A model generated the notes under the pieces. That model was not told the origin of the DNA. It did not search any database and saw nothing but the letters and a program-made list of their open reading frames with translations. From the IMG/VR virus record IMGVR_UViG_3300042991_000159, positions 1 through 64,000 of that record: DNA of 64,000 nt; one strand, 5' to 3'. A program made the position numbers and the translations under genes. Positions 1 through 64,000 of the stretch are shown piece after piece. Each line of letters opens with the position of its first letter. The first letter of the stretch is position 1. Source of the stretch: a virus.

Positions 1-300
1 AATGAGATAGAGTTCAAAGACTTTATCAAGAATCCTGAAATATGGTCTGAAGAAGAACAAGATGCTGCTATGATTATCTTATTGTCTAAAAATGAGTTAC
101 ATCTTAAAGATATAATTCATGCTTATAATGGTAAAGTAATTAAAGAAACAACTATTACAAAGAGTGGAATTTTAGCAGCAGCACATCTTGCAGGTGCGAC
201 TGGTGTTAAACGATACTTTGAACATGGTGGTAACCCAAAAGATGCTTTTGGCACAAGTATAGAAGATTACCTTATCAAATTTTCTGGATTTAATTTCTAA
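1..300 (+). CDS. C-terminal part of a lytic-enzyme-like protein (5' end outside window)
   Basis: The reading frame is open from base 1 to the TAA at 298-300, so this is the last ~99 residues of a longer gene; the ATG at 70 is internal. The tail has an ITKSGILAAAHLAGATGVKRYF-type segment (read with residues 50-70) followed by GTS..DY..KF. That pattern is common at the C-terminus of lysozyme/peptidoglycan-hydrolase-like phage proteins, where it follows the catalytic lobe. The catalytic part is not visible, so the activity is inferred only. It sits 5 bases before the ATPase gene and is probably co-transcribed with it. Confidence 0.5.
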   Translation, partial: NEIEFKDFIKNPEIWSEEEQDAAMIILLSKNELHLKDIIHAYNGKVIKETTITKSGILAAAHLAGATGVKRYFEHGGNPKDAFGTSIEDYLIKFSGFNF

Positions 301-305
301 AATGT

Positions 306-980
306 ATGAGTGAAATTATTGCAGTTGTAGGACAAACTGGTACAGGTAAATCTACATCGGTAGAAACTCTCAACCCAAAGGAAACGGTTATTATTGGTGT
401 AACTAATAAACCGCTTCCTTTTCGTGGTTGGAAGAAAAATTATGTATCAGGAGAAGGAGGAAATTATCTTATAACATCTGATCCCGCTAAAATTGTTAAA
501 GCACTTGATTATGTTGACAAGAATAGACCGGAGATAAAACAGATAGTTATAGACGATTTCCAGTACTTAATGAGTACAGAATTTATGAATCGTTCAGATG
601 AACAAGGTTGGCAGAAGTTTACCGATATCGCTAAACACGCTTGGAATGTAATTACCAAGAGTCGTGATTTAAGAGATAGTTTAAAGGTTTTTTTTCTTTG
701 TCATGATGAGATCATTACAGAAAATTTCCAACCTAAACGAAAAATTAAGACAATAGGGAAAATGCTCGATGAAAAGATTACTCTTGAAGGATTATTCACC
801 GTGGTATTATTTACAGATATACAAAAGACTAAAGAGAATGAACGTATATATACTTTCATAACCCAAAATGACGGAACTACTACAGGTAAATCACCTAAAG
901 GTATGTTTGAAGACCTAAATATTCCAAATGATTTAAGTTTAGTAATTAAGAAGATTAACGCTTATTACGAAGGAGAATAA
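306..980 (+). CDS. RecA-fold/Sak4-like ATPase (phage nucleotide-binding protein)
   Basis: A 224-residue P-loop NTPase. Walker A is GQTGTGKST at residues 9-17 directly after the first beta strand, and a Walker B-like IVIDDFQYLM lies near residues 80-90. Size and layout fit the Sak4-type single-strand annealing/recombination ATPases of phages. It is followed directly by an SSB gene and a primase gene, the usual partners of such ATPases, which supports a role in replication or recombination at single-stranded DNA. No helicase motifs are visible. The ATG at 306 follows the previous stop by five bases. The family assignment is an inference from motif, length and neighbours. Confidence 0.75.
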   Translation: MSEIIAVVGQTGTGKSTSVETLNPKETVIIGVTNKPLPFRGWKKNYVSGEGGNYLITSDPAKIVKALDYVDKNRPEIKQIVIDDFQYLMSTEFMNRSDEQGWQKFTDIAKHAWNVITKSRDLRDSLKVFFLCHDEIITENFQPKRKIKTIGKMLDEKITLEGLFTVVLFTDIQKTKENERIYTFITQNDGTTTGKSPKGMFEDLNIPNDLSLVIKKINAYYEGE

Positions 981-1005
981 TATTAATAACAAAAACTTTT
1001 AAAAA

Positions 1006-1797
1006 ATGGCAATTAATTCAAATTCGTCACAAACAGCAGTTGTGAGAGAGAGTAAACTCTATACCGGTCTGAAAAATATGAAAGTAGTAGGAATCAATCC
1101 TACAAAAGAAGAAATGGAAGCTATGGGTTACAGACCTAAAAACGCTCCTGTTTATCTTTCAACAGAAGGTAGTTTAGAGAAACTTAGACTTGATTTCTTT
1201 TTACAGGGAGAAGGTCTAAATGCAGGTGAAATTGTTCGTACTAAAATTGCTTTCTTCCTTGAGAATATTCCAAGGGTAGATAAGAATGGTACAAAAGGAG
1301 AATGGATTAACAATGTTGGTAGAACTGCATGGGGGGATATTAGTGTAGCACCTACACAATTTGCATGGTTTGATGCAGCAACAGCAAGAAAATGTAAGGT
1401 TGGTGAAGCAGATGTTCATTTATTCCTGATCAACTGGTTGAATGTTAAACCCGGAGACGAAGCCAAACTTGATAATTTTGATGCACTATTTAGTGGTAAC
1501 TATTCAGAACTTCGTGCTTTGTTAGCAGCTAATTTGAACAATGAGATCAAAGTTCTTTTAACTGTAAAAGACGGTAAATATCAATCCGTTTACACAAAGT
1601 ATTTTGATAGAGCAACTAATAAGCGTACAAGTTATTGGGAAGGTCACATCAAGAAACAGTCAGAAACAGGTTATCCTATCAAAGAAGATTTTTCAAACAG
1701 TTTCGAGTTTCAGGAATGGAGCGAACCTGTTGGTTTAATTAGTGGAGGTGGTGATGTTGATGATGATAATTCAAGTGGAGAATCTGATCCCTTTTAA
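1006..1797 (+). CDS. Single-stranded DNA-binding protein
   Basis: 263 residues. The body looks like an OB-fold-type domain, and the C-terminus is a flexible glycine- and acid-rich tail (GGGDVDDDNSSGESDPF) ending in DPF. Such an acidic tip is the hallmark of SSB proteins that recruit replication partners through their last residues. It lies between the RecA-fold ATPase and the primase, as in other phage replication modules. Its A-rich leader (ACAAAAACTTTTAAAAA before the ATG) is typical of Bacteroidetes translation signals; there is no Shine-Dalgarno. The function is inferred from tail and context, since the OB core is divergent. Confidence 0.7.
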   Translation: MAINSNSSQTAVVRESKLYTGLKNMKVVGINPTKEEMEAMGYRPKNAPVYLSTEGSLEKLRLDFFLQGEGLNAGEIVRTKIAFFLENIPRVDKNGTKGEWINNVGRTAWGDISVAPTQFAWFDAATARKCKVGEADVHLFLINWLNVKPGDEAKLDNFDALFSGNYSELRALLAANLNNEIKVLLTVKDGKYQSVYTKYFDRATNKRTSYWEGHIKKQSETGYPIKEDFSNSFEFQEWSEPVGLISGGGDVDDDNSSGESDPF

Positions 1798-1807
1798 TTA
1801 ACAGATT

Positions 1808-2830
1808 ATGGCATTTGCACATGGTAATCAAGCCTTAACGAAAGAGAACATATTAGTTAAAATCGACTCTTATCAGTTGTTTAAAGTATATTGTCCTCAA
1901 TTTAAGGAGTTAGGAAAGATGTTCAGTAGTGAATTTCGACCTGATCCAAAACCATCGTGCCATATTATTGTATGGAAAGGAGATTTATTGTACAAAGATT
2001 TCGGAGAAGAAGGTTATAGAATCTTTGATTATATAGCAAGAAAATTCGATACAGACTATTATGGAGCATTACGAAGAGTAAATGAAGATTTTAATTTAGG
2101 ACTTGGAGGGAATGTTACAAGTAGCACTAGTTCTTCTTTGGTTATCCCAGAGAAAGCTAGTGAAGACTTGTATACAAGAGAATACAGACCTACTATAATC
2201 CAGATTAAAAAGAGAGATTGGACAAAGTTAGATGTAAAATATTGGTCTGAGTACGAAATTCCATTAAAGCTTCTTGAATATCATAATACCAAAAGTATTA
2301 GTCACTATAGAATAGATAGTGCAAGAAAGGAAAATGCATTCTATGCTGTCAATCCTTATATGCTCGGATATTCTTTTGATTATTATTGGAGTAATGGGGT
2401 GTTCAGAAGAAAACTTTACTTTCCACAATTAGATAAAGGAAGATTCATTAGCAATGTGGATGATACAATTGTTCAAGGATGGACTTTACTTCCTAAATAT
2501 GGAAAAGTTCTTTTCATAACAAAAAGTTACAAAGACATATTGATTTTTAATTTATTAGGTTATTGGGCTATAGCTCCTAACAGTGAACTTACTTATATTC
2601 CAGATGCAGTAATGGATAAACTTAAACAACGATTTGAGAATATTTATTGCTGGTTCGATAATGATGAAGGTGGAATAAAAGGAGCTAAACAGTTTACTGA
2701 AAGATTTGATTTAGAAATGATTCACAATCCATTAGGAGAACCTAAAGACCCATCAGATTATGTTAAGAAATATCGTCTTAAAACCTTTGACACACTGGTA
2801 TCTAAATTTTTGAAACATGGCAACAGATAA
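1808..2830 (+). CDS. DnaG-type primase with TOPRIM domain
   Basis: 340 residues. The N-terminal part (FSSEFRPDPKPSC...KDFGEEGYRIFDYIARKF, around residues 40-75) matches the primase zinc-binding-like lobe, although no full CHC2 zinc ribbon is evident. The C-terminal half has the TOPRIM strands: KVLFITKSYKDILIFNLLGY around residues 235-255 and YCWFDNDEGGIKGAKQF around residues 280-300, which includes the acidic DND metal-binding element. It would synthesise RNA primers for phage replication. It starts 10 bases after the SSB stop and overlaps the next gene by 14 bases, showing tight operon packing. Confidence 0.8.
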   Translation: MAFAHGNQALTKENILVKIDSYQLFKVYCPQFKELGKMFSSEFRPDPKPSCHIIVWKGDLLYKDFGEEGYRIFDYIARKFDTDYYGALRRVNEDFNLGLGGNVTSSTSSSLVIPEKASEDLYTREYRPTIIQIKKRDWTKLDVKYWSEYEIPLKLLEYHNTKSISHYRIDSARKENAFYAVNPYMLGYSFDYYWSNGVFRRKLYFPQLDKGRFISNVDDTIVQGWTLLPKYGKVLFITKSYKDILIFNLLGYWAIAPNSELTYIPDAVMDKLKQRFENIYCWFDNDEGGIKGAKQFTERFDLEMIHNPLGEPKDPSDYVKKYRLKTFDTLVSKFLKHGNR

Positions 2831-3089
2831 TAAACGGTATATATGTTCATTTGTCAAAAAGGTGGATGGTGTATTAAAACCAAATGTCGTTGTAATTGCA
2901 GCATCAAATAATATAATTGCTGCTGCTAAGTTATGTGAAACTTACGATGTGGTTAATCATCAGATTCCTAGAGAATTCCATCATTCAAATAATCAAGAAG
3001 GTATTAAAACAATTCGGCTTGCCGAAACTAATACATACGAGGGAATAGAAGATGGAATGGAAGATACAAGTAGTGATTCCGAATCATGA
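2817..3089 (+). CDS. Small hypothetical protein
   Basis: 90 residues with no recognised domain. It begins inside the end of the primase gene (ATG at 2817, primase stop at 2830) and its end overlaps the RusA-like gene, so it looks translationally coupled to both. The N-terminal half (ICSFVKKVDGVLKPNVVVIAASN) looks like a small beta-rich fold, and the C-terminus is acidic and serine-rich (GMEDTSSDSES). It is probably an accessory replication protein, but only its position suggests this. Confidence 0.6.
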   Translation: MATDNKRYICSFVKKVDGVLKPNVVVIAASNNIIAAAKLCETYDVVNHQIPREFHHSNNQEGIKTIRLAETNTYEGIEDGMEDTSSDSES

Positions 3090-3522
3090 GGATAGATATT
3101 GTACAGCAAAAAAATCTAAAAAGTCAGGTAAACCGAAATATTGGACAATAAACGGGCAAGGACTTTATAATGCAACTTTGCATTACAGATTAAGAGGTAC
3201 AATAACTAAATACTTCCACGATTATTTATCCAAATACATAAAAAAACAGATTACTAAAGAAGATATTAAAACTCTTTCCCAAGGATTCGCTGATAATAAA
3301 GTTATCGGAGTTTCTGTAGATATATATGAAGTGAAAAGAGGCAAAATGCCTGATATTCGCAATATGTGGCTATGGGGGAAATGGTTTGAAGATGCTCTTC
3401 AGGAATGTGGAATTATTCCAGATGATAATCCAAATTATGTAATTGAAAGTGGAATAACACGTTATTTTTGGATAAATAACGTGAATGAAAGAAAGCTTAT
3501 ATTTCATATTTATTTTTGTTAA
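3052..3522 (+). CDS. RusA-like Holliday-junction resolvase
   Basis: 156 residues. The centre and end show the RusA pattern: KRGKMPDIRNMWLWGKWFEDALQECGIIPDDN, read in two pieces around residues 95-125. It contains an aspartate in the PDI..MW helix and the paired aspartates of IIPDDN that bind metal in RusA endonucleases. RusA enzymes cut four-way DNA junctions and are frequent next to phage primase, SSB and recombination genes. The gene overlaps the preceding one by 38 bases. A TATTTTTG element at 3511-3518, inside its end, may be the -7 box of a promoter for the next gene. Confidence 0.75.
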   Translation: MEWKIQVVIPNHEDRYCTAKKSKKSGKPKYWTINGQGLYNATLHYRLRGTITKYFHDYLSKYIKKQITKEDIKTLSQGFADNKVIGVSVDIYEVKRGKMPDIRNMWLWGKWFEDALQECGIIPDDNPNYVIESGITRYFWINNVNERKLIFHIYFC

Positions 3523-3538
3523 ATTTTAAGTACGTACT
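3511..3538 (+). promoter_or_regulatory. Possible promoter -7 box and palindrome before the Ubl-like gene
   Basis: TATTTTTG at 3511-3518 fits the Bacteroidetes -7 consensus TANNTTTG. No TTG is found 19-21 bases upstream, so the promoter is only half supported. A perfect 10-base palindrome, AGTACGTACT (3529-3538), sits where transcription would start and directly before the ATG at 3542, and could be an operator. Confidence 0.35.
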
Positions 3539-3541
3539 ATC

Positions 3542-4153
3542 ATGAGTAAAAGAAAAGTAACACTCAAGCTTACGACACAGAAGGATTTGATCGAAACCGA
3601 ATCCTCAGCTCGTACATTTGGAGAACTTCAAAAAGAAATGACCAATGTTGAATGGTCAGGTATGAGAGTGGTCGTAAGATCAACCAAAAATACCTTGCAA
3701 GACGATAATGCTCTGCTTCCAGCAGAAGATTTTGTGTTGTTTCTGGTTCCTGAAAAGGTTAAGTCTGGTGTAGTTGAGAAATTGAAAAATATTTCGACTG
3801 CAACATACAACGATCTAAGAAGCCATATATCTTATCTGAATAAGATGAAAAAAGCTGGTCTTCCTTCGGATGGTGGAACTGAACAACTTCGTAAAGTTGT
3901 ACAAAGTTACTATGACACAAAGAATCCTGCAAAAGGTCCTGTAATTGCTTCCAAATCTACTTCGGTAGAAAAAAACAGTCGTATCGTAGCGATTGAAGAA
4001 GCTCGTATCAAGATTAATGAAGCAATAGACGTAATTATTGCCAATGCGGGAGAAGCAAAAACAGTTGAAGATACAACTGAATATCTTATCAAAGTGTCTC
4101 TTGAAGACCTTGATAAAGAGATTCTGGAACTCAAGAAGAGTTTAAGTCTTTAG
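3542..4153 (+). CDS. Ubiquitin-like (beta-grasp) protein, putative modifier of the cassette
   Basis: 203 residues. Residues 1-70 have the layout of a beta-grasp Ubl: strand KVTLKLTT, helix TFGELQKEM, strand MRVVVRST, then LQDDNALLPAEDFVLFLVPEK. This resembles the small Ubls of prokaryotic PRTRC-like and E2/JAB/E1 cassettes. After residue ~75 (KVKSGVVEKL) comes a mostly helical extension that ends LELKKSLSL, with no terminal Gly-Gly, so any conjugation would need processing or a different end. The JAMM protease gene is encoded downstream. A strong terminator follows immediately, suggesting more Ubl transcript than enzyme transcript. Fold and role are inferred from pattern and context. Confidence 0.6.
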   Translation: MSKRKVTLKLTTQKDLIETESSARTFGELQKEMTNVEWSGMRVVVRSTKNTLQDDNALLPAEDFVLFLVPEKVKSGVVEKLKNISTATYNDLRSHISYLNKMKKAGLPSDGGTEQLRKVVQSYYDTKNPAKGPVIASKSTSVEKNSRIVAIEEARIKINEAIDVIIANAGEAKTVEDTTEYLIKVSLEDLDKEILELKKSLSL

Positions 4154-4164
4154 ATTGATTATAC

Positions 4165-4208
4165 AGGTAACTGTAGTCATATATTAAAGACTACAGTTAC
4201 CTTTTTAT
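4165..4208 (+). terminator. Intrinsic terminator between the Ubl-like gene and its enzymes
   Basis: A perfect 14-bp stem, AGGTAACTGTAGTC (4165-4178) with GACTACAGTTACCT (4189-4202), with a 10-base loop, followed by a T run. It lies 11 bases after the Ubl-like stop. No promoter box is evident before the next gene at 4229, so that gene is likely expressed by read-through. Confidence 0.85.
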
Positions 4209-4228
4209 TAATTTAAAGTAGAAAAAAG

Positions 4229-5944
4229 ATGACAACAAATACAAATGAATTTATACAAGTCACTTCTGGTACGTTCATTCAAAGTGTTTTTGATGATATA
4301 GAAGATACACGAACACTTGCAAATGTTACATATACAATTACTAGCGACACAAACGATATTTCTTTACTTATCAGTCCTGAATCATTATTAAAATCTGCTA
4401 CAAAAAAAGTTGAATCCAAAGTTCAACCAAAATCTAATCTTAAAAAAGAAATTTCTAAAGAAGAGAGGATTCAAAATTGGAAAAGAGAAGGATATATAAT
4501 AAAGAAAAAAAGAACACATGTTAGTGAAGTAATTATTGGTCCAAATGATATTCTTATTGCTATTGATTCTTATAATAGACCAAAAATTTTTCATACTCAA
4601 GGTGGAAAAAAAGGTACTGTTGGTGAATTAATGACCAATAACATACCATCAAGTAAGTATAGTGATGATTACAAAGAGTTAACTACTACTTGCTTTTTCG
4701 ATAAAAATATGAATCCTTTAGAATTAAAAGTTCCTTTTCCGCTCAATCAAACGAAAATGTTTCCATTGTTAAATGTAAATCAAATTGATAGAGCTAATTT
4801 TTTAAACGGTATGGATGGTATTGGAAGTAATATCTGGATTATTGTTGACAAAAAGAAATTTCTTCGTTCTAAAGGAAAAGATTTTGTTATACGTCAAAAA
4901 CATAATATTAGTTACGATATAATAAAATCTGTAAAAAAGAAACTTATAAAGAATTTTGTTTTTCAAGAAGAACTTCTTAATAAACTTAAAGAAATAATTG
5001 GTGGAATTTATGATGAAGATAAATTTGAAATTATTTATTTTCAAACTTTTCACAATTCTAACAAATTTTATATTTTCAATGTTTTTAATGATTTAATTAT
5101 TAAAAATTCCATTGAAATAGAACATAAAATTCATACTTTAATTACGAAACTTAATGGTACTCATGATATACTTGATAATGATAAATCAGTTTTCAATTTT
5201 CGACCAAGATTAGAAGGAATAAGACTTGTTTATAATCCAGTAGATTCTTTTTATTCTTATACTCACTCACATATATCAAGAGGAAATATGGGACACATGG
5301 CTAATTTCTGTATGGGAGGTAACAATTTTCTTTCTCATATGATAGGTGATTCAGTTACAGATGTTGAGTTTGAGGGAATTATGATTTCTCTTTTTGATCA
5401 TATATCTTGGGAGTCTCTTGAAGGTGGTCCTTATTTTAAAATGGAGGATATTGGAAAAAGTTCTAGTCAAATATTTATTATTATGAATGAATTACGACTA
5501 AGACTATATGATAAGGAATCACTTAAAAATATTTTTGATTTTCTAAGTTCAATAGACTTATCTCCTTTAAAAAAAGCTTTTACTTTAACTAATCCTACAA
5601 AAGATGGATTAACATATCTTTTAGATAAGGATGTATTTTATGAAGAATTTTGCAAATTTTGGAAGAAAGTTGTTAGTGTTGCAAAAGCAAAAATCGAGAA
5701 TATTGATTCTATGTATATCAATGGTGAGTATATACAACCCGCTATAGTTGAAATTGAGAATTTTAAAAATGATTTTCGTTCTTCTTCCTCTTATCCTTTT
5801 ATTAATCCTGATACGATTGATATAATTATGAAATACTTTCATTTTCAAATAAATAAAGAATTAAAAAATGATAAACAAAAAAGAAAAGATTACATATCCG
5901 ATATTCGAAATGCCGAGCAAAGGAAAACTGATTCTTCCGAGTGA
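4229..5944 (+). CDS. Candidate E2-like protein of the ubiquitin-like cassette (PRTRC-B-like)
   Basis: 571 residues, AT-rich and low in recognisable motifs. Around residues 335-370 it has RLVYNPVDSFYSYTHSHISRG then FCMGGNNF. The T-H-S-H-I element (345-349) followed 12 residues later by Cys361 in a C-M-G-G setting recalls the HPH/HPN...CLG signature of bacterial E2-like (RWD/UBC) domains in cassettes with JAB and E1 genes. Cys361 would be the thioester cysteine. The N-terminal ~100 residues are lysine-rich and probably flexible. Position supports the call: between a Ubl-like gene and JAB/ThiF genes, with a 77-base overlap into the JAB gene. Without structure prediction this remains a hypothesis; it could be an unrelated scaffold. 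Confidence 0.4.
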   Translation: MTTNTNEFIQVTSGTFIQSVFDDIEDTRTLANVTYTITSDTNDISLLISPESLLKSATKKVESKVQPKSNLKKEISKEERIQNWKREGYIIKKKRTHVSEVIIGPNDILIAIDSYNRPKIFHTQGGKKGTVGELMTNNIPSSKYSDDYKELTTTCFFDKNMNPLELKVPFPLNQTKMFPLLNVNQIDRANFLNGMDGIGSNIWIIVDKKKFLRSKGKDFVIRQKHNISYDIIKSVKKKLIKNFVFQEELLNKLKEIIGGIYDEDKFEIIYFQTFHNSNKFYIFNVFNDLIIKNSIEIEHKIHTLITKLNGTHDILDNDKSVFNFRPRLEGIRLVYNPVDSFYSYTHSHISRGNMGHMANFCMGGNNFLSHMIGDSVTDVEFEGIMISLFDHISWESLEGGPYFKMEDIGKSSSQIFIIMNELRLRLYDKESLKNIFDFLSSIDLSPLKKAFTLTNPTKDGLTYLLDKDVFYEEFCKFWKKVVSVAKAKIENIDSMYINGEYIQPAIVEIENFKNDFRSSSSYPFINPDTIDIIMKYFHFQINKELKNDKQKRKDYISDIRNAEQRKTDSSE

Positions 5945-7040
5945 TATTATAACTCAAATTAATTTTCTTCATGGAAAAATAGGTAGTATTGAATGGTCAG
6001 GAATGTTATTTTATGATGTAGTTAAAGGTAATCCTTCTAAACCGGAAGATTTTGTGTTAAAAGTAAAACACATTTATTTAATGGATATTGGAACAGGTGC
6101 TTATACTGAATATGAAACCGATGGTGACTTCGTTGAAATCTATGATGAAATAGAAGAAGCTATGAACTGGAAAGTTGGTCATATTCATAGTCATCATACA
6201 ATGCAAACTTTCTTTAGTGGTACAGATATGGATGAACTACATGATAATGTTGATAAACACAATTATTATTTATCTTTAATTGTAAATCATGCTGGTAAAT
6301 ATCAAGCAAAGATTGCTTTTCTTTCTGATATTCATAGTTCTGCAAAAATGAATTTTATAAGCGATGAGGGATCAGTAAAACATTTTAAAACTCAGAACAT
6401 TGAGAAAAAAATGGCTGTAATAGATATGGATATCTATTACGAATATGCAGACCCTATTTTCTATAATCGTTATAATGCTATATTAAAGAAAAAAGAAGTC
6501 GCTAAGAAAGAAAAAGAGGTTAAGGAAGTTCAAGGTAATAAGTGGAATAGATGGGATAGAAAATATAGTCAAATGGGTGAACTTGATTTTCGAGCACTTC
6601 CTAAAGGAAAAAAAATAATTGAAGATGTTGATCCAAAAGATATGACAAACCTTCAAATTGAAAAACTTGCTCGTTGTATTTTTGCTGTTGATCCTGAATT
6701 AAAAGAAACAAGAACTAATTATCAAATCCTTCATCTTCTCGCAAATGTAAAAGAGGAAGAACTTGAATTCTATTATGATCATTTAGCTAACAACATAGAA
6801 TCAATTATTGAAAATTTCTTTGATGTAGAACTTGAATCAAATGAAATGGCAATTGTTCTTGATGAAGTAAAAGGTTCAATGATTCGTTTCCAAAATTCTC
6901 CTTATATTAAAAATGTAGTCAATGGTATTTCTGAGACCATTGATCAATTTTTTATGGATTTTACTAAGAGAGTCGAGGAAACCGATATGGAAGAACAGTT
7001 AGAAAAAGAATTAGAAAAAGAATTATTAGAAATGGAATGA
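5868..7040 (+). CDS. JAB/MPN (JAMM) metalloprotease, putative deubiquitinase-like enzyme
   Basis: 390 residues. The N-terminal domain carries a complete JAMM motif: Glu42 in IEWSGM, then H107-x-H109-x7-S117-x2-D120 in the segment HIHSHHTMQTFFSGTDMD. These residues bind zinc and water in JAB isopeptidases that release ubiquitin-like proteins. Residues ~200-390 are a charged helical extension of unknown role, ending in an EKELEKELLE coiled tail. The stop overlaps the ATG of the E1-like gene (ATGATG), indicating coupled translation. The start at 5868 lies 77 bases inside the previous gene; Met15 at 5910 is an alternative that keeps the whole domain. Confidence 0.85.
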   Translation: MINKKEKITYPIFEMPSKGKLILPSDIITQINFLHGKIGSIEWSGMLFYDVVKGNPSKPEDFVLKVKHIYLMDIGTGAYTEYETDGDFVEIYDEIEEAMNWKVGHIHSHHTMQTFFSGTDMDELHDNVDKHNYYLSLIVNHAGKYQAKIAFLSDIHSSAKMNFISDEGSVKHFKTQNIEKKMAVIDMDIYYEYADPIFYNRYNAILKKKEVAKKEKEVKEVQGNKWNRWDRKYSQMGELDFRALPKGKKIIEDVDPKDMTNLQIEKLARCIFAVDPELKETRTNYQILHLLANVKEEELEFYYDHLANNIESIIENFFDVELESNEMAIVLDEVKGSMIRFQNSPYIKNVVNGISETIDQFFMDFTKRVEETDMEEQLEKELEKELLEME

Positions 7041-7735
7041 TGGATAAAATCGAAGTTAAAAAATCAAGATTTCGAGATGCATCATGGTTTGAAAAGATAG
7101 ACAAATTTAACGTTCCCGTTATCATTGGGGGAGCTGGTGGAATTGGTAGCTGGTTGACGTTATTTCTCGCAAGAATGTTGCCGTCAACCGGCTATATCTT
7201 TCTTTATGACTTTGATGAAGTCGAAGAAGTTAACATGGCTGGACAACTTTTTGGTAAAGAGCATCTTCGTATGCCTAAAGTACAAGCTGTATATGATGTT
7301 GTAAGCAGATTCAGTGATTATGAGAGAATGTCTCTTCAGAATATGAAATATACTTCTGAGAGTCTTCGTAGTCCTGTTATGTTTTCAGCATTCGACAATA
7401 TGCAAGCACGAAAAGATATGTTCCAGAATTGGAAAAAAGAAGAAAAGTTACATGATCTAGGTAAAATTTTTATTGACGGTCGTTTACTTGCAGAACAACT
7501 TCAAGTATTCTTTGTAACTCCCGAAACGGAAGAGAGATATGAAAAAGAATATCTCTTTGATGATTCCGAAGTTCAGGCAGAAAACTGTAGTTATAAACAA
7601 ACTAGTCATTTTGCAGCAATCATTGCTGCTAAAATGATTCAAGGTTTTACTAACTGGTTAGTTAAAGACCAAGCTGAACTTCCTTTTTATTACGAAGAAA
7701 TAGGTGGTTTATTTTTAACTAAAGCAGAAAATTAA
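7037..7735 (+). CDS. ThiF/E1-like adenylyltransferase of the ubiquitin-like cassette
   Basis: 232 residues. It has a Rossmann nucleotide-binding loop, VIIGGAGGIGSWLTLFLAR (residues ~28-46), then FLYDFDEVEEVNMAGQLFG..HLRMPKVQAVYDVV, the D..D.V...N..RQ-type region of ThiF/MoeB/E1 enzymes (Q present, Arg replaced by Gly). Cys184 in ENCSYKQTSH is the candidate catalytic cysteine; paired CxxC zinc ligands are absent. Such enzymes adenylate the C-terminus of a Ubl and pass it to a cysteine. It overlaps the JAB gene at its start, and its TAA shares bases with the next ATG (TAATG). The size is that of a minimal E1 without extra domains. Confidence 0.85.
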   Translation: MMDKIEVKKSRFRDASWFEKIDKFNVPVIIGGAGGIGSWLTLFLARMLPSTGYIFLYDFDEVEEVNMAGQLFGKEHLRMPKVQAVYDVVSRFSDYERMSLQNMKYTSESLRSPVMFSAFDNMQARKDMFQNWKKEEKLHDLGKIFIDGRLLAEQLQVFFVTPETEERYEKEYLFDDSEVQAENCSYKQTSHFAAIIAAKMIQGFTNWLVKDQAELPFYYEEIGGLFLTKAEN

Positions 7736-8472
7736 TGGAAATTAATATATTTTATAACGGTATAAAATTTGATTATGGTGATACTGCAATAAGATTTAGA
7801 ACCAATAGTAAATCTGAATATGTTCCGCTGATTATGATACTTCATAATAAAAGAAAAATTCCTCTTTTTACTGAAAACTATTGTGGCTTTTTTAAAAATT
7901 TAGAAAATCCGTTTACTTTTAAATATACTCAACGTGTTTATAAATTTAGCAGATCAATGATAAGAGCCAGATACAATAACGAAGATTATAATAGCAGATA
8001 TATTAGTATCTCAATGTTAAGTATATTTGGTATAAAAGATAAACTTGAAAGTGGGATTTCAAATCTTAAACAAGGGGATAGTCCAAATGTTAATATATAT
8101 AACAATATTGATGTTTTTGCCTTAGCAGTAATTAAGAAATCAAATATAAGGAAAATTAAAAATGAAAAGGAAAAATTTATTATTGATTCTCAATATATAA
8201 AGATTTTAGTTTCAAAAGAGAAATTTAAATCTCCTAAATATATGAATATCAATTATAATGCAACTTCAGGAAGACATCTTTTACGTGAATTTAATTTATA
8301 TACAAATTCTAACGATATAGAACAAATTGTCGTATCAGATGAGGAATTGAAGAAGTTTTATTATAATCCATTTGCTTTAAAAACTAATTCTATAATGGAA
8401 GCGATGGAAGAAGATCAAAACATTAAAGAAGTAGTATTTCATAAGTTACAACACAATTTAGTATATGATTGA
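7735..8472 (+). CDS. Hypothetical protein linked to the Ubl cassette
   Basis: 245 residues with no recognised domain. It starts in the TAATG overlap with the E1-like gene and overlaps the nuclease gene by 8 bases, so it is the last tightly coupled member of the cassette transcript. It is rich in lysine, asparagine and aromatic residues (e.g. FTFKYTQRVYKFSRSMIRARYNN in two parts near residues 60-85) and has no signal peptide or membrane segment. It could be a partner or target of the conjugation enzymes, but this rests on position only. Confidence 0.55.
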   Translation: MEINIFYNGIKFDYGDTAIRFRTNSKSEYVPLIMILHNKRKIPLFTENYCGFFKNLENPFTFKYTQRVYKFSRSMIRARYNNEDYNSRYISISMLSIFGIKDKLESGISNLKQGDSPNVNIYNNIDVFALAVIKKSNIRKIKNEKEKFIIDSQYIKILVSKEKFKSPKYMNINYNATSGRHLLREFNLYTNSNDIEQIVVSDEELKKFYYNPFALKTNSIMEAMEEDQNIKEVVFHKLQHNLVYD

Positions 8473-9502
8473 TCAAGTAACCGAAGAGGTGTTTAAAAAC
8501 ACTAAAGGGGTAAGCTATTCACGATTATCTAAGTTGGCAGAAAGTCCACAGGCGTATCAAGCAGCACTAGCGGAGGAAGACGATTCCTCTGCTATGGCTC
8601 TTGGTTCGGCAGTGGATATAATGCTAACTCAACCAGAAAGATTTGAAGAATTAGTTTATGTAATGTCTGCGGAGAAACCGGGAAGCGAAATGATGCAAAT
8701 ATTTTGTGAGGTTTACGCTGAGACAGAAGATAAAGTGCGTGCTCATGCAGCATCAGGATTTAAAATTAATCTTGATCGTGTGATGATTAAATTTAACGAA
8801 GAGGGGAAAGAATATTATGAGGCGATTATTAAAGGAAAAGGAAAAAAGATTCTCGATATAGAGGGGATGTTCAAGGCAAACAAAATAGTTGATACATTAA
8901 AAACTAATCCTTGGACTAAAAAATATTTTGTACCGGAAGAAGGAGTTGAACTTTTGTTTCAACCAAAAATTATATGGGACCTACCTTATCATTCATATGT
9001 TGATGATAAGTTAAGAACAGTTACAGCGAAATCAATGTTGGATGTAATACGAATTGATCATGCGAATAAAGTGATTCAGCCTATTGATCTGAAAACAGGA
9101 GCAGAAAGCTTTATGAAAGCTTATTGGAAATATAGACGGTATCTTCAGGGAGCTATGTATACAACAGCTACCCATTATGCGTTATCTTCTGATCAGGCTC
9201 TTATACAGGAATATGAAATTGAGAACATGAAGTTCATATTTGCAGATAGTAACTTAGTATTTCCACCTGTAATTTATAAAATGTCAAATGTTGATTATGA
9301 CATTGGAATAGCAGGATTACATTATACTACGTTTGCAAATGATAAGATGCAGATTATTACAGATCGTTGGAAAGTAAAAGGATACTCTCAACTTGCAGCA
9401 GAACTTGAATGGCACGAAAAGAATAATATGTGGGACTATAGTTATGATGTCTATCAGAAAAAGGGTGAGTTAGACATTGATGCGTTTATCGTTAAATTTT
9501 AA
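8465..9502 (+). CDS. PD-(D/E)XK exonuclease (RecE/ExoVIII-like)
   Basis: 345 residues. It opens with GVSYSRLSKLAESPQAYQ and SSAMALGSAVDIMLTQPERF, the typical start of the RecE/ExoVIII-like putative exodeoxyribonuclease family in phages. The core shows KSMLDVIRID followed by QPIDLKTGAESFMKAYWKYRRYLQ, giving the D...(x)xK catalytic pair and the downstream YRRYLQGAMY helix. It would resect DNA ends for recombination with the Sak4-like ATPase and SSB encoded upstream. The nuclease is conserved in crAss-like phages. Confidence 0.8.
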   Translation: MIDQVTEEVFKNTKGVSYSRLSKLAESPQAYQAALAEEDDSSAMALGSAVDIMLTQPERFEELVYVMSAEKPGSEMMQIFCEVYAETEDKVRAHAASGFKINLDRVMIKFNEEGKEYYEAIIKGKGKKILDIEGMFKANKIVDTLKTNPWTKKYFVPEEGVELLFQPKIIWDLPYHSYVDDKLRTVTAKSMLDVIRIDHANKVIQPIDLKTGAESFMKAYWKYRRYLQGAMYTTATHYALSSDQALIQEYEIENMKFIFADSNLVFPPVIYKMSNVDYDIGIAGLHYTTFANDKMQIITDRWKVKGYSQLAAELEWHEKNNMWDYSYDVYQKKGELDIDAFIVKF

Positions 9503-9512
9503 ACTATAAGAT

Positions 9513-10280
9513 ATGACAGAAATAAGAAGTAATCTAATAAAACTTACCAATACAAAAAGCGTTACAGTAGAACCGCTTAATGGTAAGTGTTTAGAGATTA
9601 ATACCTCTTCTGTTTCATTTCTTAATGTCCAAAAGAATGATGATGATTATATTACTCGTGTTTCACTTGAAGATAAAGAATTTATCGAAATTGGAGACCG
9701 ATTCAAAGTCAGAATTGGAGAAGTCTATTCTGTCTATGAAATAGTATTTATTGTCATAGAAACGAATAACAAATCAATATTACTTTTTAGTTCAATTCCT
9801 ACAAAAACAACAACTTTTTTATTACCCTTGATGGATAAAACAAAGTTACAATTGAGGTATGATACGTATTTTATTAATGCGTTTATTACTGAAGATTCAA
9901 AACATATAGCTCTATTATATAGATTCACCGGAACAATGATTTATAAGGAATTTGAATTTAGTTTAATGAGTGATCCCTTATTTGTTACCCATGTAGATTA
10001 CAATCCTTATCTTGTTATGTATATTTTCAGAATTGAAGAAAGATTTGAAGATGACATAAACTTTTTTAAAGAAGGAAAGTATTCTAAATTCTCTAAGACG
10101 TTGAGACAACGTATTCAGAAATTTTATGGAGGTACTGATTTAGCAGCTACATTAAGAATTATTAATAAAGACGAAAGTCTCAGAAAAAAAATGGAAGAAC
10201 ATCTTGGTGTTGAAATTTCTATTGATTCTGAACTAGCGTCAGTACCTGATTTAAAAAAAGAAATTTATAAAATAGAATAA
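9513..10280 (+). CDS. Hypothetical protein
   Basis: 255 residues, unrecognised. The first ~150 residues are beta-rich (alternating hydrophobic segments such as YEIVFIVIETNNKSILLF), and the last third is helical and charged, with KFSKTLRQRIQKFYGGTDLAA. There is no signal peptide. It starts 11 bases after the nuclease stop and one base separates it from the next gene, so it belongs to the replication/recombination transcript. Confidence 0.55.
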   Translation: MTEIRSNLIKLTNTKSVTVEPLNGKCLEINTSSVSFLNVQKNDDDYITRVSLEDKEFIEIGDRFKVRIGEVYSVYEIVFIVIETNNKSILLFSSIPTKTTTFLLPLMDKTKLQLRYDTYFINAFITEDSKHIALLYRFTGTMIYKEFEFSLMSDPLFVTHVDYNPYLVMYIFRIEERFEDDINFFKEGKYSKFSKTLRQRIQKFYGGTDLAATLRIINKDESLRKKMEEHLGVEISIDSELASVPDLKKEIYKIE

Positions 10281-10281
10281 A

Positions 10282-10653
10282 ATGGATGATAGGTATTTAG
10301 ATTTAGAAGATGATAAAAAGCAGCCTCAATCTGAGGCTTCTTTTTCCTCTTTGTTAGACGAATCAGAAAACATAGTAACTAAAGAGTTTCTTCGTTCTCT
10401 TATTATTGAGGCAGAGGAAATAATTAATGCCCAAAGAGTGCAAATTGAAGAACTTCAAAAAGCACAAATCGAACTAAGAGACGAGGTTGCATTACAGTGT
10501 TATGTTCCTTTGCTCAATGTAGTTAGTAATCATGATATAGCAGCATCTGATGCTTATCGTGCTGCTGATGCTTTCCTGAGAGCAAGAGAAGGTGGAGCAA
10601 TAATTCGTACTAATGAAGAACTTGAAAACGAAGAAGAAAAACACAATAATTAA
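10282..10653 (+). CDS. Small acidic coiled-coil protein
   Basis: 123 residues, unrecognised. The N-terminus is acidic and polar; residues ~45-75 (EAEEIINAQRVQIEELQKAQIELRDEV, read in parts) have a heptad pattern, so a coiled coil is likely. The C-terminus is again acidic. It directly follows the 9513 gene and precedes the DUF932-like gene by six bases. Confidence 0.55.
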   Translation: MDDRYLDLEDDKKQPQSEASFSSLLDESENIVTKEFLRSLIIEAEEIINAQRVQIEELQKAQIELRDEVALQCYVPLLNVVSNHDIAASDAYRAADAFLRAREGGAIIRTNEELENEEEKHNN

Positions 10654-10658
10654 TAAAT

Positions 10659-11459
10659 ATGGCAAGAAGAATCAATAATGATGGAGGATATAGTAGAGCT
10701 ATGAACGCTCTTGTTCCTGCACGTACAGAATCGTATTCACCTGTTCCTCATTCTTATTTTTTGGAAACTGTTCAAAATGTAATTGGAGCAAGAGGTGATT
10801 TAGAAGTAACAGGAAACAGAATTTACACAAACCTGAATGGTGAAAAACTCGTAGGTTTTACAACAGTAAAATTCAGAGGAATGGAAGTTGATCCTGAGTT
10901 TGGTCTTGAGATGATGTTAGGATACAAAAACAGTTATGATAAATCAATGGCTGCTGCTCTCGTAGCAGGAGCAAGTGTAATGATTTGCAGTAACGGTTGT
11001 ATTGGTGGAGATATGCTTACTTTTAAGCGTAAACACACCGGAACCATCGAAGAAGAACTCGTTGAAAAAACAGCATTAGCTGTTAATTGTATGAGAGACG
11101 GATTTGCTAATCTGGTACTGGAAGTTGACATAATGAGAGATTATGCACTTACCCCAAGACAGAAAGCAGAACTTCTCGGTATTATGTACTTTGAAGAAGA
11201 TATGGTATCTCCTAATCAACTTTCGATTATTAAAAAAGAGATAATAAATTCTAATCATTTTAGAGGTAACACCCTCTGGGATTTGTATAATAATGTAACC
11301 GAGTCTCTCAAGTCTTCTCATCCTCTTTCACATATAGAGGACCACATTAAGCTTCATCGGTTTATGTGTGGTGTCGCAGGTATATTACCAGAAGAAATAG
11401 GAGAAGTACACGAGATGGTAGAAGAAAGTGAACAAAATGAAGCAACAATTGAAGGATAA
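10659..11459 (+). CDS. DUF932-like phage protein
   Basis: 266 residues. The pattern VPHSYFLETVQNVI...GEKLVGFTTVKFRG...GLEMMLGYKNSYDKSMAAALVAGASVMICSNGC (pieces between residues 20 and 110) is that of the DUF932 family found in phages and plasmids, where a conserved 'Y.NS.D...A...G..V..C.NG' core recurs. Its function is unknown and it is usually near recombination genes. It overlaps the start of the uracil-DNA glycosylase gene by 23 bases. Confidence 0.65.
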   Translation: MARRINNDGGYSRAMNALVPARTESYSPVPHSYFLETVQNVIGARGDLEVTGNRIYTNLNGEKLVGFTTVKFRGMEVDPEFGLEMMLGYKNSYDKSMAAALVAGASVMICSNGCIGGDMLTFKRKHTGTIEEELVEKTALAVNCMRDGFANLVLEVDIMRDYALTPRQKAELLGIMYFEEDMVSPNQLSIIKKEIINSNHFRGNTLWDLYNNVTESLKSSHPLSHIEDHIKLHRFMCGVAGILPEEIGEVHEMVEESEQNEATIEG

Positions 11460-12135
11460 ATTTTCTAGTTTGTTTGGCTTGGAGTGGTACGATGCTTTGA
11501 AAGAGGTATTGGAATCTAAGTATTGGAGAGAGATTGGTGCAAAGATAGCTAAGGAGAGAGAGATTTACACCATATACCCGGAGAAGGGTTCTGATACTTT
11601 ATTTAAGGCTTTCCGTACCACTCCTTTATCTCAAGTGAAAGTAGTTATTCTTGGTCAAGACCCTTATCATGATGGTAGTTATGATGGGTTTGCGTTCTCT
11701 AACAGAGACGATGGTCAACATATATCACCTTCACTTAAGAACATTCTGAAAGAAGTTGAAACTGATGTATATAGTGGATTCTATCTTGATTTGAATCCCG
11801 ATCTTGAAAGATGGGCAGAACAGGGAGTTCTTCTTATTAATACAGCACATACTGTACGAAAGGGAGACCCCGGTTCCCATTTGGAGTATTGGAAACCTTT
11901 CACAAATAAGGTATTATTATTGCTACAGCAGCAAGATAGACCGATTGTGTGGATATTGTGGGGTAAGAAGGCAGAAAATGCTGTTGCGGCAGTAAAAAAG
12001 AACGATAAGCATTTATATTTGTCTTCTCCGCACCCTTCTCCTTTCTCAGCTAATTCAGGGTTCTTTGGTAGTAAACCTTTTAGTCAAACAAATAAATTTC
12101 TAACAGATGGTAAACTACAATCAATTAACTGGTAA
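11437..12135 (+). CDS. ung: Uracil-DNA glycosylase, family 1
   Basis: 232 residues from the ATG at 11437; the frame also has a GTG at 11428, less likely. It carries both family 1 signatures: GQDPYH (catalytic Asp75) followed by DGFAFS, and the HPSP motif in SSPHPSPFSANSGFFG, plus LLINTAHTV and WILWG. It removes uracil from DNA. Length and motif spacing match bacterial Ung, so it is probably active. Ung is a conserved crAss-like phage replication-module gene. The ATG lies inside the end of the DUF932-like gene. Confidence 0.9.
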   Translation: MKQQLKDKFSSLFGLEWYDALKEVLESKYWREIGAKIAKEREIYTIYPEKGSDTLFKAFRTTPLSQVKVVILGQDPYHDGSYDGFAFSNRDDGQHISPSLKNILKEVETDVYSGFYLDLNPDLERWAEQGVLLINTAHTVRKGDPGSHLEYWKPFTNKVLLLLQQQDRPIVWILWGKKAENAVAAVKKNDKHLYLSSPHPSPFSANSGFFGSKPFSQTNKFLTDGKLQSINW

Positions 12136-12268
12136 TAGTTCTTATTTTCCAAATTCTTTTAATCTAGAACAACAGCGATTAAATGAGAAAATTTTATCAA
12201 AAATTCGAAAAGAGTTGATAACAGAACAAATAACAGATGAAGAAATATATTATTCACTAATAAAATAA
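12107..12268 (+). CDS. Short hypothetical protein overlapping the end of ung
   Basis: A 53-codon frame starting 29 bases before the ung stop and ending 6 bases before the next gene. The N-terminus is polar (MVNYNQLTGNSSYFPNSFNL), and the rest looks like one charged helix (EKILSKIRKELITEQITDEE). The tiling between two genes without a gap suggests it is real, but no family is recognised. Confidence 0.5.
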   Translation: MVNYNQLTGNSSYFPNSFNLEQQRLNEKILSKIRKELITEQITDEEIYYSLIK

Positions 12269-12274
12269 TAAAAA

Positions 12275-12580
12275 ATGGCAAACGCACTGGTAAAATTCTG
12301 GGAAAGTATCGAAAAAACAGGAGATGCTATTAAAGCTGCAAGATCAGCACGTTCAGTTCAACGTAAAGCTGAAATGGATGTATCAAAAGCATTCGATGAA
12401 CTTGAAGAAGTTAAAGGAAAGCTTGAAAAAGCTAAAATTGATGCTAAAAATAACGTGGAAACAGGTTTTAAAAATATATACGAAGCCTTTATGAGCGTTA
12501 AAGTTAAGCAACAACGCTTTAATGATGCAGTCACCGTTTATAAGGAACTTTTCGAAGAAGAACCAAAATTACTTTACTAA
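12275..12580 (+). CDS. Small coiled-coil protein
   Basis: 101 residues, almost entirely helical and heptad-like (e.g. FDELEEVKGKLEKAKIDAK). Similar short all-helical proteins are common in crAss-like phages; the function is unknown. It is the last gene of the replication block. The TTG of the next promoter lies five bases after its stop. Confidence 0.65.
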   Translation: MANALVKFWESIEKTGDAIKAARSARSVQRKAEMDVSKAFDELEEVKGKLEKAKIDAKNNVETGFKNIYEAFMSVKVKQQRFNDAVTVYKELFEEEPKLLY

Positions 12581-12584
12581 TGTA

Positions 12585-12614
12585 TTGTATATTATACAAA
12601 AAGTATTATTTTTG
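12585..12614 (+). promoter_or_regulatory. Bacteroidetes-type promoter for leader 1 and tRNA-Pro
   Basis: TTG at 12585-12587, a 19-base spacer, and TATTTTTG at 12607-12614 match TTG-N19-TANNTTTG exactly. Transcription would start near 12621, about 12 bases before the leader ATG. Confidence 0.65.
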
Positions 12615-12632
12615 TATAAGTAATTACACGTT

Positions 12633-12695
12633 ATGAAAGTTACAACATTACATTTGCTTCCAGAGGAACCGTCTAAACAGAGGGTACTGGAATAA
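12633..12695 (+). CDS. Leader peptide 1 (20 residues) of a putative attenuator
   Basis: A 20-codon frame with promoter upstream and terminator downstream. It contains Pro codons CCA (codon 10) and CCG (codon 13); the next gene is tRNA-Pro(TGG), which reads both. It also has four Leu, two Thr and two Val codons, so proline is not uniquely enriched. The coding part runs through both strands of the first hairpin (12660-12690), so ribosome position would decide which RNA structure forms. There is no known homologue. Confidence 0.5.
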   Translation: MKVTTLHLLPEEPSKQRVLE

Positions 12696-12770
12696 TTGTG
12701 GCTTTGATAAAAAGCTGAATATAACGCAGGAACCCTCTTAGTAACACCGGACTAAGGGGGTTCTTTTTTT
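12660..12770 (+). promoter_or_regulatory. Putative transcription attenuator before tRNA-Pro
   Basis: Four mutually exclusive strands can be read. Strands 1:2 form CCAG..ACCGTCT (12660-12674) with AGAGGGT.CTGG (12679-12690). Strands 2:3 pair AGAGGGT (12679-12685) with ACCCTCT (12732-12738), 7 bp perfect. Strands 3:4 are the terminator: AACCCTCTTAGT (12731-12742) with ACTAAGGGGGTT (12751-12762), 12 bp with one G-T, then a T run. This is the trp-type attenuator layout. Confidence 0.6.
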
Positions 12771-12773
12771 TAT

Positions 12774-12846
12774 CGGAATGTAGCGCAGTTGGTAGCGTAC
12801 CTGCTTTGGGAGCAGGGGGTCGCAGGTTCGAATCCTGCTATTCCGA
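12774..12846 (+). tRNA. tRNA-Pro (TGG)
   Basis: Cloverleaf with acceptor CGGAATG paired to TATTCCG (last pair G-T), anticodon loop TTTGGGA, and T loop TTCGAAT. CCA is not encoded. It is the first tRNA after attenuator 1. Confidence 0.93.
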
Positions 12847-12872
12847 CAAATGGCACTAAATAATTCCGTATT

Positions 12873-13010
12873 ATGGCAACAATTAAGACAAAATCAGAAA
12901 GAGTAAAACAAGGTAAGAGAAACCGAAAAGGAATCCATGCCAAAACTCGTAACAGTAAAATAAAAGGATCGAAACATTACGAGAAAGCGTACAAAGGTCA
13001 AGGACGTTAG
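12873..13010 (+). CDS. Tiny basic protein
   Basis: 45 residues, strongly positively charged, with the run KGIHAKTRNSKIKGSKHY and the end YKGQGR. Very similar tiny basic proteins (ending in Y[KR]GQG[KR]) are familiar from Bacteroidetes phages; the function is unknown, and RNA or DNA binding is likely from charge. It lies between tRNA-Pro and tRNA-Glu on the same strand. Confidence 0.65.
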   Translation: MATIKTKSERVKQGKRNRKGIHAKTRNSKIKGSKHYEKAYKGQGR

Positions 13011-13030
13011 GTTAAACCTGATGTTATCAT

Positions 13031-13102
13031 GCCCCGTTCATCTAGTGGTTAGGATAGCAGATTTTCAGTCTGTTCACAAGAGTTCGATTCTCTTACGGGG
13101 TA
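13031..13102 (+). tRNA. tRNA-Glu (TTC)
   Basis: Acceptor GCCCCGT with ACGGGGT (first pair G-T), anticodon loop TTTTCAG, T loop TTCGATT; no encoded CCA. Its 3' end abuts the stop of the minus-strand lipoprotein gene. Confidence 0.92.
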
Positions 13103-13249
13103 CTATTTAACTTGATATGTACTTTCAGGAAAACCTTCTTGAATAGCAGCATTAAGTTCATTCTTAAATAAGTCATAATCAACTATTTTATTAGTTGTCG
13201 AACAACTTGTTAGAACGATTAATAAAAATATTATAGGTATCTTTCTCAT
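13103..13249 (-). CDS. Small lipoprotein encoded against the tRNA cluster
   Basis: 48 codons read right to left, from ATG at 13249 to TAG. Residues 1-16 form a lipoprotein signal: MRKIPIIFLLIVLTSC, i.e. a basic start, hydrophobic stretch and LTSC lipobox with Cys16. The mature part is only ~32 residues (STTNKIVDYDLFKNELNAAI..., ending STYQVK). It fits exactly between tRNA-Glu and tRNA-His. Short phage lipoproteins of this kind act as outer spanins (Rz1-like) in lysis or as superinfection-exclusion/immunity proteins; the sequence does not decide between these. It is the only minus-strand gene in the tRNA region. Confidence 0.65.
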   Translation of the reverse strand: MRKIPIIFLLIVLTSCSTTNKIVDYDLFKNELNAAIQEGFPESTYQVK

Positions 13250-13314
13250 AAGGTAAAATTAATACACATATATTACAATATGATTAAGAAGAAATTAAGA
13301 TTGCAATAATATAT

Positions 13315-13387
13315 GGTGTTTGTAGCTCAACGGTAGAGTGCCTGATTGTGGATCAGGTGGTGACAGTTCGATCCTGTCCTTACACCC
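13315..13387 (+). tRNA. tRNA-His (GTG)
   Basis: Anticodon stem CCTGA/TCAGG with loop TTGTGGA; T loop TTCGATC. The acceptor pairs GGTGT with ACACC and has C as discriminator base, as expected for tRNA-His. The last two acceptor pairs are T-T mismatches. Confidence 0.88.
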
Positions 13388-13390
13388 TAT

Positions 13391-13476
13391 GCTCCGGTGG
13401 TGAAATTGGCAGACGCACTGGACTTAAAATCCAGCGATCAGTAATGATCGTACCGGTTCGATTCCGGTTCGGAGTA
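13391..13476 (+). tRNA. tRNA-Leu (TAA)
   Basis: Class II tRNA with a long variable arm. Acceptor GCTCCGG with TCGGAGT region, anticodon loop CTTAAAA, T loop TTCGATT. It is followed by a TAACTAAAAA leader for the next gene. Confidence 0.93.
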
Positions 13477-13495
13477 CTAACTAAAAATTTTTATT

Positions 13496-13951
13496 ATGAA
13501 AATAAACAAAAAGAAGGTAGTTGAACTATCAAGGGATTGGTTTAAAGCGTACCATTGTCCAGATCAGTTTTGGAATGATTTTGCAGAAAAGATTGACGAA
13601 ATTTACTCAGCAGGGGAAGAGGTGAGTGATGAAGAGGAGAGCGAAGAAGAGGGTAGAATTGCAACTGCCATTTTAGATGCCATTAATTCTGGACTGTGGA
13701 AATGGGAGTACAAGAAAAAATTATCACCCGATGATGCGTTTGACTTGCTTACCTGTTTGCAAGATCAAATCCTTAAGGTTAAACTCACCCGCCCTGCCAT
13801 ATCGGAGGAGGAGATAGATCAGTTGACAGAAGAGGTTATATGCGGATTAAAAGCAGGTGATAGAGTATTACCTGAGTTTTATTTCAGGCTCGGAATAGAA
13901 GCCATTAAGGAACTAACTAAAATTAAGCAAGATGAAAACAATAAAATTTGA
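13496..13951 (+). CDS. Hypothetical acidic protein
   Basis: 151 residues, no recognised family. It has an acidic stretch at residues ~40-55 (GEEVSDEEESEEEGR) and a helical remainder; no signal or membrane segment. Its base composition looks less AT-rich than its neighbours, and its last coding bases share a 16-base direct repeat with the sequence just after the next gene (13899-13914 and 14138-14153). The TAACTAAAAATTTTTATT leader before the ATG is typical of genes in this tRNA region. Confidence 0.6.
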   Translation: MKINKKKVVELSRDWFKAYHCPDQFWNDFAEKIDEIYSAGEEVSDEEESEEEGRIATAILDAINSGLWKWEYKKKLSPDDAFDLLTCLQDQILKVKLTRPAISEEEIDQLTEEVICGLKAGDRVLPEFYFRLGIEAIKELTKIKQDENNKI

Positions 13952-14138
13952 AATCGTAAAGGAAATTGAACCAAGTGGTAAAGTATGGTTTCATGTAAGA
14001 ATGAATGGAAGTCATCAAACGGCTAATAGAAGCTATGAGGAAGCTAAAAGAAGTTTGGAAACCTGTAAAACGAATGTGGTTAAATGGGGATATGAAAAGT
14101 ATGAAGAGGTTATTTTTTCAGAATTAGTTGACACATAA
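13932..14138 (+). CDS. Small hypothetical protein
   Basis: 68 residues; overlaps the previous gene by 20 bases. It looks like a small alpha/beta domain (IKFEIVKEIEPSGKVWFHVRMNG) with a charged helix. No known family. It lies exactly between two copies of a 16-base repeat, so this small gene may have been gained by duplication or insertion. Confidence 0.55.
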   Translation: MKTIKFEIVKEIEPSGKVWFHVRMNGSHQTANRSYEEAKRSLETCKTNVVKWGYEKYEEVIFSELVDT

Positions 14139-14276
14139 AGCCATTAAGGAACTTAACAGATAAGAGAAGGAAATATTGCATAGATAGTTGAATAAAATAA
14201 GAATAAGTGTGCAATTATTTACTATTTTAATAAGAGCCAAAACACGGAATAAAACAACGCCAAAATACGGAACTAT

Positions 14277-14375
14277 ATGGAAAACACAGACGCAATAATA
14301 TTAATAGGTGGATTTTTATATCTATTATTTTTTGTATGGATGCCTTCAAGTTATGACGATAGAAGAGAAAAATGA
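14277..14375 (+). CDS. 32-residue single-span membrane peptide
   Basis: A short frame with a hydrophobic helix (AIILIGGFLYLLFFVWM) and a charged C-terminal tail ending DDRREK. Its TGA overlaps the ATG of the next gene (ATGA at 14372-14375), a classic coupled arrangement that argues for translation. It could be a small holin or holin-modulating peptide, but the sequence shows only that it is membrane-spanning. Confidence 0.6.
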   Translation: MENTDAIILIGGFLYLLFFVWMPSSYDDRREK

Positions 14376-14893
14376 TTAATTGGATAAAATGGAAACAGTT
14401 GATAGCTGGACATACAGCTAAATTAAAAATAAGAATAGTTGTTTCTTACATATCTGTTGGTGATGGTAATGGTGATTTAGCATATAATACATGTAGAGAA
14501 ATCATTGATCGAAATGAAAAAGGTGCATTTGCACACATGGCTCTTGAAGAAGTATTCAGATATCTTGAAAAAGGTTGGAGATGGCCTGATTATATGAATG
14601 ATATAATCCATTCAGGAATGCATAAACAAACAGATATGACTCAAGACCCTTGGATACTTGCATATTGTTGCGCTGTACACCTAGATCGCTATGACCTAAT
14701 AGAGAGATATAGACCTAACTTCTGGTTGTTTCTGCCCGACAAGTGGGCTTGGAGAAGATCACTACTTGGAAAGGTAAACTTCTATTGGCTATGGCGAAGA
14801 ATAACACCTTACAAATGGATGCAACATTTTGTTTATGTATTTTATGGATACATGGAGCTTGCATATAAGAATAAAGTTGTACCTTTACATTGA
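14372..14893 (+). CDS. Hypothetical protein of a membrane-gene cluster
   Basis: 173 residues, rich in Trp and aromatic residues in the C-terminal half (WLFLPDKWAWRRSLLGK, YWLWRRITPYKWMQHFVYVF), suggesting membrane-surface contact. No signal peptide. Similar Trp-rich proteins are seen in crAss-like genomes without known function. It is coupled to the 32-residue membrane peptide and followed by a membrane-protein gene, so a role at the envelope is plausible. Confidence 0.6.
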   Translation: MINWIKWKQLIAGHTAKLKIRIVVSYISVGDGNGDLAYNTCREIIDRNEKGAFAHMALEEVFRYLEKGWRWPDYMNDIIHSGMHKQTDMTQDPWILAYCCAVHLDRYDLIERYRPNFWLFLPDKWAWRRSLLGKVNFYWLWRRITPYKWMQHFVYVFYGYMELAYKNKVVPLH

Positions 14894-14919
14894 ATTTTAA
14901 CCGTTAAAATTATATAAGC

Positions 14920-15369
14920 ATGAAGAAAGTAACAAACGTTTTTAAAGTATTTTTATCGTTAGTTTTACTAATGGTGGTAGGAATTGTAGCATTTGGTCAA
15001 ACAACTGTTCCAACTATTCCAGATTGGACCGACCTCTATGAAAACTACGGTGTATATTTTGCTACTGCTGGTGGAATTGCTGGTATTGCAATGTTCTTAG
15101 GTGAACTCGTAATTCGAGTATTGAAGCTAGCTGTAAAATGGCAAAAAGTAGCTATAATTTGGGTACTATCAGTTGTGGCATCATTTGTAGGTGCATTTGT
15201 GCTCAACGTAGGTTATTTAGCAGAAGCAACATGGTGGGAAACTGTTATATGGGGAGTTTTCTCAGGATTGTTAGCTAATGGTATATGGTCTAGTAACGTA
15301 GCGTTCATTAAATCAATTCTTGAATTTCTCGTTGAGCTTATCAAAGCTAAAATTCCTGCAACAGTATAA
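14920..15369 (+). CDS. Multi-span membrane protein with signal peptide (holin candidate)
   Basis: 149 residues. It starts with a signal-like segment (MKKVTNVFKVFLSLVLLMVV...AFGQ), followed by an acidic loop and three further hydrophobic helices (GGIAGIAMFLGELVI, IIWVLSVVASFVGAFVL, WGVFSGLLANGIW) and an amphipathic C-terminal helix. The size and topology resemble large Bacteroidetes-phage holins; no enzyme motif is present. An AATTTTAA-CCG-TTAAAATT inverted repeat (14893-14911) lies before the ATG, and a terminator follows the stop. Confidence 0.6.
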   Translation: MKKVTNVFKVFLSLVLLMVVGIVAFGQTTVPTIPDWTDLYENYGVYFATAGGIAGIAMFLGELVIRVLKLAVKWQKVAIIWVLSVVASFVGAFVLNVGYLAEATWWETVIWGVFSGLLANGIWSSNVAFIKSILEFLVELIKAKIPATV

Positions 15370-15376
15370 AAACTTT

Positions 15377-15396
15377 AGGGGTGAAATGCCCCCTTT
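15377..15396 (+). terminator. Short intrinsic terminator
   Basis: AGGGG and CCCCT pair around an ~8-base loop, followed by TTT, directly between the membrane-protein stop and tRNA-Leu(TAG). The stem is short, so termination may be partial. Confidence 0.5.
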
Positions 15397-15399
15397 TAC

Positions 15400-15481
15400 G
15401 CTCTTGTGGGGGAATTGGCAGACCCGCTAGTCTTAGGAACTAGTGTCGAAAGGCGTGTCAGTTCGAGTCTGACCGAGAGTA
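15400..15481 (+). tRNA. tRNA-Leu (TAG)
   Basis: Class II tRNA. Anticodon arm CTAGT-CTTAGGA-ACTAG, long variable arm, T loop TTCGAGT, acceptor GCTCTTG with CGAGAGT (wobble pairs at both G-T positions). Confidence 0.92.
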
Positions 15482-15517
15482 TGATTTTAAATGTTAACAT
15501 TAAAAAAACAATCAGTT

Positions 15518-15697
15518 ATGAACGCAAGAAAATCAGCAGTGTTATTTGCACTTGGAATTGTATGGTTAGGTGCTGTTATATGGGGTTTTGCTCATGGAGT
15601 ACAACAAACTGAAGTTGGTGCTAAAATCGCTTGGATTGGTGGATCATTAGTATTTACAGCTTTAGGTGTATTTCTTTCTTACAAATTGAAAAAATAA
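15518..15697 (+). CDS. Two-span small membrane protein
   Basis: 59 residues from the ATG at 15518; an in-frame ATG at 15491 would add nine residues, but the A-rich leader typical of this region (TAACATTAAAAAAACAATCAG, read across 15495-15515) lies just before 15518. Two hydrophobic helices (AVLFALGIVWLGAVIWGFAHG and IAWIGGSLVFTALGVFLSY, each read in part) and a KLKK end. Possibly part of the lysis or envelope cluster started at 14277. Confidence 0.55.
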   Translation: MNARKSAVLFALGIVWLGAVIWGFAHGVQQTEVGAKIAWIGGSLVFTALGVFLSYKLKK

Positions 15698-15716
15698 AGT
15701 ATATACAAAGAAAAAT

Positions 15717-15746
15717 TTGTTTTTCTCGAAAAAGGAGTTAAATTTG
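15717..15746 (+). promoter_or_regulatory. Bacteroidetes-type promoter for leader 2 and tRNA-Thr
   Basis: TTTG at 15716-15719 (TTG 15717-15719), a 19-base spacer, then TAAATTTG at 15739-15746: an exact TTG-N19-TANNTTTG match. The upstream box sits in the loop of an AGAAAAA/TTTTTCT inverted repeat. Confidence 0.7.
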
Positions 15747-15770
15747 TATTGTACTTAAATTTTTAACACA

Positions 15771-15848
15771 ATGTTAGTTCGATTTAGATATACGAAATAT
15801 TCAAGTTGCAAGGGCACATCCTCTGCAAGATGGGACTTCTATATCTAA
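15771..15848 (+). CDS. Leader peptide 2 (25 residues) of a putative attenuator
   Basis: A 25-codon frame that starts ~20 bases after the predicted transcription start. Thr codons ACG (codon 8) and ACA (codon 16) precede a tRNA-Thr(TGT) gene, which would read both; Ser, Arg and Tyr codons are also frequent, so the specificity is uncertain. Codons 5-7 cover RNA strand 1 and codons 20-26 cover strand 2 of the attenuator, so a stalled ribosome would free strand 2. Confidence 0.5.
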   Translation: MLVRFRYTKYSSCKGTSSARWDFYI

Positions 15849-15926
15849 CTAAAAGAAAATTTTTTATTTTTCATTGTTCAGATTTTGTGATCTAAGTCCC
15901 ATTCTTAAACGAGTGGGACTTTTTTA
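15784..15926 (+). promoter_or_regulatory. Putative transcription attenuator before tRNA-Thr
   Basis: Strands 1:2 pair TTAGATATA (15784-15792) with TATATCTAA (15840-15848), 9 bp perfect. Strands 2:3 pair ATGGGACTT (15830-15838) with AAGTCCCAT (15894-15902), 9 bp perfect. Strands 3:4 form the terminator: AAGTCCCATTC (15894-15904) with GAGTGGGACTT (15911-15921), 11 bp, followed by T residues. 2:3 excludes the terminator; 1:2 is contiguous with the strand-2 block. Confidence 0.65.
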
Positions 15927-15928
15927 TT

Positions 15929-16001
15929 GCCACTGTAGCTCAGTTGGTAGAGCTGTTCACTTGTAATGAACGGGTCGGGGGTTCGATTCCTCTCGGTGGC
16001 T
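15929..16001 (+). tRNA. tRNA-Thr (TGT)
   Basis: Acceptor GCCACTG with CGGTGGC, D arm GCTC..GAGC, anticodon arm GTTCA-CTTGTAA-TGAAC, T loop TTCGATT, discriminator T. It starts three bases after the U-tract of attenuator 2. Confidence 0.95.
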
Positions 16002-16029
16002 CAAGTTTAACTTAAAATTCTTTGACGTT

Positions 16030-16524
16030 ATGGCAGTATATTTTATAAATAGTAATGGTATGCATATTAGTAGATCAACGATAGGTCTTATTGATAGTAA
16101 TCAATATAATGTGCAAGTTGGTATTTTACATGGTCCTAACGAAGGATATAAACTTTCGTTTGATGGAGAGATAATTAGAGAACAATTACCATTAAACGAA
16201 TTTATAGTAAGATTAATCGAGGGAGAAACGATTGATAAAAATGGTCCAGAAATACATCGTGATATTCAAACTGTAATTAATGCTTTAAATCGTGGAAAAA
16301 AAGAAGAGATAGAAGCAGTAGCTAGATGGTTAGATCATAGATATTCTAATTTAATAAGAAACGGGAAAATAATATTAATGCAGCATACTTATCGACATTC
16401 TTATTATAGTGAAAGTATTGGTAGCAGAGAGAGGTCTATTCAACAGTCTCAACCTATGACAACAGATGAAGCATATCAAAAATCAGTAACAGATGATGAA
16501 GTCTATTACACAATGATTAAATAA
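16030..16524 (+). CDS. Hypothetical protein
   Basis: 164 residues, unrecognised. It begins with a beta-rich part (VYFINSNGMHISRSTIGLI) and has a helical middle (EIHRDIQTVINALNRGKKEEIEAVARWLDHRY). The C-terminus is polar. No signal, membrane segment or catalytic motif is evident. It lies between tRNA-Thr and tRNA-Lys, with a TTAACTTAAAAT-type leader. Confidence 0.6.
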   Translation: MAVYFINSNGMHISRSTIGLIDSNQYNVQVGILHGPNEGYKLSFDGEIIREQLPLNEFIVRLIEGETIDKNGPEIHRDIQTVINALNRGKKEEIEAVARWLDHRYSNLIRNGKIILMQHTYRHSYYSESIGSRERSIQQSQPMTTDEAYQKSVTDDEVYYTMIK

Positions 16525-16525
16525 C

Positions 16526-16599
16526 GCCTCTATAACTCAGTTGGCTAGAGTACCACCCTTTTAAGGTGGGAGTCCTGCGTTCAAGTCGCAGTGGGGGTA
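16526..16599 (+). tRNA. tRNA-Lys (TTT)
   Basis: Anticodon arm CCACC-CTTTTAA-GGTGG, T loop TTCAAGT, acceptor GCCTCTA with TGGGGGT including several G-T pairs. It starts one base after the preceding stop. Confidence 0.9.
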
Positions 16600-16602
16600 C
16601 AA

Positions 16603-16668
16603 TTAATGACTAATATATTAGTCATTAAGTACCAAAATAAGGCTTAATGACTAATATATTAATCATTA
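16603..16668 (+). repeat. Tandem palindromic hairpins between two tRNAs
   Basis: 16603-16628 is a perfect 26-base palindrome centred on TAATATATTA with GTCATT flanks; 16644-16668 is a second near-identical copy with a single C-A mismatch. The copies are 15 bases apart. They may be processing (RNase III-type) or protein-binding sites; no T run follows. Confidence 0.7.
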
Positions 16669-16669
16669 T

Positions 16670-16743
16670 ACACACGTAGTTCAACTGGATAGAATAGGTG
16701 GCTACGGACCATCTGGTTGTGGGTTCGAGTCCTACCGTGTGTA
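16670..16743 (+). tRNA. tRNA-Arg (ACG)
   Basis: Acceptor ACACACG with CGTGTGT, anticodon arm GGTGG-CTACGGA-CCATC, T loop TTCGAGT. The anticodon ACG needs A34-to-inosine editing by a TadA-type enzyme, presumably the host's. Confidence 0.92.
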
Positions 16744-16759
16744 CTAAAAATTAAAAATT

Positions 16760-16891
16760 ATGATACGTAAAATTAGAAAATATATCTACGATAAAAATGA
16801 AGTTAGAAAAATAGCTGGTACTTTTAATCCTTATATTCCATATGAGAAGAGAAAAATAATGGCTATGAGATATTTAGAAATGCATAAATAA
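16760..16891 (+). CDS. Tiny basic protein
   Basis: 43 residues, strongly basic and rich in Lys/Arg/Tyr (IRKIRKYIYDKNEVRKIAG). It is preceded by an A-rich leader and stops one base before tRNA-Phe. No known family; nucleic-acid binding is likely from charge. Confidence 0.5.
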   Translation: MIRKIRKYIYDKNEVRKIAGTFNPYIPYEKRKIMAMRYLEMHK

Positions 16892-16892
16892 T

Positions 16893-16965
16893 GGAGCAGT
16901 AGCTCAGTCGGTAGAGCACCAGACTGAAAATCTGGGTGTCGGCAGTTCAATTCTGTCCTGTTCCA
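16893..16965 (+). tRNA. tRNA-Phe (GAA)
   Basis: Acceptor GGAGCAG with CTGTTCC (one G-T), D arm GCTC..GAGC, anticodon arm CCAGA-CTGAAAA-TCTGG, T loop TTCAATT. Confidence 0.94.
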
Positions 16966-16978
16966 CATTTAAGAAGTA

Positions 16979-17044
16979 GTGCAGTTTCGTAGTGGCGGGT
17001 TCTGCGCTCGAAAGAGAACCAAAAAACCCATACCCATGCGGGTT
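16979..17044 (+). other. Structured spacer overlapping the start of tRNA-Gly
   Basis: GTGCAG (16979-16984) can pair with CTGCGC (17002-17007), and GGTTCT (16998-17003) with AGAACC (17015-17020); the two are exclusive. AACCC (17025-17029) can pair either with GGGTT at 16997-17001 or with GGGTT of the tRNA-Gly acceptor (17040-17044). The segment GCGGGTT at 16995-17001 repeats the tRNA-Gly 5' end, so it may be a tRNA remnant. Confidence 0.3.
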
Positions 17045-17111
17045 TAGCTCAATTTGGCAGAGCGTCTGCCTTCCAAGCAGAGGGTTGAGAGTTCGAGTCT
17101 CTTGATCCGCA
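17038..17111 (+). tRNA. tRNA-Gly (TCC)
   Basis: Acceptor GCGGGTT with GATCCGC, D arm GCTC..GAGC, anticodon arm TCTGC-CTTCCAA-GCAGA, T loop TTCGAGT. Confidence 0.94.
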
Positions 17112-17113
17112 CT

Positions 17114-17275
17114 AAAGTATCACTATCAGCATAGGGATTGCCCTAATGTTCTGAGAGAGTGAACGGTTTGGGATTTTGTAAAAAGAATCACTTATTAAGG
17201 CTCTTCTGAGACATTCAAGGAACTCGTAATGTAGTCTTCGGGGAAAGCGGTAGGACTCCGTAAGTGATACTTTTT
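17114..17275 (+). ncRNA. Structured RNA element with switchable closing stem
   Basis: A perfect 11-bp closing stem, AAAGTATCACT (17114-17124) with AGTGATACTTT (17263-17273), encloses ~138 bases and is followed by more T. Inside: TAGGG-ATTG-CCCTA (17132-17145) and AGTC/GACT near 17233 and 17253. An internal ATCACTTA (17187-17194) is fully complementary to TAAGTGAT (17261-17268), so the 3' strand has two alternative partners. It contains no gene and matches no RNA class I recognise. It lies between tRNA-Gly and tRNA-Tyr. Confidence 0.45.
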
Positions 17276-17285
17276 AAAATATAAT

Positions 17286-17369
17286 GGGTCGGTGGCTGAG
17301 TGGTTAAAGGCGTTGGACTGTAAATCCAATCGTGTCATGCGTTCGGGGGTTCGAATCCCTCCCTGCCCA
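17286..17369 (+). tRNA. tRNA-Tyr (GTA)
   Basis: Class II tRNA. Anticodon arm TTGGA-CTGTAAA-TCCAA, variable arm, T arm GGGGG-TTCGAAT-CCCTC, acceptor GGGTCGG with CCTGCCC (one mismatch). Confidence 0.92.
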
Positions 17370-17373
17370 CAAT

Positions 17374-17444
17374 GGTTCTATGTCCGAGTGGCTAGGTCAC
17401 TGTCTGCAAAACAGTTTACACTGGTTCGAGTCCAGTTAGAACCT
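17374..17444 (+). tRNA. tRNA-Cys (GCA)
   Basis: Acceptor GGTTCTA with TAGAACC, anticodon arm ACTGT-CTGCAAA-ACAGT, T loop TTCGAGT, discriminator T. Confidence 0.94.
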
Positions 17445-17463
17445 CTAACTAAAAATAAGAAAT

Positions 17464-17682
17464 ATGAATTTATACATGGTAGAATTTGACACTACAACTT
17501 ATATAGTCGTGGCAAAAGATGAAGAAGATTTACTTGATCTCTTACACAAAAGAGATTCTGGTTTCCAAAAAGAAGTAGATAGAGGTATTGTTTATATGTG
17601 GGATTTAAGAACTATAGACCCTGTTGAAGTAACTGTTATAAACCAAGATAAACCAAAAATAGTATTTGTCGTATCCCATTAA
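17464..17682 (+). CDS. Small hypothetical protein
   Basis: 72 residues, unrecognised. It begins MNLYMVEFDTTTYIVVAKDEEDLLDLL, a strand-strand-helix layout of a small alpha/beta domain, with a second half ending in a hydrophobic strand (KIVFVVSH). It has a TAACTAAAAATAAGAAAT leader and stops six bases before tRNA-Ser. Confidence 0.55.
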   Translation: MNLYMVEFDTTTYIVVAKDEEDLLDLLHKRDSGFQKEVDRGIVYMWDLRTIDPVEVTVINQDKPKIVFVVSH

Positions 17683-17688
17683 AGTATT

Positions 17689-17772
17689 GGAAGTAATCTG
17701 GCTGGATGAAGGACTGCTCTTGAAAAGCAGTAATACAGTGATGTATTGTGGGTTCGAGTCCTACTGCTTCCG
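17689..17772 (+). tRNA. tRNA-Ser (TGA)
   Basis: Class II tRNA. Acceptor GGAAGTA with TGCTTCC, anticodon arm CTGCT-CTTGAAA-AGCAG, variable arm TACAGTGATGTA, T loop TTCGAGT, discriminator G. Confidence 0.93.
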
Positions 17773-17777
17773 CATAT

Positions 17778-17851
17778 GCATCTGTAGCTCAGTTGGACAG
17801 AGCAACGCCCTTCTAAGGCGTGGGTCAACCGTTCGAATCGGTTCAGGTGTA
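17778..17851 (+). tRNA. tRNA-Arg (TCT)
   Basis: Acceptor GCATCTG with CAGGTGT, D arm GCTC..GAGC, anticodon loop CTTCTAA on a CGCC/GGCG stem, T loop TTCGAAT. Confidence 0.94.
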
Positions 17852-17856
17852 CCACT

Positions 17857-17940
17857 GGAAGTATTCTCCTAAATGGTAAAGGTCCACCCTGCTAAGGTGG
17901 TGTCATTCGTGGCATATAGGTTCGATTCCTGTTACTTCCG
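17857..17940 (+). tRNA. tRNA-Ser (GCT)
   Basis: Class II tRNA. Acceptor GGAAGTA with TACTTCC, anticodon arm CCACC-CTGCTAA-GGTGG, variable arm, T loop TTCGATT, discriminator G. It shares its acceptor with tRNA-Ser(TGA), consistent with a duplicated origin. Confidence 0.93.
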
Positions 17941-17972
17941 CTAACTAAATTATTAATTTAAGAGAGAAAAAA

Positions 17973-18662
17973 ATGAAAACATCAGTAAACATGATTCGTA
18001 AGATAGGTATGTTCGAAATCGAACAACGAACTTTCGATGGATATTTTGAAGCAAATATGTTACTTCAACAATGGAATAGAGTTAAACAGAATACACCAAA
18101 AAAAATAGTTGAATTTCTAAGAAATGAAAAAACAATTGAGTTTATTAAACAAATTAAGAAAGAAGAAGGTATTTATAACTCATTGATACACAGTAGGGGA
18201 GAAAAATCACCAACTGATAATCAAGTAGTTATAATAATCAAAGGAAGAAGAACAAAAAAAGGTCCAACACCAGATCGTGTATTTATGCATCCTTATTTAT
18301 TTGTTGATTTTGCAATGTGGTTAAATCCTAAATTCAAATATCATGTAATTAAATTTGTTTACGATTCGTTAATGGATTATAGAAATAATGCAGGAGATTT
18401 ATATAAAGGACTTTCTCAATCTGTCAGTACACTTACAAATATAAGTTACGCTAGAGTAGGCAAAGGTTTGAATTTCATTGTATTTGGTGAGCATAAAAAA
18501 GGAATTCGTAATACTGGAACAGTTGAACAATTACAGGAACTTAACGATATTCAAAAACAATTAGCGTTTAGTATTGAAATGGGACTTATCACTTCTTTTA
18601 AAGAATTAATGGATACCATGATAAAAATATATAGAAAAAAGCAAAAATTTAATTTATTTTGA
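17973..18662 (+). CDS. KilA-N domain protein
   Basis: 229 residues. The N-terminal ~140 residues follow the KilA-N pattern: FDGYFEANMLLQQWN, KKIVEFLRNEKTIEFI, then a basic IIIKGRRTKKGPTPDRVFMHPYLFVDFAMWLNPKFKYHVIKFVYD stretch (read in parts) with the conserved helix 'hP.L..~~A.Wl.p.F...V'. KilA-N domains bind DNA and are common in large phages. The C-terminal part is helical and unrecognised. A likely role is regulation or interference with host DNA functions, by family analogy. It has a TAACTAAAT leader after tRNA-Ser. Confidence 0.8.
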   Translation: MKTSVNMIRKIGMFEIEQRTFDGYFEANMLLQQWNRVKQNTPKKIVEFLRNEKTIEFIKQIKKEEGIYNSLIHSRGEKSPTDNQVVIIIKGRRTKKGPTPDRVFMHPYLFVDFAMWLNPKFKYHVIKFVYDSLMDYRNNAGDLYKGLSQSVSTLTNISYARVGKGLNFIVFGEHKKGIRNTGTVEQLQELNDIQKQLAFSIEMGLITSFKELMDTMIKIYRKKQKFNLF

Positions 18663-18670
18663 TAACTTTG
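18663..18670 (+). promoter_or_regulatory. Possible -7 promoter box
   Basis: TAACTTTG directly after the KilA-N stop fits TANNTTTG, 29 bases before the next ATG. No TTG is found at the expected upstream distance, so support is partial. Confidence 0.35.
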
Positions 18671-18698
18671 TCTTATAATATTTCAAACTTTAATGATC

Positions 18699-18797
18699 AT
18701 GGCAAAGAAATCAGGTAATAAATCGGCTCCCAAAGATAAAGGAATGGGACAAGGTAAAAAAGGTTCTGGTAAAAAAGGATCATGCAAAAGAAAATAA
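18699..18797 (+). CDS. Tiny Lys/Gly-rich protein
   Basis: 32 residues, nearly all Lys, Gly and Ser (KDKGMGQGKKGSGKKGSCKR). Such low-complexity basic peptides occur in other Bacteroidetes phages. Its TAA is followed one base later by the ATG of leader peptide 3, so the two may be translated in sequence. Confidence 0.45.
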   Translation: MAKKSGNKSAPKDKGMGQGKKGSGKKGSCKRK

Positions 18798-18798
18798 A

Positions 18799-18879
18799 AT
18801 GATGAAAACATTAGTTATTAATATATGGAACCAAATTGATGTGGATCAGGCGATCTACAATCAGGGAACTATGTATTAA
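18799..18879 (+). CDS. Leader peptide 3 (26 residues) of a putative attenuator
   Basis: A 26-codon frame directly after the Lys/Gly-rich gene. Val codons GTT (codon 6) and GTG (codon 15) precede a tRNA-Val(TAC) gene; Ile and Asn codons are as frequent or more so. A ribosome paused at codon 15 (18841-18843) would cover strand 1 and leave strand 2 (18859-18874) free. Confidence 0.45.
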   Translation: MMKTLVINIWNQIDVDQAIYNQGTMY

Positions 18880-18940
18880 AAAAACCTTTTGAACTATTCA
18901 ACATAGAACCCTGATTCCCCTAAGAGTCAGGGTTTTTTAT
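18835..18940 (+). promoter_or_regulatory. Putative transcription attenuator before tRNA-Val
   Basis: Strands 1:2 form ATTG..TGGATC (18835-18847) with GATCTACAAT (18852-18861). Strands 2:3 pair AATCAGGG-aa-CTATGT (18859-18874) with ACATAG-aa-CCCTGATT (18901-18916): 14 bp around one AA/AA internal loop. Strands 3:4 are the terminator AACCCTGA (18907-18914) with TCAGGGTT (18927-18934), then TTTT. 2:3 and 3:4 are mutually exclusive. Confidence 0.65.
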
Positions 18941-18941
18941 T

Positions 18942-19016
18942 GCTTCTTTAACTCAGTTGGTTCAGAGTGCAATTTTTACAAGATTGAAGTCGGTGGTTCG
19001 AATCCATCAAGAAGCA
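18942..19016 (+). tRNA. tRNA-Val (TAC)
   Basis: Acceptor GCTTCTT with AAGAAGC, anticodon arm CAATT-TTTACAA-GATTG, T loop TTCGAAT, discriminator A. Confidence 0.92.
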
Positions 19017-19094
19017 CTATCGCATAGAGGTTTGCATGATGTGGAGTCTTCCTCTCGTTAAACAAAAAAATGGTTACAGGGATGTGGCCGCCAC

Positions 19095-19167
19095 GGGGAT
19101 TTAGCTCAGTTGGAAGAGCACTTGATTTGCACTCAAGAGGTCATCGGTTCGACTCCGTTAATCTCCA
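19095..19167 (+). tRNA. tRNA-Ala (TGC)
   Basis: Acceptor GGGGATT with AATCTCC, D arm GCTC..GAGC, anticodon arm CTTGA-TTTGCAC-TCAAG, T loop TTCGACT. The 78-base spacer before it contains weak hairpins (AGAGG/CCTCT at 19026/19051; GTGG/CCAC at 19084/19091) and nothing I can name. Confidence 0.94.
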
Positions 19168-19212
19168 CTAAGTAATGTTCATTGACGTATTGTTTAATTA
19201 AAATTATTTTAT

Positions 19213-19626
19213 ATGGTAGAAAAATTAAAAGTCTACACTGCTGGTGGATTTCATGGTGATTGGAGAGAACGAATAAACAAAATTCTTGCAGAGAAATTTA
19301 TTGTTCTTGATCCTTTCAGTAAGGAATTTGATTCTTCTAAAGGTGAACGTAAACATTTATCATATGAGGAATATACAGTTTGGGATTTATGGGCAATTAG
19401 AACAGCAGATATAGTATTTGTATACTCTCAACGTACTAATCCCGGTCAAGGTTATATAGTTGAAGCTGGATATGCTAAAGGACTTGGTAAAACTGTTATT
19501 CTTGTAAGAGAAGAAAACAATGAACATATGCCTGACAAATATCTGAATTTTATTGATTGTGTAGCAGATTTTGTTTGCCACGATTTCAATGAAGGTGTTG
19601 AGTTTCTTACCAGACTTTCACTTTAA
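19213..19626 (+). CDS. Nucleoside 2-deoxyribosyltransferase-like protein
   Basis: 137 residues. It matches the nucleoside deoxyribosyltransferase fold: VYTAGGFHGDWRERIN at the start, LDPFSKEFD, then WAIRTADIVFVYSQRTNPGQGYIVEAGYAKGLGKTVILV (in parts, residues ~55-100). The Glu in IVEAGYA is the catalytic nucleophile position and the G.A.A.GK pattern is conserved. Such enzymes swap or hydrolyse nucleobases on (deoxy)nucleosides or related NAD-type substrates. In a phage this suggests nucleotide salvage, base modification or counter-defence; the substrate cannot be read from sequence. Confidence 0.75.
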   Translation: MVEKLKVYTAGGFHGDWRERINKILAEKFIVLDPFSKEFDSSKGERKHLSYEEYTVWDLWAIRTADIVFVYSQRTNPGQGYIVEAGYAKGLGKTVILVREENNEHMPDKYLNFIDCVADFVCHDFNEGVEFLTRLSL

Positions 19627-19634
19627 AAGAATAA

Positions 19635-19708
19635 TGCCTTGTAGCTCAGTCGGTTAGAGCAGTGGACTGTTAATCCAAAGGTCGTAAGTTCAAGTCTTAC
19701 CGAGGCAG
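19635..19708 (+). tRNA. tRNA-Asn (GTT)
   Basis: Acceptor TGCCTTG with CGAGGCA, D arm GCTC..GAGC, anticodon loop CTGTTAA on a four-pair TGGA/TCCA stem, T loop TTCAAGT, discriminator G. Confidence 0.92.
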
Positions 19709-19710
19709 CT

Positions 19711-19830
19711 ACTCTCTATATCTCGGATCACGCCCTGAAATGGGAACCGTGGCTGGTATCCACTATAAACTACTACCGGAACAAGTGATTGGATAACTTT
19801 ACGTTTGCGGGATTTGATATAGAGAGTTTT
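19711..19830 (+). ncRNA. Structured RNA element between tRNA-Asn and tRNA-Met
   Basis: A perfect 12-bp closing stem, ACTCTCTATATC (19711-19722) with GATATAGAGAGT (19816-19827), followed by TTT. Inside are CACGCCC/GGG..CGTG (19729-19751), CTGGTA/TACCGG (19753-19779) and AAGT/ACTT near 19784 and 19796. GGAT (19725-19728) could also pair with ATCC (19758-19761) as a pseudoknot. It has no coding frame of note and belongs to no class I recognise; it could be a riboswitch-like element or a small RNA released by tRNA processing. Confidence 0.45.
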
Positions 19831-19832
19831 AT

Positions 19833-19906
19833 TGACCCTTAGCACAGATGGTTAGTGCAATTCGCTCATAACGAAAAGGTCGTGTGTTCGATTCACACAG
19901 GGTCAA
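19833..19906 (+). tRNA. tRNA-Met (CAT)
   Basis: Acceptor TGACCCT with AGGGTCA, anticodon loop CTCATAA on TTCG/CGAA, T loop TTCGATT. The GGG/CCC anticodon-stem pairs of initiators are absent. A CAT anticodon could also be a lysidine-modified tRNA-Ile. Confidence 0.88.
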
Positions 19907-19951
19907 CAATTTTTCGTATCTTGTAAGCTTAACCAAGTAAAATTTTAAATC

Positions 19952-20755
19952 ATGTGTTTTAAAAACTTATTTAATAGACCTGAGAAACCAGAATTACATC
20001 CTGCAAGACGAGCATTATTATTTGGAATAAACGATTATCCCGGTAGTAGCAGTGATCTAAATGGTTGCGTTAACGATGTTTATGACGTTAAAGAAAAATT
20101 AGATTCTCTTTATCCAGATTTTGTAACAAAAATGTTTACGGATGTAAATGCTACAATATCTACTTTTGAATACGAACTTGCAAAAGAAATTGAAAAACTT
20201 CAAGCAGGAGATGTTTTATTAGTTCATTATTCTGGTCACGGTACTTATGTAACTGATAAGAGTGGTGATGAAGAGGATGGATACGATGAAGCTCTTTATC
20301 TTTATGACGGACCATTAATTGACGATGATATTCGTGGTATGCTAGAAGGTATTCCAGATGGTGCAACGGTAGTACTCATATTTGATTGCTGTTATTCTGG
20401 TACAATTAGCAGATCGGTGTTACCCAAGATAGAAAAAAACCGATTTTACCCAAATCCTGTTAGTAAAAAAAGTACTGGTTCTTTAAAAATAAGAAACAGA
20501 TTTGCGAAAGGTGATAATATGAGATGGATAACATTCTCAGGGTCAGATGAACATCAGACAAGTGCAGATGCTTATATTGATGGAAAATATAATGGAGCAT
20601 TTACATATTTCTTATTAAAATATCTTAAACCGGGAATTACTTATAAACAATGGGCAAACTATGTAAGCGAAGCCTTTGAAAATTCTCGTTTTGAACAAAG
20701 ACCTCAAATAGAAGGACCGGAAGGATTATTAAATAACTTAATATTTTACATTTAA
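19952..20755 (+). CDS. Metacaspase-like cysteine protease (peptidase C14)
   Basis: 267 residues. It has the caspase-fold pattern RALLFGINDYPGSSSDLNGCVND at the start, catalytic His96 in VHYSGHGTYV, and catalytic Cys147 in IFDCCYSGTI, preceded by the acidic S1-type loop and followed by WITFSGSDEHQTSAD and GAFTYFLLKYL (p10-like part). Both catalytic residues and the usual length of a single-domain bacterial metacaspase are present, so it is probably active. There is no signal peptide, so it would act in the cytoplasm. A protease in the accessory tRNA region suggests host takeover, phage protein processing or counter-defence; caspase-like proteases are also effectors of bacterial immunity. The function is inferred. 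Confidence 0.85.
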   Translation: MCFKNLFNRPEKPELHPARRALLFGINDYPGSSSDLNGCVNDVYDVKEKLDSLYPDFVTKMFTDVNATISTFEYELAKEIEKLQAGDVLLVHYSGHGTYVTDKSGDEEDGYDEALYLYDGPLIDDDIRGMLEGIPDGATVVLIFDCCYSGTISRSVLPKIEKNRFYPNPVSKKSTGSLKIRNRFAKGDNMRWITFSGSDEHQTSADAYIDGKYNGAFTYFLLKYLKPGITYKQWANYVSEAFENSRFEQRPQIEGPEGLLNNLIFYI

Positions 20756-20764
20756 TATAATATT

Positions 20765-21217
20765 ATGAGAATAATAAAAAGAATTGATCCTTTTTTAAAG
20801 AATGTAGATATAGATAAACTACTTTCAAAATGGTTTCCAGAAATGGAAGAGGATAAAAAAAGAAACATTAAGAGTGAAATATTTAAAAATATTCATTCGA
20901 TTAGAACATTTTGGTATGATAATCCTGATCTTAGATTTTCTCAAGTGCTAATTAATAGTAATTTGATTCCTAATTATCCTGGGATGTGGTACTACTATGA
21001 AGAAGATGAAATCCTTATAGATCAAGGACATGAACTAAGAGATATACTCTTTTGGGGAAGAAATTACAATAAGGAAATGGAACGTCTTCCAAGGACAGAA
21101 TGGATTTTAATCAAGGACATGAGTACTGATCATATTCAGGCTGTCTTAGACGGTGAATTTACCACACACTCAGATTATTTAAAAGCATTTAATGACGAAT
21201 TAGAAAGAAGAAAATAA
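20765..21217 (+). CDS. Hypothetical protein next to the metacaspase
   Basis: 150 residues, unrecognised. It is helical and charged, with an aromatic middle (YPGMWYYYEEDEILIDQGH) and the C-terminus LKAFNDELERRK. It starts ten bases after the metacaspase stop and is probably co-transcribed, so it may be its partner, regulator or substrate. No signal peptide or membrane segment. Confidence 0.55.
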   Translation: MRIIKRIDPFLKNVDIDKLLSKWFPEMEEDKKRNIKSEIFKNIHSIRTFWYDNPDLRFSQVLINSNLIPNYPGMWYYYEEDEILIDQGHELRDILFWGRNYNKEMERLPRTEWILIKDMSTDHIQAVLDGEFTTHSDYLKAFNDELERRK

Positions 21218-21224
21218 TAATTAC

Positions 21225-21297
21225 TGGTGTGTAGTTCAGTTGGTAGAATAGTGCTCTCCAAAAGCAAAGGTCGGGAGTTCGAGTCTCTCCATGCCAG
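21225..21297 (+). tRNA. tRNA-Trp (CCA)
   Basis: Acceptor TGGTGTG with CATGCCA, anticodon loop CTCCAAA on a TGCT/AGCA stem, T loop TTCGAGT, discriminator G. Confidence 0.92.
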
Positions 21298-21304
21298 CAA
21301 ATAT

Positions 21305-21377
21305 AGCCTCTAGGTCAAACGGTTAAGATGTCAGCCTGTCACGCTGTACGGAGCGGGTTCAACTCCCGTAGGGGCTG
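21305..21377 (+). tRNA. tRNA-Asp (GTC)
   Basis: Acceptor AGCCTCT with AGGGGCT, anticodon loop CTGTCAC on CAGC/GCTG, T loop TTCAACT, discriminator G. Confidence 0.9.
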
Positions 21378-21429
21378 CTATATTTAAAAACATATAATTA
21401 GCATCAAATATGTTATTTTATATGCAAAT

Positions 21430-21503
21430 GCTCATGTAACTCAGTTGGTTAGAGAGCCTCTCTGATAAGGAGGAAGTCGGTAGTTCAAATCTATCCATGA
21501 GCA
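21430..21503 (+). tRNA. tRNA-Ile (GAT)
   Basis: Acceptor GCTCATG with CATGAGC, anticodon arm CCTCT-CTGATAA-GGAGG, T loop TTCAAAT. Confidence 0.93.
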
Positions 21504-21510
21504 CTATTTA

Positions 21511-21588
21511 AAAAGTAAAGGGAAGATCGGTCCGATTCCGAAGCAGAGTAATCTGTACTAGTGTAATGGCTATGCACACCCTTGTCAT
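21511..21588 (+). ncRNA. Small structured spacer RNA before tRNA-Gln
   Basis: CGG-TCCGATT-CCG (21528-21540) looks like a T arm, CAGA-GTAA-TCTG (21544-21555) is a GNRA-capped hairpin, and GTGT pairs with ACAC around 21561 and 21575. It is not a complete tRNA in either strand. It may be a degraded tRNA or an independent element. Confidence 0.3.
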
Positions 21589-21662
21589 TGACTCATGGTG
21601 TAACAGGTTAACACGTGGCACTTTGGATGCTAAGAGTCTCCGTTCGAGTCGGAGTGAGTCAA
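21589..21662 (+). tRNA. tRNA-Gln (TTG)
   Basis: Acceptor TGACTCA with TGAGTCA, anticodon arm TGGCA-CTTTGGA-TGCTA, T loop TTCGAGT. Confidence 0.92.
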
Positions 21663-21686
21663 CTATATTAACTAAAAACAAAATGT

Positions 21687-22214
21687 ATGAAAGTATTACG
21701 TCTTATTTTGACGAGAAAATGTAATCGTAGTTGTGAGAGATGTTGCAACAAACAAGACGCTTTTGTTGAAAACCGTGTTCCTAATATTCTTGAACTTGGT
21801 TATAATTTTAGTGATTTTGATACAATTATTCTTACAGGTGGTGAACCATTGCTTGAATTTGACTCTCTTAAATTAACGATAGCTTTAATTAGAAAAGTTA
21901 GTCCAGATTCAAAGATTATTGTGTACACAGCGAATGTTCAAATGAAAGATGAAATCATTGAACTACTATATCTTGTAGATGGAATTACTGTAACAGTACA
22001 CGAACAAGAAGATGTTGATGATTTTAATCGCCTAAACTTTTGGATGCTTCGATTGAAGCGTTACAAAATAGATAATAATAAAACTTTGCGACTTAATATA
22101 TTTAAAGGTGTTAAAATATATATGCAAAACTCAAGTCTCTGGAAGATAAAAGATAACATAGAATGGATCGAAGATTGTCCATTGCCAGAGAACGAAATAA
22201 TTGCACAATATTAA
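21687..22214 (+). CDS. Radical SAM protein (short)
   Basis: 175 residues. It contains the radical-SAM cluster motif C12-x3-C16-x2-C19 (RKCNRSCERCC) at the very start, and the TGGEPLL element that contacts SAM near residues 50-56. The length is that of a minimal radical SAM core. QueE-type enzymes of deazaguanine synthesis and small activases have a similar build, but the sequence does not decide. It sits in a tRNA cluster, which makes tRNA or nucleotide modification a reasonable guess. Its leader is TTAACTAAAAACAAAATGT. Confidence 0.75.
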   Translation: MKVLRLILTRKCNRSCERCCNKQDAFVENRVPNILELGYNFSDFDTIILTGGEPLLEFDSLKLTIALIRKVSPDSKIIVYTANVQMKDEIIELLYLVDGITVTVHEQEDVDDFNRLNFWMLRLKRYKIDNNKTLRLNIFKGVKIYMQNSSLWKIKDNIEWIEDCPLPENEIIAQY

Positions 22215-22222
22215 CATTTTTA

Positions 22223-22253
22223 TTGTGTATATTAATTTAAAGTGTTAGATTTG
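22223..22253 (+). promoter_or_regulatory. Bacteroidetes-type promoter for the last tRNA
   Basis: TTG at 22223-22225, a 20-base spacer and TAGATTTG at 22246-22253, ending 12 bases before tRNA-Met at 22266. It matches TTG-N19-21-TANNTTTG. Confidence 0.65.
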
Positions 22254-22265
22254 TTAATGTATATT

Positions 22266-22337
22266 GCGAGTTGGCGCAGATGGTCAGCGCACAAGATTCA
22301 TGATCTTGGGGTCACGGGTTCGAGTCCCGTACTCGCT
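22266..22337 (+). tRNA. tRNA-Met (CAT)
   Basis: Acceptor GCGAGT with ACTCGC (seventh pair T-T), anticodon arm CAAGA-TTCATGA-TCTTG, T loop TTCGAGT. G37 instead of A37 and a T before the anticodon stem end are unusual for Met; a lysidine tRNA-Ile is possible. Confidence 0.85.
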
Positions 22338-22417
22338 ACAAAACTTATTATTTGGTTCATAGCAATAATGTTTTAGGTTAGTGATTATTTGGTTAAGTGA
22401 GAGTAGTGAGAATGAAG

Positions 22418-22446
22418 AAGGAGAGCTGGTTGGCTCTCCTTTTTTA
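22418..22446 (+). terminator. Intrinsic terminator at the convergence of the two gene blocks
   Basis: GGAGAGC (22420-22426) pairs with GCTCTCC (22433-22439), loop TGGTTG, followed by six T on the plus strand. It ends plus-strand transcription of the tRNA block. On the minus strand only a weak TTCTTC follows, so it may serve both directions imperfectly. Confidence 0.8.
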
Positions 22447-22473
22447 TTTCCCTTACGAAAAAATTTACCGTTA

Positions 22474-25400
22474 TTATTTCTTGTAAACTTGATCAGCAGC
22501 ACTTTGTAATTTTTGATACTGAACCGGTCCCGGTATAAGTTTCTGGATGTCTCTCCAAGTACGACTCTTACCTTTGCTCGGACCACTCTGAAGTATATCT
22601 CCTTCTGCTCCTTCTGTAATCAGAGTCATAGCAGAATCTATAGCTTTAGCAGCATCTACTACAACTGAGAAAGCAGGAATAGCATTACGTGCAAGACGTT
22701 CAAATTCAATTGGATTGATATAGAATTGTACATCAGTAGCGAGTCTTCCTATTTGATTAATCATGAATATGTAAGCCATCTTCTTTTTTGAATTTTTATC
22801 ATCATCATCGTCTACTGCTGCTTTCAGAGCAAGTGTTAGACCTGTAAGTAATAGGAATATAAAAATTTCAGTCATGTTTTTACGCATATTAGCAGCATCG
22901 GTTTCAGTAAAACCTTCACCTATTAAATCATCAAATTTTGTATTAAATCCTACAAGTTTACGTAAAAGTTGATACGTAAGATTAAATGTACTACTTATTG
23001 CATTCATATTATTTTCAGCAGTATAATAAGCAACATAACTACGATAACGACCTTTTCTATTAAGAAAATTTTCACCTGTTTTTTGATTAATCAGTTGATA
23101 ATCATCAAATTCAGCACGAAATCTTTCTGCAAATCCCTGATAAGCCCATGTACGAAATTGACTCAAAGCACGACCAATAAATTTACGTTTTACAAGTAGA
23201 GGAGAATCAGGATCATAGTTACCATGATTCATTTTAACAAGTTTATCAATACGTCGTTTAAGTTCAAAAATTTTCTTTTCATCAATAGTAACTCCGTCTT
23301 TAAGGTTGCCGTCGGTTTCATAGGCATCCCATAAACTAATTTCTTTACCGTCTGCTGTTGTAACTTTTTCTTCCATCATCATAGCAATCATCACAGGAGC
23401 CTGATTAAAGTATTCCGAACGTGATTGCGGAGAAAAAGGATTAGCCCATTCAAGCCCTTTACCTACTCTCTTGAACATACTTGGTGTAGTGTCTTTATAT
23501 ATTTCATTACGTGCCTCTTTAAGAGTATCAAACTTGTTCATAAGTTCTCTAATCTTTTTTGCATTACCGTTAAGACCGTTCCATGTATTAAATGAGTAGT
23601 TACGTCCAACAGAATTTAATACAAGAGCTTGAGCCTTCCAAAAATTCTTACTTGAGTAATTACGTCCGTCTGAAGCTTCTATTACGTTAGACATAATACC
23701 AAATCCCATATTAGCAAAAGCAGCAAAAACGTTCCAACCCATACCTTTAAGTTGGATATATTTAAGAAGAATATCACCATATTTAGATGCAATTTTTACA
23801 CCACCCAGTACGTCGAGTTGTTCTCGAACAACTTCAGACCTAGCATCGTAAGTATCTTGATCTATTTTTTCTTTCTCTAAAAGACTGTCAAGTTCTTTTA
23901 AACTATTTTCTAAGAGCGTTTTGAGTTCCTTCTCTTTCTCAGTAAGAATCTTTTTCTTGCTTGCACCTTCTGGTCTATTAGAGGGATAATGCCAATAAGC
24001 TACTTCCATAAAGTTGTCAAGCATTTTTCTTAAATTTTCTAATCCTTTTTCAGTAATTAGATTTTTGTGTTTATCTCTAACATCTTGACCAGAAGCGTTT
24101 GTTCTTTTTTCAAGACCACGACGAATAATATCATCTGCAATACGCATTTGATCTTCGATAGCTGCACGATGATTATATCCAATAGCCATAGCAGAAAAAG
24201 CCTTCATAATACGTCCAAGATCAAAAGATTTTTCTTGAGCGAGTTCATTCAAGTAATCTTTTCTCCATTTATCTACAAGCTCTGTATCAGGACTTTTACC
24301 GTTATTCTCAGCTCTATAACTTGTATCTTTTAATTCAAGATAGTTTTTTAATTTTTGACGATTATTTGTGAGATGCTGGAATTGAAAATCTTTTCTATCT
24401 TCGGGAGTAGCAGTTGTTCCAAGATCATCTGCTCTAACTGCTTTTCTGAGATCATCTTTACTTTTACTAAATCCTGCTAATAGACCGTTTTCTGTTATTA
24501 CTTCAGATAGTTTTTGATCTAAAATAGGAATAGAGTTCATCTGCATAAAAGATATTTTTTCGTGAGGAAGATATAGTTTCATGATTTTCATCAGATCAAA
24601 CATAAAATTATATAATTCCAAATAACTCTTATTGTTTTGAATTTGTTGGAATTTCTGATCATGAAATCCTGTATCTTCTCCATCAGCAATTTTTTTAGGA
24701 ACAGAACGTACATACTTATTAGTAGGATTAATATGAAGTCCATTAGGTCTTACATTATCAAATCCTTTTTCCATAGCTTCTGCATACAAGAAAGGAGAAT
24801 TTCTTATTTCCCATCCTTCAATATAACTTTCTATAATAGCTACATTTTCTCCATATTCACCTTCCGCTATTTTTCTACGTGATTCTCTATCAATCTTATA
24901 ATCTCTAATTTTCTTTTCATTAATATCATAATATTCTTTATAACCGTCTTCTCCAAGTAATTCTTTTAGTTCGGCTATATGAACCTCTTTTTGTGCTTGA
25001 GTAGGTTCAGGAGCATTAGTAAGTTCTGCATCCCAGAATAGAATACGTGGGTCGAATACAGTAGTAAATTTTTGCTGTTCCCCCATAAATTTTCTATTAG
25101 CCCTTTTAATTATTTCAAAAGCAGCTCTATCATCTGTTTGTTTATAAGCAGAAGCAAAAGCACGATCTCTTTCATTTCTTATTTTGGATTGCCAATCAAA
25201 AAATGATTGAGTCCAACGAAACACCATTTCTCCTGTTAAGCGTGAATCATCATTACTTTGAGTCTGCCTAAAAATATCAAAGTTTTTTAAACCGGTAGCT
25301 TTTATAAGACTATCTAATTTAGCAAACACTTGGTCTGTTTCTAATTTAGCAGCATAATTTGCATCTTTCACCCAAGCGTGCATTGCTTGGAGAAGAATAT

Positions 25401-26490
25401 TATTGGTTTCAGATATATCCAATACTTGCGAAGTTAAGAAACCTACATTTTCCATTGGTCCATCATAGTCATACTTTGCTTTACTCCCAAATGTAGATTT
25501 GAGTTTCCTATCCATAAGTTTATGTCTTTCTTCTAACAGTCTAAGATTGAATTCATCAGCACGTTTTTTCCAGTTTATAAATTGATCAGTAACTTCAGAT
25601 AAACCTTGAAACGCATCTTGAAATTCTTCAGAATCGTAAAAAATGTGTGGCTCATCTCCACTAAAATCACCGGCTCTTTGCCACACTTTAATTATTCTAG
25701 CAGCAATATCAAGGTCTTTGCCGGAAGGTTCTTCCTGAGAAAAAATAGAAGATAGAGTTTCCATATCTTCCTCAGCATATTCGTTTATATCATCAAGAAC
25801 ATTTAAATTTTCAAGTTTCAAAAGTGTTTTTTCAACATTCTCGATTTTATCATCAAGACGTTCCAATTGATCCGATATTTTAAGCTTTTCCTCGGCATCT
25901 ATGGCATTTTTCTTCTTGATCTTAAGCTCGGACCTCTTATTGAATAAAAGCTTTAAATCGGCTTGTTTTAACGTTATATAGTGTTGAAATTTTGGTCCCA
26001 TTCTTCTTTGAAAACCAGCAGGAAAATAAGAGGGTGGTATAAAATCACCCTCATCGTTAAATTGACCCGCTTCTCTTTCACTCTCAGAAGGAGTAAACTT
26101 CTTTTGAGACTTCTCTTCAACTAGGAATCCGTAACCTTCCATTTTTCTGCGTTGATCACGATCTTGTTGTGCCGCCTTATTTACAGGCATATAATTAAAT
26201 ACCAGTTCGGCAGTATAAGATTCAGCACCATAAGGTCTAAATTTTACATTATGGGAAGTGCCGTTTTTTTCATTATACCTGCGTATCTTCTCTTGAGTTC
26301 TAATTTTTTGATTATTAGAATAAGGACCACCGGTTAGACCAATCTTTCTTTTAAGTTCAGTCATACCGATAACAGGGGGAATATTATCATTATGAGCCAT
26401 GTAAGCTCTATATGCTTCTGTTTCATCTCCCAAATGAGCAACTAATGTTTTCCACTCTTTAGTGTTAGTGTTTGGACACTTATCAGTCAT
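22474..26490 (-). CDS. Large virion protein after the virion RNA polymerase (1338 residues)
   Basis: 1338 residues, mostly helical and charged, with long coiled-coil-like stretches (around residues 180-230 and 860-930). It has one hydrophobic segment near residue 1200 (IFIFLLLTGLTLALKAAV) followed by five Asp, and a basic C-terminal end (LQSAADQVYKK). No enzyme motif is seen. In crAss-like phages the genes next to the giant RNA polymerase encode very large virion proteins thought to be ejected with the DNA; position and size fit that set. It starts four bases after the RNA-polymerase stop. Confidence 0.6.
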   Translation of the reverse strand: MTDKCPNTNTKEWKTLVAHLGDETEAYRAYMAHNDNIPPVIGMTELKRKIGLTGGPYSNNQKIRTQEKIRRYNEKNGTSHNVKFRPYGAESYTAELVFNYMPVNKAAQQDRDQRRKMEGYGFLVEEKSQKKFTPSESEREAGQFNDEGDFIPPSYFPAGFQRRMGPKFQHYITLKQADLKLLFNKRSELKIKKKNAIDAEEKLKISDQLERLDDKIENVEKTLLKLENLNVLDDINEYAEEDMETLSSIFSQEEPSGKDLDIAARIIKVWQRAGDFSGDEPHIFYDSEEFQDAFQGLSEVTDQFINWKKRADEFNLRLLEERHKLMDRKLKSTFGSKAKYDYDGPMENVGFLTSQVLDISETNNILLQAMHAWVKDANYAAKLETDQVFAKLDSLIKATGLKNFDIFRQTQSNDDSRLTGEMVFRWTQSFFDWQSKIRNERDRAFASAYKQTDDRAAFEIIKRANRKFMGEQQKFTTVFDPRILFWDAELTNAPEPTQAQKEVHIAELKELLGEDGYKEYYDINEKKIRDYKIDRESRRKIAEGEYGENVAIIESYIEGWEIRNSPFLYAEAMEKGFDNVRPNGLHINPTNKYVRSVPKKIADGEDTGFHDQKFQQIQNNKSYLELYNFMFDLMKIMKLYLPHEKISFMQMNSIPILDQKLSEVITENGLLAGFSKSKDDLRKAVRADDLGTTATPEDRKDFQFQHLTNNRQKLKNYLELKDTSYRAENNGKSPDTELVDKWRKDYLNELAQEKSFDLGRIMKAFSAMAIGYNHRAAIEDQMRIADDIIRRGLEKRTNASGQDVRDKHKNLITEKGLENLRKMLDNFMEVAYWHYPSNRPEGASKKKILTEKEKELKTLLENSLKELDSLLEKEKIDQDTYDARSEVVREQLDVLGGVKIASKYGDILLKYIQLKGMGWNVFAAFANMGFGIMSNVIEASDGRNYSSKNFWKAQALVLNSVGRNYSFNTWNGLNGNAKKIRELMNKFDTLKEARNEIYKDTTPSMFKRVGKGLEWANPFSPQSRSEYFNQAPVMIAMMMEEKVTTADGKEISLWDAYETDGNLKDGVTIDEKKIFELKRRIDKLVKMNHGNYDPDSPLLVKRKFIGRALSQFRTWAYQGFAERFRAEFDDYQLINQKTGENFLNRKGRYRSYVAYYTAENNMNAISSTFNLTYQLLRKLVGFNTKFDDLIGEGFTETDAANMRKNMTEIFIFLLLTGLTLALKAAVDDDDDKNSKKKMAYIFMINQIGRLATDVQFYINPIEFERLARNAIPAFSVVVDAAKAIDSAMTLITEGAEGDILQSGPSKGKSRTWRDIQKLIPGPVQYQKLQSAADQVYKK

Positions 26491-26493
26491 ATC

Positions 26494-29400
26494 TTAACCT
26501 TTACATCGTTTAATTCTTTCTTCTACTTCTCTATCAGAAATTATAGCTCTTAAATTACTCGGAGCAATTCCTGCATCCCTATTACTTAAATAAATATTCT
26601 TTAACGCACCTTGATTAATTCTATCTTCATATACACCCATTCCTTCAATCTCCTGTCTTTTTGGTTGTACTGAATGTTGATACTCATGTTCCATAACAAA
26701 ATTCTTCCATTCTTCAAAGGTAGTAAAAGTATCCTCTTTTAGTGCCATTGCATATGTTCCATCTTTTTGTTTTCTAGGAGTAGTCCATGCTTTTTGATTA
26801 TATTTTTCAGAAAGCAAGTTAGTATTTATTTTAATGATATTTTTTTCTCTATCGTATTGAGCACCTCCCGGTTCTCCTGTAGCAGTCTGAAATTCACCTT
26901 CTTCAACTATCATTCCTCTATAAGTTTGTTTATTATCAGTAATGAGATCAAGAGTTTCGTATAAAGTATGTTCAAGAACACTACCTTCTACCACATCAAA
27001 ACCTATTACTTTTAATAAGTTAACTAATTTTTCTTTAATTGCATCCCAAAACGTTCTTTCTTTAGAGAAAGGAATATTATTAAGAAGTTTTTGAAACTCA
27101 GGATCGGTAAGAGCTTGAGATATAAATTCTTCAGTATTAGTAAATCCATAATAGGAACTAATTTCTGCTTCTGATACTTCACCACCTTTAGTTTTACTTT
27201 CAAAATTTTTAATAAATGTATCATATGCTTCTTTATGTTCAGGCGATTGAGTAATAACGTTTTTAGCTTTCTCTCTTAAATTATCAATAGACTCAATAAT
27301 TTTTCTTTCACGATCTGTTAAAGTTACCCCGGTAATTCTCTTAAATGCTTCAAATCTATCTTTTTCACCACTCTTTTCTAATGTATAATATCTTACTTTA
27401 TAACCAGTTAAAGCATGGAGTAATTCGTGTATAAATACTTTATTTACTTTATAAGCAGTATTAAATAGTTCTGAACTAAGAGTATCTTTATATAGAGTAA
27501 TATCATTTTCTCCATAATCTATTTGCCCAGCAGATAATCCAGTAGGAGAATTTAAAACACTAAGAGTAAACGATTGAGGTAAAACATCAACACTGTCAAA
27601 TATCTCTTGAGCAAGAGTGCTTTGATATTTATCATCTCCATAAGTAATAATTTCGTTTAATACACTTTTTATTTTCTCCTTACCATCTAAGAAAGTTAAT
27701 GATTTTTGCTTACCGTTCTTAAGATCATTCAGCAGATTATCTCTACCCTTGCGTGAAGCTATTCTACCACCTTCGGGTATAGGTTCACCCGGAGCTGGAT
27801 TCGTAGGATTCTTAGTTTTAGAAGACTTTTTATTTCTTTCAATAAGAGATACTTGATCGTAAGTATTTCTATTATACTCACTTGCACCAAATATTCCAAG
27901 TCTATCAATTTCTTTATAGCTCTGCGATCTTGTATCAAATTTAAATAATTTAATTCCTGTCTTACCTCTAAAAGTAACATATGCGGGAGAACGCATTTGA
28001 AAAGAAACAAGTTTACCAATAACATCTATAACTTCTTGTTTAAGAGTAAATCCATCTTTTACTTTAATAATGTCTTCTTCGGTAACACTCGAAAGTCTCT
28101 CAGGATGATGCTGAAAATATTGTTGCACAAATGTTGGTATATTATAATACTCATCTACGTCATCATTCATTACAGAAATTTCTAAATCTCTTGCAAGAAA
28201 TCTCTGATCAGCCAAATTTTTCATAAACGGTATATTAGCAAGATAGGTTGCAGGAATATATTTCACAAATTGAATAGCTTCCTGAATACCACCTGTAATA
28301 TAAGAATACAAAATCAGGTCTTGTGCAAGTTCTTTTAATGAATAACTATTTCCATTAAATGTAGTAATAATAGGACTATTACCATCACTATCTTCAGCCT
28401 GAAGCATTTCAATAAATGATCCATACATAGCAGTCTCGTCAGGGTCTTCGGCTTTAGAAGCGTTAAATGTTACGAGAGAAGGATCACCGTTTTTTTGAGG
28501 TTCCCCCTCTAACTGGGAAAGGAAAGGATGTGCTTTGCCAAACTCAGTTTTTTTGATTTTTCTAAGTACGGTTGCAAGGGATTCTTTAGTATTATTTCCA
28601 TTTTCATCCCATTTATCATATAGAAGTCTCTCACGTTCCTGAGTGATCGTAGAATCATGAAGACCAAGACTTTCATCAGCATAGAAGAACGATTTCATTT
28701 CTTTCCAAACTGCTAGTCTTCTATTAGCTTTATCGGCTACTTGAACCTCGTTCGATCCCGCACCAATTTCTTCTATCTTATTAAACATTGCTTCTATTCC
28801 TGACTGTTTATAAGGAAATAATACTGACCAAAGATCATTATTAGTGAATAGTCCATGTACAATAGCCTGACCGTTGATATTAGAAGGTTTCACATAATAT
28901 ACTTTCCCACCATGTCTTCTAAATATATATCCTTCAGCTTCAAGTTTTTTTACTTGATCGGCTTTAGGATTTTTTACAATATCTCCTATTAATAATTCAG
29001 CATTAAGTACGGGAGAAGCAAGAAGATCGAAAACTTGATCTTCTTTAAGTTGAGATTCCATAACAGATTTACCAAGTCCCGCACTGTCAGGATTAATAGT
29101 TGACTGAAGAGTTTGAATAACTTTTCCTAAGTCATTAATATAGACAAACTTATGCAAGAATAATCTCTGAGCCATAGCATAGTTAGGTTCAGCAGCACCA
29201 TTCTTAATATAAGCTCTCATTTGAGCAGGGGTAGCTTTCTCGTGTGCAAGTTCAGAATTAAATTCTTCATCGTCTCTAACCTGATACTTATCCATAGCAA
29301 AAACATTCGTTTTTGCCACTTCCTCTTTATTAGGAATATAACCTGTAAGAGAACTACCGAGTCTATCAAGTTCCTTTACATAATCTACAATTATATCTTG

Positions 29401-32400
29401 AGAAATAAACAAAGGTACTTCTTCTCCAAATCCTAATTGGTTCAGAATTTTGATAACTTTGAATGTATGGTTATTTATGTTTAGTTTATCCAGAATCTGT
29501 TCTTTTTCATTATCTACAGCCGCAGATTGATAACCAGCAATAATATCTGACTTATATGTTTTACCATCTAATGCAAGTTCTTCTGAAAGATTACCTTTAG
29601 ATGTTAACTTTCCAAAAGTAATTTCAAGAGGAATTAGATTCCCGTCTTCATCACGATCACGTATAACCAAATCTTTACCTTGAGCAATAGTATTGAACAT
29701 ACTGTCAAGAGAGAATACACCTACACCGGCTTTACCAGCAGTAGCGTTCTTGAACTTGTCCCTTTGATACTTGTCAGAGAGACCAGTAAACATTTTACGA
29801 GAACCAGCTTGTTGTAATGAAGCAAGTTTAAATTGCAAGTATTCAAATGTTTTAGGAGCCTTTTCTTTTAATTTAGCTAAACCTGTACCGAATCCGTCTT
29901 CTGGTATGACTATAGTTCTACCTTCAGGAATAGAATCAAATGCTTCATTTATATATAACGTGTTTTCTTCATACTCGTCGTCCGTAAAGAACGAATCCTT
30001 ATCCATAGAAGGTTTCTTCTTTGTCGGTATGCCTAACGCATTAGGTTCTCCACGCATTTCTTTTGCTTGACCGTCTAATCCTGTTTTTTCTAAGTTGTCT
30101 CCAAAAAGATATAGTTTGTCTGGATTATTCTTTAAATCTTGTCTCGAAATAAACTTTTGAGTTATGACACGAATTTGTCCTGTGTCAGCACGAGCTTCGT
30201 GTAAATCAACCACTTCCTCTGCAAGTTCTTTTAACTTCCAGAAACCTAGAGGATTAGCTATTTGAGCTTGTACTTCTACAGCAGGATTGGAATGAATAGC
30301 AATATGAGTATCAATTATCTTATTTTGTAGAGCAGCAGAACGATCTTCACCCTCTTCTCTTCTTTGTACTTTGATATTACCTTTCGAATCAGTATAAGTA
30401 TTGTACATATACGTGTACAATTTGTCAACATCAAAATCGGAACCCATTTGTACAACATAATCTTTTGTAGCAATCAGTAAATCACCAGATGATTCAGGAA
30501 GAAAACCGACAATTTCAATCCAAGACTGAGAATTCGGACCCTGATTAGGTATTCTCATACCAAATAGTTGTAACACTTCCGGTAACACCTTAGAGGAATC
30601 GAGAACTAAAGTTCCATTAACTTTAGTTACATAGTCTTCCATTTTTAGAAGATTGCCTCTCTTGTCCTTGAATTTCCAAGGTACAAGTGCTTGAGCAGGT
30701 AGTCTTATACCATTTTCTTCACGTGCAGGAAGTAATTTCCCTGTCCATTTACTTGTATAAATGATACCCGCCTGAGTTGTTTTCCTTTTCTCTTCTTTCT
30801 CAGAAAGAGTTTGAAAACCTTCCTCTGATCCCAGAACATAAGATTTTCCCGGCATTTTAAGTCTAATAACTCTATTTGTAACGATAGAATTAAGCAGAGC
30901 TTCATATTTATTAGAAGATGGTGAGAATGCAAGAAAATCAAGCTCATCATCAAGCTGAATCATTTCCTGATCAGAGATAGGATAGTTTCTGCTTTTAGCT
31001 TCTTCTAAAAGTATTCTTCTCAGTTCATTTCTGTTATATGATTCAGTTTTTGGATTCCATTGAAGTTCATCAAGTAGTTTTTGTTTTTCAATCTCATGTA
31101 ATTGATTGAATACTTTATGATATTCTTCCTGAAAAGTTGCACCATCAATCTCTTTACCGTCGTTTATCCAAGGTACTTTGAATCCGCCTACATTTAACAT
31201 ATTCACAAACAGGTTCTTAGAAGCCTGAGTTACTTTAGTGATTTCATTAACCGATTTTTCAGGTATTTTTTGTTGAATCCTGAATCCTTTTCTTTCAAGT
31301 TGAGTCTTTTTACCCGTAAAAGAAATTTCATCAGCCTTTATAATTTTGCCATCTTCACCAAAAATATTCAATGGATCAATTATATTACCTACTTTAACAG
31401 CAGTACTATATGCAACTCTATCAATTCCTTGATTTTCCATAGCAATACGAAGATTCTCAAGATCAGTTCCTCTTGTAAGTTGAGGTAATAAAGGAAAAGA
31501 AGAAGATTTAATATAGATTCTTTTCTCTACATCGTCTGCTTCATCTATTTTATTATCAACATACACAGGCTTCATAGGTTGCATTACTTTACCTAAAAGT
31601 TTCTTACTAACAATATCCTTGTTATTAGATAGAGCAAAGTATGCTTCATTATACTCTTCATCAGAAAGTTCACCTGATTGTTTCATAACATAGAGATGTT
31701 CCTTCCATGTAGTATATTCTTGAGCGTCAGCACTATCAAATGAATAGTAACGTTCACTGTTTAATCCTTTAATAGTTTTCTTTAATTCGCTTGGATTTTT
31801 AGTTGCTTTTACTTTATCATATGCTTCTTGTCCATCTAACAGTTTAGTTATCTGGAACGCTGCTTCAGATTTAGACTTTGGATCAGCTATGAATCCCTGT
31901 ACGTATCTGTTTTCATTAGCACCTGCAAGTTCATAACCGGGAGCAATATCACCAGCTAAACGTTTCCCAATATTAATATAGGTAGCTTTTGCATCAGCTA
32001 CGAAATCATAATCTTTATCGGTTCTACTTTTATTCTCATTAACTTTAGCTTGTTTGTAATATAAAGCAGGATCACCAGTAAATGTCATAGCTATTTCAGC
32101 ATTAGCTATAAGATATTGAAATACCATATCTGTAGCAGCTCCACGTATTCTATTCTTCTGATCTACACCATTCAGAGGATTATGTTTTTTAGCAAGAGAA
32201 CCACTCATATATTCACTATTCATATAATCATTGTTTCCCTCTCCAATACCTTCCATTTTCCATTCCGCTTGTTTCTCATCTACAAGACTTAGAACATATT
32301 CCTTAATCTTATTTTTAATAGCATCTTTAACTTTACCATCTAATCTTATATCCGGATTAAGTTCCCCACCAATAAATACATCAGGAATAGTATTTATTTC

Positions 32401-35400
32401 AGGAAGAAATAGAAATTGTCCTGCTCCTTTAGAGTATCCTTCTACATTAGGTGTATTTCCGTTTTTTCTTTTTAATTCAAATGATTTAATTCTTCTGATT
32501 TCTGGTTCCACAAGAACATCATATAACGTTTCAATAGATTCATCAGTAAGATTCCCCTCTCTATCCATAGTAAGATCACGTGCTAATACACGTAATCCCA
32601 TAATAGTAGTCTTATCAGATGTAGTAGGATAGAGAATTTGAATAACTCTGTTACCTTCGTTTTTATTGTCTGTATAAGAAGCTTGTAACATACCGATTTT
32701 GGCTAATTCTATCTCACCCTGAGATAGTTTACCCATTTCAGCATTATCACGACTCTTAGCTTTCATTTTCTTTAGAGGTTCTAACGAGAATATCCATCTG
32801 TCAAAATTAGCTGTAAACGCATTATCCCCTCCATTTTCTTTGAGTAAATCAATCCATTGAGATGCACCATTAAAAGAAAGTTCAGATAATTGATCAATAA
32901 GAGGATTAGTTCCGTTCTTAAAGTCTTTCATCTCTCTCACACGATTAATCATGTATTTATTTTGCCCATAAGAATATACAGTCTTGTTACCAGTACGATG
33001 TGAATTACTATAACTATAAGCAGCGTACATAGCTTCATGTTTAGCAAGATTTTTTACTACTCCTTCAGTAATAAGTCTATTACCGCTTATTAAAGAAGCA
33101 TCTTGTCTTGTATGAATGTTGCTTGCTAGTACATGAAATAATCCACCTTTCATCATTTGATTCTTCAGGCTTACTTTCTTTCCATAACGTTTAACTTCAC
33201 CTGCAATCAAATCTCTAAATGTTTCATTAGTTAACGTGATACCAAGTTCTTGTAACCACTGTCTCATTTCGTTTGCATGAACAATAGGATTAGGTGATTC
33301 AGTCCATTTTTGGAAGGTTTCCCAGAGACGATCACGATCAGTTTCTGCTAGAACATAGTCAGTAGCATCATTAGGATTCCTTACAGCAGTATTAACAATA
33401 AGGTTTACATACCAATCACGTAATACCACATCTGCAATAGCACTAGCGTTAGATTGTTGTTCAACAAGCTCCCATTCTCCTTTATAATTTTGACCCCACA
33501 TCACGAATCTCATATTCACATCATGATTAGTCATACCTACAACGAACTGGTTTTTAATTTGCTGTGGTGCTCCTTCCAGTTTACTTACAAATTCTTTCAT
33601 AAACGGAAATGTTTTCATCGTTTCGGAATCATTAGCTATCCTACGTAATTCAAACATTATCTCATCAAAATCTGGTTTTTTGTTAGCAGTAAGTCTTTGT
33701 ACAATATTATATAGTTCTTGGAAAGTCATGGTTTCTGACAATCCTAAATAATTCTTAGATGGAACAACTTTTCCTGTATGATCTACTTTGAACTTTCTAA
33801 TACCTGACATGAACCACTTAATTTCAGAAGCAAGACCTCTTACCGGATTTAGTGTAATAACATCCCCCCAACCGTCATTTTCATTAGTAGCTTCTTTTTC
33901 TTCTGTAGTCTTATCTTCTTCCTCATCTCCCGGTTTAATTGTAATATCATCTATTCTAGTAAGTTGATCGTCAGTAAGAGCAACAAGTTTAGACCAGTTA
34001 TTAAGTATTAGATTGAACTCATTAAGAGCAGTCTGGTGTCTTGCAATTAATTCTTCATCACCAATAACTTTAGCTTTAGCTAAATTTCTTTCAGCTTTAT
34101 CCCTATTGGATTCAAACATCTTCTTAATAGTACCATATATTTTACCCGTCTGAACTTTCTTTTGTTTATATAAAGTTTCAACAAGTTTGGCTCTCATATA
34201 ATCCGTAACTTGTCTTTGTTTTGCCGCACCCATATCAGCAATAATAACACCCTTAAGTTCACCATCTTCAACAGTAACGTCAGCATCTTTTTTCATTCTT
34301 GCAAGAGCATCTTTATCTAAAGGAGCAGCTATATTGGCGGTAAAGTCAGTATCTTGTGGGTTCATGTCCTCATCATAGTCTTCAAATCCTGTAGGATTCT
34401 CAGGCTTAATATCTTGAGGCTTCTCTCTTGCCTTTTTTTTCTCAGCAGTTTGTTTCTTTTTTTCTTCATAAGTAATCATCTCCCCCTCTGCATAATACAT
34501 ACCTGCAATAATTGGTTCAAGTTCATCTTTTCGCTCCGGAGTAGTATTTGGGTCATTCCATTCTTTTAGTAATCTCTTAAACTTTTCAATCTCCGTTTCC
34601 TCGGTCTCTTCTTCTATCGCACTAAAATCCATTTCAATAACGGGTTGACTTGTATATACATAATTAGGATTCTTTTCTGTTCCTATATTGAAAGAAATAA
34701 AAGGAATCTTACTAGTATTCTTAGTATGCTCATTATAAGACATTGAAGTCACATTACCTTCAGTATCAATGTAAATAGCTTTATCCTGAGTATTTTCCAA
34801 ATTGGTTTGGAGATACATATTACTTAATTTTTCACGTATCTTTTCGAGACGAACAGTTTGTTCATTTGGTGAATGTTTGGAAATCCAATCTTTATTAATA
34901 AACGTTCTGCCTATTCCTTGTCCACGAGAAATTTGGAAGTTCACATCATTTTCTCTACGTTTCATAGAGGTAAAAACCGTTCTACTTTGTTTATTACCTG
35001 TATTTTCTGCTAAAAAAATTTTTAAGTCTGAACTTTCACCAATATCGTAGTTATTAATAAACATTTGTAAATAATCTGTAATACCTTGAGGAGTAGTAAT
35101 GTTAATAGTATTATTACTTTCTTTTAAAATACCATCAACGATCTTATTAGATTTCTCATCATTTTTTTCATAATAGAAAATTTCTAATGCGGTCATCATA
35201 CCTTCCAGAATCTGTTCGTGTTCTGAAACTTTGTCCATAAGCAAAGGAATAGCTATCTCCTGATCTATTCCAATAGGAATCATAATATAAGTAACACCTT
35301 CTTGTGGTTCTGTTTTATTTAAAAGTTTACCTCCTTTATAATCTGTATTTCTATCAGTTACATAGTTTCCTTTACGCCCAACTACGATAGGTAAGGATTT

Positions 35401-38400
35401 CTCCGGCATTGCTTGGCTGGTTTTAATATTCCCGTCTACTGATCTTTGTAGATATCCTGTAGTCTTCTTGCTAATCTTAGTATCAAATGTTTTATTCTTA
35501 AGCATATATCTACGGATAGTTCTATTACGATCTTTATCTTGAGCAACATTACCCGATATGTTTTTTTCGTTAATCCATATTGTTTCGTGTAGATAACCAA
35601 TTTTTTTACCATTAGAATAAACAGCAATAGGAGTTTGTTCAAGTATCTTTTCTTTTATCTGCTCAGTAGTAAGTTTAGGATCAGCATTCCATTTAGCTAT
35701 TTTAGCACCCCAAGTAGTTATTTCACCCGTATCTTCATCATAAACTCTATTATTTTCATTATCATCTATTTCAAGTCTAACTTTATCTCCTACTTTAAAT
35801 TGATGTTGATCAAGAAGTTCTGGTACAAGCATATCAGCATTAATAGCATCTTCTATGTCTTCTTTAGAAGCAAGACCTTTTTTAAACTTGTTGATATATT
35901 TTCTTGCAAGATATGCAAGTTTAGTAGCCCCCGATCTAACTCTAAGATAATCTGTCTTAATGTTATTTTCACTTGGGTCTTCATCTATATTCTTTCCGTT
36001 AATTACTACATCAATCTGATCTTGAGCATTTTTAATTTGCTCATTAGTATTGTCTGTATATTGAGTTTTAGTACTCACGTTACCATGAGAATTTTGTCCG
36101 TCTATTTCTCTTCGTTCATCAACAGTGGGTTTAATAAACTTATTAAAATCTCCTATAATCTGGTAGTTGGGATATATTATTTTATATGCTTCTTCGAGTG
36201 CGGGAAAAGCATTTTCGGTAGCAACAACTCCTACTCTATCAATCATTTCGTCAACTACATCCTCGATACTTACACCTAGACTATTTTTAGCTGTCTTTGT
36301 AAGATTTATTAAGGTGTTGGTTAAAGATACCTTATCTGAACCTTCTAGTGTAAGATTAGTAGTGGCATCATTAAATTCTGAATCAAGTTGTAATTTTCTT
36401 TTCTCTTGTTCTATTTGATCTGCTGGAATATCAGTTACATCCTTATCTTCAGGAATTTGAGCATCGGCTGCTGCTTCAACATCAAACATATCTGGTGTTT
36501 CATCCTCTACTATACCTGCTTCTTCAGCTTGTTGTTCAGCTTGTTGTTCAATTTTATCTTTTTTTTCAGCCTGACGTTCTTTATCAACTTTATCTTTCTT
36601 TTCCGCTTTTTTTCTTTTGGTTTCAACTTCTTCTTCTTTTCTTTCTCTCTTAACTTTATCTTTAAGGTCTTTTATAATTTTCTCTTGTTGCTCTTTTTTA
36701 TCTTTAACTTTCTTTCTTTCCTTTATCTGAGTTTCAGGAGAAATCATAAATTTATAAGCTACATCAAGTTCGTTTAGATTTTCAGTCAAAGTTTCTAATG
36801 TCTTATTATATTCAGTTAATCTATCTTCCATTTGAGGATCACGATTCTCTTGAAATTCAAGGTCTGCTTCAATTTCATCTCTAACTCGTCTTACTTCATT
36901 AATATCCTGTTGTAGAGACTGTCTATTCTCACGATTAAAGAATATATCTGCTTGATTTTCATAACGACCATACCTATTATAATCGCTTTCCATTCTCTGA
37001 AGTTCTCTAAGTTGAATTTCAGCTTGTTCTTTATAATTATTATCCCAACCATTAGCTTTAGCTTCTTCAGGTGTAGTGTTAGCTACATCTTGAAGATCAC
37101 GTTCAAGTTTTTCAGTAGTTCCTTTTTGGAAGTTTTCTTTAGCTATCATACGAAATACGGACTTCTTAACTATTTCAGCAAAGTTATCTTTTCCTGTTGC
37201 ATATGATTCTGCTTTAAGAGCTTCAGCTTGAGCTAACCAAGAAAGTTTCTGATTTACAAATTGTTTATTAGCTTCAATTTGTTCTTGTTGTTCTTGATAT
37301 CTTGCCGCATATTGTTTTTTAGAACTAGGTGCTAAATTACCACTAACAGCTTCAGTAAAAACACGTTGTGGACCACCACCAAATACACCCATCAGACCTT
37401 CAAGAAGAGCTTGGTCTGATGTAGCGAATTGAATTACTCTCTGAGTTAAATCTTCAGGAATATCAGATACGTCTAATCCTGCTTCTTTTCTGGATTGATA
37501 CTGACCTTCCATCTGAATTATATTTTGACCAATTTCTTCAGCACCTTCCTTAGCACCTTGAATTAATAGATTATCAGTAGAAAGTGTGCCAAATCTTTTT
37601 GCCCAAGTAGTTAAATTCTTTTCTTTTAATAGATTACGAGTAACCCCTTTGGCTTTAAATATACCATGAAGTCCTATTGCATCTGTAAGAGCAAATACTT
37701 TATTACGATTGATAAACTGGTTTGCTTTTTCACCAGCAATCGTTTCAAATTCTTTTAACTTATCTGTTTCTAACTGAAGATTAGTAATCTGTTCAGCTTT
37801 TTGTATAAGCTCTTCCTTGCTCATCTCAGGATTAAGAGCTTGTTGTTCATTATAATTTTGTTCAAAAAGACCTTGTTGCATTTGTCCCATAGAGTTTTCA
37901 AATTGCTCTATAGCCATCATTTTACCTTCAGCAAAATTTGTAATATAACCAGAAACTCCTGAATTGATTGCTTGTGCTATTTTAGGATTTTGACCTATCA
38001 TACTAAGATATTTGTCAAGTCTAGCCGATCTTTGAACAAATTTATTAACTCTTGTTAGTTCTGCACCAAGTTTTATACCTTTCTGAACAGCACCTATACC
38101 TTTAGATACGGCCATACCGGGAATAGCAAAACCTACAGCACTGTCAAGTATTCCTTTGAGAGAAGAGAAATAGAAGCCGGGATCAGACCAATCAAATACT
38201 TGATCCGTCTCTCTGTGAATAGGCATAGCTTGTTCCAGACCCTTCTTAGCGTCTTCCATTACTTGAGAAAAAGCATTAGTATCTACTTCTTCAAGTCCTT
38301 GTAAACGTTTGATATTATTGTCAAAGTCAAGAAGATAACCAACATCCTCTAAAGCAGTAAGCGCACCTGAAGCGATACCACCAACAATAGCATTGAAAGC

Positions 38401-38652
38401 TTTGTGTGAAGTAGGTTGATGTAATGCTCTCTCACGTTCAAGATTATTAAGGTCTTTAAGAGTAAGATTTTCGTCATAACGTGAACGTTTTCCTACAATG
38501 CCACCTACCTGTACTACAGGCTCATGTTTCGATACAGAAGTTCCCGGTAATAATGTATAATCAAGATAATCTGAACCGTTCGATGAATTAGGTTTTTGAG
38601 TTAATCCTGAAGCAGGATCAATCATTTCATAGTTTAAATATTCTTCATTCAT
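26494..38652 (-). CDS. Giant virion RNA polymerase polyprotein-like protein
   Basis: About 4052 residues from the ATG at 38652, one base after the previous stop; the frame extends to a TTG at 38712 inside that gene, less likely. Residues 2739-2743 are DFDVD in VVQMGSDFDVDKLYTYMY, the metal-binding DxDxD motif of crAss-like virion RNA polymerases related to two-barrel polymerases. About 100 residues later comes LYLFGDNLEKTG..GQAKEMRGEPNALGIPTKK, a conserved 'GDN..G.GGQA..MRGE.NA.GIPTK' module also found alone in phages. Near the C-terminus are two zincin HExxH motifs: HELLH (3742-3746) and HEYQH (3989-3993). A long Lys/Glu coiled region lies near residues 620-740. It is probably packaged, ejected and used for early transcription. 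Zincin motifs could serve self-cleavage. Confidence 0.85.
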   Translation of the reverse strand: MNEEYLNYEMIDPASGLTQKPNSSNGSDYLDYTLLPGTSVSKHEPVVQVGGIVGKRSRYDENLTLKDLNNLERERALHQPTSHKAFNAIVGGIASGALTALEDVGYLLDFDNNIKRLQGLEEVDTNAFSQVMEDAKKGLEQAMPIHRETDQVFDWSDPGFYFSSLKGILDSAVGFAIPGMAVSKGIGAVQKGIKLGAELTRVNKFVQRSARLDKYLSMIGQNPKIAQAINSGVSGYITNFAEGKMMAIEQFENSMGQMQQGLFEQNYNEQQALNPEMSKEELIQKAEQITNLQLETDKLKEFETIAGEKANQFINRNKVFALTDAIGLHGIFKAKGVTRNLLKEKNLTTWAKRFGTLSTDNLLIQGAKEGAEEIGQNIIQMEGQYQSRKEAGLDVSDIPEDLTQRVIQFATSDQALLEGLMGVFGGGPQRVFTEAVSGNLAPSSKKQYAARYQEQQEQIEANKQFVNQKLSWLAQAEALKAESYATGKDNFAEIVKKSVFRMIAKENFQKGTTEKLERDLQDVANTTPEEAKANGWDNNYKEQAEIQLRELQRMESDYNRYGRYENQADIFFNRENRQSLQQDINEVRRVRDEIEADLEFQENRDPQMEDRLTEYNKTLETLTENLNELDVAYKFMISPETQIKERKKVKDKKEQQEKIIKDLKDKVKRERKEEEVETKRKKAEKKDKVDKERQAEKKDKIEQQAEQQAEEAGIVEDETPDMFDVEAAADAQIPEDKDVTDIPADQIEQEKRKLQLDSEFNDATTNLTLEGSDKVSLTNTLINLTKTAKNSLGVSIEDVVDEMIDRVGVVATENAFPALEEAYKIIYPNYQIIGDFNKFIKPTVDERREIDGQNSHGNVSTKTQYTDNTNEQIKNAQDQIDVVINGKNIDEDPSENNIKTDYLRVRSGATKLAYLARKYINKFKKGLASKEDIEDAINADMLVPELLDQHQFKVGDKVRLEIDDNENNRVYDEDTGEITTWGAKIAKWNADPKLTTEQIKEKILEQTPIAVYSNGKKIGYLHETIWINEKNISGNVAQDKDRNRTIRRYMLKNKTFDTKISKKTTGYLQRSVDGNIKTSQAMPEKSLPIVVGRKGNYVTDRNTDYKGGKLLNKTEPQEGVTYIMIPIGIDQEIAIPLLMDKVSEHEQILEGMMTALEIFYYEKNDEKSNKIVDGILKESNNTINITTPQGITDYLQMFINNYDIGESSDLKIFLAENTGNKQSRTVFTSMKRRENDVNFQISRGQGIGRTFINKDWISKHSPNEQTVRLEKIREKLSNMYLQTNLENTQDKAIYIDTEGNVTSMSYNEHTKNTSKIPFISFNIGTEKNPNYVYTSQPVIEMDFSAIEEETEETEIEKFKRLLKEWNDPNTTPERKDELEPIIAGMYYAEGEMITYEEKKKQTAEKKKAREKPQDIKPENPTGFEDYDEDMNPQDTDFTANIAAPLDKDALARMKKDADVTVEDGELKGVIIADMGAAKQRQVTDYMRAKLVETLYKQKKVQTGKIYGTIKKMFESNRDKAERNLAKAKVIGDEELIARHQTALNEFNLILNNWSKLVALTDDQLTRIDDITIKPGDEEEDKTTEEKEATNENDGWGDVITLNPVRGLASEIKWFMSGIRKFKVDHTGKVVPSKNYLGLSETMTFQELYNIVQRLTANKKPDFDEIMFELRRIANDSETMKTFPFMKEFVSKLEGAPQQIKNQFVVGMTNHDVNMRFVMWGQNYKGEWELVEQQSNASAIADVVLRDWYVNLIVNTAVRNPNDATDYVLAETDRDRLWETFQKWTESPNPIVHANEMRQWLQELGITLTNETFRDLIAGEVKRYGKKVSLKNQMMKGGLFHVLASNIHTRQDASLISGNRLITEGVVKNLAKHEAMYAAYSYSNSHRTGNKTVYSYGQNKYMINRVREMKDFKNGTNPLIDQLSELSFNGASQWIDLLKENGGDNAFTANFDRWIFSLEPLKKMKAKSRDNAEMGKLSQGEIELAKIGMLQASYTDNKNEGNRVIQILYPTTSDKTTIMGLRVLARDLTMDREGNLTDESIETLYDVLVEPEIRRIKSFELKRKNGNTPNVEGYSKGAGQFLFLPEINTIPDVFIGGELNPDIRLDGKVKDAIKNKIKEYVLSLVDEKQAEWKMEGIGEGNNDYMNSEYMSGSLAKKHNPLNGVDQKNRIRGAATDMVFQYLIANAEIAMTFTGDPALYYKQAKVNENKSRTDKDYDFVADAKATYINIGKRLAGDIAPGYELAGANENRYVQGFIADPKSKSEAAFQITKLLDGQEAYDKVKATKNPSELKKTIKGLNSERYYSFDSADAQEYTTWKEHLYVMKQSGELSDEEYNEAYFALSNNKDIVSKKLLGKVMQPMKPVYVDNKIDEADDVEKRIYIKSSSFPLLPQLTRGTDLENLRIAMENQGIDRVAYSTAVKVGNIIDPLNIFGEDGKIIKADEISFTGKKTQLERKGFRIQQKIPEKSVNEITKVTQASKNLFVNMLNVGGFKVPWINDGKEIDGATFQEEYHKVFNQLHEIEKQKLLDELQWNPKTESYNRNELRRILLEEAKSRNYPISDQEMIQLDDELDFLAFSPSSNKYEALLNSIVTNRVIRLKMPGKSYVLGSEEGFQTLSEKEEKRKTTQAGIIYTSKWTGKLLPAREENGIRLPAQALVPWKFKDKRGNLLKMEDYVTKVNGTLVLDSSKVLPEVLQLFGMRIPNQGPNSQSWIEIVGFLPESSGDLLIATKDYVVQMGSDFDVDKLYTYMYNTYTDSKGNIKVQRREEGEDRSAALQNKIIDTHIAIHSNPAVEVQAQIANPLGFWKLKELAEEVVDLHEARADTGQIRVITQKFISRQDLKNNPDKLYLFGDNLEKTGLDGQAKEMRGEPNALGIPTKKKPSMDKDSFFTDDEYEENTLYINEAFDSIPEGRTIVIPEDGFGTGLAKLKEKAPKTFEYLQFKLASLQQAGSRKMFTGLSDKYQRDKFKNATAGKAGVGVFSLDSMFNTIAQGKDLVIRDRDEDGNLIPLEITFGKLTSKGNLSEELALDGKTYKSDIIAGYQSAAVDNEKEQILDKLNINNHTFKVIKILNQLGFGEEVPLFISQDIIVDYVKELDRLGSSLTGYIPNKEEVAKTNVFAMDKYQVRDDEEFNSELAHEKATPAQMRAYIKNGAAEPNYAMAQRLFLHKFVYINDLGKVIQTLQSTINPDSAGLGKSVMESQLKEDQVFDLLASPVLNAELLIGDIVKNPKADQVKKLEAEGYIFRRHGGKVYYVKPSNINGQAIVHGLFTNNDLWSVLFPYKQSGIEAMFNKIEEIGAGSNEVQVADKANRRLAVWKEMKSFFYADESLGLHDSTITQERERLLYDKWDENGNNTKESLATVLRKIKKTEFGKAHPFLSQLEGEPQKNGDPSLVTFNASKAEDPDETAMYGSFIEMLQAEDSDGNSPIITTFNGNSYSLKELAQDLILYSYITGGIQEAIQFVKYIPATYLANIPFMKNLADQRFLARDLEISVMNDDVDEYYNIPTFVQQYFQHHPERLSSVTEEDIIKVKDGFTLKQEVIDVIGKLVSFQMRSPAYVTFRGKTGIKLFKFDTRSQSYKEIDRLGIFGASEYNRNTYDQVSLIERNKKSSKTKNPTNPAPGEPIPEGGRIASRKGRDNLLNDLKNGKQKSLTFLDGKEKIKSVLNEIITYGDDKYQSTLAQEIFDSVDVLPQSFTLSVLNSPTGLSAGQIDYGENDITLYKDTLSSELFNTAYKVNKVFIHELLHALTGYKVRYYTLEKSGEKDRFEAFKRITGVTLTDRERKIIESIDNLREKAKNVITQSPEHKEAYDTFIKNFESKTKGGEVSEAEISSYYGFTNTEEFISQALTDPEFQKLLNNIPFSKERTFWDAIKEKLVNLLKVIGFDVVEGSVLEHTLYETLDLITDNKQTYRGMIVEEGEFQTATGEPGGAQYDREKNIIKINTNLLSEKYNQKAWTTPRKQKDGTYAMALKEDTFTTFEEWKNFVMEHEYQHSVQPKRQEIEGMGVYEDRINQGALKNIYLSNRDAGIAPSNLRAIISDREVEERIKRCKG

Positions 38653-38653
38653 A

Positions 38654-40519
38654 CTATTGAATTTTACCCGGATTGCCCGACAAACCTTCGTAATTATTAA
38701 ATCTTGTATCAACTGCTCCTGCTACCATTTCTTGATACTGTTCAAGACTAATAGGTTGTCTTGTTCTAGTATTGTGGTCAATAAGAATTATCTGTTTCTT
38801 ATTTCCGTTAATTATACTTCCTTCTCCCTCCACATAAACTTGTTGACCAGTTGGTTCCCCTTTATAATCAAGAATATCAACAGGTCTCATTTCACCCGGA
38901 GCAATACTTGTTGGGTTATAGTAAGATTCAGTTACGAATTGTGCTGACTCTAACATATCTTGTGTTTGAACGTCAGGTGAAAAATTAATAGTTACTGGTT
39001 TGGCTCCTTTTTTTCCTTCTTTAGCGGGTATAGTCATAGATATTGTTCCTTCTGTAACATTAATGCGAGTATCAAGTTTCTTATCTGCCATAGCTTCTTC
39101 CAAATCCTGATAAGTATTGTAACCTAATTGATCGGCAACACCTTTTTTACCAAATACATCTCCCGTAGTTTCTATTCCTTGAACAGTAAAATCACCAGAA
39201 TTAATATTGCTAAACGCTTGAATCTTCAGATTAGAAGAAGAATCTTCTAATCTTGTATTCCAAGTAAGTCTTGCAGATTCGGATGCGTTCTGAAGATAAT
39301 TTTCATATGCTTTAAATGCTTCATCACGTGTAAGATTCTTTAATTCAGGATATTCTGAACCAAGAACATTATAATAATCGTTCAAATACTTCTCTCTTAC
39401 ACCAAGAGCACGTTGTCTTTCATTTTCTCTCTGCTGCGCTGTCATATTGTCATAGAAAACAGGGGTACTTCCAAGAGGTCCACCTGCTGTAGGAGCACCT
39501 GTACCTCCTGCTCCCGGTTCTCTTAGCATAGCTTTATGTTTTTCTAATCTACCATTAGCTTCAGTTGAAAGTACCGGTTGATAGTTAGCTGAACCAAAAT
39601 AAGGATTGACAACTTCCCCCTCCAGACTCTTTTTAAAGTCTGCAATCTGATAAGGATTAACCTCAAGACTCATATCTTGTTGACGGAATACAGAAGGAGC
39701 AATATTACCAAGAAGGGTTTGTCTCGTAGCTTCAGCTAACGTATCTCCTTTAAGTCCAAATTTCTCTTTCTGAGTTGGATCAAGACTACTAAAACCTTCA
39801 ACAAATTCAGGATGTGATTGTTGGAAAGCTAATTGAATAGCGGGGTCTTTCGCCATCTCTTCAATTTTCGTACGAGTAACCTGAGTTACCTTAGTACCTG
39901 TAATGAATCCTTCAAATTCTTCAGGACTAATATTATATCTTTTATATTGATCCGGAGTAAGAGAAGAGAAAATATCTCTTGCTGTCTTTCCCCAATCTCC
40001 TTGTTCAACCACTCTACCTGTAAACTGATCAACTCCACGTACCTGTCCTTGTTCATCCATTGTAGTAAGTTGCCTTGGGTCTTGACCAAATATCATAGCT
40101 TTTGGACCAAACTTAGTAACTTGTTCTTCAAATGCTTGTCTTTTTTTCTCAACCTCTTTTTGAGCATTCCAAAACGGATTAGCTCTAAGTTCACTCACTT
40201 GTCTCGCTACAGTTTTAGCTGCTCTTCCCCAATCACCACCGAATTGTTCTTCAACAGTCTTATCAATATTACTCATAGAATCATTAATAATTTGATTCTT
40301 TGAAGCAATATCTGCCATACCTACTTGTTGTTGAGCCATAGCATCTTTATCCGCAAGTGCTCCTGCAAACGCTGTATCATAACCAGCTTGTCTTCCTCTT
40401 AGTTGTTCCTGAAGAAAGTCAATAGGTATAGGATTAAAAAACGATTGATAGTCTCCTATCATTGGTTGATTCGAGTATTGACTCGAATATCTTTGTTGCG
40501 GTGGATATTTAGTCGCCAT
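38654..40519 (-). CDS. Virion cargo-type protein
   Basis: 621 residues. The N-terminus is Gln/Tyr/Pro-rich and disordered-looking (ATKYPPQQRYSSQYSNQ), then helical (LQEQLRGRQAGYDTAFAGALADKDAMAQQQ) and beta-rich toward the end (KPVTINFSPDVQTQ). No catalytic motif. It ends with TAG one base before the RNA-polymerase ATG. By gene order it corresponds to the capsid cargo proteins that crAss-like phages encode just before their RNA polymerase; the assignment is positional. Confidence 0.6.
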   Translation of the reverse strand: MATKYPPQQRYSSQYSNQPMIGDYQSFFNPIPIDFLQEQLRGRQAGYDTAFAGALADKDAMAQQQVGMADIASKNQIINDSMSNIDKTVEEQFGGDWGRAAKTVARQVSELRANPFWNAQKEVEKKRQAFEEQVTKFGPKAMIFGQDPRQLTTMDEQGQVRGVDQFTGRVVEQGDWGKTARDIFSSLTPDQYKRYNISPEEFEGFITGTKVTQVTRTKIEEMAKDPAIQLAFQQSHPEFVEGFSSLDPTQKEKFGLKGDTLAEATRQTLLGNIAPSVFRQQDMSLEVNPYQIADFKKSLEGEVVNPYFGSANYQPVLSTEANGRLEKHKAMLREPGAGGTGAPTAGGPLGSTPVFYDNMTAQQRENERQRALGVREKYLNDYYNVLGSEYPELKNLTRDEAFKAYENYLQNASESARLTWNTRLEDSSSNLKIQAFSNINSGDFTVQGIETTGDVFGKKGVADQLGYNTYQDLEEAMADKKLDTRINVTEGTISMTIPAKEGKKGAKPVTINFSPDVQTQDMLESAQFVTESYYNPTSIAPGEMRPVDILDYKGEPTGQQVYVEGEGSIINGNKKQIILIDHNTRTRQPISLEQYQEMVAGAVDTRFNNYEGLSGNPGKIQ

Positions 40520-40521
40520 GA

Positions 40522-41598
40522 TTATGAAACTTTATCATTTGTGTTTCTGAATGTTACTTTCTTTATTGGATCAGTTATTCCAAGAATCCTTCTTAATAAA
40601 GTAGGATCGGATTGTAACAGACCATAGTTCGGATTTCGTGATAGTTCCATATTAACCATCTGATCATAATTACCTGCACTTGTCTTATCACGTAAATATC
40701 CAGATAACGCATCAGTAATACCAGAAATCGAATTTGCTTTACGTTCATTATTAATAAATGCGTTTTCTCTTTTTAACTGAGTAGAAAGTAGTTGATTCCT
40801 GTCATTAATCTGTCTTGCTTGTAATGCCTGTTGAGCATTCATTTGTGAAGTCTGATTCTTAATTTGGGCATTAACATTTCCTTCTTGTTGTAGACTTTGT
40901 CCAAATTGTTCACCTGCAACTCTTTGTGTTCCTGTTCTACCTGCTATGATATTTTCCATAGCACCAGCCTGAGAACCTGCGGATGCTGCACCACGAGTTA
41001 TCATCGCATTAGATAAATCTCTCTCACGCATAACCTGTTCACGCTCCCTGCTATAATCTACAAGGTTCGGAGCAATTTTTTCAGGTGTGTATGTATCTGG
41101 TTCATAAGTTGGTAAATCTAATGGTCTATTTGCAAACAGATTTCCAATAGCTCCTGCTGCATATCCCATCCAAGGAACTCTTGATTGAAAAGGTTGTTCA
41201 CCAGCACCGGCTGTCGGAGAAGTACCTCCCATACTTGTTGGGTTAAGAGTTGGATTCAAATATCCTTCTCCTGTATTAAAGTTTATTCCTGTACTGAAGT
41301 TTGTAGCCATAGCAGGAGTATTAAGTTTTGGTGCAATTCCTTCTTGATAACCCATACCGGGAAGAAATGTACCACCAGTATCATACATGGGAAGTGAACC
41401 ACCCATAGCGAATTGTTGTCCACCTTGAGGTCCAATACTCATTCTAACTTCTTCTTGCTTTTGCTGTAAAGCAGTAAGTTCCGCTTCCATAGCCTTACGA
41501 GCTAACGGATCGTTTTTATCAAACTTATCTCCGAGTCTAAGTTTGTATCTGTTCATTATTTTCTTTGCTTCCTGAGCAAAAGTCTTTTCACGTTTCAT
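40522..41598 (-). CDS. Virion-associated protein with GG-rich linker
   Basis: 358 residues. A basic helical start (FAQEAKKIMNRYKLRLGDKFD) is followed by the low-complexity FAMGGSLPMYDTGGTFLPGMG, a 'MGG..P.YD.GG' pattern repeated in crAss-like cargo proteins. The second half is rich in Gln, Asn and Ala, with a helical region. It is two bases from the next gene. Probably a virion cargo or cement protein. Confidence 0.55.
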   Translation of the reverse strand: MKREKTFAQEAKKIMNRYKLRLGDKFDKNDPLARKAMEAELTALQQKQEEVRMSIGPQGGQQFAMGGSLPMYDTGGTFLPGMGYQEGIAPKLNTPAMATNFSTGINFNTGEGYLNPTLNPTSMGGTSPTAGAGEQPFQSRVPWMGYAAGAIGNLFANRPLDLPTYEPDTYTPEKIAPNLVDYSREREQVMRERDLSNAMITRGAASAGSQAGAMENIIAGRTGTQRVAGEQFGQSLQQEGNVNAQIKNQTSQMNAQQALQARQINDRNQLLSTQLKRENAFINNERKANSISGITDALSGYLRDKTSAGNYDQMVNMELSRNPNYGLLQSDPTLLRRILGITDPIKKVTFRNTNDKVS

Positions 41599-41599
41599 C

Positions 41600-43090
41600 T
41601 TAATCGAATTTAAGTCGGTTACTAAATACGTATCCGTTCCATGTAACTTCCCCTTTCTCAGTCATTCCTACTGCTGAAGTCCTTGACATTTTTGCAGGAT
41701 TACCTTTTGCGTCAACAGGGATACCACCTACACCTTCTTGGTGAGTATTACCATTTGAATATTCTGTTATCTGAGGTTGCTGATTCATGAATCCCATTCC
41801 TATTTGTCCACCATCTTCATGTTGTATTAAACCATTTTGAGAATAATACTTTGCTAATTCGAGATCAGTAGTTATTCCTGTTTTATTTTTAATAGCATAT
41901 TCTCTAGCTTCATCATTATTCATATGTATTAAACTATCTCCTTGTTGTACAATTTCAGGAAAAATCATTGCTGTACTATCTGACAACGGATGATAACTAA
42001 GACCGTGTGAACTTGTTTTTCCACTACCGGGATTGTAAGGGTCTGGAATATTTAACTTATTACCTTCAAGATATCTTTTAATCCAAGGGTTATTTTTGTT
42101 AGCAATAGTAAGACTATCAGCTCTACTTTTTAAATCTCCACCATTCTCAAACGTAGCACCGTAGTTAACTTGTTTAGTATCAAGTACATTACCAAGTCTT
42201 GTCTTTCTGTTTGCAAGTCTTTCTTGTTCTGCTTGTGATGCAGCTAATTCATCTGCTTGTTGTTGCATCATATCTTCTTGAGAGTTCTTCTGTTGAATCC
42301 CGGAAATTGCACTACCAGCAGTACTTAGAATTGGTCCAGCTATTTGTCCAATTGCCGGTATCATACTTACCAGAGAACCTGCTCCTTTAAGTAATCCAGC
42401 ACCGTTTTCTTTTAACCAACTACCAAACCCATACTGCATAAGACCCCCACCATATCCATGCTTTGCAAAACTTTTTTCCATTTCAATTAACCTGTTATAA
42501 TAATCAGGACCCTGATTCTTGAAATGATCTGTTGCAATTTTTCTTGCTATCTTAGTTGATTCAGCTTTATTTTTAACATTTCCGGTATGTTCATGTTCTA
42601 TTTTAATACCTTTTTTCATGAAGTCCTTAGAAGGAGAACCTTTATAAGTCTGACCTTTAGGTTTTTTCAGGTCTTCTCCTATCTTAGCAAGCTTCTTATA
42701 ATATGTAGGACCAGCTTCTTCGAAATGATCCTTGGCAACTTGTTTTGCTATTTTAAGATTACCAGAATGTTCTTTTTCAACTCGTACACCTGCACTCATA
42801 GCACCAGCAGGAATCTTTCCCCCATAAGCTCTAAGCTGTAATGCTGGTTTACCGTCAACAACAGGTCCAGCTACAAGTGTACCTCCATTAGCATACAGCA
42901 TTCCACCAAGCTCGTGATTCCACTTTCTAGCATTAATAGCAAACTGTTTTTTCTTACGTATAGCAGGAGAGTCTCCTGATTTGATACTCAGCTTACTAGC
43001 TGGTATTTTTTGCCCTTCTGAAACTCCAAGATGTTTGCGAAGCGATCCTCGTTTTGAAGGCTTGATATAAATTTTTGGTTTAGTGGACAT
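41600..43090 (-). CDS. Virion cargo protein (crAss-like, HLGV/NARKW family)
   Basis: 496 residues from the ATG at 43090; the frame has an upstream GTG at 43117 that is less likely. It begins KPKIYIKPSKRGSLRKHLGV and continues with FAINARKWNHELGGMLYANGG, a pattern often found in the protein encoded directly after the muzzle gene in crAss-like phages. Two similar internal segments (VRVEKEHSGNLKIAKQVAKDHF and IKIEHEHTGNVKNKAESTKIA) show an internal duplication of the H(S/T)GN..(A)..(A)..HF motif. The middle is Gly/Ala-rich and hydrophobic (AGSLVSMIPAIGQIAGPIL), which could insert into a membrane. Confidence 0.6.
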   Translation of the reverse strand: MSTKPKIYIKPSKRGSLRKHLGVSEGQKIPASKLSIKSGDSPAIRKKKQFAINARKWNHELGGMLYANGGTLVAGPVVDGKPALQLRAYGGKIPAGAMSAGVRVEKEHSGNLKIAKQVAKDHFEEAGPTYYKKLAKIGEDLKKPKGQTYKGSPSKDFMKKGIKIEHEHTGNVKNKAESTKIARKIATDHFKNQGPDYYNRLIEMEKSFAKHGYGGGLMQYGFGSWLKENGAGLLKGAGSLVSMIPAIGQIAGPILSTAGSAISGIQQKNSQEDMMQQQADELAASQAEQERLANRKTRLGNVLDTKQVNYGATFENGGDLKSRADSLTIANKNNPWIKRYLEGNKLNIPDPYNPGSGKTSSHGLSYHPLSDSTAMIFPEIVQQGDSLIHMNNDEAREYAIKNKTGITTDLELAKYYSQNGLIQHEDGGQIGMGFMNQQPQITEYSNGNTHQEGVGGIPVDAKGNPAKMSRTSAVGMTEKGEVTWNGYVFSNRLKFD

Positions 43091-43172
43091 AATATTTTTT
43101 ATTATAGTGATTTTCACCCTATTCTGTAAAAATAGTCATTAATATATTACCCACCAAATAAACGATATAGTA

Positions 43173-46100
43173 TTATTTATTAGATGGAGTATAAGAAGTT
43201 ATTATATCATGAGCAACAAATCGTCTATCATTTACATCATTTGTATATGTAAGCTTTATAAATAAGTGAGTATCACGGAATCGTGAGTCTCTTCTTAATT
43301 TAGCTGTAGCTCCATCCGGTTCGTATCTTGCTCTTGGTATAGCATATCTCCATTTTCTCATTCTACGTTTTACATTTACATTTGGAGTTAATGCAATACC
43401 TGCTGCAAGTGTACCTTGATATGTATTCCATGCTTTAAATCTTGTAAAGGTAGAATCAACTTCAGTTCCATTAGGAGCATAAAGTTCTGATAACCAAGCA
43501 AGATTGTTGAAGATAGCAACATCTGTCTGAGGATTGATAAGTAATGTTATACTTGAATCTACATAACTTCCATACAGATATCCTCTATTTGCATAAACAT
43601 CATTATGTTTAAAGAAATTAATATGATCTCTTGATCCAAGAACTTTATCTCTGTAGTTAATAACATAGCTAGGATAATAATCAAAGAACCCTGTAAATGC
43701 ATCTGTAAGTTCGTTATATACAAGTGACCAGTTGTTTACATTGTTATTTACCCATATCTCGTTAAACTCCGGATCGTTGAATAACTGAAGATGGGTTGGT
43801 GTAGTTATAGCTGATCTGAAATATGAATCCATTCCTTTCATTATAGACACTTCTTCCGGACCACCAGTATATTTATACAACGCTTTATTGATAGCATCAA
43901 TCCAATATAATCCGTTAGCTGTCAATAGGACATGACGTTTATCTGAAGCTCCAACATTAGTTTTGGCGTAATCAAATCTATCAAGAACTCCTGAAGTACC
44001 AAGAGACAGTTGAGAAATCTGAGTTGTCTGTAACAAAGCACGTTCATTAACTGAGAGAATACCGAAAGCTCTCGGTTGGAAGAAAAGTAACTTCTCGTTG
44101 ACAGTAATCAATTTGGTAATCTCTCCCCACTGAGGATCAACGTCTTTATAAGAATTTACTCTGAAATTTAACCAACTATCAGATAACTCATTAGTAGTCT
44201 TTATATCAGAAGCATATGTTCTAACAGGATATTCAAGTTGAGAAACAAAATCAAACGGAGCTTGAATGAATATCTTAGTATCATTTTCTTTGCTATAAAC
44301 CGTATTATATCTGTAAAGATCATTTGGTTGAACAAGATCGTCTGCTATACCATTACTCCAAATTCCTGCTGATTCATGAATAAGATCAGATGTTGTGAAT
44401 ATACGATGATAACAATTATCTAATCTCAAAGGGAGGTTAATACTTGTCTCTACAGGAAAATATATAACTTCCGGTTGAGTTGAAGTAGCTGAATCCTGTT
44501 CCCAAGAACTGTAGAGATAATCAAACATTCCAATATACGTATCTCCACCGAATACAAGAATACTTGTATTCGCAATATCTTGTATATCAGATGCAACCAT
44601 ATAGGTGTTCTGTTTTCTATTATTGAAAGTAAGACCTCCATATATAGTTGAGAAAGAGTTCCTTCTATAGTTAATCAATTTTCTCGCACTATCATATGCT
44701 GTATTCTTACTTCTCCAAGATGTATTATCTGCTCCAAAAACAAAAGATATACCTTTATCCGTATGATCTGTAGGATTATTTACATAAAATATGTTTGTTC
44801 CAATAATAGCTTCTACCTGCTCCTGAGTAACAATTTTTCCATCATAAATAGTTGTTTTGGATGTAATATCGTTCTCGTCACCCGCAGCCGATCCAGCACC
44901 ACCGGGAGTCTCCGGTAACTGAGGATTATTCATTGCATTTACAGCATAATATCTATATAATATCAAGTCTGTAAGATAAGTATCTACTGCTACGTTTGTA
45001 CTAAACTCTCCCACCTCTTGTAAACGATCACTTGATCTTTGAGTAAGATTTTTATTAAAAGCTACTTCAGGAGAAGCAAAGGTATGAATGTCAAGTGTTG
45101 ATGAACCAATAGTCCAATTTACTGAACGTGGATATCCAGAAACTGTTTGTGTAGGACCAACTATTCCCTGTGCCATTACTGTTCTATCAGCAGACTCTCT
45201 TTTAACTCTAACAATTTGATAACTCTCTGCCTCAGAAGGAAGATTGCTAAGTTCAAATTGAAGATGAAGAATATTACCTTTTGTAACATTACTATCATAC
45301 CATGCTATAGTATGATCAGCAGATGCTGCTGTTCCCGGTGTATAAGCGAATGTTTCAGTATAATTTATATATGTTCCACCATAATCATTTACGTAATAAC
45401 TGCCGGGATTCTTATCCCATTTGATTGTCCACAATCCTCCCACGTTTGCACTTTGAGTAACATCGTTTCCAACAATAGGATGACCTGCTATCATATTACG
45501 TATAATGTTTCCGACCATCGTTCTGTCAAAGTCGGTAATACTATTGTCATAACTAAAAGTATATATATTACCATCACTTCCTCTAATCTGTATCCTATAA
45601 TCATTATAGGGACCTTCATAGTTAATATATATTGTACCTTCTTGATTTACACCACCTGAACCACCGGTAAGATTGTACATATCTACATCTGAAATTGTAC
45701 TAATAGAAGGCATACGAATATCTGCAATCCATTTAACGAAAGAGGCTCTTCCTTTTTCATCAAAGAAAACGACACCAAATCTATAAATTTCATCTCTATG
45801 GTATCCAAGATAATTAACTACGTTATAAGGACTTGCGTATCCTTCATAAGAAGGATTATCAACAGTTCCTTCAGGAACAGTATAAAGTTCTTGTGGTATT
45901 CCAGTAAACTCATCTATTGTTGTTTCTTTTATCTTAAATTTGTAAGATACATTTGGTCCTTCTCCACCGGGAACTATACCATCTGCTTGATACATATATC
46001 TATATTCGTGATTCCCATCATTATCAAGATCGTTGAATTTGTTGATAGCATCAGCGTCTTCAGGAATGCTCCACGCTGTTCCATATCCACTTTGATCATA

Positions 46101-47399
46101 ATCAGGATGTGTAGATTGATAAACATCAGCAGCATCATAGTATTCCCAATCTCCTTTAGCAGCAGTACCACCTGCTCCTAATCTTGTGATTGCGGCTCCA
46201 TATATCAAAAAATAAGAATCATCTTCCTGATATACACGTGAGATGTTTCTACGGGTTGATAGTTCATTATAGTTAGGCTCAGTGCTTGTAGCATTTGCTC
46301 CACCAAAACGGTAAGCTCTTGCATCAAAATCTACGTTGAAATATTCTTCAACTATGTTTGATGGGAAAAGTATATTATCTTTTGTTTCAAGGAGTCCTGC
46401 TGAAAACAAAATAGTTCCTACCGTTCTAATATCTTCCAGAATTAAACTACCAAGACTTAATCCTGTATCTATAAAGATAATAGTTTCTATATTACCACTG
46501 ATTTCACGTTCATCGAAAATCCTTATCTCTGGATCATTATTGCTTGTTGTATAATGAATTGCAACAATACGTAGTCGAGTATATCCTGTAGAGTTAATAT
46601 CAATAGTTCCCTTTACTGCTTTTCCGGTATCTTCGTCAAGTTCTGAACCACGATAGTTCTCCGAGGTAGTATCAACTTCAGAATAATTTACAAGATTTAT
46701 TAATCCGCTTGTAGGAGAGAATACAGTTTCTGCTCCATGCAACGAATAGAGTTGATAAACGTATTGAATTTTTCCAGCTTTAAGATTACCATTAACAAGT
46801 TCTGTTATAACAGGTGCGGTCATTTCGATATTACCAACTACTTCAAGTTTGTCAACAGACATACTGGTAAGATCATTAGTATCAGCATTATATACTGTAT
46901 TGAGATGTCTAAGTCTATTATACCCGTCAACCCAATACACCTTTTGAACAATAGAACTTTCGTATCTAGCAATACTACTAATAAGATTTCCGGTACATAA
47001 CTCAAGATTACCTTCGTATAACAGATTTCCTCCAAGATGATAATAAGTTTCAGTAAGATTGAGAATACTCGCTAAAGTAAGGGATTCAATATCATCAATA
47101 TCAACTTTCCAAATACGATCTACAGAAGTTAGATTTGGTATAGCAGTATTGTTATCAGTAGTCCAAAGCACTAAATGATCATTCATCACTACATGACCAC
47201 AAATGTAATTGTTAGTTGATCCACTATCAGTATCTAAACGTTGTTGTGTTCCTCTTAAATTCTCTTGAGCACCACCACTTAAACCTTCCTGAGTCACAAT
47301 TCTCATATTACGTGCATCAAAATAATGTACGTTATCGTATTTTTTGATAGAAGAATCTCTATCCATTCCTTGTGAAAAGGTATTCGTTATTGTAGCCAT
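43173..47399 (-). CDS. Tail muzzle / tail-stabilisation protein
   Basis: 1408 residues, beta-rich throughout. It starts MATITNTFSQGMDRDSSIKKYDN and NMRIVTQEGLSGGAQENLRG, the typical N-terminus of the large tail-stabilisation proteins conserved in crAss-like phages (the muzzle, encoded as gp44 in crAss001) that form the end of the short tail. The gene follows a ring-protein gene whose stop overlaps its start, and precedes cargo genes, which is the conserved order. No enzymatic motif. A 55-base spacer after it holds no clear terminator. Confidence 0.8.
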   Translation of the reverse strand: MATITNTFSQGMDRDSSIKKYDNVHYFDARNMRIVTQEGLSGGAQENLRGTQQRLDTDSGSTNNYICGHVVMNDHLVLWTTDNNTAIPNLTSVDRIWKVDIDDIESLTLASILNLTETYYHLGGNLLYEGNLELCTGNLISSIARYESSIVQKVYWVDGYNRLRHLNTVYNADTNDLTSMSVDKLEVVGNIEMTAPVITELVNGNLKAGKIQYVYQLYSLHGAETVFSPTSGLINLVNYSEVDTTSENYRGSELDEDTGKAVKGTIDINSTGYTRLRIVAIHYTTSNNDPEIRIFDEREISGNIETIIFIDTGLSLGSLILEDIRTVGTILFSAGLLETKDNILFPSNIVEEYFNVDFDARAYRFGGANATSTEPNYNELSTRRNISRVYQEDDSYFLIYGAAITRLGAGGTAAKGDWEYYDAADVYQSTHPDYDQSGYGTAWSIPEDADAINKFNDLDNDGNHEYRYMYQADGIVPGGEGPNVSYKFKIKETTIDEFTGIPQELYTVPEGTVDNPSYEGYASPYNVVNYLGYHRDEIYRFGVVFFDEKGRASFVKWIADIRMPSISTISDVDMYNLTGGSGGVNQEGTIYINYEGPYNDYRIQIRGSDGNIYTFSYDNSITDFDRTMVGNIIRNMIAGHPIVGNDVTQSANVGGLWTIKWDKNPGSYYVNDYGGTYINYTETFAYTPGTAASADHTIAWYDSNVTKGNILHLQFELSNLPSEAESYQIVRVKRESADRTVMAQGIVGPTQTVSGYPRSVNWTIGSSTLDIHTFASPEVAFNKNLTQRSSDRLQEVGEFSTNVAVDTYLTDLILYRYYAVNAMNNPQLPETPGGAGSAAGDENDITSKTTIYDGKIVTQEQVEAIIGTNIFYVNNPTDHTDKGISFVFGADNTSWRSKNTAYDSARKLINYRRNSFSTIYGGLTFNNRKQNTYMVASDIQDIANTSILVFGGDTYIGMFDYLYSSWEQDSATSTQPEVIYFPVETSINLPLRLDNCYHRIFTTSDLIHESAGIWSNGIADDLVQPNDLYRYNTVYSKENDTKIFIQAPFDFVSQLEYPVRTYASDIKTTNELSDSWLNFRVNSYKDVDPQWGEITKLITVNEKLLFFQPRAFGILSVNERALLQTTQISQLSLGTSGVLDRFDYAKTNVGASDKRHVLLTANGLYWIDAINKALYKYTGGPEEVSIMKGMDSYFRSAITTPTHLQLFNDPEFNEIWVNNNVNNWSLVYNELTDAFTGFFDYYPSYVINYRDKVLGSRDHINFFKHNDVYANRGYLYGSYVDSSITLLINPQTDVAIFNNLAWLSELYAPNGTEVDSTFTRFKAWNTYQGTLAAGIALTPNVNVKRRMRKWRYAIPRARYEPDGATAKLRRDSRFRDTHLFIKLTYTNDVNDRRFVAHDIITSYTPSNK

Positions 47400-48136
47400 T
47401 ATAGACCTGCGTTATTATGTAGGATTAATCTTTCTTTCTCCATAGAGTAAATAAATGAAGCATCATGGAAATCAGTGTGGATTTTAAGTCTAAGGTATCT
47501 ATTCTTAATTGATTCCATTTGATCTAGAGATGGGATTTGTGCTTTACTTTGAGCTGCACCTACATACCACATCCTTTCCTGTTCAAGTTTACTATACTTC
47601 TGTTGCGGTAATTTTTCCTGCATCCAGAGTCTGAATCCAATTCGTTCGGCAATATATGCCTGAGTTGCCATTACGAATTTTATATCATCCGGAATCAAAG
47701 GCATACCTAAAGCGTTTGTGGGGAATGCTTGATAATGGAGTTCTACTTCACCTTCCTCGAAAGAGGTGAATATATAGCTGTCGTTGAGAGTGTAAGTGTA
47801 TTGCGATTCTCGAACATATAATTGTTCGGTGTCCTTTACGTAAGTACTTGACTTACAAAGCATCGGCATCTTGGTTTCATAATCTCTCGCAAAACTGACA
47901 GCATGAAGATCAGAAGGTAGCGTTCCTCGGTAGTTACTGATGGTTATTGGTTCAGGCATACCTTCACTTCCATCTGTAACTTTGTCCACAAAAGATTGTG
48001 GAGCACCAATCAAGGACATAACATCCCAAATCCATTCAATTACTTCATCATATTTGATCTCAAGATCGAACCCGTAATCCCTATAGACACGTTCGATTAT
48101 AAAACTTACATCAACATATTTTCCTGTTAGACTCAT
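47399..48136 (-). CDS. Ring/connector protein next to the muzzle
   Basis: 245 residues. It starts with SLTGKYVDVSFIIERVYRDYGFD and has WIWDVMSLIGAPQ and SNYRGTLPSDLHAV, features of the conserved protein encoded just before the muzzle in crAss-like phages (a ring protein that bridges portal and tail). The stop overlaps the muzzle ATG by a base, so the two are tightly linked. It probably assembles as a dodecameric ring, by analogy to crAss001 structure; no direct evidence is in the sequence. Confidence 0.7.
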   Translation of the reverse strand: MSLTGKYVDVSFIIERVYRDYGFDLEIKYDEVIEWIWDVMSLIGAPQSFVDKVTDGSEGMPEPITISNYRGTLPSDLHAVSFARDYETKMPMLCKSSTYVKDTEQLYVRESQYTYTLNDSYIFTSFEEGEVELHYQAFPTNALGMPLIPDDIKFVMATQAYIAERIGFRLWMQEKLPQQKYSKLEQERMWYVGAAQSKAQIPSLDQMESIKNRYLRLKIHTDFHDASFIYSMEKERLILHNNAGL

Positions 48137-48146
48137 GTTTTAATAA

Positions 48147-48473
48147 TTAGAATGATGGTTTGTCTATCCAACTAAACATCTTTGCGTCTTTAGTTGTAAG
48201 TTCTCCTTCTTCTTTTTCATCTCCTCCTTCTTTGAAAGGATTGGTAAGACTGACTTTTTCTTCTCTTTCACTAATGTATTCTCCGGATTCTTTCCCCTCT
48301 TCATCTCTGGGAGTACCGTATTTCTCTTCGACAATTATATATCCACCCTCAACTTTTTTTACTTCAACACTATGATGAATACCTTTCTTATCCCAAGATT
48401 TACGAAAAGTTACAGTTTCTTTACCTTCTTTGTCAATCTCCTTACTGACATTGGTTCTAGTTTTTTCGCTCAT
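48147..48473 (-). CDS. Small charged hypothetical protein
   Basis: 108 residues, very rich in Lys and Glu (KEIDKEGKETVTFRKSWDKKG), with a two-strand motif and the end WIDKPSF. No known family. Its start overlaps the end of the IHF-like gene by 17 bases, so it is part of the connector gene cluster. Confidence 0.55.
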   Translation of the reverse strand: MSEKTRTNVSKEIDKEGKETVTFRKSWDKKGIHHSVEVKKVEGGYIIVEEKYGTPRDEEGKESGEYISEREEKVSLTNPFKEGGDEKEEGELTTKDAKMFSWIDKPSF

Positions 48474-48990
48474 AATTCTGATACTTTAGTTTTTGTTCAT
48501 AATAATCTACATCTAAATTTTCATTAAAAATCGCCTCTGACAATTTTCTTTTATTTGCTCTGCTCATGGTGAGAGAATATGCAGTTTGATTAGGAATCCC
48601 ACAAGTACTCTTATCCCAAAACCATTTACAGTTGTAACCACCAAAATGTTTATTTAAGTGGAAAACCAACCTTTTTTCTTTCTTAGCACTCTCGTCCCTT
48701 TCCCAGAGTTCTTTAGTCGATTTCCAATCTGGTCGCAAATATCTTTTATCAATACTTCCATCCGGATTCATCTTCACCTTTATCTTTTGTTTCCTAATGC
48801 CTACAGAACCCAATCTGAAGGGCATGGTGAAGTCTTTTCCCTCTTCGACGATACCTTGTGTCACTTTACCTATAAAGTCTGTCCAAACGTCTCTAAAGAG
48901 CTTAAACGGGACAGGATTATCAGAGTATGATTTATAAAATTTATATGCATCTCTAATACCAAACTTATTTGAGTGTATCGTCTCCATCAT
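48457..48990 (-). CDS. IHF/HU-like protein of the structural block
   Basis: 177 residues. The pattern FRDVWTDFIGKVTQGIVEEGKDFTMPFRLGSVGIRKQK (residues ~30-70) resembles the N-terminal part of HU/IHF-type proteins, with helices followed by 'G..v..p..lG...v.k', as in the divergent IHF-like proteins noted in crAss-like structural modules. The C-terminal half is basic, with Trp and Cys (CKWFWDKSTCG) and unlike HU. DNA binding or a connector role is possible. It overlaps both neighbouring genes; Met2 is an alternative start. Confidence 0.5.
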   Translation of the reverse strand: MMETIHSNKFGIRDAYKFYKSYSDNPVPFKLFRDVWTDFIGKVTQGIVEEGKDFTMPFRLGSVGIRKQKIKVKMNPDGSIDKRYLRPDWKSTKELWERDESAKKEKRLVFHLNKHFGGYNCKWFWDKSTCGIPNQTAYSLTMSRANKRKLSEAIFNENLDVDYYEQKLKYQNYERKN

Positions 48991-49669
48991 TTATTTTATC
49001 ACTTGGAGCTTGTGCTTCCATTCCAAGTTTTTCCTTTAAGATTATATTTTCAATATCTTCTTTCATTGATCTGCTTATCGGATAAGCTCTATCATCAGAA
49101 TAAAGAGAATCACCGTTATTATCTAAAAAAGTAGCAACCTGAGAAGGATTCTGAAATACTCCTAGTATATCAATAAATTGAACAGCCTTATGATATGATC
49201 CACTATTGCTAATCAAATATATTTTGTTATCTCTAAGAAAGGCAAAAATGCGATCCTTATTAAATCTCCCGTTTCCTGAATATAGTGCCCTATCGTAACT
49301 AACTAAGTTATAAGGTGTTGCAAGTTTATCAGCAGGTCCAATACGTATGAAAGTTCCTTCATAATTTGTTCTGTCAATCGTAGGAGGAATTTCACGTACT
49401 GTTCTGTACATATAACGACCAGCTTTTATAGTCGAATGAGCAGATGCATCTACCGCTTCAATTTCAAGAGCACCTAAAGATTGAGTATATACATCATCAA
49501 TTACTCTTAAGTTCTTATCAAATTTCTGTTTTAATAATCTTGCACGAGTGCTATGAATCAAATCTTTGATATGGTCTAACGAAATATCGTCGTCGTCAGT
49601 GAGTTTCCCCCTGACGACTTCGAATATTCCGTATGCAATTTGGTTAAGTGTTACGTTGTGTAATTCCAT
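48965..49669 (-). CDS. Connector/ring-type virion protein
   Basis: 234 residues. It starts with a helical MELHNVTLNQIAYGIFEVVRGKL and has beta-rich RIGPADKLATPYNLVSYDRALYSGNGR and NKIYLISNSGSYHKAVQFIDILGVFQNP. Proteins with this layout recur between the tail fibre genes and the muzzle gene in crAss-like phages and are ring or adaptor proteins of the head-tail junction. The assignment rests on pattern and order. The acidic C-terminus overlaps the next gene. Confidence 0.6.
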   Translation of the reverse strand: MELHNVTLNQIAYGIFEVVRGKLTDDDDISLDHIKDLIHSTRARLLKQKFDKNLRVIDDVYTQSLGALEIEAVDASAHSTIKAGRYMYRTVREIPPTIDRTNYEGTFIRIGPADKLATPYNLVSYDRALYSGNGRFNKDRIFAFLRDNKIYLISNSGSYHKAVQFIDILGVFQNPSQVATFLDNNGDSLYSDDRAYPISRSMKEDIENIILKEKLGMEAQAPSDKINDGDDTLK

Positions 49670-49978
49670 TTATTTTTCTTTAAACTTTTTATAAAGAGTA
49701 TATTGAGCAAAAGTTAATTCCTCTTTTTCATTTAGTTTATCTAAAGCGGCAACTAATAAATCTTTTTGGACTTTTGTAAACTTAAAAGGAATTGGTTTTG
49801 CACCTTCAGCATTCCAACGAATGTTGTTACTTTCTTGTTTAATTTCAAACTTTATGATCTCTTCTTCACTAGGATAAAGTACACTCCTAAGAGCCTCGAT
49901 AGTTTTCATCGTTTCAAAATTTCCTTTTTCAGGAAGTAAATTTACAGCAGTTAGCCTTTCTTGAACATTTAGTTCCAT
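49670..49978 (-). CDS. Small hypothetical protein
   Basis: 102 residues with one helical N-terminal part (LNVQERLTAVNLLPEKGNFETMKTI), a short strand (FEIKQESNNIRWNAEG) and a helical C-terminal part ending YTLYKKFKEK. Similar small proteins occur in phage structural blocks; the function is unknown. It ends one base before the next ATG. Confidence 0.55.
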   Translation of the reverse strand: MELNVQERLTAVNLLPEKGNFETMKTIEALRSVLYPSEEEIIKFEIKQESNNIRWNAEGAKPIPFKFTKVQKDLLVAALDKLNEKEELTFAQYTLYKKFKEK

Positions 49979-49994
49979 AATTCTCCTTTTTTAA

Positions 49995-50276
49995 TTAAAA
50001 CTTAATCATATAATTAGTACCACAAATATTATTAATATGTTGTGCTACATCTCTTGCTTCTTCGGTAGTGAAGAAGTTTACGTTTTCGTAATCATCTGTA
50101 TCGAAATAATCAACCAGTATTCTTACGAGATATTTTAAAATACGAAATTTCATTTCATAACAAAGCAAATCAGTTCTTCCAAGTCGCTGTGCATTAGCGA
50201 GATTGCTTCCATAATCAACGAACACACTTCTAATGTTATACAGGAAAGCGTTGATTTCTTCAGTTGTTGCAGCCAT
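49995..50276 (-). CDS. Small hypothetical virion-block protein
   Basis: 93 residues, mainly helical (INAFLYNIRSVFVDYGSNLANAQRLG; FRILKYLVRILVDYF). No recognised family, signal or metal motif. It is preceded by a 66-base AT-rich spacer, the longest in this part of the operon, in which I see no clear promoter. Confidence 0.55.
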   Translation of the reverse strand: MAATTEEINAFLYNIRSVFVDYGSNLANAQRLGRTDLLCYEMKFRILKYLVRILVDYFDTDDYENVNFFTTEEARDVAQHINNICGTNYMIKF

Positions 50277-50342
50277 AGATATTCAAATTATTAGTAAAAT
50301 TAGTAAAATTATTCGATATAATTATAATTAGATTCATAAAGA

Positions 50343-50618
50343 CTAACTATTAGATTCAAATAATGTATCAGGTAATACTGAAGTATCAACAGCTAAAGCT
50401 AAAGCTATAACCTTTTTGAAAAACGCTTTAATTATAGTAAGGTTAGTAGTGGAAGCGTTTGCGATCTCTTCAGTTAAATCGACTGATACTGTTATCACTT
50501 TATCAGTACTTCCCATAATATTAATGGTCACAAGAGCTGTTTTTTCTTCTATTAAAAAAGTCACTTCTTTTATGAGATGAGATTCTTCTACTTGTGGGAT
50601 TATCTTATTTATTATCAT
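50343..50618 (-). CDS. Small hypothetical protein after the S74 fibre
   Basis: 91 residues: two beta strands (EVTFLIEEKTALVTINIMG, KVITVSVDL) followed by a helix (TIIKAFFKKVIALALAVD). Its start overlaps the fibre stop by four bases. A fibre-assembly or chaperone role is possible from position, but no family is recognised. Confidence 0.5.
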   Translation of the reverse strand: MIINKIIPQVEESHLIKEVTFLIEEKTALVTINIMGSTDKVITVSVDLTEEIANASTTNLTIIKAFFKKVIALALAVDTSVLPDTLFESNS

Positions 50619-53600
50619 TTTGTTAAATTTTTAATTATGCTTTTAAGTTCTCTTATTTCTTTTTTCAATTTATTGATCTCAAAATTATGATCTTTTACTC
50701 CTTCTACAAGTAAAGCGCAAACAGCACGATCGTCAATGTTATAATAACCTGTATCTGCTATTTCCATAACTGCTTCAGGAAGAACTTCCATTAAATCTTG
50801 TGCTATAACAGATGCTCTCCTTCCGATCATTGATTGACCTGTAATACGACTTCCAAGTTCATTATATTGATATGTAATACCCTTTAATCCGAGTAATCTA
50901 CCCATTGGATTAAGAATGGGTTGAATATCATTTTTAAACCTGATATCAGATGATTCTGCTACTACTCCTATTTCTTCCCATGAATTATTATTAGTAACCA
51001 ATCTATACGATTTTGAATTCGGAGATTTTGCCGCCATAGCTAATACAGAAGCATAAAGACCTGAATAATAATAAGAACTTGATCCAAGCGATAATCCGCT
51101 TGCTGTATTTGGTCTTAGATATGTTCCATCAAGATATAATTCAGCTGTCCCTGCAACATAAAATATATGTCTTGTACTTGCAAGACTCCATCCAGACCTG
51201 TATGTTGCAGTAGAATCATATATTCCAAATAACATTTCCCCGGCATTGTTGCTACCAAATCTATTAATGTTTATTTGGGCAATACGTTTATCGGTATAAG
51301 AAGAAGCTTCGTTATGAAACGAAAATCCAGTAACCCATGTATCTGTTGTCTGATTCCCTCCCATCTCTATAGAGGTATTGGTAGCTGTTCCTGTTTTTGC
51401 AAGTGTTATAGTTCCTTCAAATGATGAAATATATTGAGTTGTTTTGTCTCCTATTATTAAATAGCTTCCAGTAACTAATACATTTTGTGCAGCTGTTACC
51501 TGTATAGCTTCAGTAAGTGTACCTGAAGTATTAGCTGTATAAAATCTAAGTTTACCAGCATCATTATCTCCATCTCTTTCTGCTCTTATTAGTGCTATTC
51601 TTTCATTAGTTACAGCTGATGCTGTATTACAAAAACTTACATCAGCAACAGCAAGTGCATCACTTGTGTTATTCCCGACTATTATAATTCCTGCCGATTC
51701 AGAAGTTCCCGTAGCTGCTACCTGTATATAATTAGTAACTGTATTGGCTATTAAACTCCCCGTATCACCTACTCGCAGATTATCGGAAACATACATTACA
51801 GTCCCATCAAAAGAACAATTTGCTTCTGCATTAAGAGCGTCTGTTGTTGCTGTTGCTGTAACAATCCTGTTGTTTGCTTGGTTCGCTACAGAAACACCAC
51901 CTCCTCCGCTTGCTTCGATAACATTCCCAGAAGCATCAACCGCCAGATAATATGCTACTGTTCCTGTATATGTACCAACTCCATATTGAACTAAATCCAG
52001 ATCACCATATAATGCGTTCCCTGTTGCAGTAGTGGCAAGCATTCCTGTATTATTATAATACAATGTTGTAGCCCCATTTGCAACTGCTGAAATAAAAGCA
52101 TCTGACACATTTACATACATTGTAAATGTACCAGTTGTGTATGCTTGTAACGATGAACTACCAAGATATACAGCTGTTCCTCCTGTGTTTATTCCTAAAT
52201 CTGTTCCGTTATAAGTGAGTCCATTATTTCCTTCAATGGTAGAACCGTCTGTCCATACGGCAACATAATTATTAGCAGGAGTACCTGATATCTGAACACC
52301 ACCAGATGTACCATATGTAAGTAATCCAGTAGTAGTATTGTAATAAACTACGTTAGTTTCTGATCCTTTAGCTAATAATGCTCCGGCTCCTCCTGTACCA
52401 AAATAAAGTTGACCAACAGTAGAACCAACAGATGTTCCACCATAAAAATAAATATTACCTCCTCTTCCACCACCTACTCCTACTGATGCTCCTGAACCAA
52501 ATGTTAAATCTCCTCCTGTATGCGCTGGATTTGTACTTGATGTAGCTCCACTTGTAAATGTAACGTGTAATCCAGATGCTGATGTAACAGAATTTACATT
52601 AGTATAAAAATAACTACCATCATTAACGAATGAAAATCCAGCAGTAAAACCAGTAGCATATATACCCAATGAAGATATAAAGTTAGTTGAAGTGTTATTA
52701 AACCTTAATCTTTCAACTGAATTTTGATAATATGAAAGATAATCACCTGCATTATATGCAAAATAATTTGTAGCATCTGAAAATTGTAATTGTTCACCTA
52801 CTGCAAGTCTTACATCATCTCCAGAAACTGATGGGGAAATAACATTAGAAGTTACTGTCCAAGGAGATGCTCCTGAAGTACTGGTACTTAAAGAAGTCCA
52901 ACCACCATTTATATAAGCTCTAAACTGATGATCAGTAGAATCATAAGCAATGGTTCCATTTACTACAGTAGTAAGATTTGTATCCGGATCAGTATCACTC
53001 ATTATTCTTACTCCCATAAGAAGTCCTGCATGAAGTACCGTAGTACCTCCAAACATTACCTTAAATGAGTTAGCGTTTGCATTTGTGGGAGTGCTTCCAT
53101 ACCCCATTATAATTGAACCTCCACCAGTAGCTACACAATCATATCCATAAGCTGCTGCTCCTGCTGCTGAAGATAGAGCTTGTGCTCCTATTGCTACTGT
53201 ATTGGCTGCTGTTGGTCTTGCCCAATATCCCACACCAGTAGAATAATCTCCAGTAGCTGTTGTGCTTGTACCTATTCCTACGCTACTATTCCCGGCAGCA
53301 GTACCACTTCTTCCTATACTCATAGCGTGATGTCCCATACTTGCTGTTGAAAAGTTTCCTTGCATTTTAATTATAGGAGCCAATACACCGGCAGAAACAG
53401 ATTGTATTTGAAATAAAGAATCTTCACTTCCCGGTGCAGAAACATCTACTAATACGTGCTCTATTCTTACTACTTCATAAGAACCTGAATCATCCTCCAC
53501 AGAAAGAGTTATGTATCCTCCTATTCCATCACCAGCTGTACCTGAAGTGGTTCTTCTAAATTCTGCTATCTCAATCGAGGTATTAGTTGAGGCATCATCT

Positions 53601-54391
53601 ATAATATAAGGGAAAAGTGAAAGAGAAGCAGAAAGGCTGGCCACCGATCTCTTAGTTACTAATCCAGTTGAATCATCAATAGCCAATATATGATCTTCTG
53701 CATCATCTGAACCCAAAGCAGGAATATAAACAACCCCGGTTTCTCTAATATCAAATGTAAGTGTATTAGTTGCATTTGCTACTCTTACTGTACTTGTAAG
53801 ATTACTGTTAGTATCTCTAATAGATAAAAAAGTAGTACCGGAAGAATAGTCTCCTATTACTACAATTGGGGATGTTGCAGAAGAAGATAAAAATAAAATA
53901 TTAGGAGATGTAATATGACCATTATTAGAAGAGGTTGTAGTTAAATTAAGACCTAATATAGAATTATACTGTAGTCTAAGTTCTCCTGTATCAGTAGCAC
54001 CACCATTAATTGTTAAACAATGATCCGTACTATCCCATACTAAATTGGCGTCTGATTGAATATCTCCTGAAGCAGAACCAAAAACAAGATATTGATTAGT
54101 TGCTGTTCCCCAAGATACATCTCCATAACCTAATCCAGCAAGATAATCAACTACTGCACCCGAAGTTGGAATATGAGTATCGTCATCTGTAATAGTAGTT
54201 TCAATAGTATCTACGAATGCACCCGAAGTAAGTGCCATTCCACTCGAAGTAAGTGTCATGACATTTACCGAGTTTGCGTATATATCAAGAGTTCCTGCGG
54301 AAGTTTCTGTTATATACGATGTTGTACTTGCAAAAATTAAATTGCACGCAGCATTCGTAAGTTGAATACTTGATTCTATAGGAATTGCCAT
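50615..54391 (-). CDS. Tail fibre/adhesin with S74 intramolecular chaperone
   Basis: 1258 residues, Ser/Thr/Gly-rich and repetitive. Near residues 350-440 it has YadA-head-like repeats (NSSVGIGTSTTATGDYSTGVG and AANTVAIGAQALSSAAG), which form trimeric left-handed beta rolls. The last ~115 residues form a peptidase S74 domain: SSDIRFKNDIQPI with Ser1148 and Lys1153 as the likely self-cleavage pair, then GITYQYN and VIAQDLMEVLPEAV, and a coiled-coil end. Such domains help trimeric fibres fold and then cut themselves off. It is the likely host-binding fibre. It starts six bases after the 667-residue fibre gene. Confidence 0.85.
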   Translation of the reverse strand: MAIPIESSIQLTNAACNLIFASTTSYITETSAGTLDIYANSVNVMTLTSSGMALTSGAFVDTIETTITDDDTHIPTSGAVVDYLAGLGYGDVSWGTATNQYLVFGSASGDIQSDANLVWDSTDHCLTINGGATDTGELRLQYNSILGLNLTTTSSNNGHITSPNILFLSSSATSPIVVIGDYSSGTTFLSIRDTNSNLTSTVRVANATNTLTFDIRETGVVYIPALGSDDAEDHILAIDDSTGLVTKRSVASLSASLSLFPYIIDDASTNTSIEIAEFRRTTSGTAGDGIGGYITLSVEDDSGSYEVVRIEHVLVDVSAPGSEDSLFQIQSVSAGVLAPIIKMQGNFSTASMGHHAMSIGRSGTAAGNSSVGIGTSTTATGDYSTGVGYWARPTAANTVAIGAQALSSAAGAAAYGYDCVATGGGSIIMGYGSTPTNANANSFKVMFGGTTVLHAGLLMGVRIMSDTDPDTNLTTVVNGTIAYDSTDHQFRAYINGGWTSLSTSTSGASPWTVTSNVISPSVSGDDVRLAVGEQLQFSDATNYFAYNAGDYLSYYQNSVERLRFNNTSTNFISSLGIYATGFTAGFSFVNDGSYFYTNVNSVTSASGLHVTFTSGATSSTNPAHTGGDLTFGSGASVGVGGGRGGNIYFYGGTSVGSTVGQLYFGTGGAGALLAKGSETNVVYYNTTTGLLTYGTSGGVQISGTPANNYVAVWTDGSTIEGNNGLTYNGTDLGINTGGTAVYLGSSSLQAYTTGTFTMYVNVSDAFISAVANGATTLYYNNTGMLATTATGNALYGDLDLVQYGVGTYTGTVAYYLAVDASGNVIEASGGGGVSVANQANNRIVTATATTDALNAEANCSFDGTVMYVSDNLRVGDTGSLIANTVTNYIQVAATGTSESAGIIIVGNNTSDALAVADVSFCNTASAVTNERIALIRAERDGDNDAGKLRFYTANTSGTLTEAIQVTAAQNVLVTGSYLIIGDKTTQYISSFEGTITLAKTGTATNTSIEMGGNQTTDTWVTGFSFHNEASSYTDKRIAQININRFGSNNAGEMLFGIYDSTATYRSGWSLASTRHIFYVAGTAELYLDGTYLRPNTASGLSLGSSSYYYSGLYASVLAMAAKSPNSKSYRLVTNNNSWEEIGVVAESSDIRFKNDIQPILNPMGRLLGLKGITYQYNELGSRITGQSMIGRRASVIAQDLMEVLPEAVMEIADTGYYNIDDRAVCALLVEGVKDHNFEINKLKKEIRELKSIIKNLTK

Positions 54392-54397
54392 ATGTTC

Positions 54398-56401
54398 TTA
54401 TTCTTGTATAGCTGCTACTATATATCTGAAAGTTCCGATACTTGGATTCAGTGCTGCTGCACCAAACGAAACTGTTACAGTATCAAGAGTAGCTGCTGTT
54501 ATTTCAACTGCAACTTGTTTATTATCTGATTGTCTCCATATTTGAACAATCACATCGGTTATTTCAGTTAGATTAAAGTTGTGAGTAATTGTTGGAGATG
54601 CACCTAAGCCAAGATCACCTGCTGCAATTTTAGCATATCCTGCTGTATTTAAGGTTGCTTCTAACGCTGTAGAGAGTTGTGCAAAGGTAATCTTTCTATT
54701 TGCAGCAGCAGTAACATCATAAAAAGGAATTGTATCAGTAGATGCGATTGCAGATTCCCCTGTAAGTTCATTAATGTCAAGATCAATAGTAGCAGAAGAA
54801 GCAATGTTAGTTCCACCAGTACTATATGACAAACCAGAACCTGCTGTAATAGTTACGCTTGTGTGATTAATGTGTTCATTAGCAACGAAATCTGAGAAAC
54901 CATTATGGAATGCTCCACCAGCATATGCAACAACACCAACACCGCCAACAGTAGTCGCTGCATTAAGATTAAACGTAGGAGTTGTACCAGCAGTCAGTGT
55001 AGCAAAAGTTGTATAAGAAACACCGTCTGTATCATACGCTTGAAACAATAATGTATTTGTAGCAACCAAAGATGTTCGAATAGCTCCACCTGCTGCAAGA
55101 ACTACGTTACTTGACCAAGACACATCAGTACCATTAGAAGTTAAAACAGTTCCAGCACCACCAATCACAAGTTCATCCCACAATGGAGTCGAATTACCAT
55201 AGATAAGAGAACCACGAGATACAGCTTGTGTAACGGTATCAGGGTGTTCACTTCCGTTAAGCAAATTATGATTACCAATACCTGAAGAGGGAGTAAACGC
55301 TTCCCAAGCGGTTCCACCCGCATTAAGTCTAATACTCTGACCATTACCAACTTGTAAAGCTACAAGTGTATCAGCAGCATTAGCTACAAGAATACTATCT
55401 TCTGTAATTGTATTCGGTATTGTCAATGTACTCCATGCAGGAGCAGTTGCACTACCTGCTGATCTCAAGAATGAACCTGCTGGAACAGCAGCCAATCTTG
55501 ATAGAGCACTTGTTGTACTTGCATAAAGTAAATCACCAATAGCGTATGTTCCTTGTCCTGTACCACCTCTACTAGCAGCTAATGTACCTGACCATCCAAG
55601 AGTTAGAGAAGTAGCCTGTAAAAGAGCACTTGCAGGAGTTCCACCCAACGTAAGAGTTACGTTTGTATCATCTGTCTTAGTTAAAGCTGATGCAGTATAT
55701 AAGTTGTTGTTGAAGTTTGAAAGACTGTACGTAGCTGGATTAATAAATTCAAGAGCATTAGGCGAAGAATTTACCATAACCATATATCCACCTGCTCCTG
55801 TATAAACAGAAGGTGTATCACCAAGCTCAAGGAAAGTCTCGTTCCATTCTCTCGCTACAATAGTCCATTCAGCAAGTGTTGTAGGAGCATCGTTCTCAGC
55901 AATCAAAACATCTCCAATAGCAAGAACATCTGTAAAAAAAGTACCTGCTACTGTAACAGTGTACATATATCCTTTAAGAACACCTGTACCTGCTTCAAGA
56001 TCGGGAGTATTAGTTGAAGCGTTATACCCACCTTGATAATTTACACCACCAGAGATAGCAGATGCAATCGCTTCACGAATACCTTGTTCTGTAACAACAG
56101 ATGTATCATCTCCTGTTACTCCAACAGTTGTCTTAAGTTGAAGACCTGTTGATAGTTTATTACCAATAGTACCACTCCATTGAGGGATATAAGTATTGGT
56201 TGTAGTAGCTGGACCTTGCACCAAAGAGTTCCAAAGACTATCATTGTTATTATAGACCTTTAGATCATAGGTTGAGCTATCCCACCACATCATACCACCT
56301 AAACCTGATGCGTTAGTAGGAGCTGATCCCGAACTATGAGTAACGAAATTCAGAATCTGAAAATCGTTCATGTCTATTGATTGTACGTAGGGAATTGCCA
56401 T
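54398..56401 (-). CDS. Tail fibre/appendage protein
   Basis: 667 residues. The N-terminus (MAIPYVQSIDMNDFQILNFVTHS, then GMMWWDSSTYDLKVYNNNDSLW) is the typical attachment segment of phage fibre proteins, with a 'NQI.N..i' type element and a W-D-S..L.vY strand pair. The body is Gly/Ser/Thr-rich beta structure, and the end (AATLDTVTVSFGAAALNPSIGTFRYIVAAIQE) looks like a small C-terminal tip domain. It begins with the same MAIP as the next fibre, so the two may share an attachment site. No enzyme motif. Confidence 0.7.
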   Translation of the reverse strand: MAIPYVQSIDMNDFQILNFVTHSSGSAPTNASGLGGMMWWDSSTYDLKVYNNNDSLWNSLVQGPATTTNTYIPQWSGTIGNKLSTGLQLKTTVGVTGDDTSVVTEQGIREAIASAISGGVNYQGGYNASTNTPDLEAGTGVLKGYMYTVTVAGTFFTDVLAIGDVLIAENDAPTTLAEWTIVAREWNETFLELGDTPSVYTGAGGYMVMVNSSPNALEFINPATYSLSNFNNNLYTASALTKTDDTNVTLTLGGTPASALLQATSLTLGWSGTLAASRGGTGQGTYAIGDLLYASTTSALSRLAAVPAGSFLRSAGSATAPAWSTLTIPNTITEDSILVANAADTLVALQVGNGQSIRLNAGGTAWEAFTPSSGIGNHNLLNGSEHPDTVTQAVSRGSLIYGNSTPLWDELVIGGAGTVLTSNGTDVSWSSNVVLAAGGAIRTSLVATNTLLFQAYDTDGVSYTTFATLTAGTTPTFNLNAATTVGGVGVVAYAGGAFHNGFSDFVANEHINHTSVTITAGSGLSYSTGGTNIASSATIDLDINELTGESAIASTDTIPFYDVTAAANRKITFAQLSTALEATLNTAGYAKIAAGDLGLGASPTITHNFNLTEITDVIVQIWRQSDNKQVAVEITAATLDTVTVSFGAAALNPSIGTFRYIVAAIQE

Positions 56402-56413
56402 TTTCTTGTTTGT

Positions 56414-57055
56414 TTAGTTGCAATAGGCTGTTCCAGAAAATGTTGCATTTCCAAATACAGCTTGTGCATTATTGTTATCTATATGTATAATCTGTGGGAT
56501 CATTTCATTCCCACTCATATCTTCAATGTGAATAGCCGGTCTCTTTCCAAGGTTATGTGCTATGTTCCAAACTTGTGCTGCCATCCCCTGATTATGAATA
56601 TAGTGTAAATCAAAACCAGTACCGGTTGGTGCAACGTGTTGATAAGAGTTAGTAGCTTGAACGTAAACAATAATATTTCCGTCTGTTCTACCAGCTATAT
56701 CAACGTCTTCTAAATCTTCAAGTCTCTTAACTCCTACTTCTATATTACCATCTCTTAAAAAGTCAGGTATTCGTATTGATTCAAGCAATACTACACCGTC
56801 CGGTGGAACAAAGTTAGGAATTGTTATTACATCCCCTCTGGGAGTAATAGTATCCATACCAATAAGTTCGACAGTCGGAAGCGTTTTAGGAAGCTGAATA
56901 GTTGCTCCTACAGGAACTACCGACTCTGAAACGAGAGGTTGTGGCGGTGGAACTACGTCCGGAAGCGTAATGGGCGTAAGATCATTACCGACAGGAACAC
57001 TCTGCGGTTGAACAAGTTCAACAACTGAACTATTATTTGTTACGTCATATCCCAT
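56414..57055 (-). CDS. Proline-rich appendage protein with C-terminal tip domain
   Basis: 213 residues. The first ~110 residues are Pro/Val-rich and extended (ITLPDVVPPPQPLVSESVVPVG, read in parts), unlike a globular domain. The last ~60 residues (HYIHNQGMAAQVWNIAHNLGKRPAIHIEDMSGNEM) match the short tip domain 'f.H.q..~s..W.i.HnLg..P.v.v.d..g' at the end of many phage fibres. It probably links a fibre to the tail or forms a spike tip. It overlaps the previous gene's end by one base. Confidence 0.65.
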   Translation of the reverse strand: MGYDVTNNSSVVELVQPQSVPVGNDLTPITLPDVVPPPQPLVSESVVPVGATIQLPKTLPTVELIGMDTITPRGDVITIPNFVPPDGVVLLESIRIPDFLRDGNIEVGVKRLEDLEDVDIAGRTDGNIIVYVQATNSYQHVAPTGTGFDLHYIHNQGMAAQVWNIAHNLGKRPAIHIEDMSGNEMIPQIIHIDNNNAQAVFGNATFSGTAYCN

Positions 57056-58392
57056 TATATTGCAAGTATTAACGCTTGTGCATCACCGACATCTCGTTTA
57101 GTATCTTGTAATATCTTACCTGCACTATTAGCAGTAGTATGAGTTGTTAAATCTTCATCCCATACAGCATCAGCAACTTCTCCTGCTGTTGGTGCTCCAC
57201 CTATTGCAGCATCTCCCAATGCTTCCCCGGTACTTCCAACATCTTGATGTAATATTAATGGTTCATCCCAAACAGCAGTACTGATTGTTTCCTTACTGAT
57301 TAAATTATTAGTAATTGTAACACCACCGTTCCAAATACCGGTTTCTATATAGTTATTAGATTCATCTACTAATCTTCCAATACCACTAACTGTAATATTA
57401 CCAGAAGTTACAGTTGCAGAATCAAGTATAACTGTACCTGAAATAAGTCCAATTCCCGCTTTAGATGCTCCGGTCAGGTTCTCTATCCAGATAGCTCCTG
57501 CATAATTAGGCATTACAAGGTCTTGACCGCTACCTCCCATATTAATTACAGGGATAAAAGAAATATCTAACCTCGAACAATTTACAATATAAGCATCTTC
57601 CCCACCTCCTAGAGTAATAGTTCCATATAAAGATGAATTATGAATATGCCCATTAAAAAAAGTAATATCTCCAACAACACAATCATCAATAGAGTTTCCA
57701 CCATCAAGCGTTCCAAATATAGAAGCATTCATAAAAGTCACTCCTATCACATCAGCATCCTCAGCAATTTCCAATTCGGTAAGAACGTGACTCTGCCCAA
57801 CTATCGTAAACTCAGATAAATCAGAACCTCCATCGAGTTCCATGCTTTCATTAATATACAATTTTTTGAATCCACGATATTCAGCAATAAGTAAAGCATC
57901 TACTAAGTTATTTACAGGAAGTTGTTCAGTACCTCTAGGAAATATTGTTCCTGTTACTCCCCTAATCGTATCAACAAGTACCCCTCCGTTAAACGAAGCA
58001 AACTCAATAGCGGGAGAAGAAATCAAACCAGCAGAGTTTTGAGAACGAACAGATACTTGGTTTACGTTTACTCTGTCTGATACGTTACTATTAGCACCAA
58101 TAAGATTTACAGCATATTGCCCGTCTTCAAATGTAATAGTATATGGTGCAAGTATCTCTATTACTCTAGCAAACGTTAAACCCCCAAGAGAAACTTCAGT
58201 ATTATGAGTATGTGTTTTAAGAAAAGTTATACCTCCTTCAAGTCCATTCCCTTCATCTTCCCACGATTTTAATTCTAATCTAAACCAATTAAGGTCCATA
58301 TTATAAATCTCAGTAGGAAGTAATTGAACTAGAGTCAAATCCGCTTTTGGGACATTGATTACAAACGTTAAAGGATTTACTGAAATTGCCAT
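57055..58392 (-). CDS. Structural appendage protein, beta-helix-like
   Basis: 445 residues. The N-terminus (NPLTFVINVPKADLTLVQ) is followed by a middle with regular short hydrophobic strands (VIGVTFMNASIFGTLDGGNSIDDCVVGDITFFNG, in parts), as in a right-handed beta-helix. The C-terminal end contains AVWDEPLILHQDVGSTGEAL and AVWDEDLTTHTTANSAGKIL, a repeated 'AVWDe.l..H....S.G..L' motif common at the end of phage baseplate/fibre proteins. No enzyme residues identified. Confidence 0.65.
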   Translation of the reverse strand: MAISVNPLTFVINVPKADLTLVQLLPTEIYNMDLNWFRLELKSWEDEGNGLEGGITFLKTHTHNTEVSLGGLTFARVIEILAPYTITFEDGQYAVNLIGANSNVSDRVNVNQVSVRSQNSAGLISSPAIEFASFNGGVLVDTIRGVTGTIFPRGTEQLPVNNLVDALLIAEYRGFKKLYINESMELDGGSDLSEFTIVGQSHVLTELEIAEDADVIGVTFMNASIFGTLDGGNSIDDCVVGDITFFNGHIHNSSLYGTITLGGGEDAYIVNCSRLDISFIPVINMGGSGQDLVMPNYAGAIWIENLTGASKAGIGLISGTVILDSATVTSGNITVSGIGRLVDESNNYIETGIWNGGVTITNNLISKETISTAVWDEPLILHQDVGSTGEALGDAAIGGAPTAGEVADAVWDEDLTTHTTANSAGKILQDTKRDVGDAQALILAI

Positions 58393-58634
58393 TATGTGCC
58401 TTCATTATACAATTTTTGTTGTAAGCTTGCTATTTGTTTCTTCATTCGGTCAATGTCTATATCTCGTTGAAGAATACCCTGTTCCAAATTTACCACTTTT
58501 TCTTCCAAAGTTCTAAACAATTTACGTGTTTCTTTTGTATAATTTAAAATAGAAAGAACATTTCGTGTAGTAACTTCTTCAAATGCCTTTTTAAGTTCTC
58601 TCTCTCCTGATTGAAATATTTCTTTTTCACACAT
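58392..58634 (-). CDS. Small coiled-coil protein
   Basis: 80 residues, almost all helix with heptads (TRKLFRTLEEKVVNLEQGILQ; IDRMKKQIASLQQKL). Overlaps both neighbours by a few bases. Probably an oligomerisation partner or chaperone for an appendage protein; unknown family. Confidence 0.55.
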   Translation of the reverse strand: MCEKEIFQSGERELKKAFEEVTTRNVLSILNYTKETRKLFRTLEEKVVNLEQGILQRDIDIDRMKKQIASLQQKLYNEGT

Positions 58635-60411
58635 CTGGTATCATTAAAATATTTGAAGTTAATCCTACTGTATTACTAACAGTATCAGAAATTGGTTGTT
58701 GTTTATATAAAGTTCCAGTAGTTGCTCTTCTTACTCGACCTAAAACCGGTTGACTTCCTGACGGATAGGTTCTACTGTCAGATACTTGTCCGTTACTATC
58801 TGTAATTGTATTGATAATAGCAAATGTAGAAGTTATAGTTCCTGTTGCAGGAGTTGTAGTTGACGCCACCATCGTATAGGTATAAGTATCTACACCAGTT
58901 ACTGTTATTTGATATGCTCCATTATATGCTTCTTCTACTGCACCTAAAATAATAACATTATCGTTAGTAGAAAGTCCGTGACCAGTATGAGTTACTGTCG
59001 CAGTTGTTCCAGAACTTGTTATTGAAACAGAATCTTGATATGGAAAATTAGTTCCGTTAGCAACCCAAAGAAGAATCCTAGCTCCTACAATAACGCTATT
59101 AGTTTCAATATCTTTAACTGTAAGTAATACTGTTACAGGGTCTTGTACAAGTACAACTGTTGCTCCTGCTGATTTATAAGTCATATTTCCGCTACATCCT
59201 ACAAGATTGATAGTTACAGTTCCAGATGTTCTAGACACAAGAAACGTAGAATCTGTTTGTCCGTTAGAAGCATTATAACCAGAGAAATCTATTCCTCTTA
59301 ATGTCATCGTAGTAGGAGAAGATGTTCCAAATTCGATAGCATGAGTTGCGGCTGTCCCTTTAGTAAAACTCATGTTATCCATCTCTCCATCAGGATCAAC
59401 TGCTGCATTATAAAAAAGAGCAGCAGTATCTGCTGTTCCTTCATATCCTGCAATGGTACAACCCCTCATGTCTGAACCACCGTGAATTATTTGTTGACAA
59501 TTATTGAAAGTATTCCCTGTAATAGTTTGTCCAGATGTAAAAGAAGATAGTCCTGCTCGTATGAAAACGGTATCTGTAATAGAAACTGAACCGGGACTAT
59601 TCGTAACCATATCAATATCTGGTCTATTAGCATTTCCTGTTCCGGATGCTTTTATTGTTGAATTATTGATTACAAGATTACAACCAGAACCATTACCATT
59701 AATAGCATAAAGACCATCTGCAACAGACTTATCGGTAAAAACAAGTACGTCTCCATCCATTTCAAAATAAGTAGTTGTTGTTCCATTACCTACTTGAAAT
59801 TTCCCAGAAGAGAAATAAACACCTTCGATTTCTTCAATGATACCGTAGCCGAACAAGGTTGTTGTTCCTTTATCAGCAACAGAAACATCCATTAGTGTAA
59901 CCTTGTCTCCACTTGTTCCACCGGTTATATAATATCCATCTGTATAACGGATAAAATCAACCCATGTATTAATGGCGTTCTTAGCGTTAGTTGTATGATT
60001 TGATCTTATTCCCCATCTTCTCGCATTAGCAAGAGTTATACCAGTAAATAAAGAACAATCAATTACTACATTAAACCAACCACCCGGATATGTATCAGAA
60101 CCAAATATTGTATAATAATCACTATTTGTACCATCATACATATATGCCTCATATCCCCCATTGACTTCAGTTTTCATATAAGGAGTGTTAATTGTATTAA
60201 CCCACATCCTTATATGTTTTCCTACTGCTGAACGTGTAGTAGTATCATCATAATATGCAAGTGTTAAGTCAGTACGAACTATACCAGACATAGAGTTAGT
60301 TCCTTCTTTCTTTATGTCAGGATCAGCTGTAGTTACACCAACCCAACTTGTATTAGCATCTGCATCATCTATTTCAACATGATTCAATAAACCTATTGTG
60401 GGTGCTGCCAT
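58627..60411 (-). CDS. Structural appendage protein
   Basis: 594 residues, beta-rich. It contains a lectin-like or concanavalin-like N-terminal part (AYYDDTTTRSAVGKHIRMWV; EAYMYDGTNSDYYTIFGSD), a repeated-strand middle, and an Ig-like C-terminal region (VTVLLTVKDIETNSVIVGARILLWV, ...TATVTHTGHGLSTNDNVIILGA). No catalytic motif. It is a likely receptor- or glycan-interacting appendage of the virion. Confidence 0.6.
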   Translation of the reverse strand: MAAPTIGLLNHVEIDDADANTSWVGVTTADPDIKKEGTNSMSGIVRTDLTLAYYDDTTTRSAVGKHIRMWVNTINTPYMKTEVNGGYEAYMYDGTNSDYYTIFGSDTYPGGWFNVVIDCSLFTGITLANARRWGIRSNHTTNAKNAINTWVDFIRYTDGYYITGGTSGDKVTLMDVSVADKGTTTLFGYGIIEEIEGVYFSSGKFQVGNGTTTTYFEMDGDVLVFTDKSVADGLYAINGNGSGCNLVINNSTIKASGTGNANRPDIDMVTNSPGSVSITDTVFIRAGLSSFTSGQTITGNTFNNCQQIIHGGSDMRGCTIAGYEGTADTAALFYNAAVDPDGEMDNMSFTKGTAATHAIEFGTSSPTTMTLRGIDFSGYNASNGQTDSTFLVSRTSGTVTINLVGCSGNMTYKSAGATVVLVQDPVTVLLTVKDIETNSVIVGARILLWVANGTNFPYQDSVSITSSGTTATVTHTGHGLSTNDNVIILGAVEEAYNGAYQITVTGVDTYTYTMVASTTTPATGTITSTFAIINTITDSNGQVSDSRTYPSGSQPVLGRVRRATTGTLYKQQPISDTVSNTVGLTSNILMIPDV

Positions 60412-60719
60412 AATTCGTCAACTATTTTTTGTAACTGTCTTCCTTTTTGTTGTGTTAAACAATAAAACAACTTACACATATTTGGTCTTTTATCATAAAC
60501 ACCACATCTGGTAAAACCGTTATTTAATTTTATTAAATATATGCAAACATCATCTTCATTTACAGGTATTGTAAAACCATATTCTGTTTTTTCCGTTTTA
60601 ATACCATCAGGAATAATTTCATCTTCTGCATAGGAAACACCACCAAAATCTTTCTCCATCCTATATCCACAACAATGACCACACATTATACAATCTACTT
60701 TCCCGACAAGTTCTCTCAT
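60393..60719 (-). CDS. YkgJ-like cysteine-cluster protein
   Basis: 108 residues with the CxxCGxCC motif (CIMCGHCCGY, residues ~11-20) and the second set CGVYDKRPNMCKLFYC (residues ~78-93), matching the YkgJ-type zinc/iron-cluster family (Cx2CGxCC...C..Y..RP..C). Biochemistry in this family is poorly known. It is unusual inside a virion-structure operon: it starts at the stop of the 591-residue appendage gene and overlaps the next by 19 bases. It may process or metallate a tail protein; this is inference only. Confidence 0.75.
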   Translation of the reverse strand: MRELVGKVDCIMCGHCCGYRMEKDFGGVSYAEDEIIPDGIKTEKTEYGFTIPVNEDDVCIYLIKLNNGFTRCGVYDKRPNMCKLFYCLTQQKGRQLQKIVDELWQHPQ

Positions 60720-62494
60720 TATTCATCTGTTGTACGAATTACTGCGATACTCTGGTTAGCCGATCCAAATGTCCATCCAGAGATAAACTGCTTAATAGGA
60801 GTAGCTTTACCATCACGAACAAGAACTACCAAGTTTCTATCAGAAACATAAGTTCCTTGATACGAATGAGAGGTTGCAGTAGCTTCGAGATCAAGATAAG
60901 TTATATAAACATTGTTACCTATACTTGCATTTACTGATAGGAAATCTTCATTTCCATCTGTTGTGTCAATAGTAAACACACTACCTGTCCAAGAGGAATA
61001 ATGTAATTTTCTTTCAAATCCGTTATTATCAGTAACTCTGATATATCCGGTACTTGGGGTATCTGTTGGAATACTAGCCCCTTCAATTCTACCTGCCTGA
61101 ATAGTAACAGATGTTACATTATCTGTAGTTAAAGCAACACCAACTTCAAATTGATTTTTGTCGATTGCTGGATCACCATTAGTATCTGTACCAAATGCAG
61201 GAGCTACAAGTATGTAGTCTTCACCTATAACAACACCGGTTACAGAGTTTGTAACAAGGTTTGGTGGACTCCATTGAGCATTAGAAAGGTCAAATACCTT
61301 ATCACCTGAGTTAATATCACTAGGTTGAATACCCACACCATAAGCACCAATAATTTGTGTACCAGTTGATACTCCAATAAAAGGTTTAGATATAAGAGCA
61401 GAACGATCTGTTATAGTACCTGCTGTTGCAGATGCTGCATCAGGAGTTGTTTGAGATAAAGAAGCAGTCGAAACAGGAGCTACTCCTGTAAGTAATTGAA
61501 TCCAAAGTTTATTTGAACCATTATCAGCAAGAATCTGTCCTGTACCAACCGAAGCACCTGACCATGATATTCCATATCCTTCGTCAAATGTTCCTGTAAG
61601 AGATGTATAAGCAACCTCATGAGTTATACCTCTAAACAACTCTCCATTAAGTCCATAAAACGTTGAAGCAGAACCATCCCTCGTTAACCATTTCATTCTC
61701 TCATAGAAGTTATTAATAGTATTAGTAGGATAGTTAGTATTCCATTCAGAATAGAAATACTCAACTGTTGCATCATCGTTAATATCAAGACCCACGTAAC
61801 CCTCAGTTACGAGTGTAATACCTGTCCAACCTGCTACAGTTCCTATAGCAGTCTGGTTATTAAGGTCAGTACCATCAGCAAGTGCAAGTACATTATTACC
61901 ACGAGCAGAACCGTTAATTTTAAATTCCTGATATGTGTACCCGAATCTACGTGCAGTACCAATAACCCTACGACCATCAATATCTCCACCATCAGCCACG
62001 AAGTCATGTACCTTCAGCATAAACCTGTGTGATATACCGGCATCATCATCATAGTTTAGACCACCGTCACCATAAACCTTATCTCTGGTATTCCACCAAT
62101 CATCAGTAAGAACTGCTCCATCCTGAATAAGTTGTATCTGAACATCAGAGTTCCCAAAGTTTACAACACCGTCCCATATAATCTGATCGACACCAACAGT
62201 TCCTTGTATAATAGAACCATCATATAAGTGTTCAGGTGCAGCAGCGTTAAGTGTATAACCATTAATAAGCGTGATAATGTTATCGGTTGATCTTCTTGAT
62301 GGGTCAACATTGGTGATATCAAGTTCATCACCGCTTGCAGGTATAGCTACAGCATCATCTGCGAGTTGCTGTAACCATCTGTGAAATTGAATTACTGTTG
62401 CATATGACGGAGCAGTACCTGTATGGTCATCTCCTATATAGGCGATTACTTTCGTATCTCTGTCAATCGTCCAGTCTGTTGCTACTATTGCCAT
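60719..62494 (-). CDS. Large structural appendage protein
   Basis: 591 residues of beta-rich, Asp/Thr/Gly-rich sequence. It starts MAIVATDWTIDRDTKVIAYIGDDH and contains AYGVGIQPSDINSGDKVFDLSNAQWSPPNLVTN (in parts) and repeated short strands. No known enzyme motif; comparable proteins with an 'VIGYIGDDHtGT..sYaTVlelHRWLQdLAD'-type opening are found in other phages as structural proteins. Presumably part of the tail or head-fibre apparatus. Confidence 0.65.
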   Translation of the reverse strand: MAIVATDWTIDRDTKVIAYIGDDHTGTAPSYATVIQFHRWLQQLADDAVAIPASGDELDITNVDPSRRSTDNIITLINGYTLNAAAPEHLYDGSIIQGTVGVDQIIWDGVVNFGNSDVQIQLIQDGAVLTDDWWNTRDKVYGDGGLNYDDDAGISHRFMLKVHDFVADGGDIDGRRVIGTARRFGYTYQEFKINGSARGNNVLALADGTDLNNQTAIGTVAGWTGITLVTEGYVGLDINDDATVEYFYSEWNTNYPTNTINNFYERMKWLTRDGSASTFYGLNGELFRGITHEVAYTSLTGTFDEGYGISWSGASVGTGQILADNGSNKLWIQLLTGVAPVSTASLSQTTPDAASATAGTITDRSALISKPFIGVSTGTQIIGAYGVGIQPSDINSGDKVFDLSNAQWSPPNLVTNSVTGVVIGEDYILVAPAFGTDTNGDPAIDKNQFEVGVALTTDNVTSVTIQAGRIEGASIPTDTPSTGYIRVTDNNGFERKLHYSSWTGSVFTIDTTDGNEDFLSVNASIGNNVYITYLDLEATATSHSYQGTYVSDRNLVVLVRDGKATPIKQFISGWTFGSANQSIAVIRTTDE

Positions 62495-62517
62495 GATTGT
62501 TTATGTTTGTTTGGTTT

Positions 62518-62886
62518 TTATAATACGGTTACATCAATGGATGTGATAACACCGTCTGTTCTTATGATTTCTTTTAAATATATTCCGTCATTTATTTCTA
62601 TTATCAGTCCATCCACATCCCTTATTATATCAATTACTTTAGTTTCCTTGATTACCTGACTAATAAGACCGTCAGTTCTAATAATAGTTGTATCTTCAGG
62701 AACTAAACCCCCTTCAATTGTATAATAATTATTGTTATTAATAATAGGAGTCTTCTGTTCAAAACGATCCACACCTTCCATAAGAACTATTGGATCAATA
62801 GGAAGGTTCTCAGGTATTGGAACTAAACGAGTAAAACCACTCTCAACGGGTGATTGACCTGCACTACCAAGTAATATTGCTCCCAT
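62518..62886 (-). CDS. Small hypothetical appendage-operon protein
   Basis: 122 residues. The beginning is Gly/Pro/Ser-rich (GAILLGSAGQSPVESGFTRL); the rest has alternating strands (TIIRTDGLISQVIKETKVIDIIRDVDGLIIEIND), with the phrase I-I-R-T-D-G occurring twice, so an internal repeat. It overlaps the previous gene by 23 bases. No family recognised; it may be a fibre adaptor. Confidence 0.55.
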   Translation of the reverse strand: MGAILLGSAGQSPVESGFTRLVPIPENLPIDPIVLMEGVDRFEQKTPIINNNNYYTIEGGLVPEDTTIIRTDGLISQVIKETKVIDIIRDVDGLIIEINDGIYLKEIIRTDGVITSIDVTVL

Positions 62887-63628
62887 TTAAAATAATATTG
62901 TTGAGTACAACAAGCATATTTAACAATTCCTCTGTCTTAGCTACGTATGCTGAGTTTTCTATCGAAGATAAATATGCTCCGCAAAGGTCTGCCTCCTGAA
63001 TACCCTTCGTAGGACACCCATCTGTACACATATAAAGGACATTGATGCTTCTCAGTTTCTCGTAGGTCGCCACTTTAACCACACCATATACAAGAATTGT
63101 AACAGTGAGGGTATCGGTTTTAGTATTTACAACACCGTCTCCCATATAAGAAAACTTATATACGAGTTCATAAAGACCGTCTTCAAGCACACTACCTATA
63201 GCATCTCCTAACATAGCTGCTGTAATTGTGTACACTAAATCGTCCTGACTTGCAAAAGGTCCAAATTCAGACAAAAGATCAACTTGATCTTTCGCAACTG
63301 CAATCGAATCAACCCCTGTTATTGTAGTGTCAAGAGTTGCAGCAGTAATTTCAGCAAATGTAGGAGTAACAGGAAGTAAAGAATCACCTGTTCCAAGAGT
63401 AGATGTTCCACTTCCTACAAACCTAGTACCTACTACATTATCGGGAGCACCATAAAGAGTGAAATTCAGAACAGCTTGTGATACAATTTCGTAAAAATCT
63501 CCTGCAACCATACTATCACCGTCTATTAAAGCAGTGTCACTATCGTTCCAATCGACTGTAGTATCTGTCAAAACGATAGCTTTATTATCGTTTTGTTCTT
63601 GATATGATAGACTTAAAGTTAAATCCAT
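62864..63628 (-). CDS. Hypothetical appendage-operon protein
   Basis: 254 residues. The first ~170 residues are a beta-rich domain (LYELVYKFSYMGDGVVNTKTDTLTVTILVYG, in parts, suggests an Ig-like fold); the last part is helical, with two cysteines (CTDGCPTKGIQ) and SYVAKTEELLNML-like heptads. No signal peptide. The gene begins five bases after the stop of the partial gene that runs off the window. Confidence 0.55.
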   Translation of the reverse strand: MDLTLSLSYQEQNDNKAIVLTDTTVDWNDSDTALIDGDSMVAGDFYEIVSQAVLNFTLYGAPDNVVGTRFVGSGTSTLGTGDSLLPVTPTFAEITAATLDTTITGVDSIAVAKDQVDLLSEFGPFASQDDLVYTITAAMLGDAIGSVLEDGLYELVYKFSYMGDGVVNTKTDTLTVTILVYGVVKVATYEKLRSINVLYMCTDGCPTKGIQEADLCGAYLSSIENSAYVAKTEELLNMLVVLNNIILNGSNITW

Positions 63629-63632
63629 TGTA

Positions 63633-64000
63633 TTATCTTTTAAAAAGTGTAGATAAGTTTATTCCTATTTTCACACCATATACGTTTTGTTCTCCATACT
63701 TACGATATTGAAATCCATAAATATGATTTTCTTTAACAAAATCATAATCTACTCCAAAGTTAAACATTTTATCATTACCACCCACAACTAATGACAAATA
63801 ATGTCCGTTGTAATATTTGGGAACCTCAACTTCAATTGTAGTTAGTATTGGATATGGTATCTTCTTTTCAATTATCGTTTCAATTTCATGAATTATTGGA
63901 GTATATTCCCAATATATAGGAGTTGTTAATTTTCCTGTAGATGTAAAAGCAATTTCAACATCAATCTCATTTTCAACCTTTAGACTATCTTCATAGTAAG
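63633..64000 (-). CDS. Partial protein at the right edge (C-terminal ~121 residues)
   Basis: An open frame runs from the window edge (5' end beyond 64000) to a TAA at 63633-63635. The visible part alternates short beta strands with aromatic residues (IEVEVPKYYNGHYLSLVVGG; VDYDFVKENHIYGFQYRKYG) and ends GVKIGINLSTLFKR, consistent with a beta-sandwich or barrel-like C-terminal domain. No family is recognised with confidence; its gene leads directly into the appendage operon. Confidence 0.6.
   Translation of the reverse strand, partial: YYEDSLKVENEIDVEIAFTSTGKLTTPIYWEYTPIIHEIETIIEKKIPYPILTTIEVEVPKYYNGHYLSLVVGGNDKMFNFGVDYDFVKENHIYGFQYRKYGEQNVYGVKIGINLSTLFKR

Follow-up and report, generated by a model that had tools for sequence, protein, structure and literature searches.

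The stretch of DNA analysed here (the window, 64,000 nucleotides) is part of a 99,795-base IMG/VR virus record. A preliminary description had proposed that a phage-encoded cassette for the conjugation of a ubiquitin-like protein (Ubl) lies in a replication block of the window, at 3542–7735. The four adjacent open reading frames named there are all found on the plus strand, one strand being used throughout (table 1). The setting, too, is as described: a RusA-like gene, named by its position and its relatives, bounds the cassette on one side and a RecB/exonuclease VIII-like gene bounds it on the other. The E2-like and JAB genes overlap by 77 nt, an overlap seen again in 68 of 72 relatives; the JAB and E1 genes overlap by 4 nt. 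By profile, relatives of the gp75-like gene that follows stand directly after E1 in 45 of 73 loci, the window's own copy being too diverged to score. A PDB profile search with the gp75 alignment gave no meaningful match. The boundary of the cassette should probably be extended to take in this fifth gene.

Table 1. Features of the cassette and its predicted functional residues, in window coordinates.
Feature	Position	Strand	Basis
Pro-Ubl, 203 aa; beta-grasp aa 1–71, flexible tail with Gly76, helical C-terminal extension aa 89–200	3542..4153	+	AlphaFold; Foldseek; G76 in 81/81
Codon of Gly76, predicted mature C-terminus/conjugation residue, K-S-G motif	3767..3769	+	sole invariant column of 64-row alignment; natural ends nearby
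E2-like protein, 571 aa; probable UBC-type core ~aa 229–392	4229..5944	+	conserved residues; model topology; weak PRTRC protein B match
HSH motif, H346-S-H348, of E2-like protein	5264..5272	+	H348 84/84, S347 84/84, H346 78/84
Codon of Cys361, predicted E2 active-site cysteine	5309..5311	+	85/85
JAMM/JAB metalloprotease, 390 aa, with C-terminal extension	5868..7040	+	Pfam, PDB profile and hhalign matches
H107-S-H109-x7-S117-x2-D120 zinc/catalytic motif; E42 at 5991–5993	6186..6227	+	invariant or near-invariant
E1-like (ThiF-fold) Ubl-activating enzyme, 232 aa	7037..7735	+	Pfam ThiF; PDB profiles; hhalign
Codon of Cys184, predicted E1 thioester cysteine	7586..7588	+	86/86; sole Cys of window protein
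Probable fifth module gene, gp75-like	7735..8472	+	1-nt overlap with E1 stop; same place in relatives; weak similarity

What kind of phage carries these genes? The virion protein encoded at 43173–47399 matches 82 records, nearly all of them crAss-like phages, and the Sak4-like and primase genes match PHROGs. The structural and replication genes common to Crassvirales-related phages are present, as is a syntenic block. The phage is crAss-like.

The JAB and E1 calls of the preliminary description are borne out. The JAMM protein matches Pfam Prok-JAB with an E-value of 0.0016, a match that falls short of that family's cut-off; its PDB profile matches are CSN5 and archaeal JAMM1 structures, and hhalign against the plasmid PRTRC-type JAB gives 88%. 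Its active site is constant or nearly so among the homologues: E42 in 83/83, H107 in 83/85, H109 in 81/82, S117 in 83/83 and D120 in 83/83. Family profiles and active site together confirm the predicted JAMM identity.

The same two kinds of evidence confirm the predicted E1. Its Pfam ThiF match reaches 55.1 bits against a cut-off of 28.1, the best PDB profile match is UBA5, with UBA6, SUMO E1, MoeB and Cap2 lower down, and hhalign against the PRTRC-type ThiF gives 98.9% (E 1e-17). The protein carries the GGAGGIG motif; besides the cysteine, D58, D60, N66, Q70, K81 and D120 are invariant. The residues after C184 are S-Y-K, which we take to resemble the C-T-x-K/R of eukaryotic E1s. The CxxC zinc motif of ThiF and MoeB occurs in 0 of 87 homologues. 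At the position where canonical E1s have the Arg of NxxRQ stands G69 (86/86); some plasmid PRTRC-type E1s have an Asn there. Because Gly replaces this Arg, the adenylation site is, judged from its residues, a variant one, which counts against a working cassette.

Is the first gene product a Ubl? The AlphaFold model has the order ββ-α-β-β, with pLDDT blocks of 91–97 over residues 1–70; past the beta-grasp it continues as a flexible stretch containing K74-S75-G76 and then as helices. Ubiquitin, ISG15, SUMO and other Ubl domains are among the Foldseek matches of this model. The alignment of the family gave no meaningful match in a PDB profile search, and the phage Ubl and PRTRC_C did not align significantly in hhalign, so that the assignment rests on structure. 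What had earlier been inferred only is in this way confirmed by modelling: the protein is a predicted beta-grasp protein, with Gly76 placed after its final strand.

Between 1 and 217 residues lie beyond the glycine in the Ubl homologues. Since at least one follows it in every full-length sequence, processing would be needed, most obviously by the JAMM enzyme. At five loci (L046, L056, L063, L069 and L075, the last two near-identical) the protein stops exactly one residue past the Gly, the DNA being intact and a stop codon present each time; at L024 it stops five residues past. We counted these natural ends, 1–5 residues beyond the Gly, as five lineages. Directly behind some of the short-tailed Ubl genes there is a separate small ORF. 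In cr106_1 (L009) an HNH gene lies between the Ubl, which ends KSG-KF, and a separate tail ORF. In cr116_1 (L111), whose slot yielded neither a Ubl domain nor E2, JAB or E1, the tail domain persists as an 82-aa ORF; its start coincides with the point at which the fused proteins run on past the Gly. The split points at the predicted cut appear to be natural points of fusion or fission, the argument from the tail as a separate protein being drawn from few phages. Taken together, the termini and the split genes point to a pro-Ubl that would be matured by the JAMM protein.

Is the second protein an E2? It carries the motif YTHSHI...C361MGG, and H346, H348, C361, G363, E395, S396 and G399 are invariant or nearly so. 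In its model a helix (229–258) precedes four strands (266–273, 277–292, 298–314 and 320–335), after which come H346-S-H348, C361 and a further helix (378–392). Iyer et al. recognise bacterial E2s by a four-strand meander, flanking helices and a conserved His and Cys (PMC1779556), and the order in the model agrees with that description. In a profile comparison with PRTRC protein B the family scored 24.8, whereas the highest of 200 shuffled decoys reached 21.1 and no control family exceeded 18.6; the alignment sets C361-x-G onto the Cys-x-Gly of E2-D in a co-linear manner. The hhalign probability for the same pair is just 8%. Foldseek with the whole model found no E2 in the PDB, and among viral models it found solely uncharacterised phage proteins, crAss-like where named. 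A Pfam search of the protein gave no E2 match, and a PDB profile search with the alignment gave no meaningful match.

The Foldseek and Pfam results favour an alternative in which the protein would be a metal-binding or other enzyme of the type H-x-H...C...E, with conjugation proceeding without an E2 or with Ubl passing straight from E1 to target; the invariant H348, C361 and E395 could equally be metal ligands. We consider this unlikely, given the bacterial E2-like order of helix, meander, His/Cys and helix, the co-linear alignment that exceeds every decoy, and the gene's constant location, with Ubl before it and JAB after it, which PRTRC-type cassettes share. An E2 of the UBC type is consistent with the motif, the topology and the context; the assignment is probable and we make it with considerable confidence. 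Of the preliminary E2 call, then, the invariant His and Cys now stand after a four-strand meander and co-align weakly with PRTRC E2 family D; in the fold comparison Foldseek recovered no E2 fold, and the E2 stays a probable assignment.

How widely is the set kept? A query with an alignment recovered 80 loci from IMG/VR, where queries with single window proteins recovered none, together with 2 further contigs binned in bacterial MAGs. Where 4.7 kb or more of sequence precedes E1, the IMG/VR loci show the order Ubl–E2–JAB–E1 in 73/74 cases. At the exception, L088, E2, JAB and E1 are present and no Ubl was detected. Tblastn with the window E1 and with the JAB matched 74 records each; these belong to the Steigviridae, the Flavobacterium Fpv phages and a small number of phages without classification. 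The crAss001 genes run primase, gp79 (Ubl), gp78 (E2-like), gp77, gp76, gp75 and UDG, with gp77 labelled ‘metalloprotease’ and gp76 ‘thiamine biosynthesis’. Other Steigviridae and the Fpv phages have the four genes in this order too, and ten more records keep it. In the databases the cassette genes are labelled ‘thiamine biosynthesis’ or ‘hypothetical’. The cassette is a conserved core module of a whole clade of gut and environmental crAss-like phages.

Conservation is concentrated at the motifs. Those quoted in the preliminary description (YTHSHI...C361MGG, the JAMM E42/HxH/SxxD, GGAGGIG and C184) are all present, and their catalytic residues are conserved over the 82–87 distinct homologues on which our residue counts are based, the E1 set comprising 66 clusters at 70% identity. 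The window Ubl and E2 often share less than 25% identity with their relatives and the active-site positions are nearly constant. The motifs are far beyond chance. In at least three relatives (L064, L073 and L082) group I introns interrupt codons of the JAMM motif; group I introns favour strongly conserved sites.

How does the cassette compare with Ubl systems already described? The plasmid cassettes of the PRTRC type (Ubl/PRTRC_C, F, E2-D/PRTRC_B, JAB/PRTRC_A and ThiF), apparently operon type 6d of Iyer et al. 2006 (PMC1779556), resemble the phage set in that each component has a gene of its own, with Ubl, E2, JAB and E1 in this relative order, in that the Ubl has a single terminal Gly, and in the lack of an E1–E2 fusion. 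They often adjoin dnaN, Rad52 or primase genes, and the phage set likewise lies in a replication region. Their E1 and JAB profiles align well with those of the phages. For this comparison the PRTRC-type sequences came from plasmids; a single bacterial phylum, whose genomes were searched for Prok-E2_D and BilB, had yielded few. On the other hand, the phage E2-like protein has an HxH before the Cys where PRTRC_B reads, for example, YPYFN, most phage Ubls carry a long C-terminal extension, and the phage Ubl has no profile match to PRTRC_C. The phage E1 scored 24.9 bits against the PRTRC_ThiF cut-off of 144.75, and the phage JAB 13.9 against the PRTRC_A cut-off of 101.8. No PRTRC ParB-family, E or F protein was matched among ten flanking genes or the cassette genes.

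Bil systems (BilABCD) contain the same four kinds of component, Ubl, E2, JAMM and E1. They are anti-phage systems, whereas the present cassette is encoded by a phage, within its replication block. Searched with the PADLOC models for BilA–D, it gave a trace of BilD (11.9 bits, E 0.016) and nothing for BilA, B or C. The kinship with PRTRC and Bil cassettes raised in the preliminary description is upheld for the alignment of E1 and JAB with the PRTRC type; it fails at the PRTRC cut-offs and, for Bil, comes down to BilD. By analogy, the phage cassette may function in the manner of PRTRC- and Bil-type Ubl systems while scoring below the model cut-offs of both families. Type II CBASS (Cap2/Cap3) has E1-like activation and a JAMM protease in common with the phage set. 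Cap2, however, is an E1–E2 fusion that conjugates a CD-NTase. In the phage set E1 and E2 have separate genes, none of the cassette genes was recognised as a CD-NTase, and the type II CBASS E1–E2 models gave only fragmentary matches (18.5 bits or less). A phage precedent for a Ubl with a conserved terminal Gly and a C-terminal extension is TAPI of lambda/T1 tail assembly, which the JAB-NlpC protein TAPK is predicted to cut at the Gly (PMC1779556). That pair resembles the present Ubl and its JAB partner, but belongs to a tail module without E1 or E2, whereas the present set is a replication module.

How might the parts work together? Ubl would be made as a precursor, from which the JAMM enzyme would release the beta-grasp domain by cutting the tail off after Gly76. 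The E1-like protein would adenylate Gly76 with ATP and then hold Ubl as a thioester on Cys184. The E2-like protein would then take Ubl over on its Cys361 and join it to target proteins by an isopeptide bond; the JAMM enzyme could also take it off again. Since the cassette lies inside a block of replication genes, it probably acts in the early-to-middle phase. We propose, with a probability of about 0.78, that the cassette is a complete, working Ubl conjugation and deconjugation system of this clade of crAss-like phages. What the data show are the genes and their order, the invariant active sites, the Ubl fold and the natural ends near Gly76; the E2 fold, catalysis, timing, target and role are inferred.

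What occupies the place of the cassette in sister phages? We compared three genomes of Steigviridae without E1. In phi14:2 and cr108_1 the interval between primase and UDG holds an ATP-grasp, a COOH-NH2 ligase, a glutamine amidotransferase and an amidoligase set; in cr116_1 it holds rIIA and rIIB. The T4 rII genes protect against a prophage exclusion system. The amidoligase/ATP-grasp cassettes, found in the same slot and the same subfamily as the Ubl cassette, are like it predicted to form amide bonds, but their enzymes are unrelated and no Ubl, E1, E2 or JAB was found in them. None of the three phages is among the tblastn matches of the window E1, and profiles of E1, E2 and JAB found no match in 50 kb of phi14:2 or in 18.6 kb each of cr108_1 and cr116_1. 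These contents suggest that the slot is a site for swappable host-interaction modules. The preliminary description had missed both the other modules in the slot and the conservation of the cassette in the whole clade.

Because rIIA/rIIB or amidoligases fill the slot in sister phages, a host-interaction role is favoured. If the cassette works as described above, its most likely role is to take over the host or to shield the phage from host or prophage defences, and we give this an even chance. Could the targets instead be phage replication and recombination proteins, or DNA-bound host proteins, so that Ubl would regulate replication and have no part in defence? The location of the cassette, in a block from primase/RusA to exonuclease/UDG, the dnaN, Rad52 and primase neighbours of the plasmid PRTRC-type cassettes, and the small helical domain of the Ubl tail, which could bind nucleic acid, are consistent with such a role. 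We think it rather unlikely: sister phages within the subfamily manage replication with other genes in the slot, so the replication machinery as such does not depend on the cassette. A second alternative is counter-defence by mimicry, in which the phage E1 and JAMM would act on a Ubl defence of the host (Bil- or CBASS-type), for example by stripping the host Ubl. The enzymes resemble those of Bil and CBASS in kind, and bacterial defence is documented to involve Ubl-like conjugation (PMC10097602), but the phages encode and conserve a Ubl of their own, with an invariant terminal Gly, plus all other components, and we consider mimicry improbable. We reject as highly improbable a sulphur-carrier or cofactor system, in which the beta-grasp and ThiF-like proteins would form a thiocarboxylate that serves thiamine, molybdopterin or nucleotide thiolation: the ThiF fold and the GenBank label ‘thiamine biosynthesis protein’ favour it, but the E1 falls far under the ThiF and MoeB equivalog cut-offs (53.3 versus 159 bits and 22.2 versus 376.55 bits), has a single Cys and no CxxC zinc motif, stands in 73/74 loci in tight linkage with the JAMM protease and with the E2-like protein and its invariant Cys, and has no recognised thiamine or Moco gene beside its cassette.

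Known bacterial Ubl systems mostly serve in anti-phage defence or are found on plasmids. Here an abundant and partly cultured phage group keeps a full predicted set in its replication region, under the wrong label of thiamine biosynthesis. A literature search found nothing on Ubl, ThiF or JAB proteins of crAss-like phages; its coverage excluded preprints and subscription journals, and an earlier description is possible. If the cassette works, these phages use ubiquitin-like tagging offensively or for self-regulation. Tentatively, and at slightly less than even odds, we extend the host-takeover reading to the clade as a whole: its members, cultured human-gut phages included, may run their own Ubl tagging during infection to disarm the host, and the primase–UDG slot may exchange whole modules for covalent modification or anti-exclusion (Ubl cassette, amidoligase cassette or rIIA/rIIB). 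Targets of such tagging would escape standard diGly searches, the K-S-G tail being predicted to leave, after trypsin, a Ser-Gly remnant of ~+144.05 Da on their lysines.

What else may occupy the primase–UDG slot, the interval of the replication block that holds the Ubl cassette in crAss-like relatives? In phi14:2, cr108_1 and cr116_1 other genes lie there (table). In the cr116_1 slot the C-terminal tail domain of the Ubl also survives, as a relic standing on its own, and a group I intron splits the rIIA there.

Group I introns were located in cassette genes too. At the JAB interruptions of L087 and Fpv1, there was no Rfam intron match.

Features of the window and of related loci (L-numbers)
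Feature	Record	Positions	Remark
4072-aa ORF	window	26494-38712 (-)	structural half
Group I intron	L064	5136-5348	JAB gene, at JAMM-motif codons
Group I intron	L073	4555-4814	as L064
Group I intron	L082	4471-4717	as L064
Group I intron	L074	3225-3456	inside E2 gene
JAB interruption	L087	4509-5687	at or near the place of the three JAMM-motif introns
JAB interruption	L002 (Fpv1)	6064-7057	as L087
ATP-grasp/COOH-NH2 ligase/glutamine amidotransferase/amidoligase cassette	L109 (phi14:2)	20971-28370	replaces Ubl cassette in slot
Same cassette	L110 (cr108_1)	663-9636	as L109
rIIA and rIIB	L111 (cr116_1)	4540-9004	occupy slot
Ubl gene, longest tails	L008 (Kolpuevirus)	4341-5267	
Ubl gene, longest tails	L059 (Kolpuevirus)	3331-4269	

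In one member of the Ubl alignment, Pfam recognises the C-terminal domain of ribosomal L7/L12 (E 3e-10), placed by reading in the tail of Kolpuevirus Ubl (L059; L008 is alike), a likeness that recalls the ubiquitin–ribosomal protein fusions.

Beside E1, the gene at window positions 7735-8472 evolves fast and adjoins E1 in the inspected records; its product is a candidate adaptor or target. The giant ORF of the structural half lies where crAss-like phages are expected to encode a giant RNA polymerase protein, for which it is a candidate by position.

L093 and L094, two contigs that carry the cassette and were assigned to Clostridium and Spirochaetia MAGs by binning, are probably phage contigs. 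On plasmids of Bacillota and cyanobacteria (L099–L108), PRTRC-type cassettes are often adjoined by dnaN, Rad52, primase or exonuclease genes.
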